Assembly (NCBI RefSeq): GCF_001412595.2
Contig: NZ_CP012640.2
Coordinates: 434,001-498,000 of the forward strand
Reading direction: 5' to 3'
DNA length: 64,000 nt
DNA from: Massilia sp. WG5
GTDB taxonomy: Bacteria > Pseudomonadota > Gammaproteobacteria > Burkholderiales > Burkholderiaceae_D
Shown here: in pieces, positions 1 to 64,000 of the stretch
Layout of the letters: every line of letters begins with the position of its first letter
Numbering within the stretch: position 1 is the stretch's first letter
The notes under the pieces: generated by a model
Told to the model about the DNA's origin: nothing
The model's input: only the letters and a program-made list of their open reading frames with translations
Databases searched by the model: none
Made by a program: the position numbers and the translations under genes

Positions 1-2
1 TC

Positions 3-1250
3 GACCCGGTGGCGCTGCCGACCCGCAAGCCCTGGCCCGGGCGGCGCCCGCCCGCCGAGCGGACCCCGGCGAACAGGGCCGCGGCGATGAGTCATGCGGC
101 CTACGCGGCCCTGGTCGACCAGTTCCCGACCACCAAGGCGGCCTTCGATGCGTACATGGCGAGCCTCGGCTACGACACCGGCGCCACGGACGCCGCCGGC
201 GCATCCGCCCTCGGCAGCGCAGTGGCGCGGATCGAGATCGAATACTGCCATGCCGACGGCGCCAACCAGCTCGGCGACATGACGCCCAGCGGCGTGCCCT
301 ACGCGGACTATACCGTCTACACGCCGAAGAATCCGCCGATGGTGGTCGGCGAAGCCACGCCGCCCGCTGCGATCCCGGCGCCCGGCAACTGGCAGCCGCT
401 GACCTATGCCGACGCCGCCGGCGTGGTCCGGACGCCGAACTTCCTGGCGGCGATGTGGGACAAGGTGCGGCCCTTCGCGCTGAAGTCGAGCGACCAGTTC
501 CGGCCCGCGCCGCCGCCCGCCTACGGCTCGCCCGGGTACATCGAGGAGGTGCGCCGCATCGTCGAGGTGCAAGGCGCGCTGAACGACACCCGGAAGGCGA
601 TCGCCGACTACTGGGCCGACATCGCGCGCACCGTGCTCCCGCCCGGACACTGGCTTTCCTTCGGCCTGTACGTGTCCGAACGCGACCACCACACGGACGA
701 CCAGGACATCAGGATGTTCATGGCGCTGTCGAACGCGCTCGCCGACGCCGCCATCGCCGCCTGGGACGCCAAGCGCACCTACGATTCGGAGCGGCCGATC
801 ACTGCGGTGCGTTTCCTGATGGCCGGCCAGACGATCAGGGCCTACGGCCTGCCGGGGCCGCAGGCCGGGCTGCGCGACATCCCGGGCGAGATCTGGGTTC
901 CTTACCAGCCGATGACGTTCCCGACGCCGCCGTTTCCGGAATACGTCTCGGGCCACAGCAGCTTCAGCGCGGCGGCGGCGGAGGTGCTGCGCAGCTTCAG
1001 CGGCAGCGATGCCTTCGGCGCCAGCCACACCGTCCCGGCCGGCAGCCTGGGACTCGAGCCGGGCGTGCCGGCGAACGCCGTGACCCTGAGCTGGCCCACC
1101 TTCAGCGCGGCCGCCGAGGAGGCCGGTCTGTCCCGCATCTACGGCGGCATCCATTTCGACAGCGGGAACACGGCCGGCCAGGCGCTGGGACGCAAAGTCG
1201 GCGCCCGGGCGTTCGCCAAGGCCAGCGCCCTGTGGCAGGGCGCCGCCTGA
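3..1250 (+). CDS. vanadium-dependent haloperoxidase / PAP2-fold protein (5' end missing)
   Basis: Probable vanadate-dependent haloperoxidase of the PAP2 acid phosphatase fold, expected to oxidise halides with hydrogen peroxide or to act as a phosphatase. The frame is open to the left edge, and related proteins have a further N-terminal stretch before the segment seen here, so the true start lies outside the window. All active-site elements of the chloroperoxidase family can be read: a Lys and an Arg seven residues apart in AKRTYDSERP, then SGHSSF, then Arg-x5-His in SRIYGGIHF. The middle matches the family layout (RTPANR... FDAYMASLGYD). The downstream hydroxylase begins 25 bp later and may be cotranscribed. 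Halide specificity cannot be read from the sequence. Confidence 0.8.
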   Translation, partial: DPVALPTRKPWPGRRPPAERTPANRAAAMSHAAYAALVDQFPTTKAAFDAYMASLGYDTGATDAAGASALGSAVARIEIEYCHADGANQLGDMTPSGVPYADYTVYTPKNPPMVVGEATPPAAIPAPGNWQPLTYADAAGVVRTPNFLAAMWDKVRPFALKSSDQFRPAPPPAYGSPGYIEEVRRIVEVQGALNDTRKAIADYWADIARTVLPPGHWLSFGLYVSERDHHTDDQDIRMFMALSNALADAAIAAWDAKRTYDSERPITAVRFLMAGQTIRAYGLPGPQAGLRDIPGEIWVPYQPMTFPTPPFPEYVSGHSSFSAAAAEVLRSFSGSDAFGASHTVPAGSLGLEPGVPANAVTLSWPTFSAAAEEAGLSRIYGGIHFDSGNTAGQALGRKVGARAFAKASALWQGAA

Positions 1251-1275
1251 ATCCACCAGAAGAGAGGCTCACCAG

Positions 1276-2139
1276 ATGAAATGGCAAATCCTCGGCATCT
1301 ACCTGCTCTCGGTCATGTGCATCCATTGGCGCGGCAGGCTGCGGCTGCCGCTCAGGCAGCAGCTGGTCGACCAGTCGACCTTCCTGGCGCCGGTCAACCT
1401 GTTCATGGTCATGTTTTCGCGGGCGCCGACCACGCCCTTCGTCGCCGCCGGCGACCTGCCGGAGCTGGAGCCGCTGCGCGAGCACTGGCGCATGATCCTG
1501 GCCGAGGCCGAGGACCTGAAGGCGCTCCGGAAGGAAGGGATGGTGCGGGGCGGCTGGAAAGACCTCTACCTGAAATGGTATGACACCGCCCAGCCGGCCG
1601 CGCGCGAGCTGTGTCCGCGCACCTGCGCCCTGCTGCAGGCCATCCCCGCGGTCAAGCTCGCGACCTTCGTCGAGCTGCCGGCCGGCACCGGCCTGCGCCC
1701 GCACCGCGATCCCTACGCCGGCTGGCTGCGCTATCACCTGGGCCTGGCGACGCCGAACGACGACGCCTGCTTCATGGAAGTCGACGGCCAGCGCTACACC
1801 TGGCGCGACGGCCAGGCGATGCTGTTCGACGAAACCTACGTGCACTGGGCGAACAATGGCTGCGGCCGCAGCCGGCTGGTGCTGCTGTGCGACGTCGAGC
1901 GGCCGATGCGCTTCCGCTGGGCCCAGGCGGTGAATCACTGGTTCGGCCGAATGCTGACGGCGGGCATGAACGCGCCGCCTTCGGGCGCCGAACGGCCGGA
2001 GCCGGAAGGCCTGCCGTTCCGGCTGCTGCGCGCGCTGGGACAGGGCCGCCGTCGCCTCAGGGCGCGCAGCATGGCCGCCTACCGGGTACTGATGGCCGCG
2101 TCGGTGGCCGGGTTCGCGGTGCTGCTTTACCTGGCGTGA
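1276..2139 (+). CDS. lpxO: aspartyl/asparaginyl beta-hydroxylase family protein, LpxO-like
   Basis: Fe(II)/2-oxoglutarate-dependent hydroxylase of the AspH/LpxO family; LpxO enzymes add a 2-hydroxyl group to a lipid A acyl chain at the inner face of the cytoplasmic membrane. The 287-residue length fits LpxO. An N-terminal hydrophobic segment (residues 1-17) would anchor it. The jelly-roll metal site is visible as HRD (His143, Asp145) and a distal His190 in ETYVHW, with Arg200 in GRSRLVLL as the likely 2-oxoglutarate ligand. A second hydrophobic segment closes the C terminus (about residues 268-286). Lipid A as substrate is inferred from family resemblance; a peptide substrate is possible. Confidence 0.75.
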   Translation: MKWQILGIYLLSVMCIHWRGRLRLPLRQQLVDQSTFLAPVNLFMVMFSRAPTTPFVAAGDLPELEPLREHWRMILAEAEDLKALRKEGMVRGGWKDLYLKWYDTAQPAARELCPRTCALLQAIPAVKLATFVELPAGTGLRPHRDPYAGWLRYHLGLATPNDDACFMEVDGQRYTWRDGQAMLFDETYVHWANNGCGRSRLVLLCDVERPMRFRWAQAVNHWFGRMLTAGMNAPPSGAERPEPEGLPFRLLRALGQGRRRLRARSMAAYRVLMAASVAGFAVLLYLA

Positions 2140-2165
2140 AGCCGGCGCCGGCGCTGGCCCGCCCC

Positions 2166-3272
2166 TTACTCGGCTTCGTTGCTGTCGTCGTACTGGTCGC
2201 CCGGCGCGACGTCGAGGCGTCCGTACAGGCCGTTCTTCTCGTCGTTCGGACCGGCCGCAAAGAACAGCGTATCGACAGGCTGCTGGCTCAGGCCATTGCC
2301 GAAGGCGATACCCCACAGGCCGGGAATCCGGACCGGCTTGTGGTCAGGTCCCTTGAGCCTGCCGACGAAGCGCCCGTTGTCCAGGTCATAGGCGTTGATC
2401 ATGCCGTCGCCGAAGTTCCCGACCAGCAGGCGGTTGCTGAACTTGCCGAAGCTGGCCGGCGCCAGCGCCATCCCCCAGGGCGCGTTGAGCGCGCCGTTCG
2501 AGGCGAAGCGCCGCACCAGCTGACCGTCGGTATCGTAGACGTCGACGTAGCCGAGGCCGCGGCCAGCCACGTCGTCTTCGCGGTCCGCATCCTGCTTCGC
2601 ATAGCTGACATAGAGGTCGCCGTTGATGGCCTGGATCCCGAAGGGGCCGTAGCCGGCAGGCATGGCCGGATCGTAGAAGGGCTTGCCGGGTAGTGAGACC
2701 GGATGAAAATTGCTGTCGTAGACGTCGACTTTGCCGTTGTGGAAGTCGGTCGCGTACAGCAGCTGGCCGCGGCCGTTGCCGCTGATCGCCACACCTTTAT
2801 AGATGGCATGGCTGGCGCTGTTGTCGACCACGCGGATCGCATGCGTCATGTCGACCGTCGGCGCCCAGCCGGCGATGCCGCCGTCCTCGCTCACGAACAG
2901 GAAGCGGCTCGGGCCGGAGCTCGACCCCTTGGTGACCGTGAACGCGGGGCCGCCGTAGAAGGCGACGCCGGTCGGGTTGCCGGCCGCCTTGCCGGCGCCG
3001 GGAATCTGGACCACCAGGCTCTGGGGCACGCCGGCGCCGTTGTACAGCGTCGAATAGCCGGTGCCGTTGTCGGCCACCCAGGACACGCCATACGGGTTCA
3101 TGGCCACGCCCCAGGGATTGACCAGGTGCGGGTCGTGGTGTTCGGCGCGGATGGCGGCGCTGTCCGACACCAGGTTGCGCTGCCTGTAGAAGTCGCTGGC
3201 GGCGGCATCGAAGCTGCCGGCCAGGGCGAGTGCGCCGGCCGTCAGGGCCAGCGCTTTGGACATCGGTCTCAT
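2166..3272 (-). CDS. TIGR03118 family secreted beta-propeller-like protein
   Basis: Secreted protein of unknown function resembling the TIGR03118 family. A signal peptide is clear (basic MRPMSK, then an Ala/Leu-rich core ending near AAS). The family opening NLVSD, then HDPHLVNPWGVA and WVADNGTG, is recognisable, and repeats of the type GIQAINGDLYVSYA and PWGMALAP suggest a six- or seven-bladed propeller. Asp/Glu-rich C terminus (NDEKNG... DDSNEAE). It faces the LpxO-like gene tail to tail with 26 bp between. Its promoter should lie in 3273-3454, which also holds a 12-bp palindrome. No enzymatic residues are identifiable. Confidence 0.75.
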   Translation of the reverse strand: MRPMSKALALTAGALALAGSFDAAASDFYRQRNLVSDSAAIRAEHHDPHLVNPWGVAMNPYGVSWVADNGTGYSTLYNGAGVPQSLVVQIPGAGKAAGNPTGVAFYGGPAFTVTKGSSSGPSRFLFVSEDGGIAGWAPTVDMTHAIRVVDNSASHAIYKGVAISGNGRGQLLYATDFHNGKVDVYDSNFHPVSLPGKPFYDPAMPAGYGPFGIQAINGDLYVSYAKQDADREDDVAGRGLGYVDVYDTDGQLVRRFASNGALNAPWGMALAPASFGKFSNRLLVGNFGDGMINAYDLDNGRFVGRLKGPDHKPVRIPGLWGIAFGNGLSQQPVDTLFFAAGPNDEKNGLYGRLDVAPGDQYDDSNEAE

Positions 3273-3432
3273 CTCTCTATCCTCCAGTTTCCATGATCAA
3301 TGTGCTGGACGCCATGCCGTCACGCAGGCGTCCGCCGGTCCGCCACGTTTCGGCGGTGACGTGGATACCGCGCCGGCGGCGAAAGGTTTTCGTTGCCGGA
3401 GGATAAAGGAGGTGTGAGCGCCATATTGACTT

Positions 3433-3444
3433 GTGACGCGTCAC
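3433..3444. promoter_or_regulatory. 12-bp perfect palindrome GTGACGCGTCAC
   Basis: Perfect dyad in the gap between the binding-protein gene (ends 3455, minus strand) and the TIGR03118 gene (starts 3272). A similar GTGATGCGTCAC dyad lies upstream of nadB (41143-41160) and GACGCGTCACG lies upstream of nadA (48648-48658). It could be an operator, but nothing identifies the protein that would bind it. Confidence 0.3.
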
Positions 3445-3454
3445 GTTTAATCGA

Positions 3455-4258
3455 TCAACTCTGGGGCGGCAGCGTCGGCGGCACCGCTTTGCTTCCCCAC
3501 CATTTCTTGTAGTTGGCTGCGTAGGCGCCGGACTTGATGTAGTCGGCCACGAAGGCGTTGACGAATTTCAGCAAGGCCGGATCGCCCTTGGCCATCGCAA
3601 TGCCGATCGGCGTATTCGCGTACATCGCCGGGAGCGTCTCGAGCTGGTCGTTCCCGCCTGCCAGGTAGTCGAGCAGCGAGGCATCCTCGATGCCGGCGTC
3701 GACGCGCTTCTGCTGCAGCAGGAGGACGCCGTCCGGTGCGAAGTTGTCGGTGTAGACGAACACCGCCTGCGGCGCCGACTGTTTCAGGAAGGCGTCCGCG
3801 GTGGTGCCGCGGCCGACCACGACGCGCTTGCCGTTCAGGTCCGCCAGCGTCCTGATGTGGGCGCTCTTTTGCGCGATCACCCGCAGGCCGGCCAGGTTGT
3901 AGGGGATGGAAAAATCCACCACCCGCGCCCGTTTCGGCGTGATCGAGACGTTCGCCACCACCAGGTCGAGCTGCTTCGACATCAGCATCGAGATGCGCGC
4001 ATCGCTGGAGACATCCGAAAAGCGCACCGGGACGCCGAGCTTCGCGGCCAGCGCCTTCGCGACGTCGACGTCATAGCCGACCGGCTCGTTGCCGGCGTTG
4101 CGAAAACCCACCGGTTCGCCGCCCAGCGAGACGCCGATGCGTACATAGCCGCGCGCCTTGATGTCCTCGATGCGGCCGGCCAGCGCCGGGTCTGCCGCCA
4201 GCACCGCCGCCAGCATCCATGCCGCGGCCGCCGCCGAGCGTTTTACAGCTTGCTGCAT
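3455..4258 (-). CDS. polar amino acid ABC transporter, periplasmic binding protein
   Basis: Family 3 extracellular solute-binding protein, the periplasmic receptor of the importer encoded just upstream. It has a signal peptide (residues 1 to about 27, ending ALA before GRIEDIKARG). Family hallmarks are the opening GRIEDIKARGYVRIGVS, GYDVDVAKALAAKLG and the DLNGKRVVVGRGTTAD segment of the second lobe. The Phe/Asp positions expected for an alpha-amino-acid ligand (GYDVDVAKAL; DAFLKQ) support an amino-acid-type substrate. It is the last gene of the operon, 11 bp after the glycosylasparaginase-like gene, so the ligand may be an amide such as asparagine or a glycoasparagine; this is inference. Confidence 0.85.
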   Translation of the reverse strand: MQQAVKRSAAAAAWMLAAVLAADPALAGRIEDIKARGYVRIGVSLGGEPVGFRNAGNEPVGYDVDVAKALAAKLGVPVRFSDVSSDARISMLMSKQLDLVVANVSITPKRARVVDFSIPYNLAGLRVIAQKSAHIRTLADLNGKRVVVGRGTTADAFLKQSAPQAVFVYTDNFAPDGVLLLQQKRVDAGIEDASLLDYLAGGNDQLETLPAMYANTPIGIAMAKGDPALLKFVNAFVADYIKSGAYAANYKKWWGSKAVPPTLPPQS

Positions 4259-4269
4259 ATCCTGTCCTT

Positions 4270-5196
4270 TCAGGGTTCGATGGCGCTGGCGACGCGCAGT
4301 TCCGGTGCGGCCATGCGCTCATCCCAGTACCAGTAACGTATCTCTTCCTCGCAGCGGAAGTTGACGACCTGGTGATTGCCTTTGGCGTCGATGCCGTGGA
4401 TGACCACCCCGGCCAGGAAGCCGGACTTCAGCTCGGCCAGTTCTTCCACCGCCAGCCCGATGGCCTGTTCCAGCGTGTGGCCCAGGCGCAGCGCCAGCAC
4501 GATGCTGCGCGCGGTCCCGCAGCGCATCGTCATCTCGCCGGTGTGGGTGCAGGCCGCGGCGCCGTAGCGGCTGTCCGCATAGAAGCCGGCGCCGGGTATC
4601 GGCGAATCGCCCAGCCGTCCTGGGTACTTCCAGGCCCAGCCCGAGGTCGAGGTCACCACGCCGATATGCTCGCCGGCGTCGCGGCCCAGGAAGACCGTGG
4701 TGTCGCGCACCCGCTCGGGATCGGTGATGGCCTTGCCGAGTGGCGCCAGGGCGATATCGGGGAAGGCCGCCAGCTGTGCCGGCGACATCTCTCCCTGCAG
4801 ACGCTCCCACCAGACGCGCTTGCTGTCCGGGTGCAGCACCTCGTCGACGGCGAAACCGCGCTCGGTGGCGAAGCGGCGCGCACCGAGGCCGGTCAGCATC
4901 ACGTGCGGCAGGTGCTTCATGACTTCGTGCGCCAGCGCGGACACCGGCAGCGTGGCCGGCACCGCGCCGACCGCGCCGACCTCGCGCGTGCTGCCGTCCA
5001 TGACGCCGGCGTCGAATTCCATCTCGCCCAGCATGTTCGGCCAGCCGCCGTAGCCGACGCTGCGCACCCTGGCTTCGCGTTCGACCCTGCCGATGCCGGC
5101 GACCATGGCGTCGATGGCGGCGCCGCCCTGTTTCAGCAGTTCGACCGTGGTATCGAAGCCGGGCCAGGCTTCGGCGTTCGCCAACAGCATTCTCAT
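4270..5196 (-). CDS. glycosylasparaginase-like Ntn-hydrolase homologue, nucleophile not found
   Basis: Homologue of N4-(beta-N-acetylglucosaminyl)-L-asparaginase and related asparaginases, which self-cleave to expose a Thr nucleophile and split GlcNAc from asparagine. The family core is clear: SVGYGGWPN (47-54), DAGVMDG (62-68), TSTSG (182-186), RLGDSPIPGAG (194-204) and ACTHTGE. Where the family has DTIG at the self-cleavage site, this protein reads GEHIG (175-179), putting His at the Thr position, and the hairpin of about ten residues normally found before TSTSG is absent. No frameshift explains it. It overlaps the upstream ATPase gene by 4 bp. It is either an inactive or binding-only homologue or a variant using another Thr, such as Thr182. 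Confidence 0.75.
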   Translation of the reverse strand: MRMLLANAEAWPGFDTTVELLKQGGAAIDAMVAGIGRVEREARVRSVGYGGWPNMLGEMEFDAGVMDGSTREVGAVGAVPATLPVSALAHEVMKHLPHVMLTGLGARRFATERGFAVDEVLHPDSKRVWWERLQGEMSPAQLAAFPDIALAPLGKAITDPERVRDTTVFLGRDAGEHIGVVTSTSGWAWKYPGRLGDSPIPGAGFYADSRYGAAACTHTGEMTMRCGTARSIVLALRLGHTLEQAIGLAVEELAELKSGFLAGVVIHGIDAKGNHQVVNFRCEEEIRYWYWDERMAAPELRVASAIEP

Positions 5197-5927
5197 GATT
5201 TGCTCATTTTTGACAAAAATTGGGCGATGCGCGGCTGCGCCAGGCCGCCGTCCGCCGCAAAGAAGCGCGCGGTCGGCAGGTCGGCCAGCAGCCGGCCCTG
5301 GTCGAGGAACACGATGCGGCTGGAGATCTGGCGGGCGAATTCGATTTCGTGCGTCACGAACAGCATCGTGGTGCCGCCTGCGGCCAGCTTCGCGAGGATG
5401 GACAGGACCTCGGCCGTCATCTCGGGATCGAGCGCGCTCGTGACTTCGTCCAGCAGCAGGTAGCGCGGCTTCATCGCCAGCGCGCGGCAGATGCCGACCC
5501 GCTGGCGCTGGCCGCCGGAGAGCTGCGCCGGCCAGGCGTCCGCCCGGTCAAGCAGGCCCACGGCGGCCAGCAGCTCGCGCGCTTCTTCCTCGGCCTGGCG
5601 GCGCGGCGTCTTGAGCACCTCGACCGGCGCCAGCGTGACGTTCTGCAGCGCCGTCATGTGCGGATACAGGTTAAACAGCTGGAACACGGTGCCGCAGCAG
5701 CGCCGCGCAAGCTGCAGGGACCGGGGGTCGTCGACCCGGTGCCCATCGACGGAAATGGCGCCGCCATCGAGTCTTTCGAGGCCGTTGATGCAGCGGATCA
5801 GGGTCGACTTGCCGGAGCCGCTGGCGCCGAGGATGGACACCACCTCGCCCGGCGCGATGCGCAGGTCTATGCCGTCGAGCACCGTGTTGCTGCCGAAGCG
5901 CTTGGCCACGCCTTCGATGTGGATCAC
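5193..5927 (-). CDS. polar amino acid ABC transporter ATP-binding protein
   Basis: ATPase of an amino-acid ABC importer (GlnQ/HisP type). Walker A GASGSGKST lies at residues 34-42, the ABC signature LSGGQRQR starts at 136, Walker B YLLLDE at 156, and the H-loop in FVTHEIEFA follows. The 244-residue length is standard. It starts with GTG at 5927, immediately after the permease stop codon, and overlaps the asparaginase-like gene by 4 bp, so the chain is translationally coupled. One small difference from typical members is VTSALDPEM after Walker B, where many have PTSALDPEL. Confidence 0.93.
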   Translation of the reverse strand: MIHIEGVAKRFGSNTVLDGIDLRIAPGEVVSILGASGSGKSTLIRCINGLERLDGGAISVDGHRVDDPRSLQLARRCCGTVFQLFNLYPHMTALQNVTLAPVEVLKTPRRQAEEEARELLAAVGLLDRADAWPAQLSGGQRQRVGICRALAMKPRYLLLDEVTSALDPEMTAEVLSILAKLAAGGTTMLFVTHEIEFARQISSRIVFLDQGRLLADLPTARFFAADGGLAQPRIAQFLSKMSKS

Positions 5928-6602
5928 TTATAAACCCTTCCATTCGCTATGCGCGCGCAGCCGCGTTTCCGCACGCGCGCAGGCCCCGGCGACCAGCCGG
6001 GCCATCAGGTAGTACAGCAGGCCGATCACGGTCCAGACGATAAAGGGCTTGAGCGTTCGCAGGTTCAGGATCGCGCCGACCTTGGTCAGGTCGACCACGC
6101 CGATCACCGAGATCAGCGAAGTCACCTGCAACTGGTTGACCAGCAGCCCGGCCAGGGGCCCGAGCCCGAAGGCCGCCGCCTGGGGCGCGACGACCCGGCG
6201 CAGCGTCTGCCGGCGGCTCAGGCCGAACACGCGCGCCGTCTCCAGTTGCTCGCGGCCGACCGATTCGATCGCCGATACCGCGATTACATAAACAAAGGCC
6301 GCCGTGTTGGCGGACAGGGTGACGAGCGCGGCCTGCACCGGCGTCAGGTCGGTTTCCAGCAGCACCGGCAAGCCGAAGAACACCAGGAACAGCTGCACCA
6401 GCACGGGCGAATTCTTCAGCAGCTCGGCAAGCAGGGCGGCCAAGGGCGCCAGCAGCGGAATGCGGTAATAGCGCAGCAGCGCCCAAGCCAGGCCGGCGCC
6501 CAGGCCGATGGCGGTGGTCGCCGCGAACAGGGCGAGCGAGGCGCCCAGTCCCTGCAGCAGGAGCAGCAGATCGTGCGGCGTGAACGCGGCGTAGCGCATC
6601 AA
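5928..6602 (-). CDS. polar amino acid ABC transporter permease
   Basis: Inner-membrane permease of the HisMQ type (about five membrane segments, 224 residues). The EAA-like loop reads ESVGREQLETARVFGLSRRQTLRRVVAPQA, which is where the ATPase docks. It overlaps the second permease by 4 bp upstream and abuts the ATPase downstream. The two permeases should form the heteromeric channel. Ligand specificity sits with the binding protein at 3455-4258. Confidence 0.92.
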   Translation of the reverse strand: MMRYAAFTPHDLLLLLQGLGASLALFAATTAIGLGAGLAWALLRYYRIPLLAPLAALLAELLKNSPVLVQLFLVFFGLPVLLETDLTPVQAALVTLSANTAAFVYVIAVSAIESVGREQLETARVFGLSRRQTLRRVVAPQAAAFGLGPLAGLLVNQLQVTSLISVIGVVDLTKVGAILNLRTLKPFIVWTVIGLLYYLMARLVAGACARAETRLRAHSEWKGL

Positions 6603-7306
6603 CTCTGGCTCCGGCTCAGGGGCCGATTCAGGCGCCGGTGCAGGGCGCCCGCCGACAGCGACACCAGCCAGGTCATCGCCGCATACAGCAGCAGGAGCAA
6701 GGCGTAGACTTCGAAGGGCTGGAAGGTGTCGGAAGCGACGATCCTGGCGCTGCCGGTCAGCTCGTTCAGCGTGATCGCCGACAGGATGGACGAAGTCAGC
6801 ACCAGGTTGACGAACACCGACCCGAGCGGGCGCACTGCGCTGCGCAGTGCGATCGGCAGCACGATGCGGCGGACAATCGCGAAGCGCGACAGGCCGCTGA
6901 CCAGCGCCGCCTCGAGCACGCCCGGTTCGATCGCCAGGATGCCGGAGCGGATCACATCGGAGACGAAAGCCCCGCCGGCCAGCGACAAGGCCAGCACGCC
7001 GGTGCCGAAGGCGCTCAGCTCGACGCCGATCTCAGGCAGGCCGTAGAACAGGAAGAACAGCTGGACGATGAAGGGAACGTTGCGGAAGACGTCGACATAG
7101 ACCCCGGCTGCGCGCCGGGCCAGCGGCATGGCCGCGGTGCGCATCAGGGCCACTGCGATACCCAGGGACAGGCCGCCGGCGAGCGCCAGCGCGCAGGCAA
7201 GGGCGGTCAGCCGTGCGCCCGCTGCGAGGTCGCCAAGGTAGGGGGCTAGCGTGGTCGGATCGAAGCGCATCGGGTAGAAGCTCATGAGCGGTCGAGTGTC
7301 ACACAC
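6599..7306 (-). CDS. polar amino acid ABC transporter permease
   Basis: Second HisMQ-type permease (235 residues) with the docking loop GILAIEPGVLEAALVSGLSRFAIVRRIVLPIA. A GTG start at 7306 has GAGG five bases upstream; an ATG seven codons later (7285) lacks a visible ribosome site, so the longer form is preferred without certainty. It follows cutC after 30 bp and overlaps the next permease by 4 bp, within one minus-strand transcription unit. Confidence 0.9.
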   Translation of the reverse strand: MCDTRPLMSFYPMRFDPTTLAPYLGDLAAGARLTALACALALAGGLSLGIAVALMRTAAMPLARRAAGVYVDVFRNVPFIVQLFFLFYGLPEIGVELSAFGTGVLALSLAGGAFVSDVIRSGILAIEPGVLEAALVSGLSRFAIVRRIVLPIALRSAVRPLGSVFVNLVLTSSILSAITLNELTGSARIVASDTFQPFEVYALLLLLYAAMTWLVSLSAGALHRRLNRPLSRSQS

Positions 7307-7336
7307 CCTGCCTCGCCTTTCAAGCGAAAGACCCGT

Positions 7337-8068
7337 TCAGCCCCTCAGTTTAGCTTTCAGTGTAGCGACTTTAGCGCTGCTGGTCTGGCGGCGGCTGCCG
7401 GAATCGAAGCCGAACGCCAGCACCCGCGGCGCGGCCGGCGGCAGCGGCGCCGAGCAGGATGCGTGAACGTCGGTCAGCGGCAGGCGCGCGCACAGCAGGT
7501 CGACGTTGTCGGCGCTGATGCCGGCGCCGGGCATGATGGCGATGCGGCCGGCGGCCGCATCGAAGCACTGCTGCAGGCCGTCCAGGCCTTCGGGCGCGCT
7601 GCTCGCCCCGCCGGAGGTAAGGATGCGCTCGAAGCCAAGGTCGATGGCCATTCTCGTCGCCTGCGACAGGTCCGGACACAGGTCGATGACGCGGTGCAGC
7701 GCGCAGCGCAGGCCATGGCCGTCGGCCCGGCACACCAGCCGATCGAGCGTGCGCGCGTCCAGCTGGCCATCCGGCCTGGACGCGCCCAATACCACGCCTT
7801 GCAGTCCGGCGGCGGCGACCGCGTCGAGATCGGCCAGCATCAGCGCCGTGTCAAGTTCGTCGAAGCAGAAGTCACCGCCGCGCGGGCGGATCATGGCCAC
7901 CACCGGCACCGGGCTGTTCGCGGCCGCGCGCAACAGGCCGGCGGACGGCGTCAGGCCGCCGATGTCCAGCGCGCTGCACAATTCGATGCGGTCGGCGCCT
8001 CCGGCAAGCGCCGCTTCGAGGCCGTGGACGTTATCCACGCAGACTTCCAGCCTGATCGGGGCATTCAT
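7337..8068 (-). CDS. cutC: CutC family protein
   Basis: CutC TIM-barrel protein, about 243 residues. The family is recognised from LEVCVDNVHGLEAALAGGADRIELCSAL at the N terminus, then GGLTPSAGLL, MIRPRGGDF, HRVIDL and ILTSGG. CutC was named for copper homeostasis, but its biochemical role is unsettled, and homologues often sit in sugar or glycan operons. Here it overlaps a ROK kinase gene by 4 bp (ATGA), which favours a carbohydrate-related role. The start is the ATG at 8068; the open frame runs much further upstream only as a shadow of the ROK gene. Confidence 0.9.
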   Translation of the reverse strand: MNAPIRLEVCVDNVHGLEAALAGGADRIELCSALDIGGLTPSAGLLRAAANSPVPVVAMIRPRGGDFCFDELDTALMLADLDAVAAAGLQGVVLGASRPDGQLDARTLDRLVCRADGHGLRCALHRVIDLCPDLSQATRMAIDLGFERILTSGGASSAPEGLDGLQQCFDAAAGRIAIMPGAGISADNVDLLCARLPLTDVHASCSAPLPPAAPRVLAFGFDSGSRRQTSSAKVATLKAKLRG

Positions 8069-8985
8069 GCGCCGCCCAACTTTTCCACGCCCAGCCAGGC
8101 CGCACCGATCAGGCCCGGTTCCGCCCCGGACCGGCCGGGTACGACGATGGGCGCGTCGGTCTTGCGCAGGATACCGGCACGCACCGCCAGGTCGAGCCGC
8201 GCGATCAAGGGCGCGCTGTTGGCCAGGCCGCCACCGACCGGCAGGATCGATGCGCCCACTGTATTGACCAGCATGGCCAGCGGTCCGGCCAGCAGCTCGG
8301 TCCAGCAGGCGATGGTGCGCCCGGCGTCGGCATCGCCGGCCTGCCAGGCATCGACGATCGCGCGGCTGTCCAGGGACTGTCGGTGCAGGGCGAAGTGCAG
8401 GCGTTCCAGCCCGCGCGCGCCGCCGACCGTGTCCAGGCAGCCGGTCTGGCCGCAGCCGCAGGCGAAGCGGGGAACGCCGGCAAGCGGCGCCGCCGCAGGT
8501 CCGTGCCCCCATTCGCCGGCAAAGCCGCCCGGGCCGCCGATCAGGCGACCGCCGAGCACCAGGCCGCCGCCGACGCCGGTGCCCAGGATCAGGCCGAATA
8601 CATTGGCATGGCCACGACCGGCGCCGGCCTGGGCTTCGGCGAGAGCGAAGCTGTCGGCGTCGTTGACGATCCAGACCGGCAGCCCGAAGGCGGTGGACAG
8701 GTCGGCGGCCAGCGTGCGGCCGTCGATGCAGGGAATGTTGGCGCACTTGATGCGGCCATCGAGCGGATCGATCACGCCGGCGATCGAGATGGCGACGCCG
8801 CGCGACGGCCCGCCGGCATCGATCAGCGCCTGCATGGCGGCGGTGAAGGCTGCGAAGTCGTGGGCGGGCGTGGGCACGCGTGTCAGTGCGCCGATCTGGC
8901 CATCGGCGCTGGCGACGGCGGATTTGATGGCGCTGCCGCCGATGTCGAAACAGCTGAGCATAGGATAAAGGCTTTCGGAAGTCAT
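8065..8985 (-). CDS. ROK family sugar kinase (N-acetylhexosamine kinase-like)
   Basis: ROK kinase expected to phosphorylate a hexose or N-acetylhexosamine. FDIGGSAIKSA is the ATP-binding opening, GTGVGGGLVLGG the ROK core, EWGHG the catalytic/substrate Glu-His pair, and CGCGQTGCLDT the Cys-rich zinc site typical of ROK proteins. GGGLANSAPL follows near the C terminus. The start at 8985 (MTSESLYPM) has GGA about ten bases upstream; an internal Met eight codons later has no ribosome site. As first gene of the operon with cutC and the glycosylasparaginase-like gene, it could phosphorylate GlcNAc or a related sugar released from a conjugate (inference). Confidence 0.85.
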   Translation of the reverse strand: MTSESLYPMLSCFDIGGSAIKSAVASADGQIGALTRVPTPAHDFAAFTAAMQALIDAGGPSRGVAISIAGVIDPLDGRIKCANIPCIDGRTLAADLSTAFGLPVWIVNDADSFALAEAQAGAGRGHANVFGLILGTGVGGGLVLGGRLIGGPGGFAGEWGHGPAAAPLAGVPRFACGCGQTGCLDTVGGARGLERLHFALHRQSLDSRAIVDAWQAGDADAGRTIACWTELLAGPLAMLVNTVGASILPVGGGLANSAPLIARLDLAVRAGILRKTDAPIVVPGRSGAEPGLIGAAWLGVEKLGGA

Positions 8986-9018
8986 GCATTGTATTCCATG
9001 CGTATGGCTCGCCACCAT

Positions 9019-10046
9019 CGTTTATGACACCGTCGCTGCAGCCGCCCGTCGCGAATGCCCAATGTCCGGCGGATCGTCCGAAGGCTGGTCTGGCAGCACG
9101 GCAGGCAAGAACACGTCGTTTCAATAGCAACAGCTTGCACGGCTTTGTTCAAGACAAGCCGCGGATCACTGCGAAATGAAAGGCCGGACAAAAACGCCCC
9201 GCCCGGATATTGTCCTGGACAATGCACCTCGCCTGGCGATGTGCTCAAACGTAATCAGAATAATGTCCTTCGTTCGTAATGAAAAAGACGCGACGTAGAA
9301 ATCCAGATTCGCGAAATGGTGCTGGCAACAGTCCTTTGTACGAATCCCGAATGCTCGAATATAAGAAATACCAGGATTTTCAAATCTCCATAGCCGGGCC
9401 AATGCCCGATCCGAAATGGCTTCCGTTGGCTCGTTCAATTTGCCCTCACACAAGTTGCCCGATGAAGATGCCGTCGAGAGGATGCCAGCTAACGTCGATG
9501 CGCTTATCGCGAAAGTAGGCGCCAGGACATCGATCCTTAAAGCTCCAGGGCCTGGGCGATCCCCGGTTCCGCAGGGTTGCTGACGGAAGATCTGCGAGAG
9601 AGTTGCTCGGAAGATCTTGTGCGCACGAATTTTAATCGCCGTAAATATTATCGGTAACGTTGTCGTTTATTAGTCGAATAAAGTATCCGAATAATGCGAT
9701 TGTTTTAAGCGATGAGCATATCTGGTGGATTTGATGGCAGGCCCGCGATCATATTTCATCAGTAAAGGCCTGGTGCGCTCAAAATCGATAATTTTGCTTG
9801 CAAATGATTTCCGTGTCGGTATTTCGCGAGATTCGCGCAGGGTCTTTTAGGAAATTTCCTAAATGATTGGATTATGCTTGCACTGTGAAAGATGCCATTT
9901 AAGGGCGGGATTTATCCTACTTGGCCTGCCTCCTTATTCCTATTCCTGTTTAATTCGTCTTCGGACTAGGATCAAATTCTCTTTGCAATCGACGTCAAAT
10001 GACGAGACCACGCGAGAGTAGGCAGGTTATCTCAAGGAGAATAATT
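9019..10046. other. AT-richer intergenic stretch without a convincing gene
   Basis: About 1 kb that is visibly more AT-rich than its surroundings, especially 9240-9400 and 9620-10000. Open frames of up to 95 codons occur on both strands but overlap each other and show no family or composition pattern of a coding gene; a 55-codon frame at 9416-9583 is also unconvincing. The stretch holds an 18-bp perfect palindrome (9846-9863) and probably the promoter of the stress-gene remnant at 10047. It may be old decayed DNA or a large regulatory region. Confidence 0.5.
9846..9863. promoter_or_regulatory. 18-bp perfect palindrome TTTAGGAAATTTCCTAAA
   Basis: Perfect two-fold symmetric site with no spacer, in the AT-rich gap about 180 bp before the KGG-type remnant and 440 bp before the alcohol dehydrogenase operon. 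The length and symmetry suit an operator for a dimeric regulator. It lacks the loop and T-run of a terminator. Confidence 0.45.
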
Positions 10047-10139
10047 ATGGTTTCGAACAATCAAGGCAATAAAGGCAGGAAACGGACCGGAGATGCGGGC
10101 AAGCCGTGTTTGCATCGATGGGCCCGTAAAACAAGCTGA
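10047..10139 (+). pseudogene. frameshifted remnant of a KGG-type general stress protein
   Basis: AAGGAG precedes an ATG that opens a 30-codon frame, MVSNNQGNKGRKRTGDAGK and then out-of-family residues. The opening resembles small KGG-repeat stress proteins (family pattern NNQGN...G...GDSGKRGFASMDPEKQREI). In another frame the DNA continues VFASMGP, which is the expected continuation, so one lost base near 10104 would explain the break. A stop codon follows in that frame and the KGG repeats are not recognisable further on. I read it as a dead gene; it could also be a genuine 30-residue peptide. Confidence 0.45.
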
Positions 10140-10306
10140 CATTCCTGAACGATACCCAGCCGGCTGCCGGCCTGGCCAGATGGCTCGGCGGTGGCAGCGG
10201 TCCCGCAGGCATTGCCGCGGGCTTCAATGAACCATAGCCAGGTCGCCGTGCCGCGTGCCGTCACGTGGAGGATGGCGCATTGCCTGGCGAGTTACAGGAG
10301 ATGATG

Positions 10307-11455
10307 ATGAAGGCTGTTGTCTATCGCGGTCCCAACCAGGTTGCCGTCGAAGAGGTGCCCGATCCCAAGATCGAACGTCCGACCGATGCCATCGTCAAGA
10401 TTACAAGCACCAATATCTGCGGCTCCGACCTGCACATGTACGAGGGACGGACCGATTTCGAGCAGGGACGCGTCTTCGGCCACGAGAACCTCGGCGTGGT
10501 CATGGAAGTCGGTCCGGCGGTCGAACGGCTCAAGCCCGGCGACTGGGTCTGCATGCCTTTCAATATCAGCTGCGGCCACTGCAGGAACTGTGAACGCGGG
10601 CTGACCAACTACTGCCTGAATGCGAACCAGCCGGGCGTGGCCGGCGGCGCCTTCGGCTTTGCCGACATGGGCCCATGGCAGGGCGGCCAGGCCGAGTACC
10701 TGCGCGTGCCCTGGGCCGACTTCATGTGCCTGAAGCTGCCCGATGACGCAGAAGAAAAGCAGTCCGATTACGTGATGTGCGCGGACATCTTCCCGACCGG
10801 CTGGCACGCGACCGAACTGGCCGGCATGAAGCCCGGGGACGCCGTGGTCATCTACGGCGCCGGGCCGGTCGGCCTGATGGCCGCGCACTCGGCGATGATC
10901 AAGGGGGCCTGCAGCGTGATGGTGGTCGACTGCCATTCCGACCGGCTCAAGCTGGCCGAGTCGATCGGCGCGATCGCGATCGATTATTCGAAAGAGGATC
11001 CGGTGCAGCGGGTCATGGACCTGACCCACGGGATGGGTGCGGACGTGGGCTGCGAATGCGTCGGCTACCAGTGCCACGACCATCACCATCACCGCGAGGA
11101 GCGTCCCGACCTCACGATGAACAACCTGGTCAACTCCGTCAAGTTCACCGGCGGGATCGGGGTGGTCGGGGTCTTCGTCCCGAAGGATCCGAACGGCCCG
11201 GACGAACTCGAGAAACAAGGGAAGATCGCGCTCGACTGGGGCATGCTCTGGTTCAAGGGGCAGCGCGTCGCCACCGGCCAGTGCCCCGTCAAGGCCTACA
11301 ACCGGCAACTGCGCGACCTGATCCACGCCGGCCGCGCCAAGCCCTCGTTCATCGTTTCCCATCAACTGAGCCTGGCCGAGGCCCCCAACGCCTACAAGCA
11401 CTTCGACAAGCGCGACCACGGATGGACCAAGGTGATCCTGCACCCGGGTTCCTAG
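10307..11455 (+). CDS. zinc-dependent alcohol dehydrogenase, formaldehyde-dehydrogenase-like
   Basis: Medium-chain zinc dehydrogenase resembling glutathione-independent formaldehyde dehydrogenases (382 residues). Catalytic zinc: Cys in NICGSDLHMYEG and His-Glu in GHENLG. Structural zinc: CGHCRNCERGLTNYC. NAD-binding GAGPVGLMAAHSA. The His-rich segment CHDHHHHREE belongs to the loop seen in formaldehyde dehydrogenases. Three ATG codons run in a row at 10301-10309; ACAGGAG ends at 10300, so the third (10307) has the best spacing. It is the first gene of a four-gene plus-strand cluster with a second dehydrogenase, an unknown protein and an Old Yellow Enzyme. Confidence 0.88.
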   Translation: MKAVVYRGPNQVAVEEVPDPKIERPTDAIVKITSTNICGSDLHMYEGRTDFEQGRVFGHENLGVVMEVGPAVERLKPGDWVCMPFNISCGHCRNCERGLTNYCLNANQPGVAGGAFGFADMGPWQGGQAEYLRVPWADFMCLKLPDDAEEKQSDYVMCADIFPTGWHATELAGMKPGDAVVIYGAGPVGLMAAHSAMIKGACSVMVVDCHSDRLKLAESIGAIAIDYSKEDPVQRVMDLTHGMGADVGCECVGYQCHDHHHHREERPDLTMNNLVNSVKFTGGIGVVGVFVPKDPNGPDELEKQGKIALDWGMLWFKGQRVATGQCPVKAYNRQLRDLIHAGRAKPSFIVSHQLSLAEAPNAYKHFDKRDHGWTKVILHPGS

Positions 11456-11559
11456 CGGAGCAGGGCGCTCGTCAAGCACGAAAGGCCCGCGCTTCGATGG
11501 GGAGCTTCGCCCATGACGGCGGGCGCGGGACTGCCAGGACAATTTTGACAGGAGGTTTT

Positions 11560-12744
11560 ATGCTAGCGACTAACTATCGTGGACCATACCGGATCCGGGC
11601 TTCGCAAAAACCGGATCCCGTGATCGAGCACCCGGGCGACGCCATCGTCCGCGTGACACGCGCCTGCATCTGCGGCTCGGACCTGCACCTGTACCACGGC
11701 CTGGTGCCCGACACGCGCATCGGGCACACCTTCGGCCATGAATTCGTCGGCATCGTCGAGGAGGTCGGTTCGGCGGTCGAAACGCTCAAGCCGGGCGACC
11801 GCGTGCTGGTGCCGTTCAACCTGTTCTGCGGTTCATGCTTCTTCTGCCAGCGCGAGCTGTACAGCAACTGCCACAACACCAATCCCGAGGCGACGGCGGT
11901 CGGCGGCATCTACGGTTACTCCCACACCACCGGCGGCTATGACGGCGGCCAGGCCGAGTACGTGCGCGTCCCGATGGCCGACGTGGGGCCATACAAGATC
12001 CCCGAAGATATCGTCGACGACGACGCGGTGCTGCTGACGGACGCGCTGCCGACCGGCTACCAGGCTGCGGAGATGGGCGACATCAAGCAGGGCGACACGG
12101 TGGTGGTGTTCGGCGCCGGTCCGGTCGGCATCTTTGCCGCCAAGTCGGCCTGGCTGTTCGGCGCCGGCCGCGTCATCGTGGTCGACCATGTCGAGTACCG
12201 GCTCGACTTCGTGCGGCGCTACGCCCGCTGCGAGATCATCAATTTCCGCGAAGTGGGCGACGTGGCCCTGCATATCAAGAAGATGACGGACTGGCTGGGC
12301 GCGGACGTGTGCATCGATGCCGTCGGCTGCGAGGCCTCGGGCAGCCTGGCCCAGACGATCACCGGGCGCTGGACCATGCTGCAGGCGGGCGCGGCGACCG
12401 CGCTGTTCTGGGCCATCAACTCGGTGCGCAAGGCAGGCAACGTGTCGATCGTCGGCGTCTACGGGCCGACCTTCAACGCCGTCCCGATCGGCAACGCGCT
12501 GAACAAGGGCATCACGATGCGCATGAACCAGGCCGCCGTGAAGCGCCACGTTCCGCACCTGATCGAGCACATCCGCCAGGGCCACCTGAACCCGAAGGAA
12601 ATCATCACCCACCGGGTGCCGCTGGAGGAGGTGTCGGACGCATATCACATCTTCTCCAGCAAGTACGACAACTGCATCAAAACCGTTCTGATTCCTCCAC
12701 GCGCAGGCTCGGCGCGCGCGACGGCGACCAGCGTCATTCACTGA
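11560..12744 (+). CDS. zinc-dependent alcohol dehydrogenase
   Basis: Second medium-chain zinc dehydrogenase (394 residues), similar to its neighbour but clearly diverged. ACICGSDLHLYHG and GHEFVG carry the catalytic zinc ligands, CGSCFFCQRELYSNC the structural zinc site, and GAGPVGIFAAKSA the dinucleotide site. The start follows AGGAGG by about five bases. The 104-bp gap before it can fold into a CCCGCGC/GCGCGGG stem. The pairing of two such enzymes suggests consecutive or alternative alcohol/aldehyde substrates; the substrate is unknown. Confidence 0.88.
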   Translation: MLATNYRGPYRIRASQKPDPVIEHPGDAIVRVTRACICGSDLHLYHGLVPDTRIGHTFGHEFVGIVEEVGSAVETLKPGDRVLVPFNLFCGSCFFCQRELYSNCHNTNPEATAVGGIYGYSHTTGGYDGGQAEYVRVPMADVGPYKIPEDIVDDDAVLLTDALPTGYQAAEMGDIKQGDTVVVFGAGPVGIFAAKSAWLFGAGRVIVVDHVEYRLDFVRRYARCEIINFREVGDVALHIKKMTDWLGADVCIDAVGCEASGSLAQTITGRWTMLQAGAATALFWAINSVRKAGNVSIVGVYGPTFNAVPIGNALNKGITMRMNQAAVKRHVPHLIEHIRQGHLNPKEIITHRVPLEEVSDAYHIFSSKYDNCIKTVLIPPRAGSARATATSVIH

Positions 12745-12754
12745 AGGAGCAGCC

Positions 12755-13345
12755 ATGGATACCGTAACCGCCCAGCGCGATCTCGCCGAGCAGCGGCGCC
12801 ACCCGCATCACCACGGGCACGTCGACTACGAGCGCCAGATCGACTACGACCTGAACCGGCATAGTCCGTCACTTGAAGAATTGCAGCGCATTCCTGGCTG
12901 GGGCTCGGATCTCGACAAGAAGAACCGGCCCGCGGTGCCGATGGAGCGCACGCCGCCGCGCTTCATCCACGTGACGGCGGGGCAGCCGGTACAGCAGGCG
13001 CAGACTGTCGAAGTGTTCTGCTCGCCGGAGCGGCCGGGCATCACGCCGCTCTTCGGCACGGCCCAGCCGCCCAAGTGGCTCTCGGGCTCGATGCGGCGCC
13101 TCGCCTACAAGCTGCCCGAGAACGACCTTCGCCACTGGCTGATGCTGCTTGCCGCCGACCGCGTCAACATGGTCGAAGGCATCGTCGACGACCTGGCGCA
13201 CGGCCACGTGCCCAATGTGCTCGGGGAGATGGGTATCCGCGCCGAGCTGCGCCACAACCCGGCCGGCCTGGTGCGCAAGGCGCTCATCGCCACTGCGGTG
13301 GTGGGTGGAATCCTGGCCCTGCGGAACCGCCGCAGGCATTATTGA
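12755..13345 (+). CDS. conserved hypothetical protein with C-terminal membrane tail
   Basis: A 196-residue protein not recognised as a known family. The N terminus is His-rich (HPHHHGH) and polar; the middle (about 95-165) looks helical (RRLAYKLPENDLRHWLMLLAADRVNMVEG); the end has one hydrophobic segment (ALIATAVVGGILAL) followed by RNRRRHY, a tail-anchor layout with the bulk in the cytoplasm. It starts 10 bp after the second dehydrogenase with GAAGGAG upstream, so it is very likely cotranscribed and functionally tied to the dehydrogenases. Confidence 0.75.
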   Translation: MDTVTAQRDLAEQRRHPHHHGHVDYERQIDYDLNRHSPSLEELQRIPGWGSDLDKKNRPAVPMERTPPRFIHVTAGQPVQQAQTVEVFCSPERPGITPLFGTAQPPKWLSGSMRRLAYKLPENDLRHWLMLLAADRVNMVEGIVDDLAHGHVPNVLGEMGIRAELRHNPAGLVRKALIATAVVGGILALRNRRRHY

Positions 13346-13353
13346 TCCTGCAA

Positions 13354-13387
13354 CGCCCGGGCTGACCGGGCGCGCCGCTTTTGTTTT
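13354..13387 (+). terminator. hairpin with trailing T-rich run
   Basis: A perfect 7-bp stem CGCCCGG / CCGGGCG with a five-base loop, followed after six bases by TTTTGTTTT. It sits between the hypothetical gene and the Old Yellow Enzyme gene, so it may be a weak terminator or attenuator inside the cluster rather than its end. Confidence 0.4.
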
Positions 13388-13403
13388 CACCCGGAGGCAA
13401 ACG

Positions 13404-14585
13404 ATGAACTCTCATAGTGGCCAGGCCACTGGGTCGGCCGCCCAGGCATCCCAGGCAGGCATACACGGCGCGACGGCCGGCGCCGCCCACGACCAGGAAG
13501 TGCCGGAAGTTGACCTGCTCAGCCCGCTAACTCTGCGCGGCCTCACCATGCGCAATCGCATCGCCATGGCGCCGATGTGCCAGTATTCGGCCGAGGAAGG
13601 CATGGCCAACGACTGGCATCTGGTGCACCTGGGCAGCCGTGCGGTGGGCGGTGCCGGGCTGGTCATCGTCGAGGCCACGGGGGTTACCCGGGACGGCCGC
13701 ATCACGCCGGGCGACCTGGGCATCTGGAGCGACGATCACGTCGAACCCCTGGCGCGCATCGCCCGTTTCGTGAACAGCCAGGGCGCTTGTGCGGGCATCC
13801 AGCTTGCGCACGCGGGGCGCAAGGCAAGCACCGCCGCACCCTGGGTGGGCGGCGCGACCCTGAGAACGGCCGAGGAGGGCGGTTGGCCGGTGGTCGCGCC
13901 CAGTCCGATTCCGTTCCACCCCAGCGACCCGGCGCCCGTCGCGCTCGACGAAGCCGGCATCGACGGCATCGTCGACGCCTTCGAGGCGGCTGCGCGACGC
14001 GCGCTGTCAGCCGGGTTCAAGGTACTCGAGATCCACGCCGCGCATGGCTATCTGCTGCACCAGTTCCTGTCGCCGCACAGTAACCAGCGGGAAGACCGCT
14101 ACGGCGGCAGCCTGGAGAACCGGATGCGCTTCGCGCTGCGCGTGACCGAACGCGTGCGCGCCGCCGTTCCGGCCGAGCTGCCGCTGTTCGTGCGCATTTC
14201 CGCCACCGATTGGGCGGCGGGCGGCTGGGACATCGAGCAGTCGGTCGAACTGTCGCGGCGCCTCAAGGACCTGGGCGCCGATCTGATCGACGTGTCGACC
14301 GGCGGCAATCTGCCGACCGCGCGCATTCCCGTCGCCAAGCGCTACCAGGTGCCATGCAGCCGCCGTATCCGCGACGACGCCGGCATCCCGACCGGCACGG
14401 TGGGGCTGATCACGGATCCGAAGGAAGCCGACGACATCGTCACCGGCGGCGACGCCGACCTGGTCCTGATCGGGCGCGAACTGCTGCGCGAACCATATTG
14501 GGCTCTGAAAGCCCAGCATGCGTTCGAGGAGGAGCCCGATTGGCCGGTGCAATATGGCTATGCGGTGAAGCGGCGGGCAAAATGA
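13404..14585 (+). CDS. NADH:flavin oxidoreductase, Old Yellow Enzyme family
   Basis: FMN-dependent ene-reductase of the YqjM/XenA-like class (393 residues). After a low-complexity Gly/Ala/Ser-rich leader of about 35 residues the barrel begins LLSPLTLRGLTMRNRIAMAPMCQYSAEEG, with the Cys of the APMCQYS motif that tunes the flavin in this class. AHAGRKAS carries His for substrate binding, IHAAHGYLLHQFLSP and NQREDRYGGSLENR are standard, and GLITDPKEAD and GGDADLVLIGRELL bind FMN phosphate. ATG follows CCGGAGG. It probably reduces an activated alkene or detoxifies electrophiles, perhaps products of the upstream dehydrogenases (inference). Confidence 0.9.
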   Translation: MNSHSGQATGSAAQASQAGIHGATAGAAHDQEVPEVDLLSPLTLRGLTMRNRIAMAPMCQYSAEEGMANDWHLVHLGSRAVGGAGLVIVEATGVTRDGRITPGDLGIWSDDHVEPLARIARFVNSQGACAGIQLAHAGRKASTAAPWVGGATLRTAEEGGWPVVAPSPIPFHPSDPAPVALDEAGIDGIVDAFEAAARRALSAGFKVLEIHAAHGYLLHQFLSPHSNQREDRYGGSLENRMRFALRVTERVRAAVPAELPLFVRISATDWAAGGWDIEQSVELSRRLKDLGADLIDVSTGGNLPTARIPVAKRYQVPCSRRIRDDAGIPTGTVGLITDPKEADDIVTGGDADLVLIGRELLREPYWALKAQHAFEEEPDWPVQYGYAVKRRAK

Positions 14586-14644
14586 CGGGGCGCGGATCGC
14601 GGCAAGGAAATCAGGGAAACGCCGCCAGGATGCCTGCTGGCCAA

Positions 14645-14672
14645 AGTGCGCATAATCTATATTATGTCAAAT
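14645..14672 (+). other. dif: dif chromosome dimer resolution site
   Basis: A 28-bp site that reads as a dif core: XerC-side half AGTGCGCATAA, central TCTATA, XerD-side half TTATGTCAAAT. Compared from memory with E. coli dif (GGTGCGCATAA, TGTATA, TTATGTTAAAT), only three positions differ. It lies in a 122-bp intergenic gap between two convergent genes, as dif sites usually do. XerC/XerD with FtsK would resolve chromosome dimers here, so this marks the replication terminus region. A dif-like site of an integrated element is the main alternative. Confidence 0.85.
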
Positions 14673-14707
14673 GCGATCCCCATAAACCATCCACCACCGC
14701 TCTTTCG

Positions 14708-15805
14708 CTAAGGCGCGTCACGGTGGTGGGCCAAGGGCGCCGATTCGGCCGGCAAGCCCGCCAGCAGCGCCCGCATGCTTTGCAGCCGTTTTTCGTCGAG
14801 CAGGAAGGCGTTCGCAGCGGCGCCCCGCGCCACCAGCTTTTCGTGCAGGCTCAGCCCCGCCCGCGGATCCATGCCGAGCCTGCGCATGTTCTCGAAGGCC
14901 CAGCGGTCGGCGCGGTCGAACACGCCCGCCGCCACGTGGCTGACGCCGGTCAGCGAAGCCTTGTCCGCGGCCGAGCGCGCCATCAGGGATGCTGCCTGTC
15001 CCGCAAGCTGGGTTGCGGCGACCTGGCTGGTGGCCGAGCTGCCGGCGGATGCGGCGCCGGCGCGCGCCGAGGCGGCGGCGCTGGTGGCGAAGCCGAGCCC
15101 GACGACGGAGAGCCACTTCAGGCTGCCGGTGATGAAAGCGTAGGTTTTCATGCGCGCGCCGCCGCGTTCGGACAGGCCCTGCGTCCACAGCACGATCCAT
15201 TCGGCTTCGTCCGGCGTCAGCGACATCCTGAATACCTCGAGGGGATGCACGGATGCGGTCCAGTGGTAGCGCTCGAGCGCCGGGTCGAGCGGCGGCGCGA
15301 CCAGCACGTGGCCGCGGCAGAGACGGATCGGTGTAATGACGAGCCGCTCGCCGTTGTCGAGCTTCAGGGCGAATGCCTGGCCACGATCCCGCGCCTGCAC
15401 CAGCCGCTCCGCCATTTTGATCTTGTTTCGACTGCTGTAACCATCCACTTCGGCGATGACCTCGCCGCCGTGCAGGCCCGACGAGCGGTCCGCCGCGATC
15501 ACGGTCAGGTTTTCGTCCACGCCCAGCGCCCGCACCCAGGCGACTTTCGTGTCCTCATCGAGGCCATAGCTGGTCATGGCGTCGAATGGCAATTCATACT
15601 GATTGTCGCAGCCGCTGTCGGCCATCGCCGCGGAGCGCACGATCGCCGGCCGCATCGCTGCGGCGGCATCGGCGAAATTCTGCATGTCGGCCACCAGCTG
15701 GGCGCGCAATGGGCGGCCATCGTCCACGGTCAGCCTTGTCGCGCAGCCGGCCAGGAGCGCAAGGCAAAGGCTGCCCGCCAAGGCCGAAATCGATCCCTTC
15801 AGCAC
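14708..15805 (-). CDS. lipoprotein resembling M48 metalloprotease but lacking zinc ligands
   Basis: Predicted lipoprotein of 365 residues: GTG start at 15805 behind GGAGGA, short signal and lipobox LLAGC. The order of parts resembles PDZ-containing M48 metalloproteases: a PDZ-like stretch (GLHGGEVIAEVDGY), a Cys-containing strand (TPIRLCRGHVLVAP), then LTPDEAEWIVLWTQGLSE where M48 enzymes have DELAxVxxHExxH, and FDRADRWAFENMRRLGMDPRAG where they have the ExxAD zinc Glu. Neither HExxH nor the third zinc ligand is present. I infer an inactive, scaffold-like member. The resemblance is by eye and should be treated as tentative. Confidence 0.55.
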   Translation of the reverse strand: MLKGSISALAGSLCLALLAGCATRLTVDDGRPLRAQLVADMQNFADAAAAMRPAIVRSAAMADSGCDNQYELPFDAMTSYGLDEDTKVAWVRALGVDENLTVIAADRSSGLHGGEVIAEVDGYSSRNKIKMAERLVQARDRGQAFALKLDNGERLVITPIRLCRGHVLVAPPLDPALERYHWTASVHPLEVFRMSLTPDEAEWIVLWTQGLSERGGARMKTYAFITGSLKWLSVVGLGFATSAAASARAGAASAGSSATSQVAATQLAGQAASLMARSAADKASLTGVSHVAAGVFDRADRWAFENMRRLGMDPRAGLSLHEKLVARGAAANAFLLDEKRLQSMRALLAGLPAESAPLAHHRDAP

Positions 15806-15925
15806 ATCTCTTCTCCTCCTGCGCCAAGGTAAGCAGTTCGCCAACTTCGGGCAATGGGACCAAAGGCCAATTGCGCAACCCACGGCGCCGTCCCAGCATG
15901 GCGGCGAGAACCTGCGGAGGCGGAA

Positions 15926-16366
15926 ATGAAACGTCGGAATTGGCAGATGGCGGGACTGCTGCTGGCGGCCGCGCTGCCGGCGGCGAATGCGGCCGCCCAG
16001 CTCGACGAACTGCTGCACAAGGGCGAACATGGCCTCGACATGAAGGGCATGGCCGGCATGGCAGGTTCGCCGCTGAGCTCAGGCAGCATGGGCAATGTGG
16101 CCGGTCTGCTGCAGTACTGCATCGGCAATAAGTACCTGAGCGGCGGGGGTGCGGAGTCGGTCAAGGACCAGCTGATGGCGAAGCTGCCCGGCGGCGCCGA
16201 CACCGAGGACCGCGGCTACAGTGACGGCCAGAAGGGACTGCTGCACGGGAGCAAGGGCAAGCTCCTGGACCTGGGCAGCGGCGGCGGTTTGACGGCCGAG
16301 GTCACCAAAAAGGCCTGCGACACGGTCCTGGCCCAGGCCAAGTCCTTCCTGCAGGCAGGCCCGTAG
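15926..16366 (+). CDS. DUF2501 domain-containing secreted protein
   Basis: Small secreted protein (146 residues) of the DUF2501/YjjA type, function unknown. A signal peptide (KRRNWQMAGLLLAAALPAANAAA) is followed by a Gly/Met-rich part and the family core LLQYCIGNKYLSGGGAESVKDQLMAKL, with a second Cys near the end (KKACDTVLAQAKSFL), so one disulfide is possible. GGAGG precedes the ATG. It is divergent from the M48-like lipoprotein gene across a 120-bp gap, and meets the recombinase gene tail to tail. Confidence 0.8.
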   Translation: MKRRNWQMAGLLLAAALPAANAAAQLDELLHKGEHGLDMKGMAGMAGSPLSSGSMGNVAGLLQYCIGNKYLSGGGAESVKDQLMAKLPGGADTEDRGYSDGQKGLLHGSKGKLLDLGSGGGLTAEVTKKACDTVLAQAKSFLQAGP

Positions 16367-16374
16367 CGCCAGGG

Positions 16375-17538
16375 CTAGAGGATGCCGTTCCCGTTCGCCG
16401 AGCGGATGATCTCGTCGTGCCGCTCGTTGTCGGTCTTGTGCAGATAGGCCGCCGTGGTGGCGATATTCGCGTGTCCGGCCGTGTCCTGCAGGGTCTTCAG
16501 TTGCACGCCGTTGTTCGCATGGTTGGTCAGCATGCTGTGGCGCAGCCAGTGCGCCGAGGCCTGGCGCAGGGTCGCGGCGGTGTCCTGGTCGCCCTGGGCA
16601 TCGGCGGCGCGCGCAGCGTCCGCGAACACCGCCTTGATGGCTTCCGCTGCGGCTTCGTCGGTAATGCGCGCCAGTTCGCGCGAACGGCTCGACAGCACCA
16701 GCGGGGTGCGGTCCGTGCGGCTGGATTGCGGCAGCAGTTCGAAGGCCTGGCGGTAGGATTGAAAGGCTTCCAGCATGTCCGGCGGCACCGGCAGGCGGCG
16801 CGGTTTATTGCCCTTGCCGAGGACGTCCAGCCACCAGCGGCCATTGCCTTCGGTGTAGATCGAGCCCATCGAGGCGCTGACGATCTCGTTCAGGCGGGCG
16901 CCCGTGTGCGCGAAGGCGATCAGCAGGAAACGGTCGCGGGCGCGGCGTCGGAACGCCGCCGGGGTGTCGGCCGGGCGTGCGGAAACGGTCTGCAGCGCGA
17001 GCGCAATGGCATTCTGGGTCAGGTAGCGTGTGATCCGGCTCGCGGACGGCGCCCGGACATTGCGCACCAGCGCGCCCGGATTGCGGCGCAGGTAGCCGGT
17101 CTGTTCGGCGAAGCCCATCAGGCCCTTCACGGCGATCATGGCCTGGCGCCGGCTCGGGTCGGACAGCGGCCCGGTGAACGGCCGGTAGCGCGGGTCGCTG
17201 CGCGGCCATTTGGTCCTGGAGATCCATTCCGGCGGCGGATTCTTGAGGAAGTCCTTGTAGGCGTTGAGATCGGCGACGTTCAGCTGGACCAGTGTTTTCC
17301 TTGCCTCTTCACGGCACCAGGTCAGGAAACGGTAGAGTTCCTTCTGCGAGTTCTGGATCGATTTGGCGCTCAGCTCGCCGTGTGCAATGAATTCGCGGGC
17401 GAGTTCGATGTCGGTAGTGGCTTCGGTGATCGCATCGTCGGCAAGGCGGTACATCTTCACGTGCGCGCGACCGCTCGGGCTGCTTGTGATCTCCTCCGGT
17501 GCTGACGGACCCAGGTCGATTGGCGTAAAGTTTGGCAT
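16375..17538 (-). CDS. tyrosine recombinase / phage-type integrase
   Basis: Site-specific tyrosine recombinase of 387 residues with an N-terminal SAM-like core-binding domain (about 65-190) and a catalytic domain. The catalytic set is complete: Arg in HTGARLNE, Lys in GKGNK, HxxR in HWLRH, His in GHANI and the nucleophile Tyr in TAAYLH. It is longer than XerC/XerD and has a PPEWISRTKWPRSDPRYRPF insert, so it is not a housekeeping Xer protein. It lies 1.7 kb from the dif-like site with no other mobile gene nearby. A 9-bp inverted repeat lies about 70-100 bp upstream of its start. It could be a solitary integrase left from an element, or a chromosomal recombinase with its own target. Confidence 0.9.
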   Translation of the reverse strand: MPNFTPIDLGPSAPEEITSSPSGRAHVKMYRLADDAITEATTDIELAREFIAHGELSAKSIQNSQKELYRFLTWCREEARKTLVQLNVADLNAYKDFLKNPPPEWISRTKWPRSDPRYRPFTGPLSDPSRRQAMIAVKGLMGFAEQTGYLRRNPGALVRNVRAPSASRITRYLTQNAIALALQTVSARPADTPAAFRRRARDRFLLIAFAHTGARLNEIVSASMGSIYTEGNGRWWLDVLGKGNKPRRLPVPPDMLEAFQSYRQAFELLPQSSRTDRTPLVLSSRSRELARITDEAAAEAIKAVFADAARAADAQGDQDTAATLRQASAHWLRHSMLTNHANNGVQLKTLQDTAGHANIATTAAYLHKTDNERHDEIIRSANGNGIL

Positions 17539-17608
17539 TGCTCGGGCTGGAACGAGTGAAAAGGGCTGTATCTATGTACAGTATAGCATTTTGCCTGTCC
17601 GGATATTG

Positions 17609-17639
17609 AACTCGACAATATATTTGGTAATGTCGAGTT
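17609..17639. repeat. inverted repeat AACTCGACA / TGTCGAGTT upstream of recombinase
   Basis: Two perfect 9-bp arms separated by 13 AT-rich bases, in the AT-rich leader of the recombinase gene. On the minus strand a plausible -10 (TATACT) lies between this repeat and the start codon. Arm and spacer sizes suit a tyrosine-recombinase core site as well as an autoregulatory operator; the sequence alone does not decide. Confidence 0.5.
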
Positions 17640-17798
17640 AAGGATAGCGGTGTTTCGCGCGGGCGGCCGATCGCCCACTCGTGGCGAATCGACGACACAG
17701 CCGTCCGAAATCCTGTGCAGTACGAACGCATGCCGGCGACGAGGCGTAGGATGAAGGACATTGCCGCATCCTCTACCCCGACCGTGGTCGAGACCAAC

Positions 17799-18083
17799 AT
17801 GACCGCAATACGTCTGCTCATGCCAGGCCTGGCGTTCGCCGCCAGCCCTCCCCTGGCCGCGCCGGACTACACGATCCGGAATGCGCTTACCGGTACCGAC
17901 ATCCGCCCGGTCGCGTTCGGCAACGGCGGCGACTTCGTCTTCCAGGACATCGATCCCGCTGCGGGCCGTGTGCTGGCGAATGCCGGCGACATCCCGGTGC
18001 TGGCACCCCTACCCGCGCCCCGGGCCAGGCTCATGCCGGCGCGCGGGATCGCCCTGCTCCTGCTGCGCGCTCGCCGAGGATAG
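17799..18083 (+). CDS. short hypothetical protein, possible PEP-CTERM-type remnant
   Basis: A frame of about 94 codons just before the acyl-CoA reductase gene. It begins MTAIRLLMPGLAFAASPPLAA, a weak signal-like start, has a middle DIRPVAFGNGGDFVFQD, and ends with a hydrophobic run then RARRG, which recalls a decayed PEP-CTERM sorting tail. No clear family. GAG is the only ribosome-site-like element. It may be a remnant or not coding at all. The remainder of 17539-17798 holds the recombinase promoter region and nothing else seen. Confidence 0.3.
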   Translation: MTAIRLLMPGLAFAASPPLAAPDYTIRNALTGTDIRPVAFGNGGDFVFQDIDPAAGRVLANAGDIPVLAPLPAPRARLMPARGIALLLLRARRG

Positions 18084-18088
18084 TCGCC

Positions 18089-20074
18089 ATGTATTACTTC
18101 GTCACCGGGGCCACCGGGTTCATCGGCAAGCGACTGGTCAGGAAACTCCTGGCCTCGCCCGACAATGTGGTCTGCTTCCTCCTGCGGGACAGCAGTCGTT
18201 CGAAGCTGCCGGGATTACTCGACTACTGGAGCAGCGATGCCGCGCATGCCATCCCCGTGAGCGGCGACATGCTGCAGGATGGACTCGGCGTGGCCGCCGA
18301 CCTGCGGGCCGAACTGCTGGGCAAGATCGACCATTTCTTCCACCTGGCGGCCATCTACGACCTGCGGGCCGACCCTGCCGAACTCGCCGCCGCGAACATC
18401 GACGGCACCCGCCGCGCACTCGCGCTGGCCGAAGCCCTGCAGGTGCGCCGCTTCCACCACATGAGCTCGATAGCCGTGGCCGGCATGGTCCAGGGCGTCT
18501 TTCGCGAGGACATGTTCGACGAAGCGGCATGTCTCGACCACCCCTATTTCGCCACCAAGCATGCGGCCGAAGCGATCGTACGCGGCTGCCGCGCCCTGCC
18601 CTGGCGAATCTACCGGCCAGGGCTGGTCGTGGGAGACTCGCACACCGGCGAGACCGACAAGGCGGACGGCCCCTACTATTTTTTCAAGGCGATCCAGCGC
18701 ATCCGGGGACTCCTGCCGCCCTGGTGTCCGGCGATCGGCATCGAGGGCGGGCGCATCAACATCGTGCCGGTGGACTACGTGGTCGCCGCCGCTCACCATA
18801 TTGCGCATCTGGAGGGGCTCGATGGCCAGTGCTTCCACCTGACCGACCCGGACACCAGGCGCGTCGGTGAAATCCTGAGCATCTTCGCCCGCGCCGCCCA
18901 TGCGCCGCCGATGAGCCTGCGTGTCAACGTTGCGATGCTCAAGCTCCTGCCCGACTGGCTGCGCAGGGGCATCGCCGTGCTGCAGCCGGCGCAACGCCTG
19001 TACCACACCTTGATGCGCGATCTCGGCCTGCCGGAAGGTATTTTGCATCTGCTTAACTGGCCTACCCGCTTCGACAACAGACAGGCGGCGGCCGCACTGA
19101 GTGGGAGCGGGATCGCCTGCCCGCCGCTGGAACAATATGCCAACGCGATATGGGATTACTGGGAGCGCCACCTCGACCCCGCGCTGCTGGCCGGCCGCAG
19201 CCTGCCGGACAAGATCGCCGGCAAGGTGGTGCTGGTGACGGGAGGCTCTTCCGGCATCGGCCTGGCAAGCGCGCGCCGTCTGGCCCAGGCCGGCGCCGTG
19301 ACGCTGATCTGCGGGCGCGATCCGGCGAAGCTTGCCGCCGCACGCGCGCAGGTCCAGGCTTGCGGCGCCGACCTGTCCGTCTACCAGGCCGATCTCGCCG
19401 ACATGGACCAGTGTGACGAGCTGGTACGGAAGGTGCTCGAGGACCACGGCCATGTCGACGTCCTGATCAACAATGCCGGGCGCTCGATCCGGCGCGCGGT
19501 CGATGCAAGCTATGACCGGTTCCACGATTTCCAGCGCCTGATGCAGCTGAACTATTTTGGCGCGCTCCGGGTTTCGCTGGGCCTGCTGCCGACGATGGCG
19601 GCGCGCGGCGCCGGTCACGTCATCAACATCTCCTCGATCGGGGTGTTGACCAATGCGCCGCGCTTCTCGGCCTATGTCGCTTCGAAAGCGGCCCTCGAAG
19701 CCTGGAGCTATTGTGCTGCGGCGGAGTTCGCCGACACCGGTGTCCGGTTCACGACGATTAACATGCCCCTGGTGCGGACACCCATGATCGCGCCGACTGC
19801 GGTGTACCGCGACGCACCCGCGCTGACGCCCGACGAGGCGGCGCAGTTCGTGGTGCGCGCCCTGGTCGAGCAGCCCGCGCGTATCGCCACCGACATCGGC
19901 ATGCTCGGCCTGGGCGTCCAGGCCGTGGCGCCCCACCTGTCGCAGGTGCTCATGAACACGGCTTACCGCTTGTCTGCCGATATGGACGGCGGCGCCGGCG
20001 CCACGCCGTCCGCGGAGCAAGCCTCGGCGCAGCTGCAAGCCCTGCAGCATTTGTTGCGCGGCGTGCATTTGTGA
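18089..20074 (+). CDS. bifunctional fatty acyl-CoA reductase (acyl-CoA to fatty alcohol)
   Basis: Two-domain reductase of 661 residues, the same length as I recall for the Marinobacter four-electron fatty acyl-CoA reductase, and similar along its whole length. N-terminal extended SDR domain: TGATGFIGKRLV, then HHMSSIAVAG and a YFATK catalytic pair. The central part includes FDNRQAAAAL and YANAIWDYWERHLDP, as in that family. C-terminal SDR: TGGSSGIGLA, NNAGRSIRRAVDASYDRFHDF, NISSIGVLTNAPRFSAYVASK with a second Tyr-Lys pair, and NMPLVRTPMIAPT. It reduces fatty acyl-CoA via aldehyde to alcohol with NADPH. The wax synthase gene starts one base after its stop, so the two are translationally linked. 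Confidence 0.9.
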   Translation: MYYFVTGATGFIGKRLVRKLLASPDNVVCFLLRDSSRSKLPGLLDYWSSDAAHAIPVSGDMLQDGLGVAADLRAELLGKIDHFFHLAAIYDLRADPAELAAANIDGTRRALALAEALQVRRFHHMSSIAVAGMVQGVFREDMFDEAACLDHPYFATKHAAEAIVRGCRALPWRIYRPGLVVGDSHTGETDKADGPYYFFKAIQRIRGLLPPWCPAIGIEGGRINIVPVDYVVAAAHHIAHLEGLDGQCFHLTDPDTRRVGEILSIFARAAHAPPMSLRVNVAMLKLLPDWLRRGIAVLQPAQRLYHTLMRDLGLPEGILHLLNWPTRFDNRQAAAALSGSGIACPPLEQYANAIWDYWERHLDPALLAGRSLPDKIAGKVVLVTGGSSGIGLASARRLAQAGAVTLICGRDPAKLAAARAQVQACGADLSVYQADLADMDQCDELVRKVLEDHGHVDVLINNAGRSIRRAVDASYDRFHDFQRLMQLNYFGALRVSLGLLPTMAARGAGHVINISSIGVLTNAPRFSAYVASKAALEAWSYCAAAEFADTGVRFTTINMPLVRTPMIAPTAVYRDAPALTPDEAAQFVVRALVEQPARIATDIGMLGLGVQAVAPHLSQVLMNTAYRLSADMDGGAGATPSAEQASAQLQALQHLLRGVHL

Positions 20075-20075
20075 C

Positions 20076-21521
20076 ATGAATGCCGGCGCCGACCAGAAGG
20101 AAATGCTGGCCGCGGTCGACGCCGCGTGGCTGAGGATGGACCGGCCCTGCAATCTGATGATGATCTGCGGGATGCTGCTGCTGGACGCGGCGGTCGACCT
20201 TCCGGCGCTCCGGGCGCTGGTCCGGGACCACATGCTGTGCTTCCATCGCTTTCGCCAGCGCGTGGTCGACACCGGCGCCGGGCCGTACTGGGAAACCGAC
20301 CCCGACTTCGACCTCGACTGGCACGTGCGGCGCGTACCCCTGGCGCCCGGCGGTCCGACGCTGGAAGAACTCACGAGCGAGCTGATCAGCACGGCGCTGG
20401 ACGCGCGCCGGCCGATGTGGCAATTCCACCTGATCGAGACGGCCGACGCCGGCGCGCTGGTCATGCGTATCCATCACTGCTATGGCGATGGCTTTGCGAT
20501 GCTGCACCTGCTGGATGCGCTCACCGAGATCGTGCCCGGGCAACGGAAGATGGCCGGCGTCGACCTGGCGCCGGCGCAGCCTGCGCGCAGCGCATGGGAA
20601 CGCGTGCTGGGCAGCGTGGGCGAAAGCGTCGGCGACGCACTGCGCGAGCTGCGCTCGGTAGCGGGCACGGGCGCCGCACTGCTGGCCGATCGCGGCGCCG
20701 CGATCGATGCCGCGCGCAGCGGCGCCGACCTCGTCCGCCAGGCCGCGGTGATCGCCAACATGGCGCCGGACGCGCCGAGCCGGCTCAAGGGCGAGCTGGG
20801 CGTGATGAAGCGCGCCGCCTGGACGGACACCATACCGCTGGAAGAATTCAAGGCGGTTGCCGCGATCCTCGGATGTTCGGTCAACGACATCCTCATGGCC
20901 TGCACGGCCGGGGCACTGCGGGCCTACCTTGACGAGGCGGGCGACCCGATCGGCAGTCTCGACCTGCGCGCACTGGTGCCGGTCAACCTGCGCCCGCCGG
21001 GCCCGCTGACCGAATTGGGCAACCACTTCGGCCTCGTCTTTCTCGACCTGCCCGTCGGGATCGACGATCCCGTGCAGCGCGCGCTCGAGGCACACCTCCG
21101 CATGGAGTCGCTGAAGCAATCCAGGCAGCCCCTGGTCGCGTTCGGCATCCTCGCTGCGATGGGGGTGTCGCCGGCATTCCTGCGCGAGCGGATCCTGGAG
21201 GCGCTGGCGGCCAATGCCAGCGTGGTCGTCACCAACGTGCGCGGCGCCGCCGAGCCGCGTTACCTGGCCGGCCGGCGCATCATGCAGGAGATGTTCTGGG
21301 TGCCGCAGTCGGGCGGCATCGGCATCGGCATCAGCCTGCTCAGCTATGCCGGCCAGGTCAGCATCGGCGTGGTCGCGGACGCGCGCCGGGTGCCCGATCC
21401 GGCAGCCATCCCGCGACTGTTCGCAGCGCAGTTCGAAGCCTTGCTGTTATCGGCATTGATGCTGCCCTGGCCGGGCCAGCCGGGCGCCCTGGCGTCCCGC
21501 CGGCCGCGCAACCATCGGTAG
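20076..21521 (+). CDS. wax ester synthase / acyl-CoA:diacylglycerol acyltransferase
   Basis: WS/DGAT enzyme (481 residues) that joins acyl-CoA to a fatty alcohol or diacylglycerol, giving wax esters or triacylglycerol at the membrane or lipid-droplet surface. The catalytic HHxxxDG motif appears as HHCYGDG, preceded by RPMWQFHLIE as in the family. The C-terminal domain is also typical (VNDILMACTAGALRAYL, LRALVPVNLRP, GNHFGLVFLDLPVG, TNVRGAAEPRYLAG). The first helix reads MLAAVDAAWLRMD, like the family start MSPxDxxFLxxE. It directly follows the acyl-CoA reductase, giving a matched fatty-alcohol and wax-ester pair. Confidence 0.92.
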   Translation: MNAGADQKEMLAAVDAAWLRMDRPCNLMMICGMLLLDAAVDLPALRALVRDHMLCFHRFRQRVVDTGAGPYWETDPDFDLDWHVRRVPLAPGGPTLEELTSELISTALDARRPMWQFHLIETADAGALVMRIHHCYGDGFAMLHLLDALTEIVPGQRKMAGVDLAPAQPARSAWERVLGSVGESVGDALRELRSVAGTGAALLADRGAAIDAARSGADLVRQAAVIANMAPDAPSRLKGELGVMKRAAWTDTIPLEEFKAVAAILGCSVNDILMACTAGALRAYLDEAGDPIGSLDLRALVPVNLRPPGPLTELGNHFGLVFLDLPVGIDDPVQRALEAHLRMESLKQSRQPLVAFGILAAMGVSPAFLRERILEALAANASVVVTNVRGAAEPRYLAGRRIMQEMFWVPQSGGIGIGISLLSYAGQVSIGVVADARRVPDPAAIPRLFAAQFEALLLSALMLPWPGQPGALASRRPRNHR

Positions 21522-21531
21522 CGCTTCCCGG

Positions 21532-22206
21532 CTAATGGCGCGCGGTGCCGCCCTGGCCGTGGCGCCCGGGCTGCGGCAAGCCCGCCCCGCCCGCGTGGCT
21601 GGCGCCGGTAATGCCGACCAGCACCTCGCGAACCGTTCCCACCGCCATATTGCTGATATCGCCGGCTGCCGAGATCGCGCCCTCGGCGGCGCGCGCGCCA
21701 ATCCTGCCGGCGTCGCCGCCCGTCTCGCCGACCGCATCGAGGATGCCGGCGATGGCCTGGCGGGCGATCGTGCCCAGGTCCGCGCCGAGTGCGGCGCCGG
21801 CCATGATCAAGGCGCGCATCGTGTCGAACGAGGCCAGGACGATGTCGCCGCCGACGTCGTGCACGCCGGCGACTATGCCTTTCGAGACGCCGCGCACGCT
21901 CATCGTGAGTCCCGTGCCGACATGCTCGCTTGCGGCGAGGGCGCCGCGGACCACTTGCTCGATGACGGCCGTCAGCCCGGCCGCCGCGCCGCCCCCGATC
22001 CCGAGCGTGTCGGCGACGGTCTTGCGCGCGAGCGCGGCAATCTGCGCCTCGACGGTCTCGAGCGCCGTCAGGCTGGCGGCGACGCCCTGCTGGACCGCAT
22101 GTCCTGCGTGTTCGGCCGCCGCCTGGCCATTGCCGCTTTGTGCCTCGCCGGATTTGGCGGCGACCTCATCCCGTGCGCCCGGTTTCGTGGTATGCCTGGT
22201 CATCAT
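21532..22206 (-). CDS. Ala/Gly-rich amphipathic protein, possible lipid-granule protein
   Basis: A 224-residue protein of no recognised family, facing the wax synthase gene tail to tail (10 bp) and divergent from fadD. A hydrophilic start (about 1-45) leads into long Ala/Val/Gly-rich helical stretches with regular small residues (SVRGVSKGIVAGVHDVGGDI; AIAGILDAVGETGGDAGRIG). There is no signal peptide and no classical membrane span, which suits a protein lying on a hydrophobic surface. GAGGAG precedes the ATG. The setting inside the wax-ester locus suggests a granule-associated role; that is inference. Confidence 0.7.
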   Translation of the reverse strand: MMTRHTTKPGARDEVAAKSGEAQSGNGQAAAEHAGHAVQQGVAASLTALETVEAQIAALARKTVADTLGIGGGAAAGLTAVIEQVVRGALAASEHVGTGLTMSVRGVSKGIVAGVHDVGGDIVLASFDTMRALIMAGAALGADLGTIARQAIAGILDAVGETGGDAGRIGARAAEGAISAAGDISNMAVGTVREVLVGITGASHAGGAGLPQPGRHGQGGTARH

Positions 22207-22301
22207 GTCAGCTCCTCATCGAATGGTGGTGGAAATCCTGAGGGTCGACCATCAATGTAGTGTACCGGCGGCGCGCCCCCTAAGGTTTGCTTGACGCGAA
22301 T

Positions 22302-22315
22302 TTGACTTAGATCAG
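22302..22315. promoter_or_regulatory. FNR-box-like dyad TTGACTTAGATCAG
   Basis: Eight of ten defined bases match the FNR/ANR consensus TTGAT-N4-ATCAA. It lies in the 200-bp divergent gap between the granule-like gene and fadD, about 98 bp before the fadD start. An FNR-type regulator is encoded 6 kb away. A weak match; functional use is inference. Confidence 0.35.
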
Positions 22316-22406
22316 AAACCGTAAGACGATTATTCAGTCTTTCTTAATGTGTGCCGTACGATAAGGTGATGCAAGGTAGCGAGCGCCTTTTCCAGCGAGG
22401 CCGGCA

Positions 22407-24107
22407 ATGGAACAGATCTGGCTCACCAGTTATCCCGAGGGCGTCGCGGCGCAGGCGGACGTCGATGCCTTTCCTTCACTGAACGGCTTGTTCGACTGGA
22501 TCTGCCGCCGTTTCGCCGGCCGGCCGGCGTTCGTCAACCAGGGCGCCTCCCTGAGCTGGGACCGGCTGGATGCCTTGACGCGCGATTTCGCCGCCTACCT
22601 GCAGGGCGTGGCCGGACTGGGCAAGGGTGACAGGATCGCCATCATGCTGCCGAACCTGTTGCAGTACCCCGTCGTGCTGTTCGGCGCCCTGCGCGCCGGC
22701 TGTACCGTGGTCAACGTCAATCCGCAGTACACGGCGCGCGAGCTGCAGCACCAACTGGCGGACAGCGGTAGCGCCGCGATCGTCGTGCTGGACAATTTTG
22801 CGCATGTCCTCGAGCAGGTCCTGCCCTCCACGACAGTGCGGCACGTGATCGTCACCCGGGTAGGTGAAATGCTGCATTTCCCCAAAGGGCAAATCGTCGA
22901 CCTGGTGGTGAAGCACGTGCGGCACATGGTGCCGGCGTGGCACATCGGCACGGCGCAAGGGCTTTCCGACGTGCTCGCGCGGGGTGCGGCGCTGGCGCTG
23001 GCCCCGGTCGAGGTGACGCCGGCCGACATCGCCTTCCTGCAATATACGGGCGGCACGACCGGGGTTCCGAAAGGAGCCATACTGACCCATGCGAACATGG
23101 TCGCGAACATCCAGCAGACCGCCACCTGGGTCGTCGGCACGCTGGAGGAAGGCGGCGAGACGGCGATCGTTCCGCTGCCGCTGTACCACGTGTTCGCACT
23201 GACCGCCACCCTCACCTTCTGCCGCCTCGGCGCCGCGATCGTGCTGATCACCGACCCGCGCGACATGCCCGCATTCATGCGCGAGCTGAAGCATCAGCGC
23301 TTCACGGTCATCATCGGCGTCAACACCTTGTTCAATGCCCTGCTCGACCGGCCTGAGCTGAAGAAGGTCCACATGGACGGCGTGAAGCTGGTCGTTGCCG
23401 GCGGCATGGCGGTCCAGCGCGCCGTGGCCGAGCGCTGGCAGCAGCAATGCGGCGCCCCTATCCTGGAAGGCTACGGACTGACCGAGGCGTCGCCGATCGT
23501 CTGCGCGAATCCCCCGGACATGCGCAGTTTCAGCGGGTCGATCGGCTTGCCCCTGCCTTCCACCGAGGTCGCGATCATGGACGAGCGCGGAGCGGCGCTG
23601 GCGCCCGGCGAGCCGGGCGAGATTTGCGTGCGGGGCCCCCAGGTGATGCGCGGCTACTGGAACATGCCCGACGAAACCGCTGCGGTATTCCATCCGGGCG
23701 GGTGGTTACGGACCGGCGACGTCGGCGTCATGGACGAGCGAGGCTTCATCAAGCTGATCGACCGCAAGAAGGACGTCATCGTGGTTTCCGGATTCAAGGT
23801 GTATCCGAATGAGGTCGAAGACGTGCTCGCCATGCATCCCGGGGTGGCCGAAGCCGCCGCCATCAGGGCGCCCGACCCGCATTCGCAGGAAGTCGTGAAG
23901 GCTGTCGTGTACCGGCGCGAACCCGGGCTCGAGGCGGACGAGCTGCTCGCCTATTGCAGGCTGCACCTGACGGCCTACAAAGTACCCAAGTACATCGTGT
24001 TCTGGGATCATCCGCTGCCGAAATCTCCGATCGGCAAGATCCTGCGACGCGTCGTACAGGCGGAAGAACACGCGCGGGAAGCTGTTGTCGCCGAAGTCGG
24101 CCGATAG
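22407..24107 (+). CDS. fadD: long-chain fatty acid--CoA ligase
   Basis: AMP-forming acyl-CoA synthetase (566 residues), making fatty acyl-CoA from free fatty acid, ATP and CoA at the membrane. Motifs in order: the P-loop-like YTGGTTGVPKGAILTH, LPLYHVFALT, VVAGGMAVQRAVAERW, EGYGLTEASP, GWLRTGDVGVMDERGF and the FadD-type linker DRKKDVIVVSGFKVYPNEVEDV, with the catalytic Lys in KSPIGKILRR. GAGG precedes the ATG. Its product feeds both the acyl-CoA reductase and the wax synthase, so it completes the fatty-acid-to-wax-ester route within this locus. Confidence 0.93.
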   Translation: MEQIWLTSYPEGVAAQADVDAFPSLNGLFDWICRRFAGRPAFVNQGASLSWDRLDALTRDFAAYLQGVAGLGKGDRIAIMLPNLLQYPVVLFGALRAGCTVVNVNPQYTARELQHQLADSGSAAIVVLDNFAHVLEQVLPSTTVRHVIVTRVGEMLHFPKGQIVDLVVKHVRHMVPAWHIGTAQGLSDVLARGAALALAPVEVTPADIAFLQYTGGTTGVPKGAILTHANMVANIQQTATWVVGTLEEGGETAIVPLPLYHVFALTATLTFCRLGAAIVLITDPRDMPAFMRELKHQRFTVIIGVNTLFNALLDRPELKKVHMDGVKLVVAGGMAVQRAVAERWQQQCGAPILEGYGLTEASPIVCANPPDMRSFSGSIGLPLPSTEVAIMDERGAALAPGEPGEICVRGPQVMRGYWNMPDETAAVFHPGGWLRTGDVGVMDERGFIKLIDRKKDVIVVSGFKVYPNEVEDVLAMHPGVAEAAAIRAPDPHSQEVVKAVVYRREPGLEADELLAYCRLHLTAYKVPKYIVFWDHPLPKSPIGKILRRVVQAEEHAREAVVAEVGR

Positions 24108-24150
24108 CGCTTCCGGGCACATCGAGCGTCACTGGACGTGGGAGAACGGG

Positions 24151-24633
24151 ATGGCAATGAAGTCGAGTGGGAAGGCGAGCGGGCCGGACGGCATCGCCGA
24201 GGCGGTGGCCGCGTCGGCCCAGCAGATCTGGCAGGCCGGGCTGGGCGCCTACGCCAAGGCGCAACAGGACGGCGGTGCGCTGTTCGACAGCCTGGTGCGC
24301 GAGGGCGCGGAACTGCACAGGCTGACCCAACAGTTTGTCGGCGATCCGGCACCTGGCCTGGGAGGCAAGGTCGGCCGACTGGCGGAAAGCGTCGGCCGGC
24401 AAGCCAGCGGGTCATGGAAGACGATCGAAAAGATCTTCGAGGAGCGGGTGGCGCGTTCCCTGCGCGGCCTGGGGGTGCCGTCGCGCGACGAGGTGGAAGC
24501 CCTGCGGCGCGACATCGCTGCGCTCAGGGCCGCCATCGAAACCGACGGCCAGGCGGTACCAAAGCCCCCGAAGCGCCCGGCCACGAAGCGCGCGACCAGG
24601 TCCGCCGGCGCAAAACCGCAGGATATCGGATGA
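24151..24633 (+). CDS. phasin family protein (PhaF/PhaI type)
   Basis: Granule-associated phasin, 160 residues. An amphipathic helix with IAEAVAASAQQIWQAGLGAYAKAQQDGGALFDSLVREG is characteristic of PhaI/PhaF-type phasins; LGVPSRDEVEALRRDIAALRAAI is the usual coiled-coil, and a Lys/Ala/Pro-rich tail (KPPKRPATKRATRSAGAKP) recalls the DNA-binding tail of PhaF. The ATG at 24151 has a GGGAGAA ribosome site. No PHA synthase is seen in the window, so it may coat wax/triacylglycerol bodies here rather than PHA (inference). Confidence 0.88.
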   Translation: MAMKSSGKASGPDGIAEAVAASAQQIWQAGLGAYAKAQQDGGALFDSLVREGAELHRLTQQFVGDPAPGLGGKVGRLAESVGRQASGSWKTIEKIFEERVARSLRGLGVPSRDEVEALRRDIAALRAAIETDGQAVPKPPKRPATKRATRSAGAKPQDIG

Positions 24634-24639
24634 ATCGAC

Positions 24640-25419
24640 ATGGCCTGGGCACGATTTCCCTATCCGGACCAGCGTTTCCATTATTCCGCCGCCGGCCTGA
24701 AGGAAGCCTGGCGCGGATTGCATGCGGGCGACGCCGAACCATGGCCGCGCGGCGCCGCGCTGGTGGAGGCCTGGATCGCCTTCCATGCGGGCGACTTCGA
24801 ACAGGCGGCGAAAAAGGGATTGGCGCTCGGCCTGCCCGGCCACGCCGTCGCCAACAAGGCGAGCTGCATGCAGGCGGTGTATCTGGACCGCTCGGCCGAT
24901 ACCAAATGCGAACGCTTGCAGGAAGTGATCCGGCGCTGCGAGCTGCAACAGGCCCAGCAGCCGGAGAAGGCTGCCGCGTTCTACTGGCACGCATATGCGC
25001 TGGGCCGCTATGCGCAGGAAATCTCGGTCGTGCAAGCCCTGGCGCAGGGTATTGGCGGCAAAGTCAGGGCCAGTCTCGATGCGACCCTGGCACTGGCGCC
25101 GCGCCATGCCGACGCCCATATCGCGCTAGGGGTGTATCACGCCGAGATCATCGACAAGATCGGCGCCGTGATCGCTCGCCTCAGCTACGGCGCGAGCCGG
25201 GCGGACGCGATCGCGCATTTCAAGAAGGCATTGAGCCTGAATCCGGCCTCGGCCATCGCCAGGGTCGAGTACGCAAGGGCCCTGTCGATGCTCGACGGGC
25301 GTGGCGCCGACGCGGAAGCGGCGGCCCTGCGCCGCGAAGCCGCGGACGCCGAGCCGCACGATGCCATGGAAAGGCTCGATATCGAACGCGCACGGCAGGA
25401 GCTTGCAGCACAGGCCTGA
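24640..25419 (+). CDS. TPR-type helical repeat protein
   Basis: A 259-residue protein built from helical hairpins of TPR type: AALVEAWIAFHAGDFEQAAKKGLALG, KAAAFYWHAYALGRYAQE, ADAHIALGVYHAEI and ADAIAHFKKALSLNPASAIARVEYARAL. It has no signal peptide, so it should be cytoplasmic. It begins 6 bp after the phasin stop and is followed by the lipase-like gene 27 bp on, so it is part of the storage-lipid cluster. TPR proteins usually mediate protein contacts; the partner is unknown. Confidence 0.8.
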   Translation: MAWARFPYPDQRFHYSAAGLKEAWRGLHAGDAEPWPRGAALVEAWIAFHAGDFEQAAKKGLALGLPGHAVANKASCMQAVYLDRSADTKCERLQEVIRRCELQQAQQPEKAAAFYWHAYALGRYAQEISVVQALAQGIGGKVRASLDATLALAPRHADAHIALGVYHAEIIDKIGAVIARLSYGASRADAIAHFKKALSLNPASAIARVEYARALSMLDGRGADAEAAALRREAADAEPHDAMERLDIERARQELAAQA

Positions 25420-25446
25420 GCGCCAGACACCCATACGGAGACCGGT

Positions 25447-26463
25447 ATGATCGCGGACCGCTTTTTCGACGCGGGGCGGCAACGCGCCGGGCTGGTCGCG
25501 ACCATGTTCGAGTCGACCCGCCAGCGCGATGCCGTGCTGGCGGCACTCAACGGATTGATCGGCGATCAGCTGGCGAATACCGGCAACGTACTGGCGATCC
25601 CGATGTGCCTGCGCCAGCGCGGCCAGCCCTTGCCTCTCGAGCGCGTGGCATTGGCGGCGGCGATGCCGGCGCCCGGCGCCAGGCTGGTGGTACTGGTACA
25701 CGGGCTCTGCTGCAATGATCTGCAATGGCTGCGCCGTAACCACGACCATGGCGTCGCGCTGGCCCGCGATCTCGGCTACGTGCCGCTGTACCTGTACTAC
25801 AACAGCGGACGCCATGTTTCCACCAATGGCCAGGAGCTCTCGATGCTGCTCGATACCTTGCTCGACGCCTGGCCGGTTTCGGTCGATGAGCTTGCCATAC
25901 TGGCGCACAGCATGGGCGGGCTGGTGGCGCGCAGCGCCTGCCACTACGCCCGCATGGGAGGGCGTCGCTGGCTGGGACGCCTGAGGCAGATGGTTTTCCT
26001 CGGCGTGCCGCACCATGGCGCGCCGCTGGCGCGGCACGGCAACTGGCTTGGCAGCCTCCTGGGAAGCAATCCCCTCACCGCCCCGCTTGCCCGCCTTGGC
26101 GAGCTGCGCAGTGCCGGCATCACCGACCTTCGATACGGCAATCTGCTCGACGAGGATTGGCGCGGCCGCAACCGGTTCGCCCACGAAGCCGACACCCGGC
26201 GCCACGTGCCCTTGCCGAGGGGGATCAGGTGCTACACGATTGCCGGATCGACCGGAAAACGCCCGACCGACCTGCGTCACCGGCTGCTGGGGGACGGACT
26301 GATACCCGTTGACGCTGCGCTGGGCCGGCATGCGGAACGCGCGCGCCAGCTGAACTTTCCGGCTTCTCGCCAGTGGGTGGCGTTCGACACCCACCATCTC
26401 GATCTGCTTTGCCGGGTCGAGGTGTACGAAAAAATCCGCGCATGGCTGGGCGAAGCGCACTGA
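25447..26463 (+). CDS. alpha/beta hydrolase, lipase/PGAP1-like
   Basis: Alpha/beta hydrolase of 338 residues. VVLVHGLCCNDLQW supplies the oxyanion-hole segment, LAHSMGGLVARSACHYARM the nucleophile elbow (Ser in AHSMG, as in PGAP1- and lipase-type members), LLGDGLIPVDAAL a likely acidic residue, and FDTHHLDLL the catalytic His. No signal peptide is apparent, which points to an intracellular esterase or lipase. Placement after phasin and TPR genes suggests mobilisation of stored wax ester or triacylglycerol (inference). Confidence 0.82.
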   Translation: MIADRFFDAGRQRAGLVATMFESTRQRDAVLAALNGLIGDQLANTGNVLAIPMCLRQRGQPLPLERVALAAAMPAPGARLVVLVHGLCCNDLQWLRRNHDHGVALARDLGYVPLYLYYNSGRHVSTNGQELSMLLDTLLDAWPVSVDELAILAHSMGGLVARSACHYARMGGRRWLGRLRQMVFLGVPHHGAPLARHGNWLGSLLGSNPLTAPLARLGELRSAGITDLRYGNLLDEDWRGRNRFAHEADTRRHVPLPRGIRCYTIAGSTGKRPTDLRHRLLGDGLIPVDAALGRHAERARQLNFPASRQWVAFDTHHLDLLCRVEVYEKIRAWLGEAH

Positions 26464-26482
26464 GCGCTTCGATCATCGCAGC

Positions 26483-27046
26483 ATGCCGACGATGTCGACT
26501 GTCACCTTTCTCATTCTGGCCAACAGCGCGGCGTATTTGCTGGAGCTGGGCATGGCACCGGAGTTGATGGCCAGTCTGGTCTTGTGGCCGCTGCGCGAGG
26601 GCTTCATGCCGTGGCAACTGGTGAGCTATGCCTTCCTGCACGCAGGCCCGGCTCACCTGGCCGTCAACATGTTCGGCCTGTGGATGTTCGGGCGGGATGT
26701 GGAAGCCTTGCTGGGCAGGGCAGCGATGTTCAGGCTTTATTTTGCGAGCGTGCTTGGGGCGGCGCTGACGCAACTGCTGGTGGCGGCCGCCAGCGATGTC
26801 CCATCCGCGACGCTGGGCGCCTCCGGCGGCGTGTTCGGTGTCCTGCTGGCCTACGCGGTCAGTTTTCCGCGGCGCATTATCGTCCTCTTGTTCCCCCCGA
26901 TCCCAATGCCGGCCTGGTTGTTCGTCAGCCTGTACGCGGGCCTGGAGCTCACGCTCGGCGTCATGGGATCGGACGCCGGGGTGGCGCATTTTGCGCATCT
27001 GGGCGGCATGGCGGGCGCCTTTGTCGTGCTGCGCCGCCAGCGCTGA
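26483..27046 (+). CDS. rhomboid family intramembrane serine protease
   Basis: Six-helix rhomboid of 187 residues. The conserved HAGPAHLAVNMFGLWMFG loop, catalytic Ser in GASGGVFGVLLAY and catalytic His in VAHFAHLGGMAGA are all present. It cleaves membrane-anchored substrates within the bilayer; substrates cannot be guessed. It starts 19 bp after the lipase-like gene without a strong ribosome site and ends 7 bp from the convergent Hsp20 gene. Confidence 0.92.
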   Translation: MPTMSTVTFLILANSAAYLLELGMAPELMASLVLWPLREGFMPWQLVSYAFLHAGPAHLAVNMFGLWMFGRDVEALLGRAAMFRLYFASVLGAALTQLLVAAASDVPSATLGASGGVFGVLLAYAVSFPRRIIVLLFPPIPMPAWLFVSLYAGLELTLGVMGSDAGVAHFAHLGGMAGAFVVLRRQR

Positions 27047-27053
27047 CGAGCCT

Positions 27054-27494
27054 TCAATGGATTTCGAGACGGTGCGTGCCGGCCTCCGCCTTTTTCGGCA
27101 AAGTCAGCTTGAGAACGCCGTTTTCGTAGCGGGCCTCGGCCTTCGGGTCATCGACCGGACATTGCAGTGTGAACGCCCGGTATTGCTGGCCCCAATGACG
27201 TTCGCTGCGCACAGTGTTTCCCTTTTTCACCTCGGTGTCCTGTTTGCGCTCAGCCGAAATCACGACCTGGTTGCCGTCGACCTCGACCTTGATGTCCTCC
27301 TTGTTCATGCCGGGGATGTCGGCGGTAATGGCATACGCCTGCTCGGTCTCCTCGACGTCGATCCGGATTGCGGGCATGTCCTGGTCCCAATGGGCGGGAT
27401 GACGGAATTCCCGAAGCAGCTCACCGAAGCCGCGGCGCGGATCAAACGGCATCAGGTCGGCGAAGGGCTCGAAGGGCGTAAGATGATTGGCCAT
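27054..27494 (-). CDS. Hsp20/alpha-crystallin small heat shock protein
   Basis: Small heat shock chaperone of about 146 residues that holds unfolding proteins. The alpha-crystallin domain runs from AIRIDVEETEQAYAITADIPG to about residue 135, with VEVDGNQVVISAERK and the closing ARYENGVLKLTLPK motif, and a short C-terminal extension (THRLEIH). The second ATG (27494, MANHL) is chosen because GAGGAG is eight bases away; the first ATG is only two bases from it. It lies 80 bp downstream of the FNR-type gene on the same strand. Confidence 0.93.
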   Translation of the reverse strand: MANHLTPFEPFADLMPFDPRRGFGELLREFRHPAHWDQDMPAIRIDVEETEQAYAITADIPGMNKEDIKVEVDGNQVVISAERKQDTEVKKGNTVRSERHWGQQYRAFTLQCPVDDPKAEARYENGVLKLTLPKKAEAGTHRLEIH

Positions 27495-27575
27495 GATCAT
27501 TTCTCCTCGGATTGGTGCCGATGCGATGGAGTGTGCGGCGGGCGCGGGATCGGCAGACCGCGCCTGCGCGGTATC

Positions 27576-28343
27576 TCATGCGCCAAGGCTTTCCGGGGCT
27601 GCGGCCAGCGCCTCCAGGCGGCGCATGTCGAGGATCTCGAGTTCGCGCCGGTCCAGCCGGATCAGGCCCTTGTCGCGAAAGCGCGCCAGCTGCCGGCTCA
27701 CGGTTTCCAGCGTCAGGCCGAGGTAACGCGCAATATCGTCGCGCGACATCCGCATCTGGAACCGGCGCGACGAGAATCCGCGCATGGCATAGCGGGCGGA
27801 CAGGTTCAGAATCAGGCTGGCCAGGCGCTCTTCCGCGCTCAGGATGCCGAGGAACCGGATTGCCGACTGGTCGCGCAGGATTTCCTGGCTCATCGTTCTA
27901 TGAAAGTGATCCATTACTTTCGGTATCTCGGCCATCACCTGCCGCAGCCGCTCGTAGGGGATCTCGCAGACTTCGCTGTCCTCCAGGGCAAGGGCGGTGC
28001 TGGCGTGCTCGCCGTTACCGATGGCGTCCATGCCCAGGAGATCGCCCGCCATCTGGAAGCCGGTGATGTAGCGCTTGCCGCGGTGATCGCTGCGGCAAGT
28101 CATGAAATGGCCGAAGCGCACGGCGAACAGGTTGCCGAAAGCTTGTCCGGCACGGAACAGCGGCGCGCCGCGAGCCACGCGGCGCCGGCAGCCGATCGCA
28201 CTTTCCAGCCGGGTCATCTCATTCTCGGTCAGTCCCAGCGGAAGGCAAAGCGTGCGGTAGGCACATTGTCCGCACTTTCCACCGAAGGACTGGCTATCGA
28301 CCCGTTCACGTGCCGGCTTGATCTGCAGTATCTGTTCAGTCAT
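27576..28343 (-). CDS. fnr: FNR-type oxygen-sensing transcription regulator
   Basis: CRP/FNR regulator, 255 residues from the ATG at 28343 (GAGGAA seven bases upstream). Four Cys fit an oxygen-labile [4Fe-4S] cluster: Cys24, Cys27 and Cys33 in KCGQCAYRTLC and Cys126 in EVCEIPYERL, which matches FNR Cys122. The HTH reads MSRDDIARYLGLTLETVSRQLARF, with Glu213, Ser216 and Arg217 in the places that read TTGAT in FNR. It should activate or repress genes at low oxygen via TTGAT-N4-ATCAA sites; a perfect site occurs at 32191-32204. Confidence 0.93.
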   Translation of the reverse strand: MTEQILQIKPARERVDSQSFGGKCGQCAYRTLCLPLGLTENEMTRLESAIGCRRRVARGAPLFRAGQAFGNLFAVRFGHFMTCRSDHRGKRYITGFQMAGDLLGMDAIGNGEHASTALALEDSEVCEIPYERLRQVMAEIPKVMDHFHRTMSQEILRDQSAIRFLGILSAEERLASLILNLSARYAMRGFSSRRFQMRMSRDDIARYLGLTLETVSRQLARFRDKGLIRLDRRELEILDMRRLEALAAAPESLGA

Positions 28344-28454
28344 CGATTGTTCCTCGCTTTTTATTGGCAATGATTTAAGGAGTATCGGACTGGATCGGGT
28401 AGGCGGGCAGCGTGTATTCCGTCAAAGCGGGGTCAGGGCTGCTTGACAGGCGAC

Positions 28455-28470
28455 GTAGGGTATCCCCTAC
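28455..28470. promoter_or_regulatory. 16-bp dyad GTAGGG-TATC-CCCTAC
   Basis: Perfect 6-bp arms with a 4-bp spacer between the LuxR-type regulator stop and the FNR-type gene promoter region. No T-run follows, so it is unlikely to be a simple terminator. It could be an operator for either regulator. Confidence 0.3.
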
Positions 28471-29114
28471 TAGATCAAGCCTTGCTCCAGCGCATAGCGG
28501 GTCAGCTCGGCATTGCTCGACATTCCCATCTTCTCGAGGATGCGGGAGCGATAGGTGGTCACCGTATTCGGGCTCAGGTGCAAGCGCTCACCGATCTGCA
28601 CCAGCGGCTCCCCCTTCGCGATCAGCTTGAACACCTCGAGTTCGCGGTTCGACAAGGCATCGTGTCCGGAGGCGGCGCTGTCGCCACTGACCAGCGAGGC
28701 CAGCTTGTCCACCAGCGAGGGACTGACATATTTGCGCCCGGCCACCGCGCGCCGCACCGCTTCGATCAGCACGGCCGTCGGCGCGTCCTTGGTAAGGTAG
28801 CCCGCCGCGCCCTGTTTCAGCGCCCGAACGGCGTAAATTTCCTCTGAATAGGTGCTCAGCACGAGCACCGACATCGCGGGGTGCAGGCTGCGCAAATGGC
28901 GCAGCAGATCCAGTCCGTTCATCCCGGGCATCGTGATGTCGACCAGCGCCACATCGAATGCCTGGTGCCGCAGCAGCTCGAGCGCCTGGCTGGCATCCGC
29001 CGCTTCGCCGGCGACGTCGATATCGCCGGCCGTGTCCAGCATCAGCCGGACACCGTTGCGCGCGATCGCGTGATCGTCCACCAGGAGTACGCGGACCCGT
29101 TCAGACCTCATCAT
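28470..29114 (-). CDS. NarL/FixJ-type two-component response regulator
   Basis: Response regulator of 214 residues: receiver domain with Asp pair DD at 13-14, phospho-acceptor Asp59 in VALVDITMPGMNG and Lys in YLTKDAP, followed by a LuxR-type HTH (LSNRELEVFKLIAKGEPLVQIGERLHLSPNTVTTYRSRILEKMG). It overlaps the sensor kinase gene by 14 bp, so the kinase with HisKA_3 at 29101-30585 is its likely partner. Target genes are unknown. Confidence 0.93.
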   Translation of the reverse strand: MMRSERVRVLLVDDHAIARNGVRLMLDTAGDIDVAGEAADASQALELLRHQAFDVALVDITMPGMNGLDLLRHLRSLHPAMSVLVLSTYSEEIYAVRALKQGAAGYLTKDAPTAVLIEAVRRAVAGRKYVSPSLVDKLASLVSGDSAASGHDALSNRELEVFKLIAKGEPLVQIGERLHLSPNTVTTYRSRILEKMGMSSNAELTRYALEQGLI

Positions 29115-30585
29115 GCATCTCCAGCAGCATCTGGAGCATCACGACGGTGCCGCCGCCAGCGCGCGGCAGGACGCTCAGTTCCCCGCCAAGGCTGCGCGAT
29201 CGCTCCTGCATGCCGCGGATGCCCCAGGACGTGTCCGAAGACAGCGCGGCCGCCCCCGCGATGCCGCAGCCATCATCTTCGATCAGGAGCGTCAGCTGTC
29301 CATCCTCGCACCAGGCCTGTAGCCTGACCTTGTTCGCCGCCGCATGGCGCTGGATATTCGTCATCGCTTCCTGCGCGATCCGGAACAGCATGGTGCTGCG
29401 ATCCGCATCGATGGCCAGCGAGGCTGCGGAGGACATGATCTCGCAATGGCATTCGAGCCCGGAACGCTGGGCAACCTGGCTTGCGTACCAGTCGAGCGCA
29501 GCCCAGATACCCAACTGGTCCAGCACGCTCGGCCGGAGGTCGGTGATCACGCGGCGTACCGTGTCGATGGCTTCCTGCGCCAGCGCGGCCGTATCCCCCA
29601 GCAAGGGATCGGCCGGCCGGCCCGCCTGCATGCAGCGGGCGTCGATCACCGACAGGTAAGCCTTGATGCCAGTCAGCAGCCCACCCAATTCGTCGTGAAT
29701 TTCCCGCGCAATACGCTGTCGCTCGCCTTCCCTGATCCTTTCCTGGTGCGCGGCCAGGCTCCGGAGTTCGTCGCGCGTTTCGATGAGCTTCTGTTCCGCC
29801 AACTTGTTCGCCGTGATATCGATCAGCGTGCCTTGCATGAACAGCGCCTGTCCGGTGTCGTCATGCACCACGTCGGCCTGGTCGCGAAACCACAGCACCT
29901 CGCCGGAGCGGTCGCGCAGACGGTACTCCAGGCGCAGCGGAAGGCCATCCCTGCGGCAGCGCAGCACCTCGGCGAGGACCTCGTTTCTGTCTTCCGGCAA
30001 CATGCTGGCCGCGTAGAGCCCGGGATTGTTCAGCCATTCCTCGGGAACGGCGCCCAGTATTCCGATCTGGGGACTGATGTAGTGGAAGCGGTCGGGACGC
30101 CCGGTAGCCACGACATAGCTGATCGCCTGCGTTTGCTCGACCAGCGTCCGGAACCTGGCTTCCGCCTGGCGCTTCTCCTTCATCAGCCGGCGCTCGCGCT
30201 GGATGCGCTCGAGGGCCGACGGCAGCAGTTCCAGATAGCGTCCAATCGCATCCTTGACCAGGTAGTCGCTGGCGCCATGCCGCATTGCTTCGGTGGCGAC
30301 GGCGGCGCTGTCGGCGCCCGTCAGCATCAGTACCGGGATCGAGCGAACCGCATCGTCGGGATCGGCCTTCAGGCGGTCGAGGAACTCGATCCCGCTCAGG
30401 TCGGGCAGCCGATAGTCGAGCAGGATGCAATCCGGGCACAGGCGGCTGGCAAGCGACAGTCCACGCTCGCCATCGTCCGCCTCCACCAGACGGAAGCGGC
30501 CGCCGGGCGTTGCGCTCAGCCGCCGCCGGCACGCCATGCGATCGACCACATCGTCCTCGACCAGCAGCACAAGTATGGTATTCAT
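29101..30585 (-). CDS. hybrid REC-PAS-HisKA_3 sensor histidine kinase
   Basis: A 494-residue kinase with an N-terminal receiver (1 to about 125; acceptor Asp57 in CILLDYRLPD, Lys in DYLVKD), a PAS domain (about 140-270; FHYISPQIGILG, PEEW, YRLRDRSGEVLWFRDQ), then a NarX/DegS-type dimerisation domain with the phospho-His in RIAREIHDELGGLLTG and an HATPase domain (EAMTNIQRHA, DDGCGI, WGIRGMQERSRSLGG). It has no membrane span. It probably takes phosphate or a signal from the upstream PAS kinase and passes it to the LuxR-type regulator. Confidence 0.92.
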   Translation of the reverse strand: MNTILVLLVEDDVVDRMACRRRLSATPGGRFRLVEADDGERGLSLASRLCPDCILLDYRLPDLSGIEFLDRLKADPDDAVRSIPVLMLTGADSAAVATEAMRHGASDYLVKDAIGRYLELLPSALERIQRERRLMKEKRQAEARFRTLVEQTQAISYVVATGRPDRFHYISPQIGILGAVPEEWLNNPGLYAASMLPEDRNEVLAEVLRCRRDGLPLRLEYRLRDRSGEVLWFRDQADVVHDDTGQALFMQGTLIDITANKLAEQKLIETRDELRSLAAHQERIREGERQRIAREIHDELGGLLTGIKAYLSVIDARCMQAGRPADPLLGDTAALAQEAIDTVRRVITDLRPSVLDQLGIWAALDWYASQVAQRSGLECHCEIMSSAASLAIDADRSTMLFRIAQEAMTNIQRHAAANKVRLQAWCEDGQLTLLIEDDGCGIAGAAALSSDTSWGIRGMQERSRSLGGELSVLPRAGGGTVVMLQMLLEMHDEV

Positions 30586-30600
30586 GTCAGGGCAGCTCGC

Positions 30601-32091
30601 TCATGGTCCAATCTTCACTGCACACGCGCCGGGCGGCGAGCGCTTCTCCTCTTGCACCTGGCGGTGCGACTTCGGCATCGTGAAATAAAAGGTGCTGCCC
30701 TCCCCTGGAACCGATTCGAGCCACACCCGTCCTCCCAGGCTCTCGACGAGCCGCCTCACCAGGGCCAGGCCGACCCCCGAACTCTCGATACGGTCGCGTG
30801 GGGCCAGGGTCTGGAACAGCTGGAAAATGCGTTCGAAATGGCGCTGTTCGATGCCCGGCCCGTTATCCGAGACCGCGAAGCGCCAGTGATCGCCCTCGTC
30901 GCTGCAGTCGACGGCCACCCGCCCCTCGGGCTTGTCCAGGTATTTGATGGCGTTCGAGATCAGATTGTGGAAGACCTGGCGGACACGCGTCGGCTCCGTC
31001 CAGATCACCGGCAGCCCGGGTGCGACGGCCAGCTTGATGGTCGCCGGCGGTGACAGGAGGTCCACGATATCCACCAGGGTCGCGTTCAGGTCGACCATCC
31101 GCAGCGCGCCGCCCTCGCGGCCCACGCGCGAATACTCGAGGATGCCGTCGATCAGACTTCCCATCCGATGCACGCGGCTGATGAGCAGGCGCATGTGTTC
31201 CCGGCCTTCGTCGTCGAAACAATCAGCATAATCCGTCGCCAGCCAGTCCGCCAGCGCGCCGATCGCGCGCAGCGGCGCTTTCAGATCGTGTGACACGGCA
31301 TAGGCAAAATTGCTGAGCTCTTCGTTGGCGCCGCGCAGCTCCCGCAGCAACAGCCCGGCCTGCTCCTCGCTCTGCTTGCGCGCAGTGATATCACGCACCA
31401 GTCCGGTGAACATGCGTGCGCCGCCGATTTGCATCTCGGTTACCGCTATCTCCATCGGAAACAGGGTGCCATCCTTGCGCAGACCATGCACCTCGCGCCC
31501 GATGCCGATGATGCGCCGTTCGCCGGTCCGCAGGTAATGGCGCAGGTAGCCACCGTGGCGCTCACGGTCCGGCGAGGGCATCAGGACCGAGACATTGCGT
31601 CCGGCAAGCTCCCGCTCCGTAAAGCCGAACATGCGCTCGGCGGCCGGGTTGACGCGCTCGACCAGGCCATGCTCGTCGATCGTGATGATGCCGTCCGCGG
31701 CGGTCTCGAACACCGCGCGCATGCGTGCCTCGCTGTCGCGCAGCGCCTGTTCGGCGCCGCCGATGGCGCGCGCGTCATGGATGGTGGCCAGCGTCAGCGG
31801 GCTGCCTTCGGCGTCGAGCCTCGTCAGGCTGAGCCCGACGCTGAACGCCGCGCCCGCCCGGTCGAGCGCCATGACGGGGCCGCTGCCCGCATGGGCGCGG
31901 CGCGGCCCCTCAGGCAGCAGCACGTCGAAGCGTTTCCCGATCAATTCCTCGAGAGGCCACGCGAACAGCGAAGACAGCGGCGGATTGGCGCGCATGATGA
32001 CGCCGCCGGCGTCGTATACCAGCATCGGGTCGCGGGCCGCCGACAGAAGCCAGTCGAGGCTGGCAGCGATATTGTTGGAATCCATGTTCAC
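30601..32091 (-). CDS. PAS-PAS sensor histidine kinase (HisKA type)
   Basis: A 496-residue soluble kinase, first gene of the three-gene signalling operon. It has a first PAS domain (about 8-120), a second PAS (about 135-255; TAADGIITIDEHGLVERVNPAAERMFGFTERELAGRNVSVLMPSPDRERH, close to FixL-type PAS; no haem ligand was verified), a HisKA helix with SNFAYAVSHDLKAPLRAIG and an HATPase domain ending near GEGSTFYFTMP. It is separated from the hybrid kinase by 15 bp. A perfect FNR box lies 100 bp upstream of its start. Oxygen or redox sensing through the PAS domain is possible but unproven. Confidence 0.9.
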   Translation of the reverse strand: MNMDSNNIAASLDWLLSAARDPMLVYDAGGVIMRANPPLSSLFAWPLEELIGKRFDVLLPEGPRRAHAGSGPVMALDRAGAAFSVGLSLTRLDAEGSPLTLATIHDARAIGGAEQALRDSEARMRAVFETAADGIITIDEHGLVERVNPAAERMFGFTERELAGRNVSVLMPSPDRERHGGYLRHYLRTGERRIIGIGREVHGLRKDGTLFPMEIAVTEMQIGGARMFTGLVRDITARKQSEEQAGLLLRELRGANEELSNFAYAVSHDLKAPLRAIGALADWLATDYADCFDDEGREHMRLLISRVHRMGSLIDGILEYSRVGREGGALRMVDLNATLVDIVDLLSPPATIKLAVAPGLPVIWTEPTRVRQVFHNLISNAIKYLDKPEGRVAVDCSDEGDHWRFAVSDNGPGIEQRHFERIFQLFQTLAPRDRIESSGVGLALVRRLVESLGGRVWLESVPGEGSTFYFTMPKSHRQVQEEKRSPPGACAVKIGP

Positions 32092-32190
32092 GCTGTAAAT
32101 ACATGAATTCGGCCATCATAGAGATTATTTTGCTCAATATCAAAGCTAATGCGCCAGTTTTCGCAACTTCTAGCAGAGATTTAGCTCTTC

Positions 32191-32204
32191 TTGATCTGCA
32201 TCAA
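32191..32204. promoter_or_regulatory. perfect FNR box TTGATCTGCATCAA
   Basis: Matches the FNR/ANR consensus TTGAT-N4-ATCAA at all ten positions. It lies in the divergent gap between the PAS kinase operon (start 32091) and the SYLF gene (start 32358). A second, partial site TTGATCGGAGTCAT follows at 32278-32291, about 73 bp before the SYLF start, a distance that would suit activation. An FNR-type protein with the matching recognition residues is encoded at 27576-28343. Confidence 0.7.
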
Positions 32205-32357
32205 GTAAAGCCCCTCCGGCGGCAGGACAGCGCCTTGGCTTGTGCCCTATGCATGACAGAGATATTGAATAGGCTTCTTGATCGGAGTCATACCAGAGAG
32301 GCCATTTCAAGGACTAGCATTGAGCTGTTCCAATTCTCAAGAGTGAAGGAGTATGTC

Positions 32358-33083
32358 ATGGATGCCCTCAGCGAAAACGCCCTGCAACTTGCGATCGCCT
32401 TGTTGCTGGCAGGTCCCGGGATCCTTCATGCCCAGGAGAGCCGTCGCCCGGTCGCCGACACGACGGCGGCACCCGACCGCCAGGCGGCCGCGGCCGAGCG
32501 GCATGTGCTGCAGGCCACGAACATCGTGCACACGCTCGACGCGGATACCCGCATGCGCTCCCTGCTGGATACGGCGAAAGGCATTTTCATTGTCCCGGCC
32601 AACAAGCGCGCGGCGGTCGGCATCGGCGCGGAAGGCGGCGCGGGCTTATTGCTGGTCAAGCACGAGGATGGGAGCTGGTCGCAACCGGTCTTCTACAACA
32701 CCGGCGGCCTGAGCCTTGGGCTGCAGGCGGGCGCCGAGGGCGGCGCGCTGGTTTTCTTGCTGAACAACCAGAAGGCGGTCGATGCCTTCCTCAAGAAGAC
32801 CAGCGTGTCGCTGGGCGCAAAGGCTGGCTTGACCGTCATTAACTGGAACAGGATGGTCCAGGGCACTGCGGGCAGGGGCGATGTCATCGCATGGTCGGAC
32901 AACAAGGGTTTGTTCGGCGACGCAGCCAGCGTCGAACTGAGCGGTGTGCGGATCAATCAGGGCGTGAACAAGGCCTACTATCGCAGCACCCTGTCCGCCA
33001 GCGACATCATCGGCGGCAAGGCCAGCAATCCGCAGGCGGAATCGCTGGTGCAGGCACTGTCCGCGAAGCGGCCCGGATCCTGA
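32358..33083 (+). CDS. SYLF/YSC84-type lipid-binding protein
   Basis: Secreted or periplasmic protein of 241 residues with a signal peptide (LQLAIALLLAGPGILHA) and a SYLF domain: AKGIFIVPANKRAAVGIGAEGGAGLLLVKHEDGSWSQPVFYNTGGLSLGLQAGAEGG, then LGAKAGLTVIN and ISWSDNKGLF-like AWSDNKGLFGDAASVELSGVRIN. SYLF proteins bind phosphoinositides in eukaryotes; in bacteria the role is unknown. The start follows GAAGGAG by seven bases. The FNR-type sites upstream suggest low-oxygen control. It ends 2 bp from the convergent pncB gene. Confidence 0.85.
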   Translation: MDALSENALQLAIALLLAGPGILHAQESRRPVADTTAAPDRQAAAAERHVLQATNIVHTLDADTRMRSLLDTAKGIFIVPANKRAAVGIGAEGGAGLLLVKHEDGSWSQPVFYNTGGLSLGLQAGAEGGALVFLLNNQKAVDAFLKKTSVSLGAKAGLTVINWNRMVQGTAGRGDVIAWSDNKGLFGDAASVELSGVRINQGVNKAYYRSTLSASDIIGGKASNPQAESLVQALSAKRPGS

Positions 33084-33085
33084 GC

Positions 33086-34420
33086 TCAGGCGAACTGGAA
33101 ATCGACCAAGGCGACCAGCTGCGTGATGCCCGGCGAAAGCACGGCCGGCGGCGGTGCGGCCGCTTCCAGTGAGGTCAGCCGTGGAGGCAGGCTGGCGAGT
33201 TCGCTGCGCAAGGTCTGGCGCATGTGGCCCAGGGTCCAGTGCGGCGAATGGCGTTTCCCTTCCTGCATCACCGGCTGCAACAAGGGTCTTCCACGAACGT
33301 ATTCGGTCTCCAGCCCGATCGTGTCCTGGACCAGTATGCCGTCGTCGTCAAAGCGGCGGAAGACCTGCTTGCGTCCGGGGTAGGTCTGCTTGCCGGCCGA
33401 ACGCTTGCGCCGGGCGCGGCCTTCGTATTCGGCCAGCTTGTATGCGCAGTCGAGGAAGGGCGCGTCGGCCGAGGTCGCCATTCGCGTCCCGATGCCGAAG
33501 CTGTCGATCGGCGCGCCTGTCTCCATCAAGGCAGCGACACGATACTCGTCGAGATCGCCGCTCACTGCGATCCGCACGTCCGTGCAGCCGGCCGCGTCCA
33601 GCAGCCGGCGCGCGAGGCCGGCCTGTTCGGCAAGGTCGCCACTGTCGATGCGCACCGCCCGGACCTGGGCGCCCCCGGTGGCGCGCAGGCGCCGGATGAG
33701 GGTGACAACGCGCTCCAGCGCGCGCGGCACGTCATAGGTATCGACCAGCAGGGTGCAGCCGTCCCGGCAACCGTGGGCAAAGGCGGCGAATGCCTGGTCT
33801 TCGCTGGCATGCGCCTGGACGTAGGAGTGCGCCATCGTCCCGGACAAGGGGATGCCGTAGCGCTGGCCGGCGAGTACGGTTGCCGTAGCGTCGAACCCGG
33901 CAATGAAGCTGCAGCGCGCCGCCAGCAGGGCTGCCTCGGCGCCATGCGCGCGGCGCATGCCGAAGTCCACCAGTTCGCGGCCCCGGGCCGCCAACACGCA
34001 GCGCACGGCCTTGGAGGCGATCAGGATCGAAAGCTGCAGCAGATTGATGACCCGGCTCTCGATCAGCTGGGCCTCGGCGATGGGCGCGCTCACACGCAGT
34101 ACCGGCTCGCCGGGGAAGAACACGGTTCCCTCGGGCATGGCGTCGACCTTCCCGGTGAAACGCATGGCGCCGAGATAGCGGAGGAATTTTTCCGTGAACC
34201 ACCCGCTCGCGCGCAGCCAGCCGATCTCCTCCTGGCCGAAGGACAGGCGCTCGAGATAGTCGAGCACTTGCTCCAGCCCGGCGGCGACGAGAAAATTGCG
34301 ACCCGGCGGCAAGCTTCGGACGATGAAATCGAAGACGGCCATTTCTTCCATGCCCTCCGCATGGTAGGCCTGCGCCATGTGCAGCTCGTACAGGTCGGTC
34401 AGCAGCGGCGAATCATCCAT
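33086..34420 (-). CDS. pncB: nicotinate phosphoribosyltransferase
   Basis: NAD salvage enzyme (444 residues) that makes nicotinate mononucleotide from nicotinic acid and PRPP. The opening LLTDLYELHMAQAYHAEGM is the family signature, followed by FDFIVRSLPPGRNFLVAAGLEQVLDYLERL, DFGMRRAHG, the conserved GTMAHSYVQAH, VDTYD, VRIDSGDL and SFGIGTRMATS. It complements the de novo genes nadB, nadC and nadA found 7-14 kb away. A TTGAG-N4-GTCAA dyad lies 82 bp upstream of its start. Confidence 0.93.
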   Translation of the reverse strand: MDDSPLLTDLYELHMAQAYHAEGMEEMAVFDFIVRSLPPGRNFLVAAGLEQVLDYLERLSFGQEEIGWLRASGWFTEKFLRYLGAMRFTGKVDAMPEGTVFFPGEPVLRVSAPIAEAQLIESRVINLLQLSILIASKAVRCVLAARGRELVDFGMRRAHGAEAALLAARCSFIAGFDATATVLAGQRYGIPLSGTMAHSYVQAHASEDQAFAAFAHGCRDGCTLLVDTYDVPRALERVVTLIRRLRATGGAQVRAVRIDSGDLAEQAGLARRLLDAAGCTDVRIAVSGDLDEYRVAALMETGAPIDSFGIGTRMATSADAPFLDCAYKLAEYEGRARRKRSAGKQTYPGRKQVFRRFDDDGILVQDTIGLETEYVRGRPLLQPVMQEGKRHSPHWTLGHMRQTLRSELASLPPRLTSLEAAAPPPAVLSPGITQLVALVDFQFA

Positions 34421-34501
34421 GCGAGCGCTCCCCTGAACCGTTCCGCAAACCCTTCGGCCGCGGATCCGAACTCAGGCTACGCGCAAGTATCGAAATTTTG
34501 T

Positions 34502-34515
34502 TTGAGGTGAGTCAA
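34502..34515. promoter_or_regulatory. FNR-like dyad TTGAGGTGAGTCAA
   Basis: Two TTGA cores in FNR spacing (TTGAG-N4-GTCAA), with the fifth base of each half off consensus. It lies in the 238-bp divergent gap between pncB and the small gene at 34659. The same half-sites recur at 38560-38573. It is a candidate for FNR/DNR-family control. Confidence 0.4.
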
Positions 34516-34658
34516 ATCGCCGCAGAATGCAGCGGCCTGACATCACAAGGAGATGCGTCGTCATTCCGCCCAGAGCACAGGCGTCGCGCGTACCGTGTTG
34601 GCGCTTGCCCTTGACGTACGGGACAATGATGCATGCGAACGACAACCAAGGAGCGTGC

Positions 34659-34937
34659 ATGAACATCCTAGTAAAGAACACCACTGCGGACAAGACCCGC
34701 ATCACCCTGGTCGGCGAACTGCAGGATGGCACATTCAAGGCCAAGGTGATGCCCGAGACCGACGTTCCTTATACCCCCTACTGGGAACACCAGGTCGAAC
34801 AGCGGATGATCTACATCCAGCCCGATCCCGAGCAGCTCCAGGCGATCGTCACCGCCCTCAACGAGCGCCGCCTGAGCCTCGACCAGCTGCAGAGCTTCGG
34901 CAGCGCCGCCGGCGGCGAGTCGGAGATCCCGGTCTAG
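34659..34937 (+). CDS. small conserved hypothetical protein
   Basis: A 92-residue cytoplasmic protein with AAGGAG about five bases upstream of the ATG. It begins MNILVKNTTADKTRITLVGELQDGTFKAKV, likely a small beta-sheet domain, and ends in a helix (PEQLQAIVTALNERRLSLDQLQSFG). No family recognised. It is divergent from pncB and shares the FNR-like dyad region. Confidence 0.65.
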   Translation: MNILVKNTTADKTRITLVGELQDGTFKAKVMPETDVPYTPYWEHQVEQRMIYIQPDPEQLQAIVTALNERRLSLDQLQSFGSAAGGESEIPV

Positions 34938-35120
34938 CGCTCCTTCAGGACGGGGCGAGCGCGGGCGTTTCCGTGCCCTGCATGGCACGAGGATACTTGC
35001 GCGCCTCGCAGGAGGGCCAGCGCGGCCTGCGTCGCGCTCCTACAGCGCCATGCAGCGTGCGCCGACAGCCTGCTCTCGGGAAACCGGCGACAATCGCTCA
35101 TCATGCAAAAGGGAGGCAAC

Positions 35121-35489
35121 ATGAGCACAGGACAGAGCAAAGGCGGCGATGCGGCCATCGGCCATCGCACCAGCGGAGAAGCGGGATCCACCCCAACGCA
35201 CGAGACCATGGCCGAAACGGGCGGCAGCGGCGGCGACGCGCTGACCAAGCCGCGCGACGAGGAAGTCCGCGGCGCCGGCCGGTCGGACAAGGACCAGGGC
35301 GACGCCCTGCAGCATGCGGTGGATGTTGCGGCGGAGCCGGAAGGCGCCGGCAGCGCGGCCACCGCGACCACCCGCGGCGCGCAGGACACGCGCAGCCACC
35401 AGGCCGGTATCGGCGAGACCGGCCTCGGAACGCCCGAGACGGGCGGGAACCAATCGGAGGGCGACCTGGCGCCGCCCTACCAAAAGTAA
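35121..35489 (+). CDS. hydrophilic, probably disordered hypothetical protein
   Basis: A 122-residue protein rich in Gly, Ala, Thr, Glu and Asp with no hydrophobic core (STGQSKGGDAAIGHRTSGEAG; GSAATATTRGAQDTRSHQAG). GGGAGGC lies just upstream of the chosen ATG. Composition suggests an intrinsically disordered, stress-type protein; no family recognised. It meets the copper-protein gene tail to tail. The gap before it (34938-35120) shows nothing notable. Confidence 0.55.
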   Translation: MSTGQSKGGDAAIGHRTSGEAGSTPTHETMAETGGSGGDALTKPRDEEVRGAGRSDKDQGDALQHAVDVAAEPEGAGSAATATTRGAQDTRSHQAGIGETGLGTPETGGNQSEGDLAPPYQK

Positions 35490-35499
35490 ACGTGGCCGC

Positions 35500-35844
35500 T
35501 CAGTGGTCGCCGGCCATGGCCAGGCAGGCTTCCGCGCAGCGGCGGCAGGCCTCGGCGCAGGCCTGGCAATGGTCTGCCTGGTGCCTGCCGCACTCGTCGG
35601 CGCAGGCCGTGCAGACTTCCGCGCACAGGCGGCACAACTGCACGGCGTAGTCGCTGCCGCGCGCCATATAGGCAGCCGCCAGCCGGCAGATGCCGGCGCA
35701 ATCCATGTCGAGCGCTATGCAGCGCGCCATCATCTTGACGTCGTCTTCCTTCAGGCAGGCGCTCGAGCAGTTGTCGCAGGCCGCCGCGCAGGCATTGCAG
35801 GCGTCGATACAGGCCTGGTATTGGGCTTGCTGGAATACGGGCAT
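35500..35844 (-). CDS. four-helix-bundle copper storage protein (Csp3-like)
   Basis: Cys-rich four-helix protein of 114 residues with 19 Cys, most in CxxxC or CxxC steps (QACIDACNACAAACDNCSSAC; CRLCAEVCTACADEC; CQACAEACRRCAEAC). This is the pattern of Csp copper-storage proteins, which bind many Cu(I) ions inside the bundle. No signal peptide is present, so it is a cytosolic Csp3-type member. The start at 35844 (MPVFQQ) has GGAGG five bases before it. Confidence 0.88.
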   Translation of the reverse strand: MPVFQQAQYQACIDACNACAAACDNCSSACLKEDDVKMMARCIALDMDCAGICRLAAAYMARGSDYAVQLCRLCAEVCTACADECGRHQADHCQACAEACRRCAEACLAMAGDH

Positions 35845-35921
35845 CGCTTCCTCCATCGCTGTGTGTGAAATCCTAGCTTAGCACGCGACGGAGAATGGAT
35901 TCGTACAAATGGATCCGGGTC

Positions 35922-37228
<1,307 letters not shown>

Positions 37229-37232
<4 letters not shown>

Positions 37233-37858
37233 GGACGGATGCTTTCGAGGGATGAGGGCGCGGCCAGCTTGTGCCAGTTGCGCCAGGAAATGAGTGCGTT
37301 GATCCAGAAGCCGGCGTACAGCACGGCGGTCAGGTGCAGGCCGCGGCTGAAATACAGCGGCGTGGCGATCGTATTGACGAGCAGCCAGAAGCTCCAGTTC
37401 TCGACGCGGCGCTGCATCATCAGGACCTGGCCGATGATGCTGAATACGAGCACGGCGGAATCGGGAAAAGGCGCGTAGGCGTTGGTGAAATGGTGCAGCA
37501 ACGCGCCGTAGGCCGCGGTTGCGGTCGCGCCGAGGGGCAGGATCCAGAGCATGCTGTGCATGCCGGCATGGGTGACCGGGAGCGGCTCGCCTTCGCGGCC
37601 ATGCAGCCACTTCCACCAGCCGACCAGGCTGGTGACGACGAAGAAAACCTGCAGGGCGACGTCGGCGTACAGCCGGTTCTGCGCGAACAGCAGGCCGAAC
37701 AGCGCGGTGCCGACCACGCCCGTCCACCAGGTATGGACATTGTTGCGGCCGGCCAGGACAATCGCCGCGGCCGTGAAGACATTCGCCGCCAGCTCGAGCG
37801 GCGGCGTGCCGGTCAGCGCTGCACGGACCTCCGCCGCCAATTCCAGCGGACCGCTCAT
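37229..37858 (-). CDS. pnuC: nicotinamide riboside/mononucleoside transporter PnuC
   Basis: Membrane protein of 209 residues with about seven segments, matching the PnuC family: LELAANVFTAAAIVLAGRNNVHTWWTGVVGTALFG, then LQVFFVVTSLVGWWKWLHG and the C-terminal RRVENWSFWLLVNTIATPLYFSRGLHLTAVLYAGFWINALISWRNW. PnuC moves nicotinamide riboside or a related vitamin by facilitated diffusion. With pncB and nadABC nearby it adds a salvage entry to NAD. The neighbouring amidohydrolase gene is translationally coupled. Confidence 0.88.
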
Positions 37859-37967
37859 CGCCTCCGCCCCTGCCCGTGCTGCCGCATCGCCACTCCTTCG
37901 TCGAGAAGAGTGTACTGTACGTCAGCCGGCAGGATTATTGCAAGAGAGGAAGGTTTTTCAGGCGCTC

Positions 37968-38468
37968 TCAGTCGAGGCGGATCGTCTGGTGCTCGGCGTC
38001 GAGATCCGGCTTGTCGCCCGTGATCGCGGCCTTGGCCATCGCAAAGATGCGGACCATCTTGCTGTCGTTCGAATCCCAGTACTCGGCCGAGTGCGGGTCG
38101 ACACGGATCAACACCACGTGCTCGTCCTCGGGACCGGCCGGGAACCAGGCCTGCACGCCGGTGTTCCACATGGCGCGGATGCGCTCGCGGTCGACCACGC
38201 GTTCGGCGATCCCGCTGACCGACACATACAGGCTGTCGTCCTGGTCGGCAAAGCCGAGGTTCACCTGCGGGCGGTGGGCGATGCAATCCCACAGCGAGCT
38301 CAGGGTCGAGATATAGAACCAGATGCCGCCCTGGTCGTCGACCTGCTGCTGGGTCATCGGCTGGCTCAGCAGGTGGCCGTGCTGGTCCTGCCAGGTAAAC
38401 ATCGGGAAGCGTACATGCTTGATCTTGTCGGCCAGTTTTGCGACTTCGGCGGCGTGGTGGGTGCTCAT
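37968..38468 (-). CDS. pyridoxamine 5'-phosphate oxidase-fold protein (general stress protein 26-like)
   Basis: A 166-residue flavin-binding split-barrel protein. KIKHVRFPMFTWQDQHGHLLSQPMTQQQVDDQGGIWFYIST is typical of the GSP26-like branch, followed by VNLGFADQDDSLYVSVSGIAERV and the Trp/Glu-rich VVLIRVDPHSAEYWDS. It probably binds FMN or F420-type flavin; the reaction is unknown. The ATG at 38468 has AGGA seven bases upstream. An FNR-like dyad lies 92 bp upstream. Confidence 0.85.
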   Translation of the reverse strand: MSTHHAAEVAKLADKIKHVRFPMFTWQDQHGHLLSQPMTQQQVDDQGGIWFYISTLSSLWDCIAHRPQVNLGFADQDDSLYVSVSGIAERVVDRERIRAMWNTGVQAWFPAGPEDEHVVLIRVDPHSAEYWDSNDSKMVRIFAMAKAAITGDKPDLDAEHQTIRLD

Positions 38469-38559
38469 GGGGTTCCTCATGGATGGCTTGATGTCGGCCC
38501 ATGCTAGTGCGCCGCGAGCGCCAAGTCGGTGCGGCGCCGAACATCGGAACAAGGCTTTT

Positions 38560-38573
38560 TTGAGACGAGTCAA
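38560..38573. promoter_or_regulatory. FNR-like dyad TTGAGACGAGTCAA
   Basis: Same half-sites (TTGAG-N4-GTCAA) as at 34502-34515, in the divergent gap between the PPOX-fold stress gene and the first glycosyltransferase. Being repeated with the same deviation from the FNR consensus makes chance less likely, but no experiment or scan backs it. Confidence 0.4.
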
Positions 38574-38679
38574 CCATGCCGGAAAGCGCGAAAAACCGGC
38601 CGTGGGCGGCAATATAATCACGTCTCGGCGCCGGATTCCGCCAGTCGCCGCGCCGCCAACGAGGATGGAGCCGCCGCGA

Positions 38680-39984
38680 ATGAATCCCAGCCACCGCCAT
38701 GCGCAGTCGTTTCCGGATGGTGCCGGCACAGGCGCGTCGCATCCGGCCGCCGCCGAGTTCGCCATCCCCGGCGCCGCGGCGAGCGGCGCGGCCGGTGCTG
38801 CCGCAGCCGTGCGGCCGCCCCTGGTGGCGCACCTGGTGGACTCGCTCGACAGCGCCGACGCCGAAAACGGCTTGCTGAACCTGATCCGCCACCTGCCCCC
38901 CGAACGCTATCGTCACACCATCCTGTGCCTGCGCGACCAGGGCGAGTACGAAGCCGGCCTGCGCGAACAGGGCGTCGAGATCCTCAAGCTGCACCAGCGC
39001 AGCGAAGGCGCGCTGCACGGTCTGGCCAACGCGCTGCGCCTGTACCGCGTCCTGCGCCGCCTGCAGCCCGACCTGATCCACACCCGCAACCGTTCCGGCC
39101 TGCCGGCCCAGCTGGTGGCGGCGCTGGCCGGGGTGCGCCTGCGCGTGCATGCCGAGCACGGGCGCGACCTGTCGACGCCGGCGCGCGCCAGCCGGCGCGG
39201 CAGGCTCTTGCGGCGCCTGCTGCGCCCGCTCGTCGACCATTACATCGCCGTCAGCGGCGAGCTCGAGGAATGGCTGGTCGAGGCGATCGGCGCCGAGCCG
39301 GCGCGCGTCTCGCAAATCCCGAACGCCGTCGACAGCGTGCAGTTCCACCCGCGCCTCGGTCCCGCGGCCGCGGTCGGGCCGCCCGGCTTCATGCATGACG
39401 GCGTGTTCGTGATCGGCAGCGTCGGCCGCATGGAAGACAGCGCCGGCCACCTGACCCTGGTCGACGCCTTCCTGCGGCTGATCGCGTCGCCGCATCAAGC
39501 CCACCAGCGCCTGCGCTTGATGATCGTCGGCGACGGTCCCGCACGGTCCGAATGCCAGGCGATGCTGAACCGGGCCGGGGCCGGCGCGCGCGCATGGCTG
39601 CCCGGGGCGCGCGCCGACACCGCCCAGCTGCTGCGGGCAATGGACCTGTTCGTCTCGCCTTCGCTCCGGGAAGACCGGGCCAATCCGATCCTGGAAGCGA
39701 TGGCCAGCGGCCTGCCGGTAGTGGCGACCGCGGTCGGCTGCAATGCCGAACTGGTGCACGCGGGCTTCACCGGCATCCTGGTGCCGCCGCTGTCCGCCGA
39801 ACTGCTGGCGGCGGCGGTCTCGGACTATTGCCGCATCCCCGAGATGGCGGCGCGCCACGGCGCGCGGGCCAGGAGCCAGGTCATCGCGCGGCACAGCATG
39901 CCGGCGATGGCGCGCGACTATCTTGCGGTCTACGATGCGCTTACCGGCGCCGACACTGCGGACGCGGCGCGGCGGGAACCGTAA
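38680..39984 (+). CDS. XrtA/PEP-CTERM-type exopolysaccharide glycosyltransferase (TIGR03088-like)
   Basis: GT4-type glycosyltransferase of 434 residues. After a polar Ala/Gly-rich leader the GT-B N-terminal domain starts at VAHLVDSLDSADAENGLLNLIRHLPPERYRHTILCL, as in the TIGR03088 transferases of the exosortase-A exopolysaccharide system. The donor domain includes VGRMEDSAGHLTLVDAF, LMIVGDGPARSECQAML and the E-x7-E-like ANPILEAMASGLPVVAT. An alternative ATG 15 bp upstream (38665) is less well spaced. Its stop overlaps the next start (TAATG). No other exopolysaccharide genes are seen nearby. Confidence 0.85.
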   Translation: MNPSHRHAQSFPDGAGTGASHPAAAEFAIPGAAASGAAGAAAAVRPPLVAHLVDSLDSADAENGLLNLIRHLPPERYRHTILCLRDQGEYEAGLREQGVEILKLHQRSEGALHGLANALRLYRVLRRLQPDLIHTRNRSGLPAQLVAALAGVRLRVHAEHGRDLSTPARASRRGRLLRRLLRPLVDHYIAVSGELEEWLVEAIGAEPARVSQIPNAVDSVQFHPRLGPAAAVGPPGFMHDGVFVIGSVGRMEDSAGHLTLVDAFLRLIASPHQAHQRLRLMIVGDGPARSECQAMLNRAGAGARAWLPGARADTAQLLRAMDLFVSPSLREDRANPILEAMASGLPVVATAVGCNAELVHAGFTGILVPPLSAELLAAAVSDYCRIPEMAARHGARARSQVIARHSMPAMARDYLAVYDALTGADTADAARREP

Positions 39985-41162
39985 TGCGCGTGCTGCACCT
40001 GCTCGACCATTCCGCGCCGCGGCGCAGCGACTATAGCCGGCGGACGCAGGCCCTGCTGGAAGGCTTGCGCAGCCAGGGCGTGCAGGCCATCCAGCTGACC
40101 GGACCGGCGCACGCAGCCACGCATGCGCCCGGCGACACGCATGGCGAAGGCCGGCATGTCTACCGCACCGCCGTCCGCAGGCTTCCCCTGGTCGGCATGC
40201 CCCCGCCCGATTCCCGGCTGGGCGCGGCGCTCGCCACGACCACGCTGGCGCTGCGCCTGCGCCAGGTCGCCAGGCTGACGCGGCCGGACCTGATCCACGT
40301 CCACCTGCCGAGTGCGAATGCGGTGGCGGCATGGCCGGTGGCCCGGCTGGCGAAGATTCCGCTGGTGGTCGAGGCCGAACGGCGCGGCCAGGCAGCGCCG
40401 GGATATCCCTTTCCGCGCCTCGAACGCTGGGCGCTGGGCGCGGCCCAGGCAATCGCGGCCGGGACTGCCCAGGTGCGCGCCGCCCTGCGCGCCGAAGGGC
40501 TCGTGGGCAAGACCATCGCCGTGATTCCGCCGGCGCCGGACCTGGCGCCCGGACGGCGGACCGGCGCCGGACCGGCCAACCTGACAGGAGCGCCGCTGCT
40601 GGCCTATGCGGGAGGACTGGAACCGGACGATGGTCTCGAACTGCTGCTGGCGGCACTGGCCCAGCTGCGCCGGCGGCATCCGGCGCTGCGCCTGGTGGTT
40701 GCCGGCGGCGGGATCCAGGAGGCGCGGTTCGAAGCGAAGCTGGCCCAGCCGCATCTGCGCGGCCATGTCGTGTTCGCGGGCCCGCTGTCCTACCGGCGCG
40801 CGGCGGACGTGCTGCCGCGCGCCGATATCGTCGTCTTTCCCGGGCTCGGCCGCACGCCGGGGCTGCAGCCCTCGCGCCATCTGCTCAACGCACTGGCCCA
40901 GGGCTGCGCGATCGTCGCCTCGGACCTGGCCTGCCAGCGCGAACTGCTGGTGCACGGCCACAGCGGCATGCTGTTCGAGGCCGGCAATCGCGCGGCGCTG
41001 GTGAAGACGATCCTGGGACTGCTTGCCGAGCCCTGGCGCATCGCGGCCCTGGGCGCGGCCGCCCGCGAGTTCGTGAGCACGCGCCGCAGCTGGGAGCTGA
41101 CGGCGGCGCGCTACCGGCGGGTGTACGAGATGGCGCTGACTAATCGTGATGCGTCACGATAA
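39984..41162 (+). CDS. XrtA/PEP-CTERM-type glycosyltransferase (TIGR04063/Daro_2409-like)
   Basis: Second GT4 transferase (392 residues). The opening MRVLHLLDHSAPRRSDYSRRTQALLEGLRSQG resembles the Daro_2409-type exosortase-A glycosyltransferases, then RPDLIHVHLPSANAVAAWPVARLAKIPLVVEAE, LRLVVAGGGIQEA and LLNALAQGCAIVASDLACQRELLVHGHSGMLF. Start overlaps the previous stop by one base, so the two proteins are coupled and probably add successive sugars. A dyad lies across its stop codon. Confidence 0.85.
   Translation: MRVLHLLDHSAPRRSDYSRRTQALLEGLRSQGVQAIQLTGPAHAATHAPGDTHGEGRHVYRTAVRRLPLVGMPPPDSRLGAALATTTLALRLRQVARLTRPDLIHVHLPSANAVAAWPVARLAKIPLVVEAERRGQAAPGYPFPRLERWALGAAQAIAAGTAQVRAALRAEGLVGKTIAVIPPAPDLAPGRRTGAGPANLTGAPLLAYAGGLEPDDGLELLLAALAQLRRRHPALRLVVAGGGIQEARFEAKLAQPHLRGHVVFAGPLSYRRAADVLPRADIVVFPGLGRTPGLQPSRHLLNALAQGCAIVASDLACQRELLVHGHSGMLFEAGNRAALVKTILGLLAEPWRIAALGAAAREFVSTRRSWELTAARYRRVYEMALTNRDASR
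41143..41160. promoter_or_regulatory. dyad ATCGTGA-TGCG-TCACGAT upstream of nadB
   Basis: Perfect 7-bp arms with a 4-bp loop, overlapping the end of the glycosyltransferase gene and about 108 bp before the nadB start. No T-run of terminator quality follows. Similar GCGTCACG-containing dyads lie near nadA and at 3433, so an NAD-related or general operator is possible. Confidence 0.35.
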
Positions 41163-41267
41163 AGTGGCACAACAAGCTCAAATCAAATCGTCTATAGTGA
41201 TGCCTTTCTACAAAACTCAAAGGGGCCTGAGAAACCGTCGCGAGCGGATCATCAAGCCCCCACCACT

Positions 41268-42896
41268 ATGAAATACGATGTCGTTATCGTGGGCAGCGGC
41301 CTGGCCGGCCTCTCCGTCGCCCTCCACCTGGCGCAGACCCGCAAGGTCGCGATCATCTCCAAACGTGAACTCCTCGACGGCGCCAGCAACTGGGCGCAGG
41401 GCGGCATCGCCGCGGTGCTCGATTCCGGCGACAGCCATGACCAGCACATCGCCGACACCCTGGTGGCCGGCGCCGGCCTGTGCGACGAGGCCGCCACCCG
41501 CTTCATCGTCGAGCACGGCCGCGAAGCCATCGAGTGGCTGATCGAGCAAGGCGTTCCCTTCACCCGCGACGAGAGCGCGGAACTCGGCTTCCACCTGACC
41601 CGCGAAGGCGGCCACAGCCAGCGCCGCATCATCCACGCCGCCGACGCCACCGGCCACGCGGTCCAGGTCACGCTGGAACAGAAGGTGCGCGCGCATCCGA
41701 ACATCGCGCTGTTCGAGCATCACTGCGCGATCGACGTCATCACCTCCGACAAGCTGAGCGCCAACGGCGTCCACAGCGGCGCTCCGACCCTGGTCGGGCA
41801 GCCGCGCTGCTACGGCCTATACGTGCAGGACGAACAGAGCGGCACCGTGCTGACCTTCGAAGCCGAGCATACCGTGCTGGCCACCGGCGGCGCCGGCAAG
41901 GTCTACCTGTACACGACCAATCCGGACACCGCCACCGGCGACGGCATCGCGATGGCCTGGCGCGCCGGCTGCCGCGTGTCGAACATGGAATTCATCCAGT
42001 TCCACCCGACCTGCCTGTACCACCCCTATGCGAAATCCTTCCTGATCAGCGAAGCGGTGCGCGGCGAAGGCGGCCTGCTGAAGCTGCCGCCGGAAGCCGG
42101 GAGCGCTGCCGGCACCCGCTTCATGCCGGCCCACGACGAGCGCGGCGAACTCGCCCCGCGCGACGTGGTGGCGCGCGCGATCGACTTCGAGATGAAGAAG
42201 CGCGGCCTGGATTACGTCCACCTGGACATCTCCCACCAGAGCCCCGAATTCATCCAGGAACACTTCCCGACCATCTACGCGCGCTGCCTGGAGCTGGGCA
42301 TCGACATCACGAAGCAGCCGATCCCGGTGGTGCCGGCCGTGCACTTCACCTGCGGCGGCGTGGTGACCGACCTGGCCGGCCGCACCGACATCCCGGGCCT
42401 GTACGCGGTCGGCGAGACGGCCTACACCGGCCTGCACGGCGCGAACCGCCTGGCCAGCAACTCGCTGCTGGAATGCCTGGTGGTGGGCCGCGCCTGCGCC
42501 CACCAGATCGCGGCGGCGCCGCCCGCCGACTTGCCCGCGCTGCCGGCTTGGGACGAGAGCCGCGTCACGAATGCCGACGAAGAAGTCGTCATCGCCCACA
42601 ACTGGGACGAACTGCGCCGCTTCATGTGGAACTACGTCGGCATCGTGCGCACCACCAAGCGCCTCGAGCGGGCGCATCACCGGATCCGCCTGCTGAAGGA
42701 AGAGATCGACGAGTATTACCGCAACTTCCGCGTCACCAACGACCTGCTGGAACTGCGCAACCTGGTCGAGGTCGCGGACCTGATCGTGCGCAGCGCGCTG
42801 TCGCGGCGCGAGAGCCGGGGGCTGCATTATTCGCGCGATTATCCGGATACCTTGCCGAAAGCCCTGCCCAGCGTCTTGACGCCGAGGCGCCGTTAA
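41268..42896 (+). CDS. nadB: L-aspartate oxidase
   Basis: Flavoenzyme (542 residues) that oxidises aspartate to iminoaspartate, the first step of de novo NAD synthesis. FAD-binding [19 protein letters not shown] opens the protein; [74 protein letters not shown], and the late [25 protein letters not shown] and [16 protein letters not shown] are all family signatures. The other two de novo genes, nadC and nadA, lie on the opposite strand at 46547-48561. Confidence 0.97.
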
Positions 42897-42902
42897 GGTC
42901 GC

Positions 42903-42918
42903 CCCCGCCTTCGCGGGG
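42903..42918. repeat. hairpin CCCCGC-CTTC-GCGGGG after nadB
   Basis: Perfect 6-bp stem with a CTTC loop starting seven bases after the nadB stop. It resembles the short GC-rich dispersed palindromes common in these genomes more than a terminator, since no T-run follows. It may still slow transcription between nadB and the transporter gene. Confidence 0.4.
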
Positions 42919-42938
42919 ACGTCGCGCATGGTTTTCAA

Positions 42939-43838
42939 ATGAACCAAAAACTTTCCCCCTCCACCATCCTGCTGCTCACCGTCCCGCCCTTCCTGTGGGC
43001 GGGCAACGCCATCGTCGGTCGCCTGGTGCGCGAGGCGGTGCCGCCGATGACGCTGAACCTGCTGCGCTGGGCGATCGCCCTGCTGATCCTGTTGCCCCTG
43101 GGCCGGGCGGCGTTCAGGAACGGCAGCGGCATGCTGAGCCACTGGCGCCGCTATGCGCTGCTGGGCCTGGCCGGGATCGGCATGTACAACTCGCTGCAAT
43201 ACCTTGCCCTGCAGAGCTCGACGCCAATCAACGTGACCCTGGTCGCGTCCGGGATGCCGGTCTGGATGATGCTGGTCGGCCGGCTGTTCTTCGGCGCGGC
43301 GCTGCGGCCCTGGCAGGTGGCCGGTGCGCTGCTGTCCATCCTCGGCGTGCTGGTGGTGCTGTGCCGCGGCGATGCCGGCCAGCTGCTGGCCCTGCGCCTG
43401 GTGGCCGGCGACCTGTACATGATCCTGGCGACCATCGCCTGGTCCTTCTACAGCTGGATGCTGCTGCAGCCGGGGGATGCGCCCCGGCTGCGCGCCGACT
43501 GGGCGGCTTTCCTCGCGACCCAGGTCGCCTATGGACTGCTGTGGTCGGCGCTGTTCACGGGCGTCGAGTGGTCCGTCGGCGCGCCGCCGATCGCCTGGAG
43601 CGGCAAGCTGGCCGCAGCCCTGCTGTTCGTCGCCGCCGGGCCGGCCGTGCTGGCCTATGCGCTGTGGGGCGCCGGCATCCGCCGCGCCGGGCCGGGCATC
43701 GGCGCCTTCTTCGTCAACCTGACGCCCTTGTTCGCCGCGCTGCTGTCCTCGGCGTTCCTGGGGGAGTTGCCGCACGCCTACCACGCGCTGGCTTTTGCCC
43801 TGATCGTGGGCGGGATCGTGGTGTCCAGCCGTCGCTGA
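42939..43838 (+). CDS. DMT superfamily (EamA) transporter
   Basis: Ten-segment inner-membrane transporter (299 residues) made of two EamA repeats: first repeat from STILLLTVPPFLWAGNAIVGRLVREAVPPMTLNLLRWAIALLILL, second from LVAGDLYMILATIAWSFYSWMLL, with ALWGAGIRRAGPGIGAFFVNLTPLFAALLSSAFLGE near the end. Family members export metabolites or drugs; the substrate is unknown. It lies 42 bp after nadB. Confidence 0.9.
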   Translation: MNQKLSPSTILLLTVPPFLWAGNAIVGRLVREAVPPMTLNLLRWAIALLILLPLGRAAFRNGSGMLSHWRRYALLGLAGIGMYNSLQYLALQSSTPINVTLVASGMPVWMMLVGRLFFGAALRPWQVAGALLSILGVLVVLCRGDAGQLLALRLVAGDLYMILATIAWSFYSWMLLQPGDAPRLRADWAAFLATQVAYGLLWSALFTGVEWSVGAPPIAWSGKLAAALLFVAAGPAVLAYALWGAGIRRAGPGIGAFFVNLTPLFAALLSSAFLGELPHAYHALAFALIVGGIVVSSRR

Positions 43839-43971
43839 GCCCTCCCAAGCGGCGCACGAACGGCGCGTCGCGGCGATGCTGCGCTGCAGCGTCCCGGCCG
43901 GTATCGTGTGTCCGTCCCGTCAGTAAGGGTGTTACGATCCCATGGGAAGAACACCACGAGGAATCGCCACG

Positions 43972-44886
43972 ATGGCTGAAGGTTTTACCGCTCACGACGC
44001 CGCGCACGATCATGCTCAAAAGCTGGCGGAGTTCCTGGATCGCCACCCGCGCGCGCTGGTCCTGACCGGCGCCGGGCTCTCCACGGCCTCAGGGATTCCC
44101 GATTACCGCGACCGCGACGGCACGCGCCGCGGCCGTCCGCCCATCCACGGGCCGGACTTCCGCAAGTACGAGCACGTGCGAAAGCGCTACTGGGCGCGCA
44201 GCATGATCGGCTGGCCGGTCCTGTCGCGGGCGCGCCCGAACGCCGGGCATTTTGCGATCGCAGCATTGGAGAAGATCGGCCACGTCGGCTCGGTGCTGAC
44301 CCAGAATGTCGACGGCCTGCACGGCCAGGCCGGCAGCCACAGCGTGCTCGAGCTGCACGGCAATATCCATTCGGTCATCTGCCTGGAATGCTCGGCGCTG
44401 TTCCCGCGCGCCTTCGTGCAGGCACAGCTGGCCGACGCCAATCCGCACATGCTGCATGCGGACGCGACCCCGCTGCCGGACGGCGACGCCTCGGTCGAGC
44501 CGGCCGAACTCGCCGCTTTTCGCCTGCCCTGGTGCACCTGCTGCGGCGGCACGCTGATGCCGAACGTCGTCTTTTTCGGCGACAACGTCCCGCCCGCGCG
44601 CACCGCCATCGCCCTCGACCAGATGGAGCGCGCCGACGCGCTGCTGGTGGTCGGCTCCTCGCTGATGGTCTATTCGGGCTTTCGCTTCTGCCGCCTGGCC
44701 CAGGCCAGCAGCAAGCCGATCGCCGCCATCAATCTCGGCCGCACACGCGCCGATGACTTGCTCGACATAAAAATCGAAGAATCCAGCGAGCGCGTACTAC
44801 CGCTCGTGGTCGAGCTGCTCGAACGGGCACGGGCTGGATCTGAAAGAGTCGCGCCATCCATTCAACTCGACGGGGGAACATTGTGA
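43972..44886 (+). CDS. NAD-dependent protein deacylase, sirtuin family
   Basis: Sirtuin of 304 residues that removes acyl groups from Lys using NAD. NAD-binding ALVLTGAGLSTASGIPDYRDRDG, TQNVDGLHGQAG, the catalytic His in LELHGNIHSV, two zinc pairs (CLECS and CTCCG), NVVFFGDNVPP, and VGSSLMVYS and INLG close to the end. The ATG at 43972 is preferred over one 30 bp upstream because AGG lies about nine bases before it. An NAD-consuming enzyme beside NAD genes may be regulatory or chance. It overlaps the next gene by 4 bp (GTGA). Confidence 0.9.
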   Translation: MAEGFTAHDAAHDHAQKLAEFLDRHPRALVLTGAGLSTASGIPDYRDRDGTRRGRPPIHGPDFRKYEHVRKRYWARSMIGWPVLSRARPNAGHFAIAALEKIGHVGSVLTQNVDGLHGQAGSHSVLELHGNIHSVICLECSALFPRAFVQAQLADANPHMLHADATPLPDGDASVEPAELAAFRLPWCTCCGGTLMPNVVFFGDNVPPARTAIALDQMERADALLVVGSSLMVYSGFRFCRLAQASSKPIAAINLGRTRADDLLDIKIEESSERVLPLVVELLERARAGSERVAPSIQLDGGTL

Positions 44887-45896
44887 CGAATAACATCAAA
44901 GGCTGGCAGATCGGCGCCGCCGCGGCCGGACTCGGACTTGCCGCATCCTTTTTCTACGTGCGTGCGAAAACGAAACAGGCCGAGGCCGAGAATCCGCCGC
45001 AGGGGCGCTTCATCGAGGTCGACGGCGTGCGCCTGCACTACATCGAGCGCGGCGAAGGTCCGGTGCTGGTGCTCCTGCACGGCAATGGCGTACTGGCCGA
45101 GGACTTCGAGCACAGCGGCCTGCTGGACAAGGCGGCCGAACATTATCGCGTGATCGCCTTCGACCGGCCGGGCTTCGGCTACAGCGAGCGTCCGCGCAAG
45201 ACGGTCTGGACGCCGCAGGCCCAAGCCCGCCTGCTGCACCATGCGCTGCAGCAGCTGCATGTGGATTCGGCCATCGTGCTGGGCCACTCCTGGGGCACGC
45301 TGGTTGCGCTGTCGATGGCGCTGGAAGCGCCGGACTTCGTGCGCGGCCTGGTGCTGCTGTCCGGCTATTACTATCCGAGCCTGCGCGCCGACGTGCTGAG
45401 CTCCGGGCCGGCCATTCCGGTGATCGGCGACCTGATGCGCTATACGGTATCGCCGCTGGTCGGACGGATGTTGTGGCGGCCGATTTCGAAGCGGGCTTTC
45501 GCGCCACAGGATGTCGATATCCGCTTCCGCGCGCTGCCGGTGTGGATGATGCTCCGCCCGTCGCAACTGCGCGCCAGCGCCGCCGAAACCGCCATGATGA
45601 TCCCGTCCGCGATGTCGCTGGCCAAGCGCTATCCGGAATTGAAGGTCCCGGTCGTCGTCATGGCCGGCACCCGCGACCTGATTGCCGACTTCAGCCACAA
45701 TTCCGAACGCCTGAGCGAGCGCATTCCGGACAGCGAGCTGCAGCTGCAACCCGGCGTCGGCCACATGACGCATTACGTGCATCCGGACCAGGTGATCACC
45801 GCCATCGATTCGATCGCGTCGAAGGTCGGCGAGCACCTGCACCTGCGCAGCCCGCAGGCCGAGGCGATGGCAGCAGCGAGCAATAGCGGGGTCTAG
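44883..45896 (+). CDS. membrane-anchored alpha/beta hydrolase
   Basis: Alpha/beta hydrolase of 337 residues with a GTG start inside the sirtuin stop region. A hydrophobic N-terminal segment (IGAAAAGLGLAASFFYV) would anchor it. VLVLLHGNGVLAEDF gives the oxyanion hole, LGHSWGTLVALSMAL the nucleophile Ser, MAGTRDLIADFSHN the acidic residue and GVGHMTHYVHPDQV the catalytic His. The natural ester or amide substrate is unknown. It is translationally coupled to the sirtuin. Confidence 0.88.
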   Translation: MTNNIKGWQIGAAAAGLGLAASFFYVRAKTKQAEAENPPQGRFIEVDGVRLHYIERGEGPVLVLLHGNGVLAEDFEHSGLLDKAAEHYRVIAFDRPGFGYSERPRKTVWTPQAQARLLHHALQQLHVDSAIVLGHSWGTLVALSMALEAPDFVRGLVLLSGYYYPSLRADVLSSGPAIPVIGDLMRYTVSPLVGRMLWRPISKRAFAPQDVDIRFRALPVWMMLRPSQLRASAAETAMMIPSAMSLAKRYPELKVPVVVMAGTRDLIADFSHNSERLSERIPDSELQLQPGVGHMTHYVHPDQVITAIDSIASKVGEHLHLRSPQAEAMAAASNSGV

Positions 45897-45908
45897 CGAC
45901 CGACCGGG

Positions 45909-46538
45909 TCAGCCGGCCTGGCGGCGCAGCAGCCAGTCGTCGAGGGCGCGGATGATCGCGGCGTCGTTCGGATGCGTGGCGAGCTCCGCGAGCCGCGCGG
46001 CCGGCACCAGGTGCACCGCCTGGGTTTCCCAGCCCATCGCCGACGGACAGCCGGCGATCCGCTTCGCGACGTAGTAGCGGGTGTAGGTCTGGGTGCGGCG
46101 CACGTCGACCAGGTGCGCCTCCAGGCGCACGACCAGGCCGGACTCTTCGAACACTTCGCGCACGGCCGTCTGCTGCAGCGGGCTGCCGGGGTCGACCCGG
46201 CCTTTCGGGAAAGTGGCCGTATAGCCGCCGAAGCCGTTGGTCGGCGAAACCAGCCAGACGCGGCCGTCATCCTCGACCACGACCGCGCCGGCGGCCGCTT
46301 TCAATCCCCGTGGCAGGGCGAATTCCGGCTCGGGGATCAGCTCGCCGACTGCCGGCAGGACCAGTGCGCACGGTGACGGCGCGAGCCCGTTCAGCGTGGC
46401 CGGCATGGCCCCGCCGGGCACCACGCTGGCGACCACCGCCGGATCGCTCCAGCTGCCCGCGTGGGTCGGGCGGCTCGGACGGTGGATCGTGACGATCTCG
46501 CCGGCGTCGTCCGGACAGGGATGCGGATGCGCCGCCAT
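45909..46538 (-). CDS. NUDIX hydrolase
   Basis: Protein of 209 residues whose second half is a NUDIX domain. The Nudix box is readable as GRVDPGSPLQQTAVREVFEESGLVV. The first 70 residues are Pro/Ala-rich and do not form a winged helix, so this is not an NrtR-type NAD regulator. It should hydrolyse a nucleoside diphosphate derivative; ADP-ribose or NADH are possible given the neighbouring nadC (inference). Its ATG is 8 bp from the nadC stop. Confidence 0.87.
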   Translation of the reverse strand: MAAHPHPCPDDAGEIVTIHRPSRPTHAGSWSDPAVVASVVPGGAMPATLNGLAPSPCALVLPAVGELIPEPEFALPRGLKAAAGAVVVEDDGRVWLVSPTNGFGGYTATFPKGRVDPGSPLQQTAVREVFEESGLVVRLEAHLVDVRRTQTYTRYYVAKRIAGCPSAMGWETQAVHLVPAARLAELATHPNDAAIIRALDDWLLRRQAG

Positions 46539-46546
46539 CGTACCCG

Positions 46547-47422
46547 TCAGCCGACGATCCGCAGCGAGTAGTCGGTCGCCTTCACATCCTTGGTCAGGCT
46601 GCCGACCGAGATGCGGTCCACGCCGGTCTCGGCGATCGCGCGGACGGTCTGCATGTTGATGCCGCCGGATGCTTCGAGCAGCGCGCGGCCGTCGTTGATC
46701 CGCACGGCTTCGCGCATCATCTCGAGGTCGAAGTTATCGAGCAGGATCGACACGGCGCCGGCCGCCAGCGCTTCTTCCAGCTCGGCGATCGATTCCACCT
46801 CGACCTGGATCGTCACGCCGGCGTTCAGCGCCGTCGCCGCGTTCAGGGCAGCCGTGATGCCGCCCGCCGCGGCGATGTGGTTTTCCTTGATCAGGATGCC
46901 GTCGTACAAGGCCATGCGCTGGTTGGCGCCGCCGCCCACGCGCACCGCGTACTTCTGGGCCTGGCGCAGGCCCGGCAGGGTCTTGCGGGTGTCCAGGATC
47001 TTCGCGCGCGTGCCGGCGATCACGTCCACGTAGGTGCGCGTGGCGCTGGCGACCCCGGACAGCAGCTGCAGGAAGTTCAGCGCCGCGCGCTCGGCCGTCA
47101 GCAGGGAGCGCGGCGACCCTTCGATCGTGCAGACCACGCTGTCGGCGCTCATCAGGTCGCCCTCGGCATATTGCCAGTCGATCTCGATGTCCTGGTCGAC
47201 GGCCAGCATGATGCCCTCGAACCAGGGCGCGCCGCACAGCACGGCCGGTTCACGGACGATCACGCGCGCCTTCGCGCGCGGCTCTTCCGGCACCAGCTTG
47301 CCGGTCAGGTCGCCGGTGCCGACGTCTTCCAGCAGCGCGGCCAGCAGGTTCTGCTCGAAGGCTGCCTGCAGCTTGTCGTCGAATGCGCCTTCTGCGGCGA
47401 ATGGATTACGAAGATTGCTCAT
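46547..47422 (-). CDS. nadC: nicotinate-nucleotide pyrophosphorylase (carboxylating)
   Basis: Quinolinate phosphoribosyltransferase (291 residues) producing nicotinate mononucleotide from quinolinate and [20 protein letters not shown] is the typical start, followed by [93 protein letters not shown]-like IQVEVES and [15 protein letters not shown]. Its start overlaps the nadA stop by 4 bp, an operon nadA-nadC on the minus strand. Confidence 0.96.
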
Positions 47423-48561
47423 GCCGGACCGATTCCCGAAAACAGTTTACTTTCCTGCTCCAGCGAACCGGTCGGCAGGGCCTTGGCCTTCTTGGCGGCG
47501 GCGAAATCGAGCATGCGGTCGATGGCGCGCTTGGCCTGGCTGCCGGTGTCCGGATCGACGTGGATCTCGTTGCGGCCGTCCGTCGCTTCCAGCACGGCGG
47601 CCAGGTTGACCAGTCCGTTCATCGCCATCCATGGGCAGTGGGCGCAGCTCTTGCAGGTTGCGCTGTTGCCGGCGGTCGGCGCGTCGATGAAATGCTTGCC
47701 CGGCGCGGCGGCGCGCATCTTGTGCAGGATGCCGTTGTCGGTGGCGACGATGAAGGTGCTCGCATCCATGCTGCGGGCCGCGTCGATCAGCTGGGTGGTG
47801 GAGCCGACCGCATCGGCCTGTTCGACCACGCTGGCCGGCGACTCGGGGTGCACCAGGACTTTCGCGTCCGGATACTGGGCGCGCAGCAGGTCGAGCTCGA
47901 CGCCCTTGAATTCGTCGTGGACCAGGCAGGAACCCTGCCACAGCAGCATGTCGGCGCCGGTCTTCTTCTGGATGTAGGCGCCGAGGTGGCGGTCGGGCGC
48001 CCACAGGATCTTCTTGCCCTGCTTGTGCAGGTGGTCGACGATGTCCAGGCCGATCGACGAGGTCACCATCCAGTCGGCGCGCGCCTTCACGGCGGCGCTG
48101 GTGTTGGCGTAGACGACCACGGTGCGGTCGGGATGCTGGTCGCAGAAGGCCGCGAACTCGTCGGCCGGGCAACCCAGGTCCAGCGAGCAGGTCGCGTCCA
48201 GGTCCGGCATCAGGATCGTCTTTTCCGGGCTCAGGATCTTCGCGGTCTCGCCCATGAAGCGCACGCCGGCGACGACCAGGGTCCTGGCCGGGTGGTCGCG
48301 GCCGAAGCGCGCCATCTCGAGGGAGTCGGAGACGCAGCCGCCGGTCTCCTCGGCCAGGTCCTGCAGGTCGCCGTCCACGTAGTAGTGGGCCACCAGCACG
48401 GCCTCTTTTTCCTTCAGCAGGCGCCGGATGCGCTCTTTCAGGGCTTCCTTGTCGGCCGCCTCGACGGGCGACGGCACGCGCGCCCAGGCTTCCGAGGTCG
48501 AACAGACGCCGCCGACGGGGCGGTCGTATTCAAACGTTTTGATGGGAGTTATGGCATTCAT
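47419..48561 (-). CDS. nadA: quinolinate synthase NadA
   Basis: Iron-sulfur enzyme (380 residues) that condenses iminoaspartate with dihydroxyacetone phosphate to quinolinate. [40 protein letters not shown] gives the YYVD-type active-site stretch; Cys ligands fit [16 protein letters not shown] and [35 protein letters not shown] is also typical. The ATG at 48561 (MNAITPIK) is chosen since it lies at the usual N terminus of long NadA proteins; its ribosome site (GGTGA) is weak. A long hairpin repeat sits 20 bp upstream. Confidence 0.95.
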
Positions 48562-48580
48562 TATTGATTCACCATGTTGC

Positions 48581-48636
48581 GTGGGCACGTGGCACCCACC
48601 CTGGCGCGATCCGCAGGGTGGGCACCACGTGCCCAC
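48581..48636. repeat. long imperfect hairpin repeat upstream of nadA
   Basis: Two 23-bp arms around a 10-bp loop: left arm starts GTGGGCACGTGGCACCC, right arm ends ACCACGTGCCCAC; only two base pairs fail. The arm itself contains CACGTG. The design resembles dispersed palindromic (REP-like) elements. It lies between nadA and the ABC-F gene, both minus strand, so it could act as a terminator for the ABC-F upstream side, an mRNA end stabiliser, or a mobile repeat. Confidence 0.65.
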
Positions 48637-48665
48637 GTGATTTTCCGGACGCGTCACGAAATATA

Positions 48666-50267
<1,602 letters not shown>

Positions 50268-50399
50268 TGGGCTTACCTTCCTGCGGGAGTTTTCGATTAA
50301 CCGCGCATTTTACCATCGCCCAAGCGGCAAAGCGTAGTGCGCCGGCATCCGCCCGCCTCCGGCGTCTGCACGGCGCAAGAAACGCGGAAAAAGGACGGC

Positions 50400-50975
50400 T
50401 TAGCGAGGACTTTGATGCAGGGAGGAATGCTCGGCGCCGAGCAGTTTGTCGACGCAATGCATCCATTCCGCCGCCAGGCCGGCCGGCAGGCCGGCGCCGG
50501 TTTCGTGCCGCACCTGCCGACCGTCGATGAGCCACAGATTCCAGGCGATATCGGTAGCGCTGCGCGATGGGATCGGCTGGGGATAGGCCCATATCCGGTT
50601 GGCAAGCGCCACCAGCGGCGGGAGCGCCGACCTGGGCAGCGTGACCGTACTGCGCTTGCCCTTCGGCTGCTGCCGGCCGGGCACGGCGGGAGCCGGAACG
50701 AAGGCATGCACGAGCGTGCCGGTGTCGAGATCGAGCACCTGGAAATCGGTACCCTGGTTGAAGAAGCCCCACGTGCCGACCACGACGGCATGACGCGGCA
50801 GTGCGATGCCGGGCCTGGGCATCGGGCAGTCGCTGCAGACGCGCTCCTTGAGCGGCGCATACGCGGGAACCTCAGCGGGAACCTGCGCGGAAGCTGGCGC
50901 TTGAGGCGGTGCGGCCGCCTCGACTGGCGCGCAGGCGAGGAGACAGGCCGCGAAGGCGGCAAAGCGGATCGGCAT
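50400..50975 (-). CDS. secreted hypothetical protein
   Basis: A 191-residue protein with a signal peptide (PIRFAAFAACLLACAPVEAAA) and a Pro/Ala-rich linker, then a Cys pair in ERVCSDCPMPRPG followed by a beta-rich segment (VVVGTWGFFNQGTDFQVLDLDTGTLVHAFVPAPA). ACAP could be read as a weak lipobox but is not typical. No family recognised. It stands alone between the ABC-F gene and the LD-carboxypeptidase. The 130 bp before it (50268-50399) show nothing notable. Confidence 0.6.
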   Translation of the reverse strand: MPIRFAAFAACLLACAPVEAAAPPQAPASAQVPAEVPAYAPLKERVCSDCPMPRPGIALPRHAVVVGTWGFFNQGTDFQVLDLDTGTLVHAFVPAPAVPGRQQPKGKRSTVTLPRSALPPLVALANRIWAYPQPIPSRSATDIAWNLWLIDGRQVRHETGAGLPAGLAAEWMHCVDKLLGAEHSSLHQSPR

Positions 50976-51039
50976 GGGCAGTCCTTTTACTACCCAGTCT
51001 ACGGCACGGCGTGAGATGAATTCTCACGCATTGTCACTT

Positions 51040-51969
51040 CTAGCCTAGTTGAACTGTTGGGTAGCCGGACATCGTCAGTCGCCAGCCGGCCTCGCTCGAG
51101 ACCAGCTGTCCCTGGGCGCCGAAGGGAATCGTCACCCGGCGCGGGATGTGGCCGAACGCCAGTCCGGTCAGCACCGGGCACGGCAGGGTCGCGCGCAGGT
51201 AGGCCAGCATTTCGTCAAAGTTGTAGCCATTGTCGGCAGGCGACAGGCGATAGCCCGAAAAATCGCCCAGCACGATGGCCCGCTGGCGCGCCAGCACGCC
51301 CGATTGCATCAACTGCAGCAGCATGCGTTCGACGCGGTAGGGATGCTCCGCAATGTCTTCGAGGAACAGGATGCCGCCGTCGATGACCGGGAAGTACGGG
51401 GTGCCGGCCAGCGACATCATCATCGCCAGGTTGCCGCCCCAGACCGTGCCGCTCACGTCCAGCGCCGGATTGCCGGCGCCCTGCCCTGTCACGGCATGCG
51501 TCGGACCGGCCAGGCAGCGCCAGAAATCGTCGAGGGTGAAATCGACGGGCTCGGGTGCGCCGAAATCACCGGCGAACATCGGGCCGGCATAGCTGATGGC
51601 GCGGCGCCTGGCGTACAGGGCCATGTGGAAGGCGGTGATGTCCGAAAAGCCGACGAAGATCTTGCCGCTGTCCGCCATGCGGTCGAAGTCGATGTGCGGC
51701 AGCAGCCTGGTCATGCCGTACTGGCCGCGCAGCGCGACCACGACCTGGACCTCCGGGTCGGCGGCGGCGGCGTTCAGCTGGGCCAGGCGCGCCTCGTCGG
51801 TGCCGCCGAAGCGCAGGTGGCGCTGCTCGTGTTCGTAGTAGTTGCGGACCAGGATGCCCTGGGATTCGAGGCGGGCGATGCCGCGCGGTACGGCTTCGGC
51901 GTCGGGCGCATAGCCGCCCGGTGCGACCACGGCGATGCCGAGCCGCTGGACTGGTTGGGGAGTGATCAC
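51040..51969 (-). CDS. ldcA: LD-carboxypeptidase (muramoyltetrapeptide carboxypeptidase)
   Basis: Serine peptidase of the S66 family (309 residues), trimming D-Ala from cytoplasmic tetrapeptides during murein recycling. LGIAVVAPGGYAPD, VVALRGQYGMTRLLPHIDFDRMADSGKIFVGFSDITAFHMAL with the nucleophile Ser in GFSD, then the Glu and His of LFLEDIAEHPYRVERMLLQL and GLAFGHIPRR. It overlaps the next upstream hydrolase gene by 4 bp, so the pair is cotranscribed. Confidence 0.9.
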   Translation of the reverse strand: MITPQPVQRLGIAVVAPGGYAPDAEAVPRGIARLESQGILVRNYYEHEQRHLRFGGTDEARLAQLNAAAADPEVQVVVALRGQYGMTRLLPHIDFDRMADSGKIFVGFSDITAFHMALYARRRAISYAGPMFAGDFGAPEPVDFTLDDFWRCLAGPTHAVTGQGAGNPALDVSGTVWGGNLAMMMSLAGTPYFPVIDGGILFLEDIAEHPYRVERMLLQLMQSGVLARQRAIVLGDFSGYRLSPADNGYNFDEMLAYLRATLPCPVLTGLAFGHIPRRVTIPFGAQGQLVSSEAGWRLTMSGYPTVQLG

Positions 51970-52886
51970 TGTTTGACGAAGAGCCGTGGTGTCGAGTCTG
52001 GCGTCATCTTACCGTGCGCATGCGCGTCGATCAAGGCAAGCAATCTCTCCAGCAACTGGGCCGGCAGATCGTGCCCCATCCCTTCGATCATCTCAAGGCG
52101 GGCATTGGGGATCGCCTCGGCCGTATCCACGCCGCAGGCCGGCGGCACCATCGGGTCGGCGGCGCCGTGGATCACCAGGGTCGGCACGGCGATGGTGTGC
52201 AGTTGCGGGCTGCGGTCGCCGCTGGCGGCCACGGCCAGGATCTGGCGCGCCACGCCGCCGGGACAGCAGTTGCGGCGCAGCGCGCGCGCAACCCGGCGGC
52301 GCAGCTGCTTTTCCGGGGTCGGATAGGTCGGGCTGGCGATCGCCTGCAGCAGGCGCACGCCGTGCTCGATCATCGCATCGATATCGGTACCGGGGCGGCG
52401 CATCATGGCGCGCTTGACGGCGGGCGTGGGCCCGGGCAGGCCGCGCCGTCCGCTGCTCGACATGATGGACGTCAGGCTCAGTACCCGCGACGGATATTTG
52501 GCCGCCATCAGCTGCGCGATCATGCCGCCCATCGAGACGCCCACCACGTGGGCGCGCGCAACCCCGAGCGCCGACAGCACGCCGACCGCATCGTCGGCCA
52601 TGTCTTCGAGGGTATAGGGCGGGCGGATCGGCCAGCCTATCCGCGACTTCAGCCAGGCCAGGCCGAGGCTCGGCGTGCCGGCATGCTCGAACTTGGTGGA
52701 CAGGCCAGTGTCACGATTATCGTAACGGATCACGTAAAAGCCGAGCTCGACCAGGCCTTCGACGAACTCGTCCGGCCATGCCGTCAATTGCAGGCCGAGG
52801 CCGGAAATCAGCAGCAAGGGGACGGCTTTCGGATCGCCCGCGGTGTCGAAGGCGATGCGGATGCCGTTGGCGTTCAGGCTAGGCAT
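51966..52886 (-). CDS. alpha/beta hydrolase
   Basis: Soluble alpha/beta hydrolase of 306 residues: LLLISGLGLQLTAWPDEFVEGL (oxyanion region), YDNRDTGLSTKF, VVGVSMGGMIAQLMAAKYP (nucleophile Ser), VIHGAADPMVPPACG (acidic residue) and MIEGMGHDLPAQ (His). This resembles the TAP/aclacinomycin-esterase-like group. The substrate is unknown. Coupled to ldcA through a 4-bp overlap. The 142-bp gap upstream (52887-53028) shows no other gene. Confidence 0.9.
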   Translation of the reverse strand: MPSLNANGIRIAFDTAGDPKAVPLLLISGLGLQLTAWPDEFVEGLVELGFYVIRYDNRDTGLSTKFEHAGTPSLGLAWLKSRIGWPIRPPYTLEDMADDAVGVLSALGVARAHVVGVSMGGMIAQLMAAKYPSRVLSLTSIMSSSGRRGLPGPTPAVKRAMMRRPGTDIDAMIEHGVRLLQAIASPTYPTPEKQLRRRVARALRRNCCPGGVARQILAVAASGDRSPQLHTIAVPTLVIHGAADPMVPPACGVDTAEAIPNARLEMIEGMGHDLPAQLLERLLALIDAHAHGKMTPDSTPRLFVKQ

Positions 52887-53028
52887 GGCGGCAACACCGT
52901 CGGCATCGGCCGTGAGCCGAACCTGAGCGGAAGCAGTGCTGGAAGGTATCCGATAGTTTCACGCGAGTCTCCGTACCGCCATGCAGGCGGCGTGAAACCA
53001 GCATACCATTTTCGGCAAATCGGGGGCG

Positions 53029-53977
<949 letters not shown>

Positions 53978-53994
53978 AAATACGCCAATGAGGC

Positions 53995-54630
53995 TCAGGG
54001 AATTTGCAGGAGTTTGTGGGTCTGGATGCTCAGCTTCCACTTCGGATTGCGGCGGCAGGTCTCGATCGCCAGGCGGGTGTTCTGGGCCGCCAGCGGACCG
54101 TCCATCGGCTGGACGTAGAAGTTGTCGAAATCGAGGCGCTCGTAGGCGGCCAGGTCCTGGCCAAGCTGCGGGATCACCACCTTGATCTCGTTGCCCTTGC
54201 CGACGACCAGCTTCGAGCCCATCTTCGGGCTGACGCAGATCCAGTCGACGCCTTCCGGCACCGGCAGGGTGCCGTTGGTCTCGATCGCGATGGTGAAGCC
54301 GCGCGCGTGCATGGCCTCGATCAGCGGCTTGTCGAGCTGCAGCAGCGGCTCGCCGCCGGTGAAGACGACGTACTTGCTGGCCGCATGGGTGTCCGGCCAC
54401 AGGCCGTCGATCTCGGCTGCGAGGGCGGCCGGATCCTTGAACTTGCCGCCGCGCTCGCCGTCGGTGCCGACGAAATCGGTATCGCAGAACTGGCACACGG
54501 CGCTGGCGCGGTCGCTCTCGCGCCCGGTCCACAGGTTACAGCCGGAAAAGCGGCAGAACACCGCGGGCCGGCCGGCATGCGCGCCCTCGCCCTGCAGTGT
54601 GTAGAAAATTTCTTTGATGCTGTAAGTCAC
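53995..54630 (-). CDS. queE: 7-carboxy-7-deazaguanine synthase
   Basis: Radical-SAM enzyme (211 residues) converting the QueD product to 7-carboxy-7-deazaguanine. The unusual SAM-cluster motif appears near the N terminus as FCRFSGCNLWTGRES... followed by CQFCDTDF, in the longer-insert form seen in many proteobacteria. VVFTGGEPLLQLD is the GGEP motif. queC and queF are not in the window. First gene of the queE-queD-tadA unit. Confidence 0.95.
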   Translation of the reverse strand: MTYSIKEIFYTLQGEGAHAGRPAVFCRFSGCNLWTGRESDRASAVCQFCDTDFVGTDGERGGKFKDPAALAAEIDGLWPDTHAASKYVVFTGGEPLLQLDKPLIEAMHARGFTIAIETNGTLPVPEGVDWICVSPKMGSKLVVGKGNEIKVVIPQLGQDLAAYERLDFDNFYVQPMDGPLAAQNTRLAIETCRRNPKWKLSIQTHKLLQIP

Positions 54631-54789
54631 GGTAAAAGTCCGGTTAAGCCTTTCGTCAACCTTCCATTATACCTCGCCCCGGCGGGGCTGCAGTAGACCT
54701 CCATTTTCTTGACCTCTGGCAAAAACTGTCCACTCGGAAAGACGTACCTTTTCTTGGCGGAAAGTTCCTACGACTTTAGGAGGGCAAGC

Positions 54790-55269
54790 ATGAAGATAGT
54801 CTCGCACCAGGCCTGGGGTGTGCTGATCGCAACTCTGCTGCTGATCGGCCTGTGCTGCGCCGGCGCGGATGCCGGCATGCCCGCCCTGCCCGCACGCCTG
54901 GGCCCGGCCGCCCTGCTGCTGCTGGGCCCGGGCATCCTGTTCGCGGCGCTGTTCCGGCGGGTACGCACCGAAGACCAGATCGCCGGGCTCGAAGCCGCGC
55001 TGTGCCGCGAGCAGTCGGCACGCAGCCAGGCCGACCTTGCCTTGGCCGAAGCCGACCTGCTCCTGGCCCGCATGGCGGCGCGCGCCACCGGCGATTGCGC
55101 CGGCGACCCGGCCGGCCAGCTGGTGATCATCCAGGCCGAACTGACCCAGATCCAGCAGCGCTGCGGCGCCGACCAGGCCGTCCGCACGCGCTTCGAACTG
55201 CTGCGCTCGCGCCTCGACCGCCTGAGTCACAGCCTGCGCAAGGAAGTCCGCGCCGCCGAGCCCGGGTGA
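54790..55269 (+). CDS. small membrane protein with coiled coil, hypothetical
   Basis: A 159-residue protein with two closely spaced membrane segments (GVLIATLLLIGLCCAGADAG and LGPAALLLLGPGILFAALF) and a charged helical C-terminal half (RVRTEDQIAGLEAALCREQSARSQADLALAEADLLLARM) ending in RFELLRSRLDRLSHSLRKEV, probably a coiled coil in the cytoplasm. AGGAGGGC precedes the ATG at 54790. No family recognised. Confidence 0.65.
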   Translation: MKIVSHQAWGVLIATLLLIGLCCAGADAGMPALPARLGPAALLLLGPGILFAALFRRVRTEDQIAGLEAALCREQSARSQADLALAEADLLLARMAARATGDCAGDPAGQLVIIQAELTQIQQRCGADQAVRTRFELLRSRLDRLSHSLRKEVRAAEPG

Positions 55270-55420
55270 GCTCCAGGGCGGGGTGAACGGCCCGCGCTCG
55301 GAAAATTCCTGTGCCAAAACGTTCTTGCCTTAAATCAATAAGGCGTCATGTGCCGTGCAGCAAAATCGGACCTTGTCGGCAATCAACTGATTGCCCAACG
55401 GACAGGTCAAAGGACGGCAT

Positions 55421-56410
55421 ATGACAGGCATGACAACCATTCAGCGGCTGATGGATTCCTCCGGCACGAACGGAGACCGGGCCTTCGCGCACCAGCTCAT
55501 GGAGATGCTGGCGATTCCCATTTTCGTGCTCGACACCAATTGCCGCGTCATGATCTGGAACCGCGCCTGCGAACGCCTCACCGGCGTTCCGGCCGCCGAG
55601 GTGATCGGCACGCGCGAGCACTGGCGCAGCTTCTTCGACGAGCAGCGCCCGACGCTTGCGGACATGCTGATCCAGGACCGTGCCGGCGATATTCCCAGCA
55701 TTCATCCGCGCAGCGCCACCAGCCAGCCTGGCCACGTGTCGGCCGAGAGCTGGTTCGACATGCCGCGCGTGGGGCGCCGCCGCTACCTCGCCGCCGACGC
55801 CAGCCCCATCTACGACGAACGCGGCCGGCTCACCGCCGTGGTCGAGACCCTGCGCGACCTGACCGACGAAAAGCTGGCCCAGATCGCCCTCGAGCAGCTG
55901 GCCACGCGCGACGGCCTGACCGGCCTGGCGAACCGCCGCTGCTTCGACGACACCCTGCAGGCCGAATGGGCGCGCGCCCAGCGCCAGGGCCAGCCGCTGT
56001 CGCTGCTGATGGTCGACGTCGACAACTTCAAGGCCTTCAACGATGCCAATGGCCACCTCGGCGGCGACGAATGCCTGAAACGCATCGCCACCGCCGTCGC
56101 CAGCGAGATGCGCGCGAACGACCTCGTCGCCCGCTATGGCGGCGAGGAATTCGCCGTGATCCTGCCGAACCAGTCGCTGAAGGGCGCCGCCAGCGTCGCC
56201 GAGCGCATCCGCACCCGCGTCGAGCAGCTGCAGGTGCCGAACCGCCTGGCCGCCGGCCTGCACGTGACCGTCTCGATCGGCGCCGCGACTGCGCTGGCCT
56301 CGCCGGACAACGGTCCCAGCGACCTGGTGGCCACCGCCGATGCCGCCCTGTATCGTGCCAAGCACATGGGCCGCAACCGGATCAGCCTGCCGCTGACCGA
56401 AGCTTCCTGA
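55421..56410 (+). CDS. PAS-GGDEF diguanylate cyclase
   Basis: Predicted diguanylate cyclase (329 residues), making cyclic di-GMP. A PAS domain (about 25-150; IPIFVLDTNCRVMIWNRACERLTGVPAAEVIG) is followed by a GGDEF domain with the intact active site RYGGEEFAVIL and an inhibitory I-site RAND five residues before it, so product inhibition is expected. No membrane segment; a cytoplasmic sensor. AAAGGA lies about seven bases before the ATG at 55421. It could link to the exopolysaccharide transferases or the lipid locus, but nothing shows this. It meets the next gene tail to tail. Confidence 0.92.
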   Translation: MTGMTTIQRLMDSSGTNGDRAFAHQLMEMLAIPIFVLDTNCRVMIWNRACERLTGVPAAEVIGTREHWRSFFDEQRPTLADMLIQDRAGDIPSIHPRSATSQPGHVSAESWFDMPRVGRRRYLAADASPIYDERGRLTAVVETLRDLTDEKLAQIALEQLATRDGLTGLANRRCFDDTLQAEWARAQRQGQPLSLLMVDVDNFKAFNDANGHLGGDECLKRIATAVASEMRANDLVARYGGEEFAVILPNQSLKGAASVAERIRTRVEQLQVPNRLAAGLHVTVSIGAATALASPDNGPSDLVATADAALYRAKHMGRNRISLPLTEAS

Positions 56411-56411
56411 C

Positions 56412-58334
56412 TTACTGTGCCTGCGCCTGCTTCATCCAGCGCCACAGCGTCGAACGGCTGATGCCGAGGCGGTGCGCCGCCAGCGCACGGTTGCCGTTGC
56501 ACCTCTCCAACTCCCGTGCCAGGCGCGCGCCCATGTCGCCGTCCGCGCCTTCCGCGGCGCCCTGCGCCGCCAGGAACAGTTCCGGGCAGTCGTCACCCAA
56601 GCCCTCGTAATCAATGCCATCGCCCTCGTCGAACTGGATCAGGTACACCGCGATCCGGTCGGCGATGTTTTCGAGTTCGCGTACATTACCCGGCCATTCG
56701 TAGGCCGCCAGCGCCGGCAGCAGCGGCTCGAGCGACGCCGCGGCGTCGCGCTTGCTGCCGAGACGAGCCAGCGAGCGCGCGATCAGGGCGCCGGCCAGCG
56801 GCGCGATATCGCCACTGCGCTCGCGCAGCGCGGGCAAGGCCAGGCGCAGCGTATTGATCCGATAGTACAGGTCCTGCCGAAAGCGGCGCTCGGCGATCAT
56901 TTCCTCGAGTGGCTGGTGGGTGGCGGCGATCACCCGCACATCGACCGGAATCGCCGCCACCCCGCCGACACGCACGATTTCACGCTCCTGCAGCACGCGC
57001 AGGAGCCGCGTCTGCAGCGTCAACGGCATGTCGCCGATTTCATCGAGGAACAGGGTGCCGGTGTGGGCTGTCTCGAACAGGCCGCGCTTGCCGCCGCGCC
57101 GCGAGCCGGTGAAGGCGCCCTCTTCATGGCCGAACAGTTCGCTTTCCAGCAAGGTCTCGGGAAAGGCCGCGCAATTGAGCGCAACGAAAGGCTGTCCCGC
57201 CCGCGGGCTGGCGTTGTGGATCGCCTGCGCAAATAGCTCCTTGCCGGTCCCGCTTTCCCCGGCGATCAGTACCGTCAGGTCGGTGCGGGCAAAGCGGCGC
57301 GCGCTGTTAATGGCGCGCAGGAAGGGTGGGCTGTCTCCGATCAGGTCGTCGAAGTTCCATCTGGCAGCCGCCTGGCGCTTGCGCTGCTGGATACGCAGGC
57401 TGGTATCGGCCTCGGCAATCACCTGCGCGTCATACAGGGTCAGGGCAGCGCCGACCAGCTCGCCGTATTCGCGGATCGGGGTGCGGTTGGCAATCCAGTC
57501 GCGCCGCGCAAAGCGCAGCACCACGGCGCGCTCCTCGGCGCCGTGTTCCATCGTGTGCTCGAGCGAAAGTTCCGGCTCGATTTCGTCGAGACGCTTGCCC
57601 AGCAGCGGCATGCCGGGCTTGTTCAATAACTGCTGCATGCGCGGATTGATGGCGATGACGCGGTGGCGACGGTCGACCGCCAGCACGGCATCCTGCAGGT
57701 TGCCGAGCACGCCGTTGAGCTGCTGGTAGCGACCCGACTCGAGCCGGGTCACCCGCGCCAGTTCGATGGCATCCTCCAGCGCGCGCCGCACACTGGCGAG
57801 CGAATAGGCCAACAGGCCATGCATGCCCTGCCCTTCGGCAATCTCGACCACGACGCTGGAGCCGACGATCACCTCGAAACCGTCGGCCTTCAGTCGCGCG
57901 CAACAGCGCCGCGCCTCGTCGGTGGTTTCGTAGGCGTACTGCACCACCTCGAGCTTGAGCAGGGTCTTGATGTCGTCGAGTTCAGGAATCGTGCGACCGT
58001 ACATGACCACGCCGACGCGGGCCGAGATGGCCCGAGCCCTGAGCAGCACCTGCAGCAGCGAAAACCCGTCGAGCTGGATGATCGCCACCGGTGCGGCCAC
58101 GTTCTTGCGCAAAATCGCGCCGTTCGCGCCGGCGCTCAGGAATACGTCGACCGCGCCGCTCTTGATGCGCTCCCGCGCAATCGACAATGCCGGATCGAAC
58201 GCGGCCTCGACCACTTCGATATCGGCCCGATGGGCGTACTCGCCGAAAACCGGCGCGGCCAGCTGGGCGACATGGCGGTAGCCCAGAAAACAGATGCGCG
58301 GGCGGACGGCGGAGACGGCGGCGTGATCGGGCAT
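56412..58334 (-). CDS. PrpR-like sigma-54-dependent activator
   Basis: Sigma-54 enhancer-binding activator of 640 residues in the PrpR layout: an N-terminal PrpR_N sensor (about 1-195; GYRHVAQLAAPVFGEY, VDVFLSAGANGAILRKNV, VVMYGRTIPELDDIKTLL), a PAS domain (about 205-300), an AAA+ domain with Walker A GESGTGKE, the sigma-54 contact loop GAFTGS and LFLDEIGDMPL, and a Fis-type HTH (NGNRALAAHRLGISRSTLWRWM). PrpR_N domains bind organic acids or their CoA-type metabolites; 2-methylcitrate for PrpR itself. It is divergent from an operon with a strong sigma-54 promoter, so it very likely controls that operon. Confidence 0.9.
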   Translation of the reverse strand: MPDHAAVSAVRPRICFLGYRHVAQLAAPVFGEYAHRADIEVVEAAFDPALSIARERIKSGAVDVFLSAGANGAILRKNVAAPVAIIQLDGFSLLQVLLRARAISARVGVVMYGRTIPELDDIKTLLKLEVVQYAYETTDEARRCCARLKADGFEVIVGSSVVVEIAEGQGMHGLLAYSLASVRRALEDAIELARVTRLESGRYQQLNGVLGNLQDAVLAVDRRHRVIAINPRMQQLLNKPGMPLLGKRLDEIEPELSLEHTMEHGAEERAVVLRFARRDWIANRTPIREYGELVGAALTLYDAQVIAEADTSLRIQQRKRQAAARWNFDDLIGDSPPFLRAINSARRFARTDLTVLIAGESGTGKELFAQAIHNASPRAGQPFVALNCAAFPETLLESELFGHEEGAFTGSRRGGKRGLFETAHTGTLFLDEIGDMPLTLQTRLLRVLQEREIVRVGGVAAIPVDVRVIAATHQPLEEMIAERRFRQDLYYRINTLRLALPALRERSGDIAPLAGALIARSLARLGSKRDAAASLEPLLPALAAYEWPGNVRELENIADRIAVYLIQFDEGDGIDYEGLGDDCPELFLAAQGAAEGADGDMGARLARELERCNGNRALAAHRLGISRSTLWRWMKQAQAQ

Positions 58335-58343
58335 GCAGGACTC

Positions 58344-58367
58344 GTGTCAATGCGTCGTGTCAATGCG
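58344..58367. promoter_or_regulatory. tandem direct repeats GTGTCAATGCG
   Basis: Two exact 11-bp copies with a period of 13 bp (58344-58354 and 58357-58367), just before the activator start codon. The second copy runs into GACAC and forms a TGTC...GACA dyad. They are about 100-125 bp upstream of the sigma-54 promoter, which suits enhancer sites or autoregulation. Confidence 0.5.
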
Positions 58368-58389
58368 ACACCAAGGATGTGTCACCATT

Positions 58390-58401
58390 GTTTCATGAAA
58401 C
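58390..58401. promoter_or_regulatory. 12-bp palindrome GTTTCATGAAAC, candidate activator site
   Basis: Perfect palindrome with TTTCAT/ATGAAA halves in the divergent region, about 70-90 bp upstream of the sigma-54 promoter, a usual enhancer distance. PrpR-type activators are reported to bind TTTCAT-containing inverted repeats (from memory). AT-rich DNA between it and the promoter could take an IHF bend. Confidence 0.5.
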
Positions 58402-58467
58402 GCCCGTCCGCCGCCATAAAAATTATATTTTCATAAAAAACAAGCACTTGGCGTCGACGACATCAGG

Positions 58468-58483
58468 TGGCACAGTCCATGCA
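58468..58483 (+). promoter_or_regulatory. sigma-54 (-24/-12) promoter TGGCACAGTCCATGCA
   Basis: Close match to the sigma-54 consensus TGGCACG-N4-TTGCA: GG at -24 and GC at -12 with exactly ten bases between. It lies 34 bp before the CoA-transferase start codon and downstream of candidate enhancer sites, with a PrpR-like activator encoded divergently. Transcription should start near 58495. Confidence 0.8.
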
Positions 58484-58516
58484 AGGGTGAAGACAACAAC
58501 AACGACAGAGACGACC

Positions 58517-59713
58517 ATGGCACTCGAACACATCACTGTTTTAGATCTCACCCACATGCTGTCCGGTCCTTATGGCACGATGCTGCTGGCCGACCTGGGC
58601 GCCCGCACCATCAAGGTCGAGCCGCCGGTGAGCGGCGAAGCAACCCGCCGCCTGCTCGAGAAAGACCCTGATTACTCGACCGACGGCATGGGCGCCTACT
58701 ACCTGACCCTGAACCGCAACAAGGAAAGCGTCTGTGTCGACCTGAAGTCGGACGCCGGCAAGGCCGTGTTCTTCGACCTGGTGCGCAAGGCGGACGTGGT
58801 GTACGACAACTTCAGCGTCGGCGTCACCGGACGGCTCGGCATCGACCATGCGGCGCTGTCGCAGATCAATCCGCGCATCATCACCTGCTCGGTCACCGGA
58901 TTTGGCCAGACCGGTCCCGAAATCCACCGCCCGGCCTTCGACCAGGTGGTGCAGGCGATGGGCGGCGGCATGTCGATCACCGGCACCACCGACGGCGGCC
59001 CGGTGCGCAGCGGCATCCCGATCGGCGACCTGGGCGGCGGCATCTTCGGCACCATGGGCGTGCTGGCCGCGCTCGCCGAACGCGAACAGAGCGGACGTGG
59101 CCAGCACGTCGACGTGTCGATGCTCGATGCCCAGATCTCGATGCTCAACTATATGGCAACGATGCACCTGATGTCCGGCATCGTCCCGGGTGCGATCGGC
59201 AACGGCCATTTCGTGCACGTGCCTTACAACAGCTTTGCCACCAGCGACGGCCATGTGATCGTCGCCTGCATCGGCGACGCGTTTTACGGGCGCTTCGCCG
59301 AGACGATGGACCTGCCGGAGCTGCGCAAGCCCGAATACATGCAGCAACCGGTGCGCTTCGCGGCCAAGGCGCAGATCGAGGCCGTGATCGGCGCGGCCAT
59401 GAAGACCGAATCGACCGCGTTCTGGCTCGACAAGCTGCGCGCTGCGCGAATTCCCTGCGGTCCGGTCAACAATTTCGAACATGCGCTGAACGACGTCCAG
59501 GTGCAGGCACGCGACATGGTGGTCGAAGTCACGCTCGCGTCCGGGAAAAAAGTCCGCATGCCCGGCAATCCGGTCAAGCTGTCGGCCGCCGCCCCGGCCG
59601 CCTTCACGCGCCCACCGGAACTGGGCGAACACACGCAGTCGGTGCTGAGCAGCCTGCTCGGCTATTCTGCCGCCGCCATCGGCGAACTGCAGCGCAGCGG
59701 CGCGATCGCCTGA
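58517..59713 (+). CDS. CaiB/BaiF family (class III) CoA-transferase
   Basis: Class III CoA-transferase of 398 residues, moving CoA between carboxylic acids. The start VLDLTHMLSGPYGTMLLADLGARTIKVEPP is the family signature, VDLKSDAGKAVFFDLV follows, and GIPIGDLGGG carries Asp171 at the position of the catalytic Asp of formyl-CoA transferase. RGQHVDVSMLDAQISML and PCGPVNNFEHALNDVQVQARDMVVEV are also typical. It is first in the sigma-54 operon, 13 bp before a lyase gene, so it probably activates an imported acid to its CoA ester for the lyase. The acid is unknown. Confidence 0.9.
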   Translation: MALEHITVLDLTHMLSGPYGTMLLADLGARTIKVEPPVSGEATRRLLEKDPDYSTDGMGAYYLTLNRNKESVCVDLKSDAGKAVFFDLVRKADVVYDNFSVGVTGRLGIDHAALSQINPRIITCSVTGFGQTGPEIHRPAFDQVVQAMGGGMSITGTTDGGPVRSGIPIGDLGGGIFGTMGVLAALAEREQSGRGQHVDVSMLDAQISMLNYMATMHLMSGIVPGAIGNGHFVHVPYNSFATSDGHVIVACIGDAFYGRFAETMDLPELRKPEYMQQPVRFAAKAQIEAVIGAAMKTESTAFWLDKLRAARIPCGPVNNFEHALNDVQVQARDMVVEVTLASGKKVRMPGNPVKLSAAAPAAFTRPPELGEHTQSVLSSLLGYSAAAIGELQRSGAIA

Positions 59714-59726
59714 ACGGAGCCCGGCC

Positions 59727-60659
59727 ATGGAACCGATCTTCATCACCGACGTCGCCCCGCGCGACGGGTTGCAGAACCAGCCGGTACACCTGTCGACGGC
59801 GGACAAGCTCCAGCTGATCGGCCTGCTCGCCGATGCCGGCGTGTCCAGCGTCGAGGCCACCAGCTTCGTGTCGCCCAGGGCGGTGCCGCAAATGGCGGAT
59901 GCGGCCGACCTGCTGGCGCAGCTCATCCCCGCCCAGCCCACGCTGCGTACCTCGGTGCTGGTGCCGAACCTGAAGGGACTGGAACGCGCGGCGGCAGCCG
60001 GCGCCCGCGAAATCGCGGTCGTGCTGTCGGTCACCGACACCATGAACTTAAAGAACATCAATATGAGCCTGGAGCAGGCGACGGCGGCCAGCGCCGACAC
60101 GCTGCGCCAGGCGCGCGCACTCGGCCTGGCCACGCGCGCTTACCTGGCGGTAGCCTTCGAATGCCCGTTCGAGGGCCTTACCCCGCTACCGCGGCTGCGT
60201 GAACTGGCGACGGTGATGCTGGCTGCGGGCGCCCAGGAAATCGTGATCGCCGACACCATCGGCGCCGCGGCGCCGGACGCGGTCCGGGAGCACATCGATG
60301 CGCTCGCCGATGTCGTTCCTATTGCGCATCTGGCAATCCACCTGCACGATACCCGCGGCATGGCCGTTGCCAACGCCTGGGCCGCGCTCGAGGCGGGCGT
60401 GCGCCGCTTCGATGCGAGCGCCGGCGGCATCGGCGGCTGCCCGTTCGCGCCCGGCGCGGCCGGCAACCTGGCCACCGAAGACCTGGTGCTGATGGCCGAA
60501 GCCTGCGGCTATTCCACCGGGATCGACCTTGAGGGACTTCTGGCCGCCGTCGAATTTGCCGAAACCAGGCTGCAACGCTCGCTCGGCGGCGGTGCCAGCC
60601 CCTGGCTGCGCCGTCAGCGCGAGCGGCGCCAGGCCGCCGCGTCCGTGAAAGGAGGCTGA
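59727..60659 (+). CDS. hydroxymethylglutaryl-CoA lyase-type enzyme
   Basis: HMG-CoA lyase family (DRE-TIM barrel), 310 residues. TDVAPRDGLQNQP includes Arg12 and Asp13 for metal and catalysis; HLHDTRG gives metal ligands His205 and His207 with Asp208; GGCPFAPGAAGNLATEDL carries the catalytic-loop Cys238. Enzymes of this family split 3-hydroxy-3-methylglutaryl-CoA, or related 3-hydroxy acyl-CoAs, into acetyl-CoA and a ketoacid. Placement behind a CoA-transferase fits cleavage of a CoA-activated 3-hydroxy acid. Whether the substrate is HMG-CoA, citramalyl-CoA or another ester is not known. Confidence 0.9.
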   Translation: MEPIFITDVAPRDGLQNQPVHLSTADKLQLIGLLADAGVSSVEATSFVSPRAVPQMADAADLLAQLIPAQPTLRTSVLVPNLKGLERAAAAGAREIAVVLSVTDTMNLKNINMSLEQATAASADTLRQARALGLATRAYLAVAFECPFEGLTPLPRLRELATVMLAAGAQEIVIADTIGAAAPDAVREHIDALADVVPIAHLAIHLHDTRGMAVANAWAALEAGVRRFDASAGGIGGCPFAPGAAGNLATEDLVLMAEACGYSTGIDLEGLLAAVEFAETRLQRSLGGGASPWLRRQRERRQAAASVKGG

Positions 60660-60756
60660 TCCACGAGCTACAGGGCAAGCTTTGTCACAACAACAATGGC
60701 CGGCACTCGCAAGCGCACAAGGCCAGTAGCTAATTCTTTTAACAGGAGACAAAATA

Positions 60757-61737
60757 ATGAAACTCTTCCGCACATTTAAGCCTGCCGCCGCCGGCCTGCT
60801 GCTGGCCCTCGCTGTCGCCAGCGCCTCCACCTGCGCGGTCAACCTGACCGTTACCCACTGGGCCGACGGCATGTACGGGGCGCCGTTCGCAGTGGCCCTG
60901 GAAAAAGGTTACTTCAAGGAGGCCGGGATCGACGTCACCGGCTTCATCACCTCCCAGGGCGGCGGCACGACGGTGCGCAACGCCATGGCTTCCGAGATTC
61001 CTTACGGCGAAGTGGCGCTGCCGGCCGCGATCGCCGCGGTCAAGCAAGGGGTCGATCTGACCATCGTCCACGGCGGCGTGCTCAGCCTGGCGGACATCTA
61101 CTTCGTGGCCAAGGCCGGCTCGCCGCTGGCGTCGATCAACGACCTGAAAGGCAAGAAGCTCGGCTTCAGCAGCCCGAAGTCGGTAACCGACATGGTCTCG
61201 ACCATGGCGCTCAGCAAGGCCGGGATCCTGAACGACGTGCAGCGCAAGGCGGCCGGCAGTTCGGCGGCGGCCCTGACCGCGCTGCGCGAAGGCGCCCTCG
61301 ACGTCATTTACGCGACCGAGCCCATGTACAGCCGCGAAAAAGCCGGCCTGAAAATGGTGATCCGCTCCACCGACATGCTGCCCGGCGCCACCCAGACCGT
61401 GGGCGTGGTCCGCACCGACTACCTGAAGAAGAATCCGGGGATCATCAAGGCGATCATCGCCGCGCGCCGCAAGGGCGTCGAATTCATCCTGAAGAACCCT
61501 GCGGAAGCCGGCGACATCCTGGCCAGGCAGTACAAGATGCCGCCCGAGGTCGCCAAGGCCGCGATCAACGACATCCTCGCCGCCAAAGGTACGTATTGGA
61601 GCACCGGCAAGCTGGACTACGAAGGCATGAACACCATGCTGGCCGGCCTGACGCTGGTGAAGGCCGTCGAGCCTGGCCCCTTCGACTGGGGCAAGATCGT
61701 CGATGAAAGCCAGCTCCCGGCCGACCAGCGCAAATGA
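60757..61737 (+). CDS. ABC transporter periplasmic binding protein, NMT1/NitT-TauT-like
   Basis: Solute-binding protein of 326 residues with a signal peptide (KPAAAGLLLALAVASASTCA). Family features: VTHWADGMYGAPFAVALEKGYFKEAGIDV, then GGGTTVRNAMASEIPYGEVALPAAIAAVKQGVDLTIV and DLKGKKLGFSSPKSVTDM. The fold is that of nitrate/taurine/aliphatic sulfonate and thiamine-precursor binders. In this operon the ligand is more likely an organic acid, namely the CoA-transferase substrate (inference). The cargo is imported by the downstream ATPase and two permeases. AACAGGAGAC precedes the ATG. Confidence 0.88.
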   Translation: MKLFRTFKPAAAGLLLALAVASASTCAVNLTVTHWADGMYGAPFAVALEKGYFKEAGIDVTGFITSQGGGTTVRNAMASEIPYGEVALPAAIAAVKQGVDLTIVHGGVLSLADIYFVAKAGSPLASINDLKGKKLGFSSPKSVTDMVSTMALSKAGILNDVQRKAAGSSAAALTALREGALDVIYATEPMYSREKAGLKMVIRSTDMLPGATQTVGVVRTDYLKKNPGIIKAIIAARRKGVEFILKNPAEAGDILARQYKMPPEVAKAAINDILAAKGTYWSTGKLDYEGMNTMLAGLTLVKAVEPGPFDWGKIVDESQLPADQRK

Positions 61738-61748
61738 GGACCGCACAG

Positions 61749-62585
61749 ATGATTCCTTTTCCAGCCGAGCGCACCCAGGCGGGCGCAGCCGCAAGGGTCC
61801 ACGTCGCCGTCAAGGACGCCACGCGGGTATTCGCGGCGCGCGACAGCGGGCGCCCTTTCCACGCACTAGGACCGGTGTCGTTCGAGCTGCGCGAAGGCGA
61901 ATTCTTCTCCGTGGTCGGTCCGTCGGGCTGCGGCAAATCCACCCTGCTCGACCTGATCGCCGGGCTGTGCGCGCCTTCGGGCGGCAGCGTCCACTTCGAA
62001 GGCAATCCGGTGGACGGCGAAGTGCCCGAGGGCGTCGCCGTGGTGTTCCAGGAGGACGCCAGTTTCCCCTGGCTGTCGGTCCACGACAATGCCGCCTTCG
62101 GTGCGCGCCGCGCCGGCCTGGCGGAAAACGAGATCATGGAGCGGGTCGACCACGCGCTCGCCTTCATGGGCCTGGCGAGCTTCGCGAAATCCTATCCTTC
62201 GCAACTCTCGGGCGGCATGCGCCAGCGGGTGTGCATCGCGCGCGCCATGGTGATGCGGCCGCGCCTGATGCTGCTCGACGAGCCGTTCGGCGCACTCGAC
62301 CAGCAGACGCGCCTGCTGATGGGCGAGGAAATGCTCAAGTTGTGGCGCGACACCGGCTCCACCGTCATGCTGATCACGCACTCGATCGACGAAGCGGTGC
62401 TGCTGTCCGACCGCATCGGCGTGATGTCTTCGCGACCGGGCACCTTCCTCGAGATCGTGGACACCGGCTGGAGCCGCGAGCGCGACGCCCAGACCGCGCT
62501 CGACCCGCGCTACGGCGCCCTGCAGGCGAAGATCTGGAGCATGCTGCGCGTCGAGTCGCTCAAGGCGCTGGAAGGAAAGCCATGA
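61749..62585 (+). CDS. ABC transporter ATP-binding protein (NitT/TauT type)
   Basis: ATPase of 278 residues for the importer. Walker A GPSGCGKST, Q-loop VVFQEDASFPWLSV, signature LSGGMRQRVCIARA, Walker B LMLLDEPFGALD and the His in MLITHSIDEAV. The ATG at 61749 is preferred because GAGGA lies eight to ten bases before it; an ATG at 61734 overlaps the previous stop but has no ribosome site. It overlaps the first permease gene by 4 bp. Confidence 0.92.
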   Translation: MIPFPAERTQAGAAARVHVAVKDATRVFAARDSGRPFHALGPVSFELREGEFFSVVGPSGCGKSTLLDLIAGLCAPSGGSVHFEGNPVDGEVPEGVAVVFQEDASFPWLSVHDNAAFGARRAGLAENEIMERVDHALAFMGLASFAKSYPSQLSGGMRQRVCIARAMVMRPRLMLLDEPFGALDQQTRLLMGEEMLKLWRDTGSTVMLITHSIDEAVLLSDRIGVMSSRPGTFLEIVDTGWSRERDAQTALDPRYGALQAKIWSMLRVESLKALEGKP

Positions 62586-63409
62586 GCGCGGCCACGCTTG
62601 CCCGGCCGGCGCCCGCGCAGCGCGGCGGCATCGCGCCGGTCGTGTACCGCTACCGGGTGCCGCTGCTGCGCTGCGTCGTCGTCGCCTGCGCCGTGCTGCT
62701 GCTGGAAGCGGCCAGCCGGCTCGGATGGATCGACCCGGTCTCCTTTATCGCGCCGTCAAGCATGGCGGCCAGCGCCTGGAACATCCTGCTGTCCGGTACG
62801 TACAAGGCCGACATCCTGCTGACCCTGTACGCGGCCGGCAGCGCGGTACTGCTGGCGGTGGTGTTCGGCTTCCTGTTCGGCGTGCTGCTGTTCAAGCTGC
62901 CGCGGCTGCGGCGCGTGCTCGACCCGCTGCTCTTGTCGTACTACGCGGTGCCGATCTTCGTGCTCTACCCGATGCTGATCGTGCTGTTCGGACTGAACCG
63001 CTGGCCGCTGGTGGCTCTGGGCTTCCTGTTTGCGGTGGTGGCAATGGCGGTGAATACGCTCAACGGGCTGGAACGGGTGCCGCAAGTGATGCTGCGTACT
63101 GCGCGCATGCTGCGCATGGGGCGCGTCGACGAAGTGCGGCTGATCACGCTGCCGGCCAGCCTGCCCTTCGTGTTCACCGGCGTCAAGCTGGCCATCGTAT
63201 ATTCCTTCATCGCGGTGATCGGCGGCGAGTTCGTGCTCTCCGGCGCCGGGTTCGGCTACCAGATCGCCTACGCCTACAACAATTTCGATAACCCGACCAT
63301 GTACGGGCTGATGCTCTTGCTGCTGCTGTTCGTGGGCGCCATCAACCTGCTGCTGTACAGCGCCGAACAACGCCTGTACCAGCGCCGCGTGCTGAAGGAG
63401 CTGCCATGA
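62582..63409 (+). CDS. ABC transporter permease (NitT/TauT type)
   Basis: Permease of 275 residues with about six membrane segments. The docking loop reads LERVPQVMLRTARMLRMGRVDEVRLITLPASLPFVFTGVKLAI, and GGEFVLSGAGFGYQIAYAYNNFD near the end is typical of the SsuC/TauC group. Translationally coupled on both sides (4-bp overlaps). Confidence 0.92.
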   Translation: MSAATLARPAPAQRGGIAPVVYRYRVPLLRCVVVACAVLLLEAASRLGWIDPVSFIAPSSMAASAWNILLSGTYKADILLTLYAAGSAVLLAVVFGFLFGVLLFKLPRLRRVLDPLLLSYYAVPIFVLYPMLIVLFGLNRWPLVALGFLFAVVAMAVNTLNGLERVPQVMLRTARMLRMGRVDEVRLITLPASLPFVFTGVKLAIVYSFIAVIGGEFVLSGAGFGYQIAYAYNNFDNPTMYGLMLLLLLFVGAINLLLYSAEQRLYQRRVLKELP

Positions 63410-64000
63410 CCTCGCAAACCCGGCTGCAAACCAGGATGCACATGGCGGCGGGCACACCGCGCTGGTCCGACAGCCTGCTGCTGGTGGCCGTCATCCTGGC
63501 GTGCTGGCAGGGGGCGAGCTGGGCCTTCGGCGCGGCCGTGCTGGCCGATCCGCTCCGTACGCTGCAGCAGATCGTGGCGCAGGCGAGCGATCCGGAATTC
63601 GGCGGGCACCTGCTCGAGACCGCGAAGGCCTTCGGCACCGCCCTGTGCATTTCGCTGGTCGGCGGCACCGTGCTCGGCGTGCTGCTCGGCGCGCGCCGGC
63701 TGGCCGGCGACGTGTTCGAGCCGCTCCTGATCGCGCTGTATTCGATCCCGAAAATCGCGCTCTACCCGATCGTGCTGCTGGTGTTTGGCCTGGGCATCTC
63801 GGCCAAGACGGCCTTCGGTGCGCTGCACGGCATCATCCCGATGACGATCTTTACCATGACCGCGGTGCGCAATATCCGTCCGGTGTACATGCGTTCGATC
63901 CGGACCCATCGCCTGAGCGCGGTGCAGGGCGCGCTGCATGTACTGATCCCGGCCGCGGTGCCGGAAATCGTGGCCGGCCTGCGCATCGGCTTTTCGCTGA
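63406..64000 (+). CDS. second ABC transporter permease, cut by the window edge
   Basis: The first 198 residues of another NitT/TauT-type permease: a polar start, then WSDSLLLVAVILACWQGASWAF, LLIALYSIPKIALYPIVLLVFGLGISAK, and the start of the docking loop IRPVYMRSIRTHRLSAVQGALHVLIPAAVPEIVAGLRIGFSL. Two different permeases following one ATPase suggest a heteromeric channel, less usual for this family, where one permease normally dimerises. The rest lies beyond 64000. Confidence 0.9.
   Translation, partial: MTSQTRLQTRMHMAAGTPRWSDSLLLVAVILACWQGASWAFGAAVLADPLRTLQQIVAQASDPEFGGHLLETAKAFGTALCISLVGGTVLGVLLGARRLAGDVFEPLLIALYSIPKIALYPIVLLVFGLGISAKTAFGALHGIIPMTIFTMTAVRNIRPVYMRSIRTHRLSAVQGALHVLIPAAVPEIVAGLRIGFSL

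Follow-up and report, generated by a model that had tools for sequence, protein, structure and literature searches.

In Marinobacter, the wax-ester pathway combines the reductase Maqu_2507 with a wax ester synthase/diacylglycerol acyltransferase (WS/DGAT). The same two enzyme families, with the same two-domain architecture of the reductase, are encoded by a gene block of Massilia sp. WG5 that lies in a window of 64,000 nucleotides (the whole stretch of DNA that was analysed). However, in this block the genes for the fatty acyl-CoA reductase (FAR) and WS/DGAT adjoin and are grouped with genes for FadD, a phasin, a TPR protein, a protein designated P224 and a hydrolase; we know of no comparable block in Marinobacter.

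In Burkholderiales, Galvan et al. (2023) described two scaffolds carrying WS/DGAT together with a MAQU_2507-like reductase (59%) and a PHA-system protein, and a phasin was located on another Burkholderiales scaffold (available part of PMC10351704). Unlike in the present block, an acyl-CoA binding protein adjoins WS/DGAT in their material. In the available part of that text, the words "tetratricopeptide", "TPR" and "oxygen" do not occur, and neither a TPR protein nor a link to oxygen is named. Thus, FAR paired with WS/DGAT had already been reported from Burkholderiales, and the preliminary description, which had regarded the arrangement as undescribed for this group, went too far in this respect; for the full set of parts, no published description was found. 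The new elements are the phasin and TPR protein that track WS/DGAT, the P224 family under purifying selection and a conserved FNR-type box. The block is probably an oxygen-responsive module for the storage of wax esters in droplets.

Gene content and the wax-ester enzymes

Open reading frame and profile scans placed all six genes named in the preliminary description at 18089-26463 and on the strand given there (Table 1). The P224 gene, which was absent from that gene list, is convergent with the WS/DGAT gene and divergent from fadD, from which it is separated by a gap of 200 bp.

Table 1. Features of the block (window coordinates)
Feature	Position	Strand	Basis
Fatty acyl-CoA reductase (FAR), 661 aa, NAD_binding_4 + adh_short, PRK07201/Maqu_2507 type	18089..20074	+	profiles, motifs
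Wax ester synthase/diacylglycerol acyltransferase (WS/DGAT), 481 aa, HHCYGDG	20076..21521	+	profiles, motif
P224, 224 aa, Ala/Gly-rich, predicted all-helical	21532..22206	-	family scans, relatives
FNR/ANR-type box TTGACTTAGATCAG, 2 mismatches to TTGAT-N4-ATCAA, P224-fadD gap	22302..22315	+	motif test, 7 blocks
FadD-type long-chain acyl-CoA ligase	22407..24107	+	profiles
PhaF-type phasin, PF05597	24151..24633; longest ORF from TTG 24085	+	profiles
TPR protein, RMDN/PTPIP51-like fold, candidate lipid-handling protein	24640..25419	+	relatives, structure search
Alpha/beta hydrolase, DUF7379/PGAP1/DUF676 type, candidate wax-ester lipase	25447..26463	+	profiles, motif

The two SDR domains reported earlier for the reductase were recovered as NAD_binding_4 (residues 5-234) and adh_short (residues 379-568). 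The protein scored 881.9 bits against NF005539/PRK07201 (cut-off 549) over residues 1-660, so that its length of about 660 aa, its two-domain architecture and its score all agree with the family; the motifs GATGFIG, YFATK and YVASK were found at residues 7, 153 and 529. We take it to be of the Maqu_2507 type from the published description, and reduction of acyl-CoA to alcohol is its predicted function. WS/DGAT, whose gene indeed starts one base past the FAR stop codon, scored 373.1 bits against TIGR02946 (cut-off 309.95), carries the HHxxxDG motif at residue 133 and was the single match at E≤0.001 within its own genome. FadD contains TGGTTG at residue 214. The hydrolase matched DUF7379, PGAP1 and DUF676, each slightly above the cut-off, and has AHSMG at residue 153.

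WS/DGAT enzymes may have triacylglycerol as their main product, and TIGR02946 spans both activities. The locus could therefore serve triacylglycerol synthesis, with WS/DGAT acting mainly as DGAT and the fatty alcohol or aldehyde from the reductase having another use. Among 250 genomes of the order, FAR was present in 33 at E≤1e-100; three of the 35 genomes with WS/DGAT (G118, G194 and G230) gave no FAR match at this threshold, but the other 32 did. Moreover, the two genes lie one base apart in Massilia sp. WG5, G305 and G296, and no Kennedy-pathway family was detected in the seven block proteins scanned. Triacylglycerol as the purpose of the locus is therefore considered unlikely.

Distribution of the phasin and the TPR protein

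The phasin scored 119.3 bits against PF05597 (cut-off 28.8), and this match was near full-length (positions 7-122 of 126), as in PhaF/PhaI phasins; against TIGR01837, a PHA granule protein family, it scored 94.6 bits (cut-off 94.7). By eye, ATG 24151 appeared a likelier start than TTG 24085.

The genomes of the order were surveyed with thresholds of 1e-100 for FAR, 1e-20 for WS/DGAT, 1e-15 for TPR, 1e-5 for PF05597 and 1e-20 for PhaC. Scoring covered no more than 4 (FAR), 6 (WS/DGAT), 10 (TPR) or 16 (PF05597) candidates in each genome, and some distant matches may therefore have escaped detection. The co-occurrence and distance test used only the best-scoring FAR, WS/DGAT and TPR place in each genome, and its presence tables and places were entered by hand from the survey results.

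PF05597 is named for PHA granules, and since two PhaC_N matches are present in the Massilia sp. WG5 genome, the phasin could serve PHA. The fadD-phasin-TPR-hydrolase half would then belong to PHA metabolism and merely neighbour the wax genes. However, PF05597 was found in 35/35 genomes with WS/DGAT and in only 2/133 genomes that had PhaC without WS/DGAT. All 37 genomes with PF05597 were positive for PhaC, and in 28 of them a copy lay no more than 10 kb from FAR, WS/DGAT or TPR. Therefore, the phasin family in this order does not follow PHA synthase but follows WS/DGAT, and assignment of this half of the block to PHA metabolism is very improbable.

The TPR protein also tracked WS/DGAT (30/31 in the 250 genomes); this steady partnership is beyond what the reading of a single sequence could show. 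In structure comparison, it shared its fold with lipid-type TPR proteins, namely PTPIP51 and a sterol transporter. The TPR domain of PTPIP51/RMDN3 and bacterial TPR carriers (7cc7, 7t1s, 8g52) have the same fold, but the block protein, judged by eye, lacks a signal peptide or membrane anchor. The top structural matches were tied with a TPR protein of Thermus for which no ligand is stated, and fold likeness alone shows no function. PF21033 was matched by 9/22 TPR relatives at E≤1 (best 4.3e-5); the protein of the window gave no match, although a precomputed table lists this family for a protein 100% identical to it. Lipid binding or transfer is its predicted function.

The P224 family

P224 matched no Pfam or NCBIfam family and thus represents an unnamed family. 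It is under purifying selection, with dN 0.03 and dS 0.14 in the pair G015/G002 and dN 0.11 and dS 0.70 in the pair G305/G296.

P224 occupied the same place and orientation in 5/5 blocks found via FAR, two further blocks were found using P224 as the query, and in an Oxalobacteraceae MAG (L083) it adjoins WS/DGAT. On the other side, relatives with no block gene within about 9 kb on either side were present in Massilia TW-1 (G285), N. autotrophicum and a deltaproteobacterial MAG, and two short beta-proteobacterial MAG contigs (L084, L088) carry relatives with no block gene there. P224 might thus be a general membrane or stress protein that only shares the FNR-type promoter; given its constant position in the blocks, this is less likely than not. 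In the deltaproteobacterial MAG, the relative adjoins HMA_2, DUF5132 and a P-type ATPase; a link to ferrosomes is no more than an idea, and among the papers listed in a literature search none contained DUF5132.

P224 was rejected as a phasin, since it lacked PF05597 and hhalign against 12 phasins gave a probability of 0.2%; PF09361 appeared in one relative only (E 0.21). The eukaryotic Senescence domain (PF06911; spartin, ERD7) binds droplets and transfers lipid, according to the available part of PMC10705495. This domain was matched by only 2/40 P224-family members, weakly and below the cut-off (best 21.9 bits, cut-off 24.6), and not by the protein of the window, so membership was not accepted; one reversed and four shuffled control sequences gave no PF06911 match. 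Other matches among the relatives were probably due to chance (T4_tail_cap in 7/40, best 0.0011; DUF6781 in 1/40 at 0.0042). A Foldseek search gave nothing at E≤0.001; its best matches were designed helical repeats, which may reflect no more than a common arrangement. In a profile search of solved chains, designed helical repeats again matched (E 1e-8), as did a tape measure protein.

FNR-type box and oxygen

Links between wax storage and oxygen are known chiefly from Euglena, where wax esters form anaerobically, and from mycobacterial dormancy. An FNR-type box was present in the P224-fadD gap of 7/7 blocks, with 2, 1, 1, 1, 1, 0 and 2 mismatches to the consensus. The motif was noticed by eye first; ranking against palindromes and 2000 single-base shuffles were done afterwards. 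Both summed five lineages, excluding Noviherbaspirillum as well as G002, which is almost a twin of G015; in the ranking, the box came out best of 1024 palindromes of the same layout. In Massilia sp. WG5 the box taken by itself is weak, as it has two mismatches and similar boxes abound across the window (24 against 7.84 expected). No FNR-type box was found in the 500 bp before FAR. An FNR-type gene scored 226.1 against NCBIfam Fnr (cut-off 228).

Since P224 and the fadD-phasin-TPR-hydrolase genes share the gap that holds this site, the module is probably oxygen-responsive. Binding of FNR at the box, as well as the sign of its effect, is a prediction from the DNA. The mention of low oxygen in the preliminary description fits with the box.

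Proposed function of the block

In the preferred reading, FadD would activate fatty acids, FAR would convert acyl-CoA to fatty alcohol, and WS/DGAT would join this alcohol to a second acyl-CoA. The wax product would collect in droplets, on which the PhaF-type phasin would form a coat. P224, being helical and expected on lipid surfaces, is probably a second droplet coat, and the TPR protein probably binds lipid or carries it between membrane, enzyme and droplet. Together with a GMC oxidoreductase and an aldehyde dehydrogenase in some relatives, the hydrolase would turn wax back to fatty acid. The module may store surplus reductant besides carbon. The earlier proposal that the locus makes, coats and mobilises wax esters fits its anatomy and is strengthened by the two enzymes of the relatives; the wax ester itself is the predicted product.

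A GMC oxidoreductase gene adjoins FAR in four relatives, and an aldehyde dehydrogenase gene lies at the block end away from FAR in four. Such neighbours would also suit a locus for the catabolism of waxes, alcohols or alkanes from outside the cell, in which these enzymes, FadD and the hydrolase import and oxidise long-chain compounds and WS/DGAT stores the surplus. However, neither enzyme is among the seven genes of the window, the hydrolase appears by eye to have no export signal, and the PF05597 phasin accompanies WS/DGAT throughout. Such a catabolic locus is improbable.

If the storage-droplet reading holds, Burkholderiales would have a compact, testable wax-ester droplet module, in which the TPR protein and P224 would be two as yet unstudied candidates for droplet proteins. 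The role given to PhaF-type phasins in the order would need correction, and wax storage in bacteria would be tied to the sensing of oxygen. A bolder and rather doubtful version would see the block as an oxygen-controlled module for a bacterial lipid-droplet organelle: with a TPR protein that functions like PTPIP51 and with P224 as a coat or lipid-transfer protein distantly like Senescence proteins, pieces of the eukaryotic droplet-contact toolkit would have counterparts in a wax-ester operon, and the PhaF-type phasins of the order would be wax-droplet proteins mislabelled as PHA proteins.

Conservation and surroundings of the block

The survey of gene order called for earlier revealed an identical order of the seven genes in seven genomes, including Massilia sp. 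WG5 (Massilia and one Noviherbaspirillum). M. agilis JCM 31605 and M. solisilvae JCM 31607 are among the Massilia that carry the block. Because six other genomes share this order, chance assembly is unlikely. The full block is patchy (5/62 genomes of the genus), and different genes flank it in different species, as judged from the short flanks obtained around the other blocks (about 0.2 to 6 kb). Patchiness and differing neighbours make transfer and repeated loss both possible.

A mobile element was considered and rejected: no direct repeat of at least 18 bases was found in 16000-28500, the GC content of the block (0.677) was close to the window mean (0.668), and among plasmid records only two, both from Tsukamurella, matched FAR at E≤1e-80. 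Scans of the window for tRNA and Rfam families gave no match, and sigma-70 promoter and terminator scans gave matches not above chance. A tyrosine recombinase gene (16375-17538) lies just upstream of the block, and the Noviherbaspirillum block has another, different recombinase nearby.

The predicted wax-ester block and its conservation

The preliminary description had proposed a wax-ester locus, and its gene content was confirmed: the six genes named in it were present with the expected motifs. They encode a Maqu_2507-type fatty acyl-CoA reductase (FAR), a wax ester synthase/diacylglycerol acyltransferase (WS/DGAT), FadD, a PhaF-type phasin, a TPR protein with a lipid-type TPR fold and an alpha/beta hydrolase. 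A seventh gene, encoding a predicted helical protein (P224), had been overlooked.

Features of the window block and of related loci (unprefixed positions refer to the window)
Feature	Position	Strand	Remarks
Tyrosine recombinase (PF00589)	16375-17538	-	Just upstream of block
122-aa ORF	17715-18083	+	No Pfam match; immediately 5' of FAR
FAR	within 18089-26463	+	661 aa, two-domain
WS/DGAT	within 18089-26463	+	Starts one base after FAR
P224	21532-22206	-	224 aa; between WS/DGAT and fadD
fadD, phasin (PF05597), TPR protein, hydrolase	within 18089-26463	+	After WS/DGAT
Rhomboid protein, HSP20, FNR-type regulator, two-component proteins	26483-32091		Directly downstream of block
FNR-type gene	27576-28370		Three N-terminal cysteines and VCEIP cysteine
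Ysc84-domain ORF	32103-33083		Preceded by opposite-strand kinase gene
Perfect FNR-type box, TTGATCTGCATCAA	32191-32204		Just inside start of Ysc84-domain ORF
GMC oxidoreductase	L049:4000-5655; L082:13195-14880; L078:13183-14766; L048:13850-15433		Absent from window block genes
Aldehyde dehydrogenase	L049:14423-15247		G305; two-piece match (single in L050, L078, L082)
Tyrosine recombinase	L082:17023-18072		Near N. suwonense block; differs from that of the window
WS/DGAT	L028:8905-10239		G032, genus genome without FAR match; single ORF, 444 aa, 34% identity

Wax-ester production by FAR and WS/DGAT is known, and their pairing has already been reported for this order. In the accessible text of Galvan et al. 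2023 (PMC10351704), Burkholderiales WS/DGAT scaffolds encode both a PHA-system protein and a reductase resembling MAQU_2507 (59%), and a phasin is placed on a separate Burkholderiales scaffold. The earlier suggestion that the arrangement was undescribed for this group is therefore only partly right. What is new is the conserved seven-gene module, with its tied phasin, lipid-type TPR protein, P224 and conserved FNR-type box. A literature search, with subscription papers mostly outside its range, found no wax-ester work on Oxalobacteraceae or Massilia among the matches listed, and FNR-controlled bacterial wax synthesis was likewise absent from those listed. Neither a phasin nor a TPR protein appeared in the available text of a paper on halophilic archaea (PMC11948995).

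Among 62 genus genomes, FAR was found in seven and the TPR protein in six, all of them FAR-positive. The full block, with its order kept, was present in five (the window genome G000, G002, G015, G296 and G305). G308 contained GMC oxidoreductase (GMC), FAR and WS/DGAT genes and lacked TPR and P224; in G030, FAR, phasin and TPR were located together, with WS/DGAT copies at other places. When the P224 alignment was scanned against named genomes, 12 loci were obtained, three of which were the records of G002, G015 and G296. Among the nine further loci, those of M. agrisoli (L078) and N. suwonense (Noviherbaspirillum; L082) carried all seven genes with the order unchanged. Therefore, together with the five genus blocks, seven full blocks from two genera are known here. 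P224 adjoined WS/DGAT in a MAG (L083), and no block gene accompanied P224 in two short beta-proteobacterial MAG contigs (L084, L088) or its relatives in three identical N. autotrophicum stretches and a deltaproteobacterial MAG (L089).

Nine further window proteins (old yellow enzyme, two upstream proteins, integrase, rhomboid, HSP20, FNR and two two-component proteins) were searched for in the block flanks. None was found in the fetched flanks of the five other Massilia blocks, and HSP20 (49%) was the only one near the Noviherbaspirillum block. No direct repeats of at least 18 bases were found around the window block. GMC adjoined FAR in four relatives (L048, L049, L078 and L082), and aldehyde dehydrogenase (ALDH) lay at the opposite block end in four (L049, L050, L078 and L082). 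Together, GMC and ALDH would oxidise fatty alcohol back to fatty acid.

Association of the phasin with WS/DGAT

The same 250 evenly drawn genomes of the order were surveyed for all five families; positives numbered 31 for TPR, 35 for WS/DGAT, 33 for FAR, 37 for PF05597 and 168 for PhaC_N. WS/DGAT occurred together with FAR in 32 genomes (not in G118, G194 and G230), with TPR in 30 (not in G091, G172, G194, G210 and G039, the last with a distant WS/DGAT of 31% identity) and with PF05597 in 35. Conversely, the genomes positive for a partner but not for WS/DGAT were G239 for TPR, and G088 (FAR-positive, 84% complete) and G269 for PF05597. Fisher p values with WS/DGAT, which ignore relatedness, were 1e-40 for phasin, 2e-32 for TPR and 8e-36 for FAR.

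Because all 37 PF05597 genomes were PhaC-positive, PhaC presence alone cannot separate a PHA role of the phasin from a wax role. The contrast within PhaC-positive genomes does separate them: PF05597 was found in 35/35 genomes with WS/DGAT versus 2/133 without it. The WS/DGAT-positive genomes were spread over 12 families of the survey table; PhaC-positive genomes without WS/DGAT were also listed in eight of these families (f1, f3, f4, f6, f9, f10, f48 and f49), and they lacked PF05597 except for G088 and G269. Match starts lay at most 10 kb apart for FAR-phasin in 25/33 genomes, WS-FAR in 20/32, WS-TPR in 19/30, WS-phasin in 20/35, TPR-FAR in 17/28 and TPR-phasin in 16/30; nine of the 37 phasin genomes had no phasin within 10 kb of FAR, WS/DGAT or TPR. 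Given this order-wide co-occurrence and gene proximity, the PhaF-type phasin in this order looks like a neutral-lipid droplet protein, despite a family name derived from PHA granules.

FNR-type box

The FNR/ANR consensus is TTGAT-N4-ATCAA. A similar box was found in the P224-fadD gap (197-293 bp) in all seven blocks, with no mismatch in M. agrisoli, one each in G015, G002, G305 and G296, and two each in the window and N. suwonense. Summed over five lineages, this palindrome had 5 mismatches and ranked first of 1024 with the same layout (near variant CTGAT, 7; best unrelated, 9; mean 17.4, sd 2.3). Across 2000 shuffles, the minimum was 13, so that 5 was never attained. The background at up to two mismatches was 0.107 per 300 bp.

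A perfect box lay between GMC and an AMP-ligase gene in G308. One-mismatch boxes preceded ALDH in N. suwonense and lay at the presumed ALDH start in G305; two-mismatch boxes preceded GMC in both. Boxes were absent upstream of both ALDH and GMC in M. agrisoli and upstream of ALDH in G296; in the window, none lay upstream of the FNR gene or in the 500 bp preceding FAR. At up to one mismatch, two boxes (G308 and L056) were found in 13 further loci fetched from the order and genus, most of which carried WS/DGAT or FAR. Therefore, the box belongs to these blocks and not to WS/DGAT loci order-wide. The window as a whole was box-rich, with 24 boxes at up to two mismatches versus 7.84 expected, and its FNR-type gene scored 226.1 against NCBIfam Fnr, under the cut-off of 228. 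Because of the box and FNR-type gene data, fadD-phasin-TPR-hydrolase and P224 are likely to be under oxygen control across the blocks, and plausibly so in the window strain.

P224

P224 matched nothing in Pfam or NCBIfam. It looks like a genuine gene, because changes in close pairs fell mostly at third codon positions and dN/dS was approximately 0.2 for G015/G002 (dN 0.03, dS 0.14) and 0.16 for G305/G296 (dN 0.11, dS 0.70). The predicted structure (pLDDT 80.6, pTM 0.68) had six helices within residues 24-204, and the closest solved folds were designed helical repeats, which are uninformative. By profile comparison, P224 did not qualify as a phasin. A profile search of a 5.8-billion-protein set returned 28 matching proteins.

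The Senescence domain (PF06911; cut-off 24.6 bits) scored 21.9 bits against the deltaproteobacterial relative and 17.0 bits against that of N. autotrophicum, and did not match the reversed or four shuffled versions of the former. According to the accessible text of PMC10705495, this domain has lipid-droplet-binding and lipid-transfer activity. These sub-threshold scores make a tie between P224 and the Senescence domain a lead, short of membership.

P224 matches occurred in six of the 62 genus genomes, including a remote relative in Massilia TW-1 (G285), whose genome lacks FAR. By eye, this relative adjoined a sigma-factor-like gene and an apparent polysaccharide cluster. In the identical 18.5-kb N. 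autotrophicum stretches (L085, L086 and L087), the neighbours were an IS3-type transposase and a universal stress protein, and in L089 they were HMA_2 proteins, DUF5132 proteins and a cation P-type ATPase.
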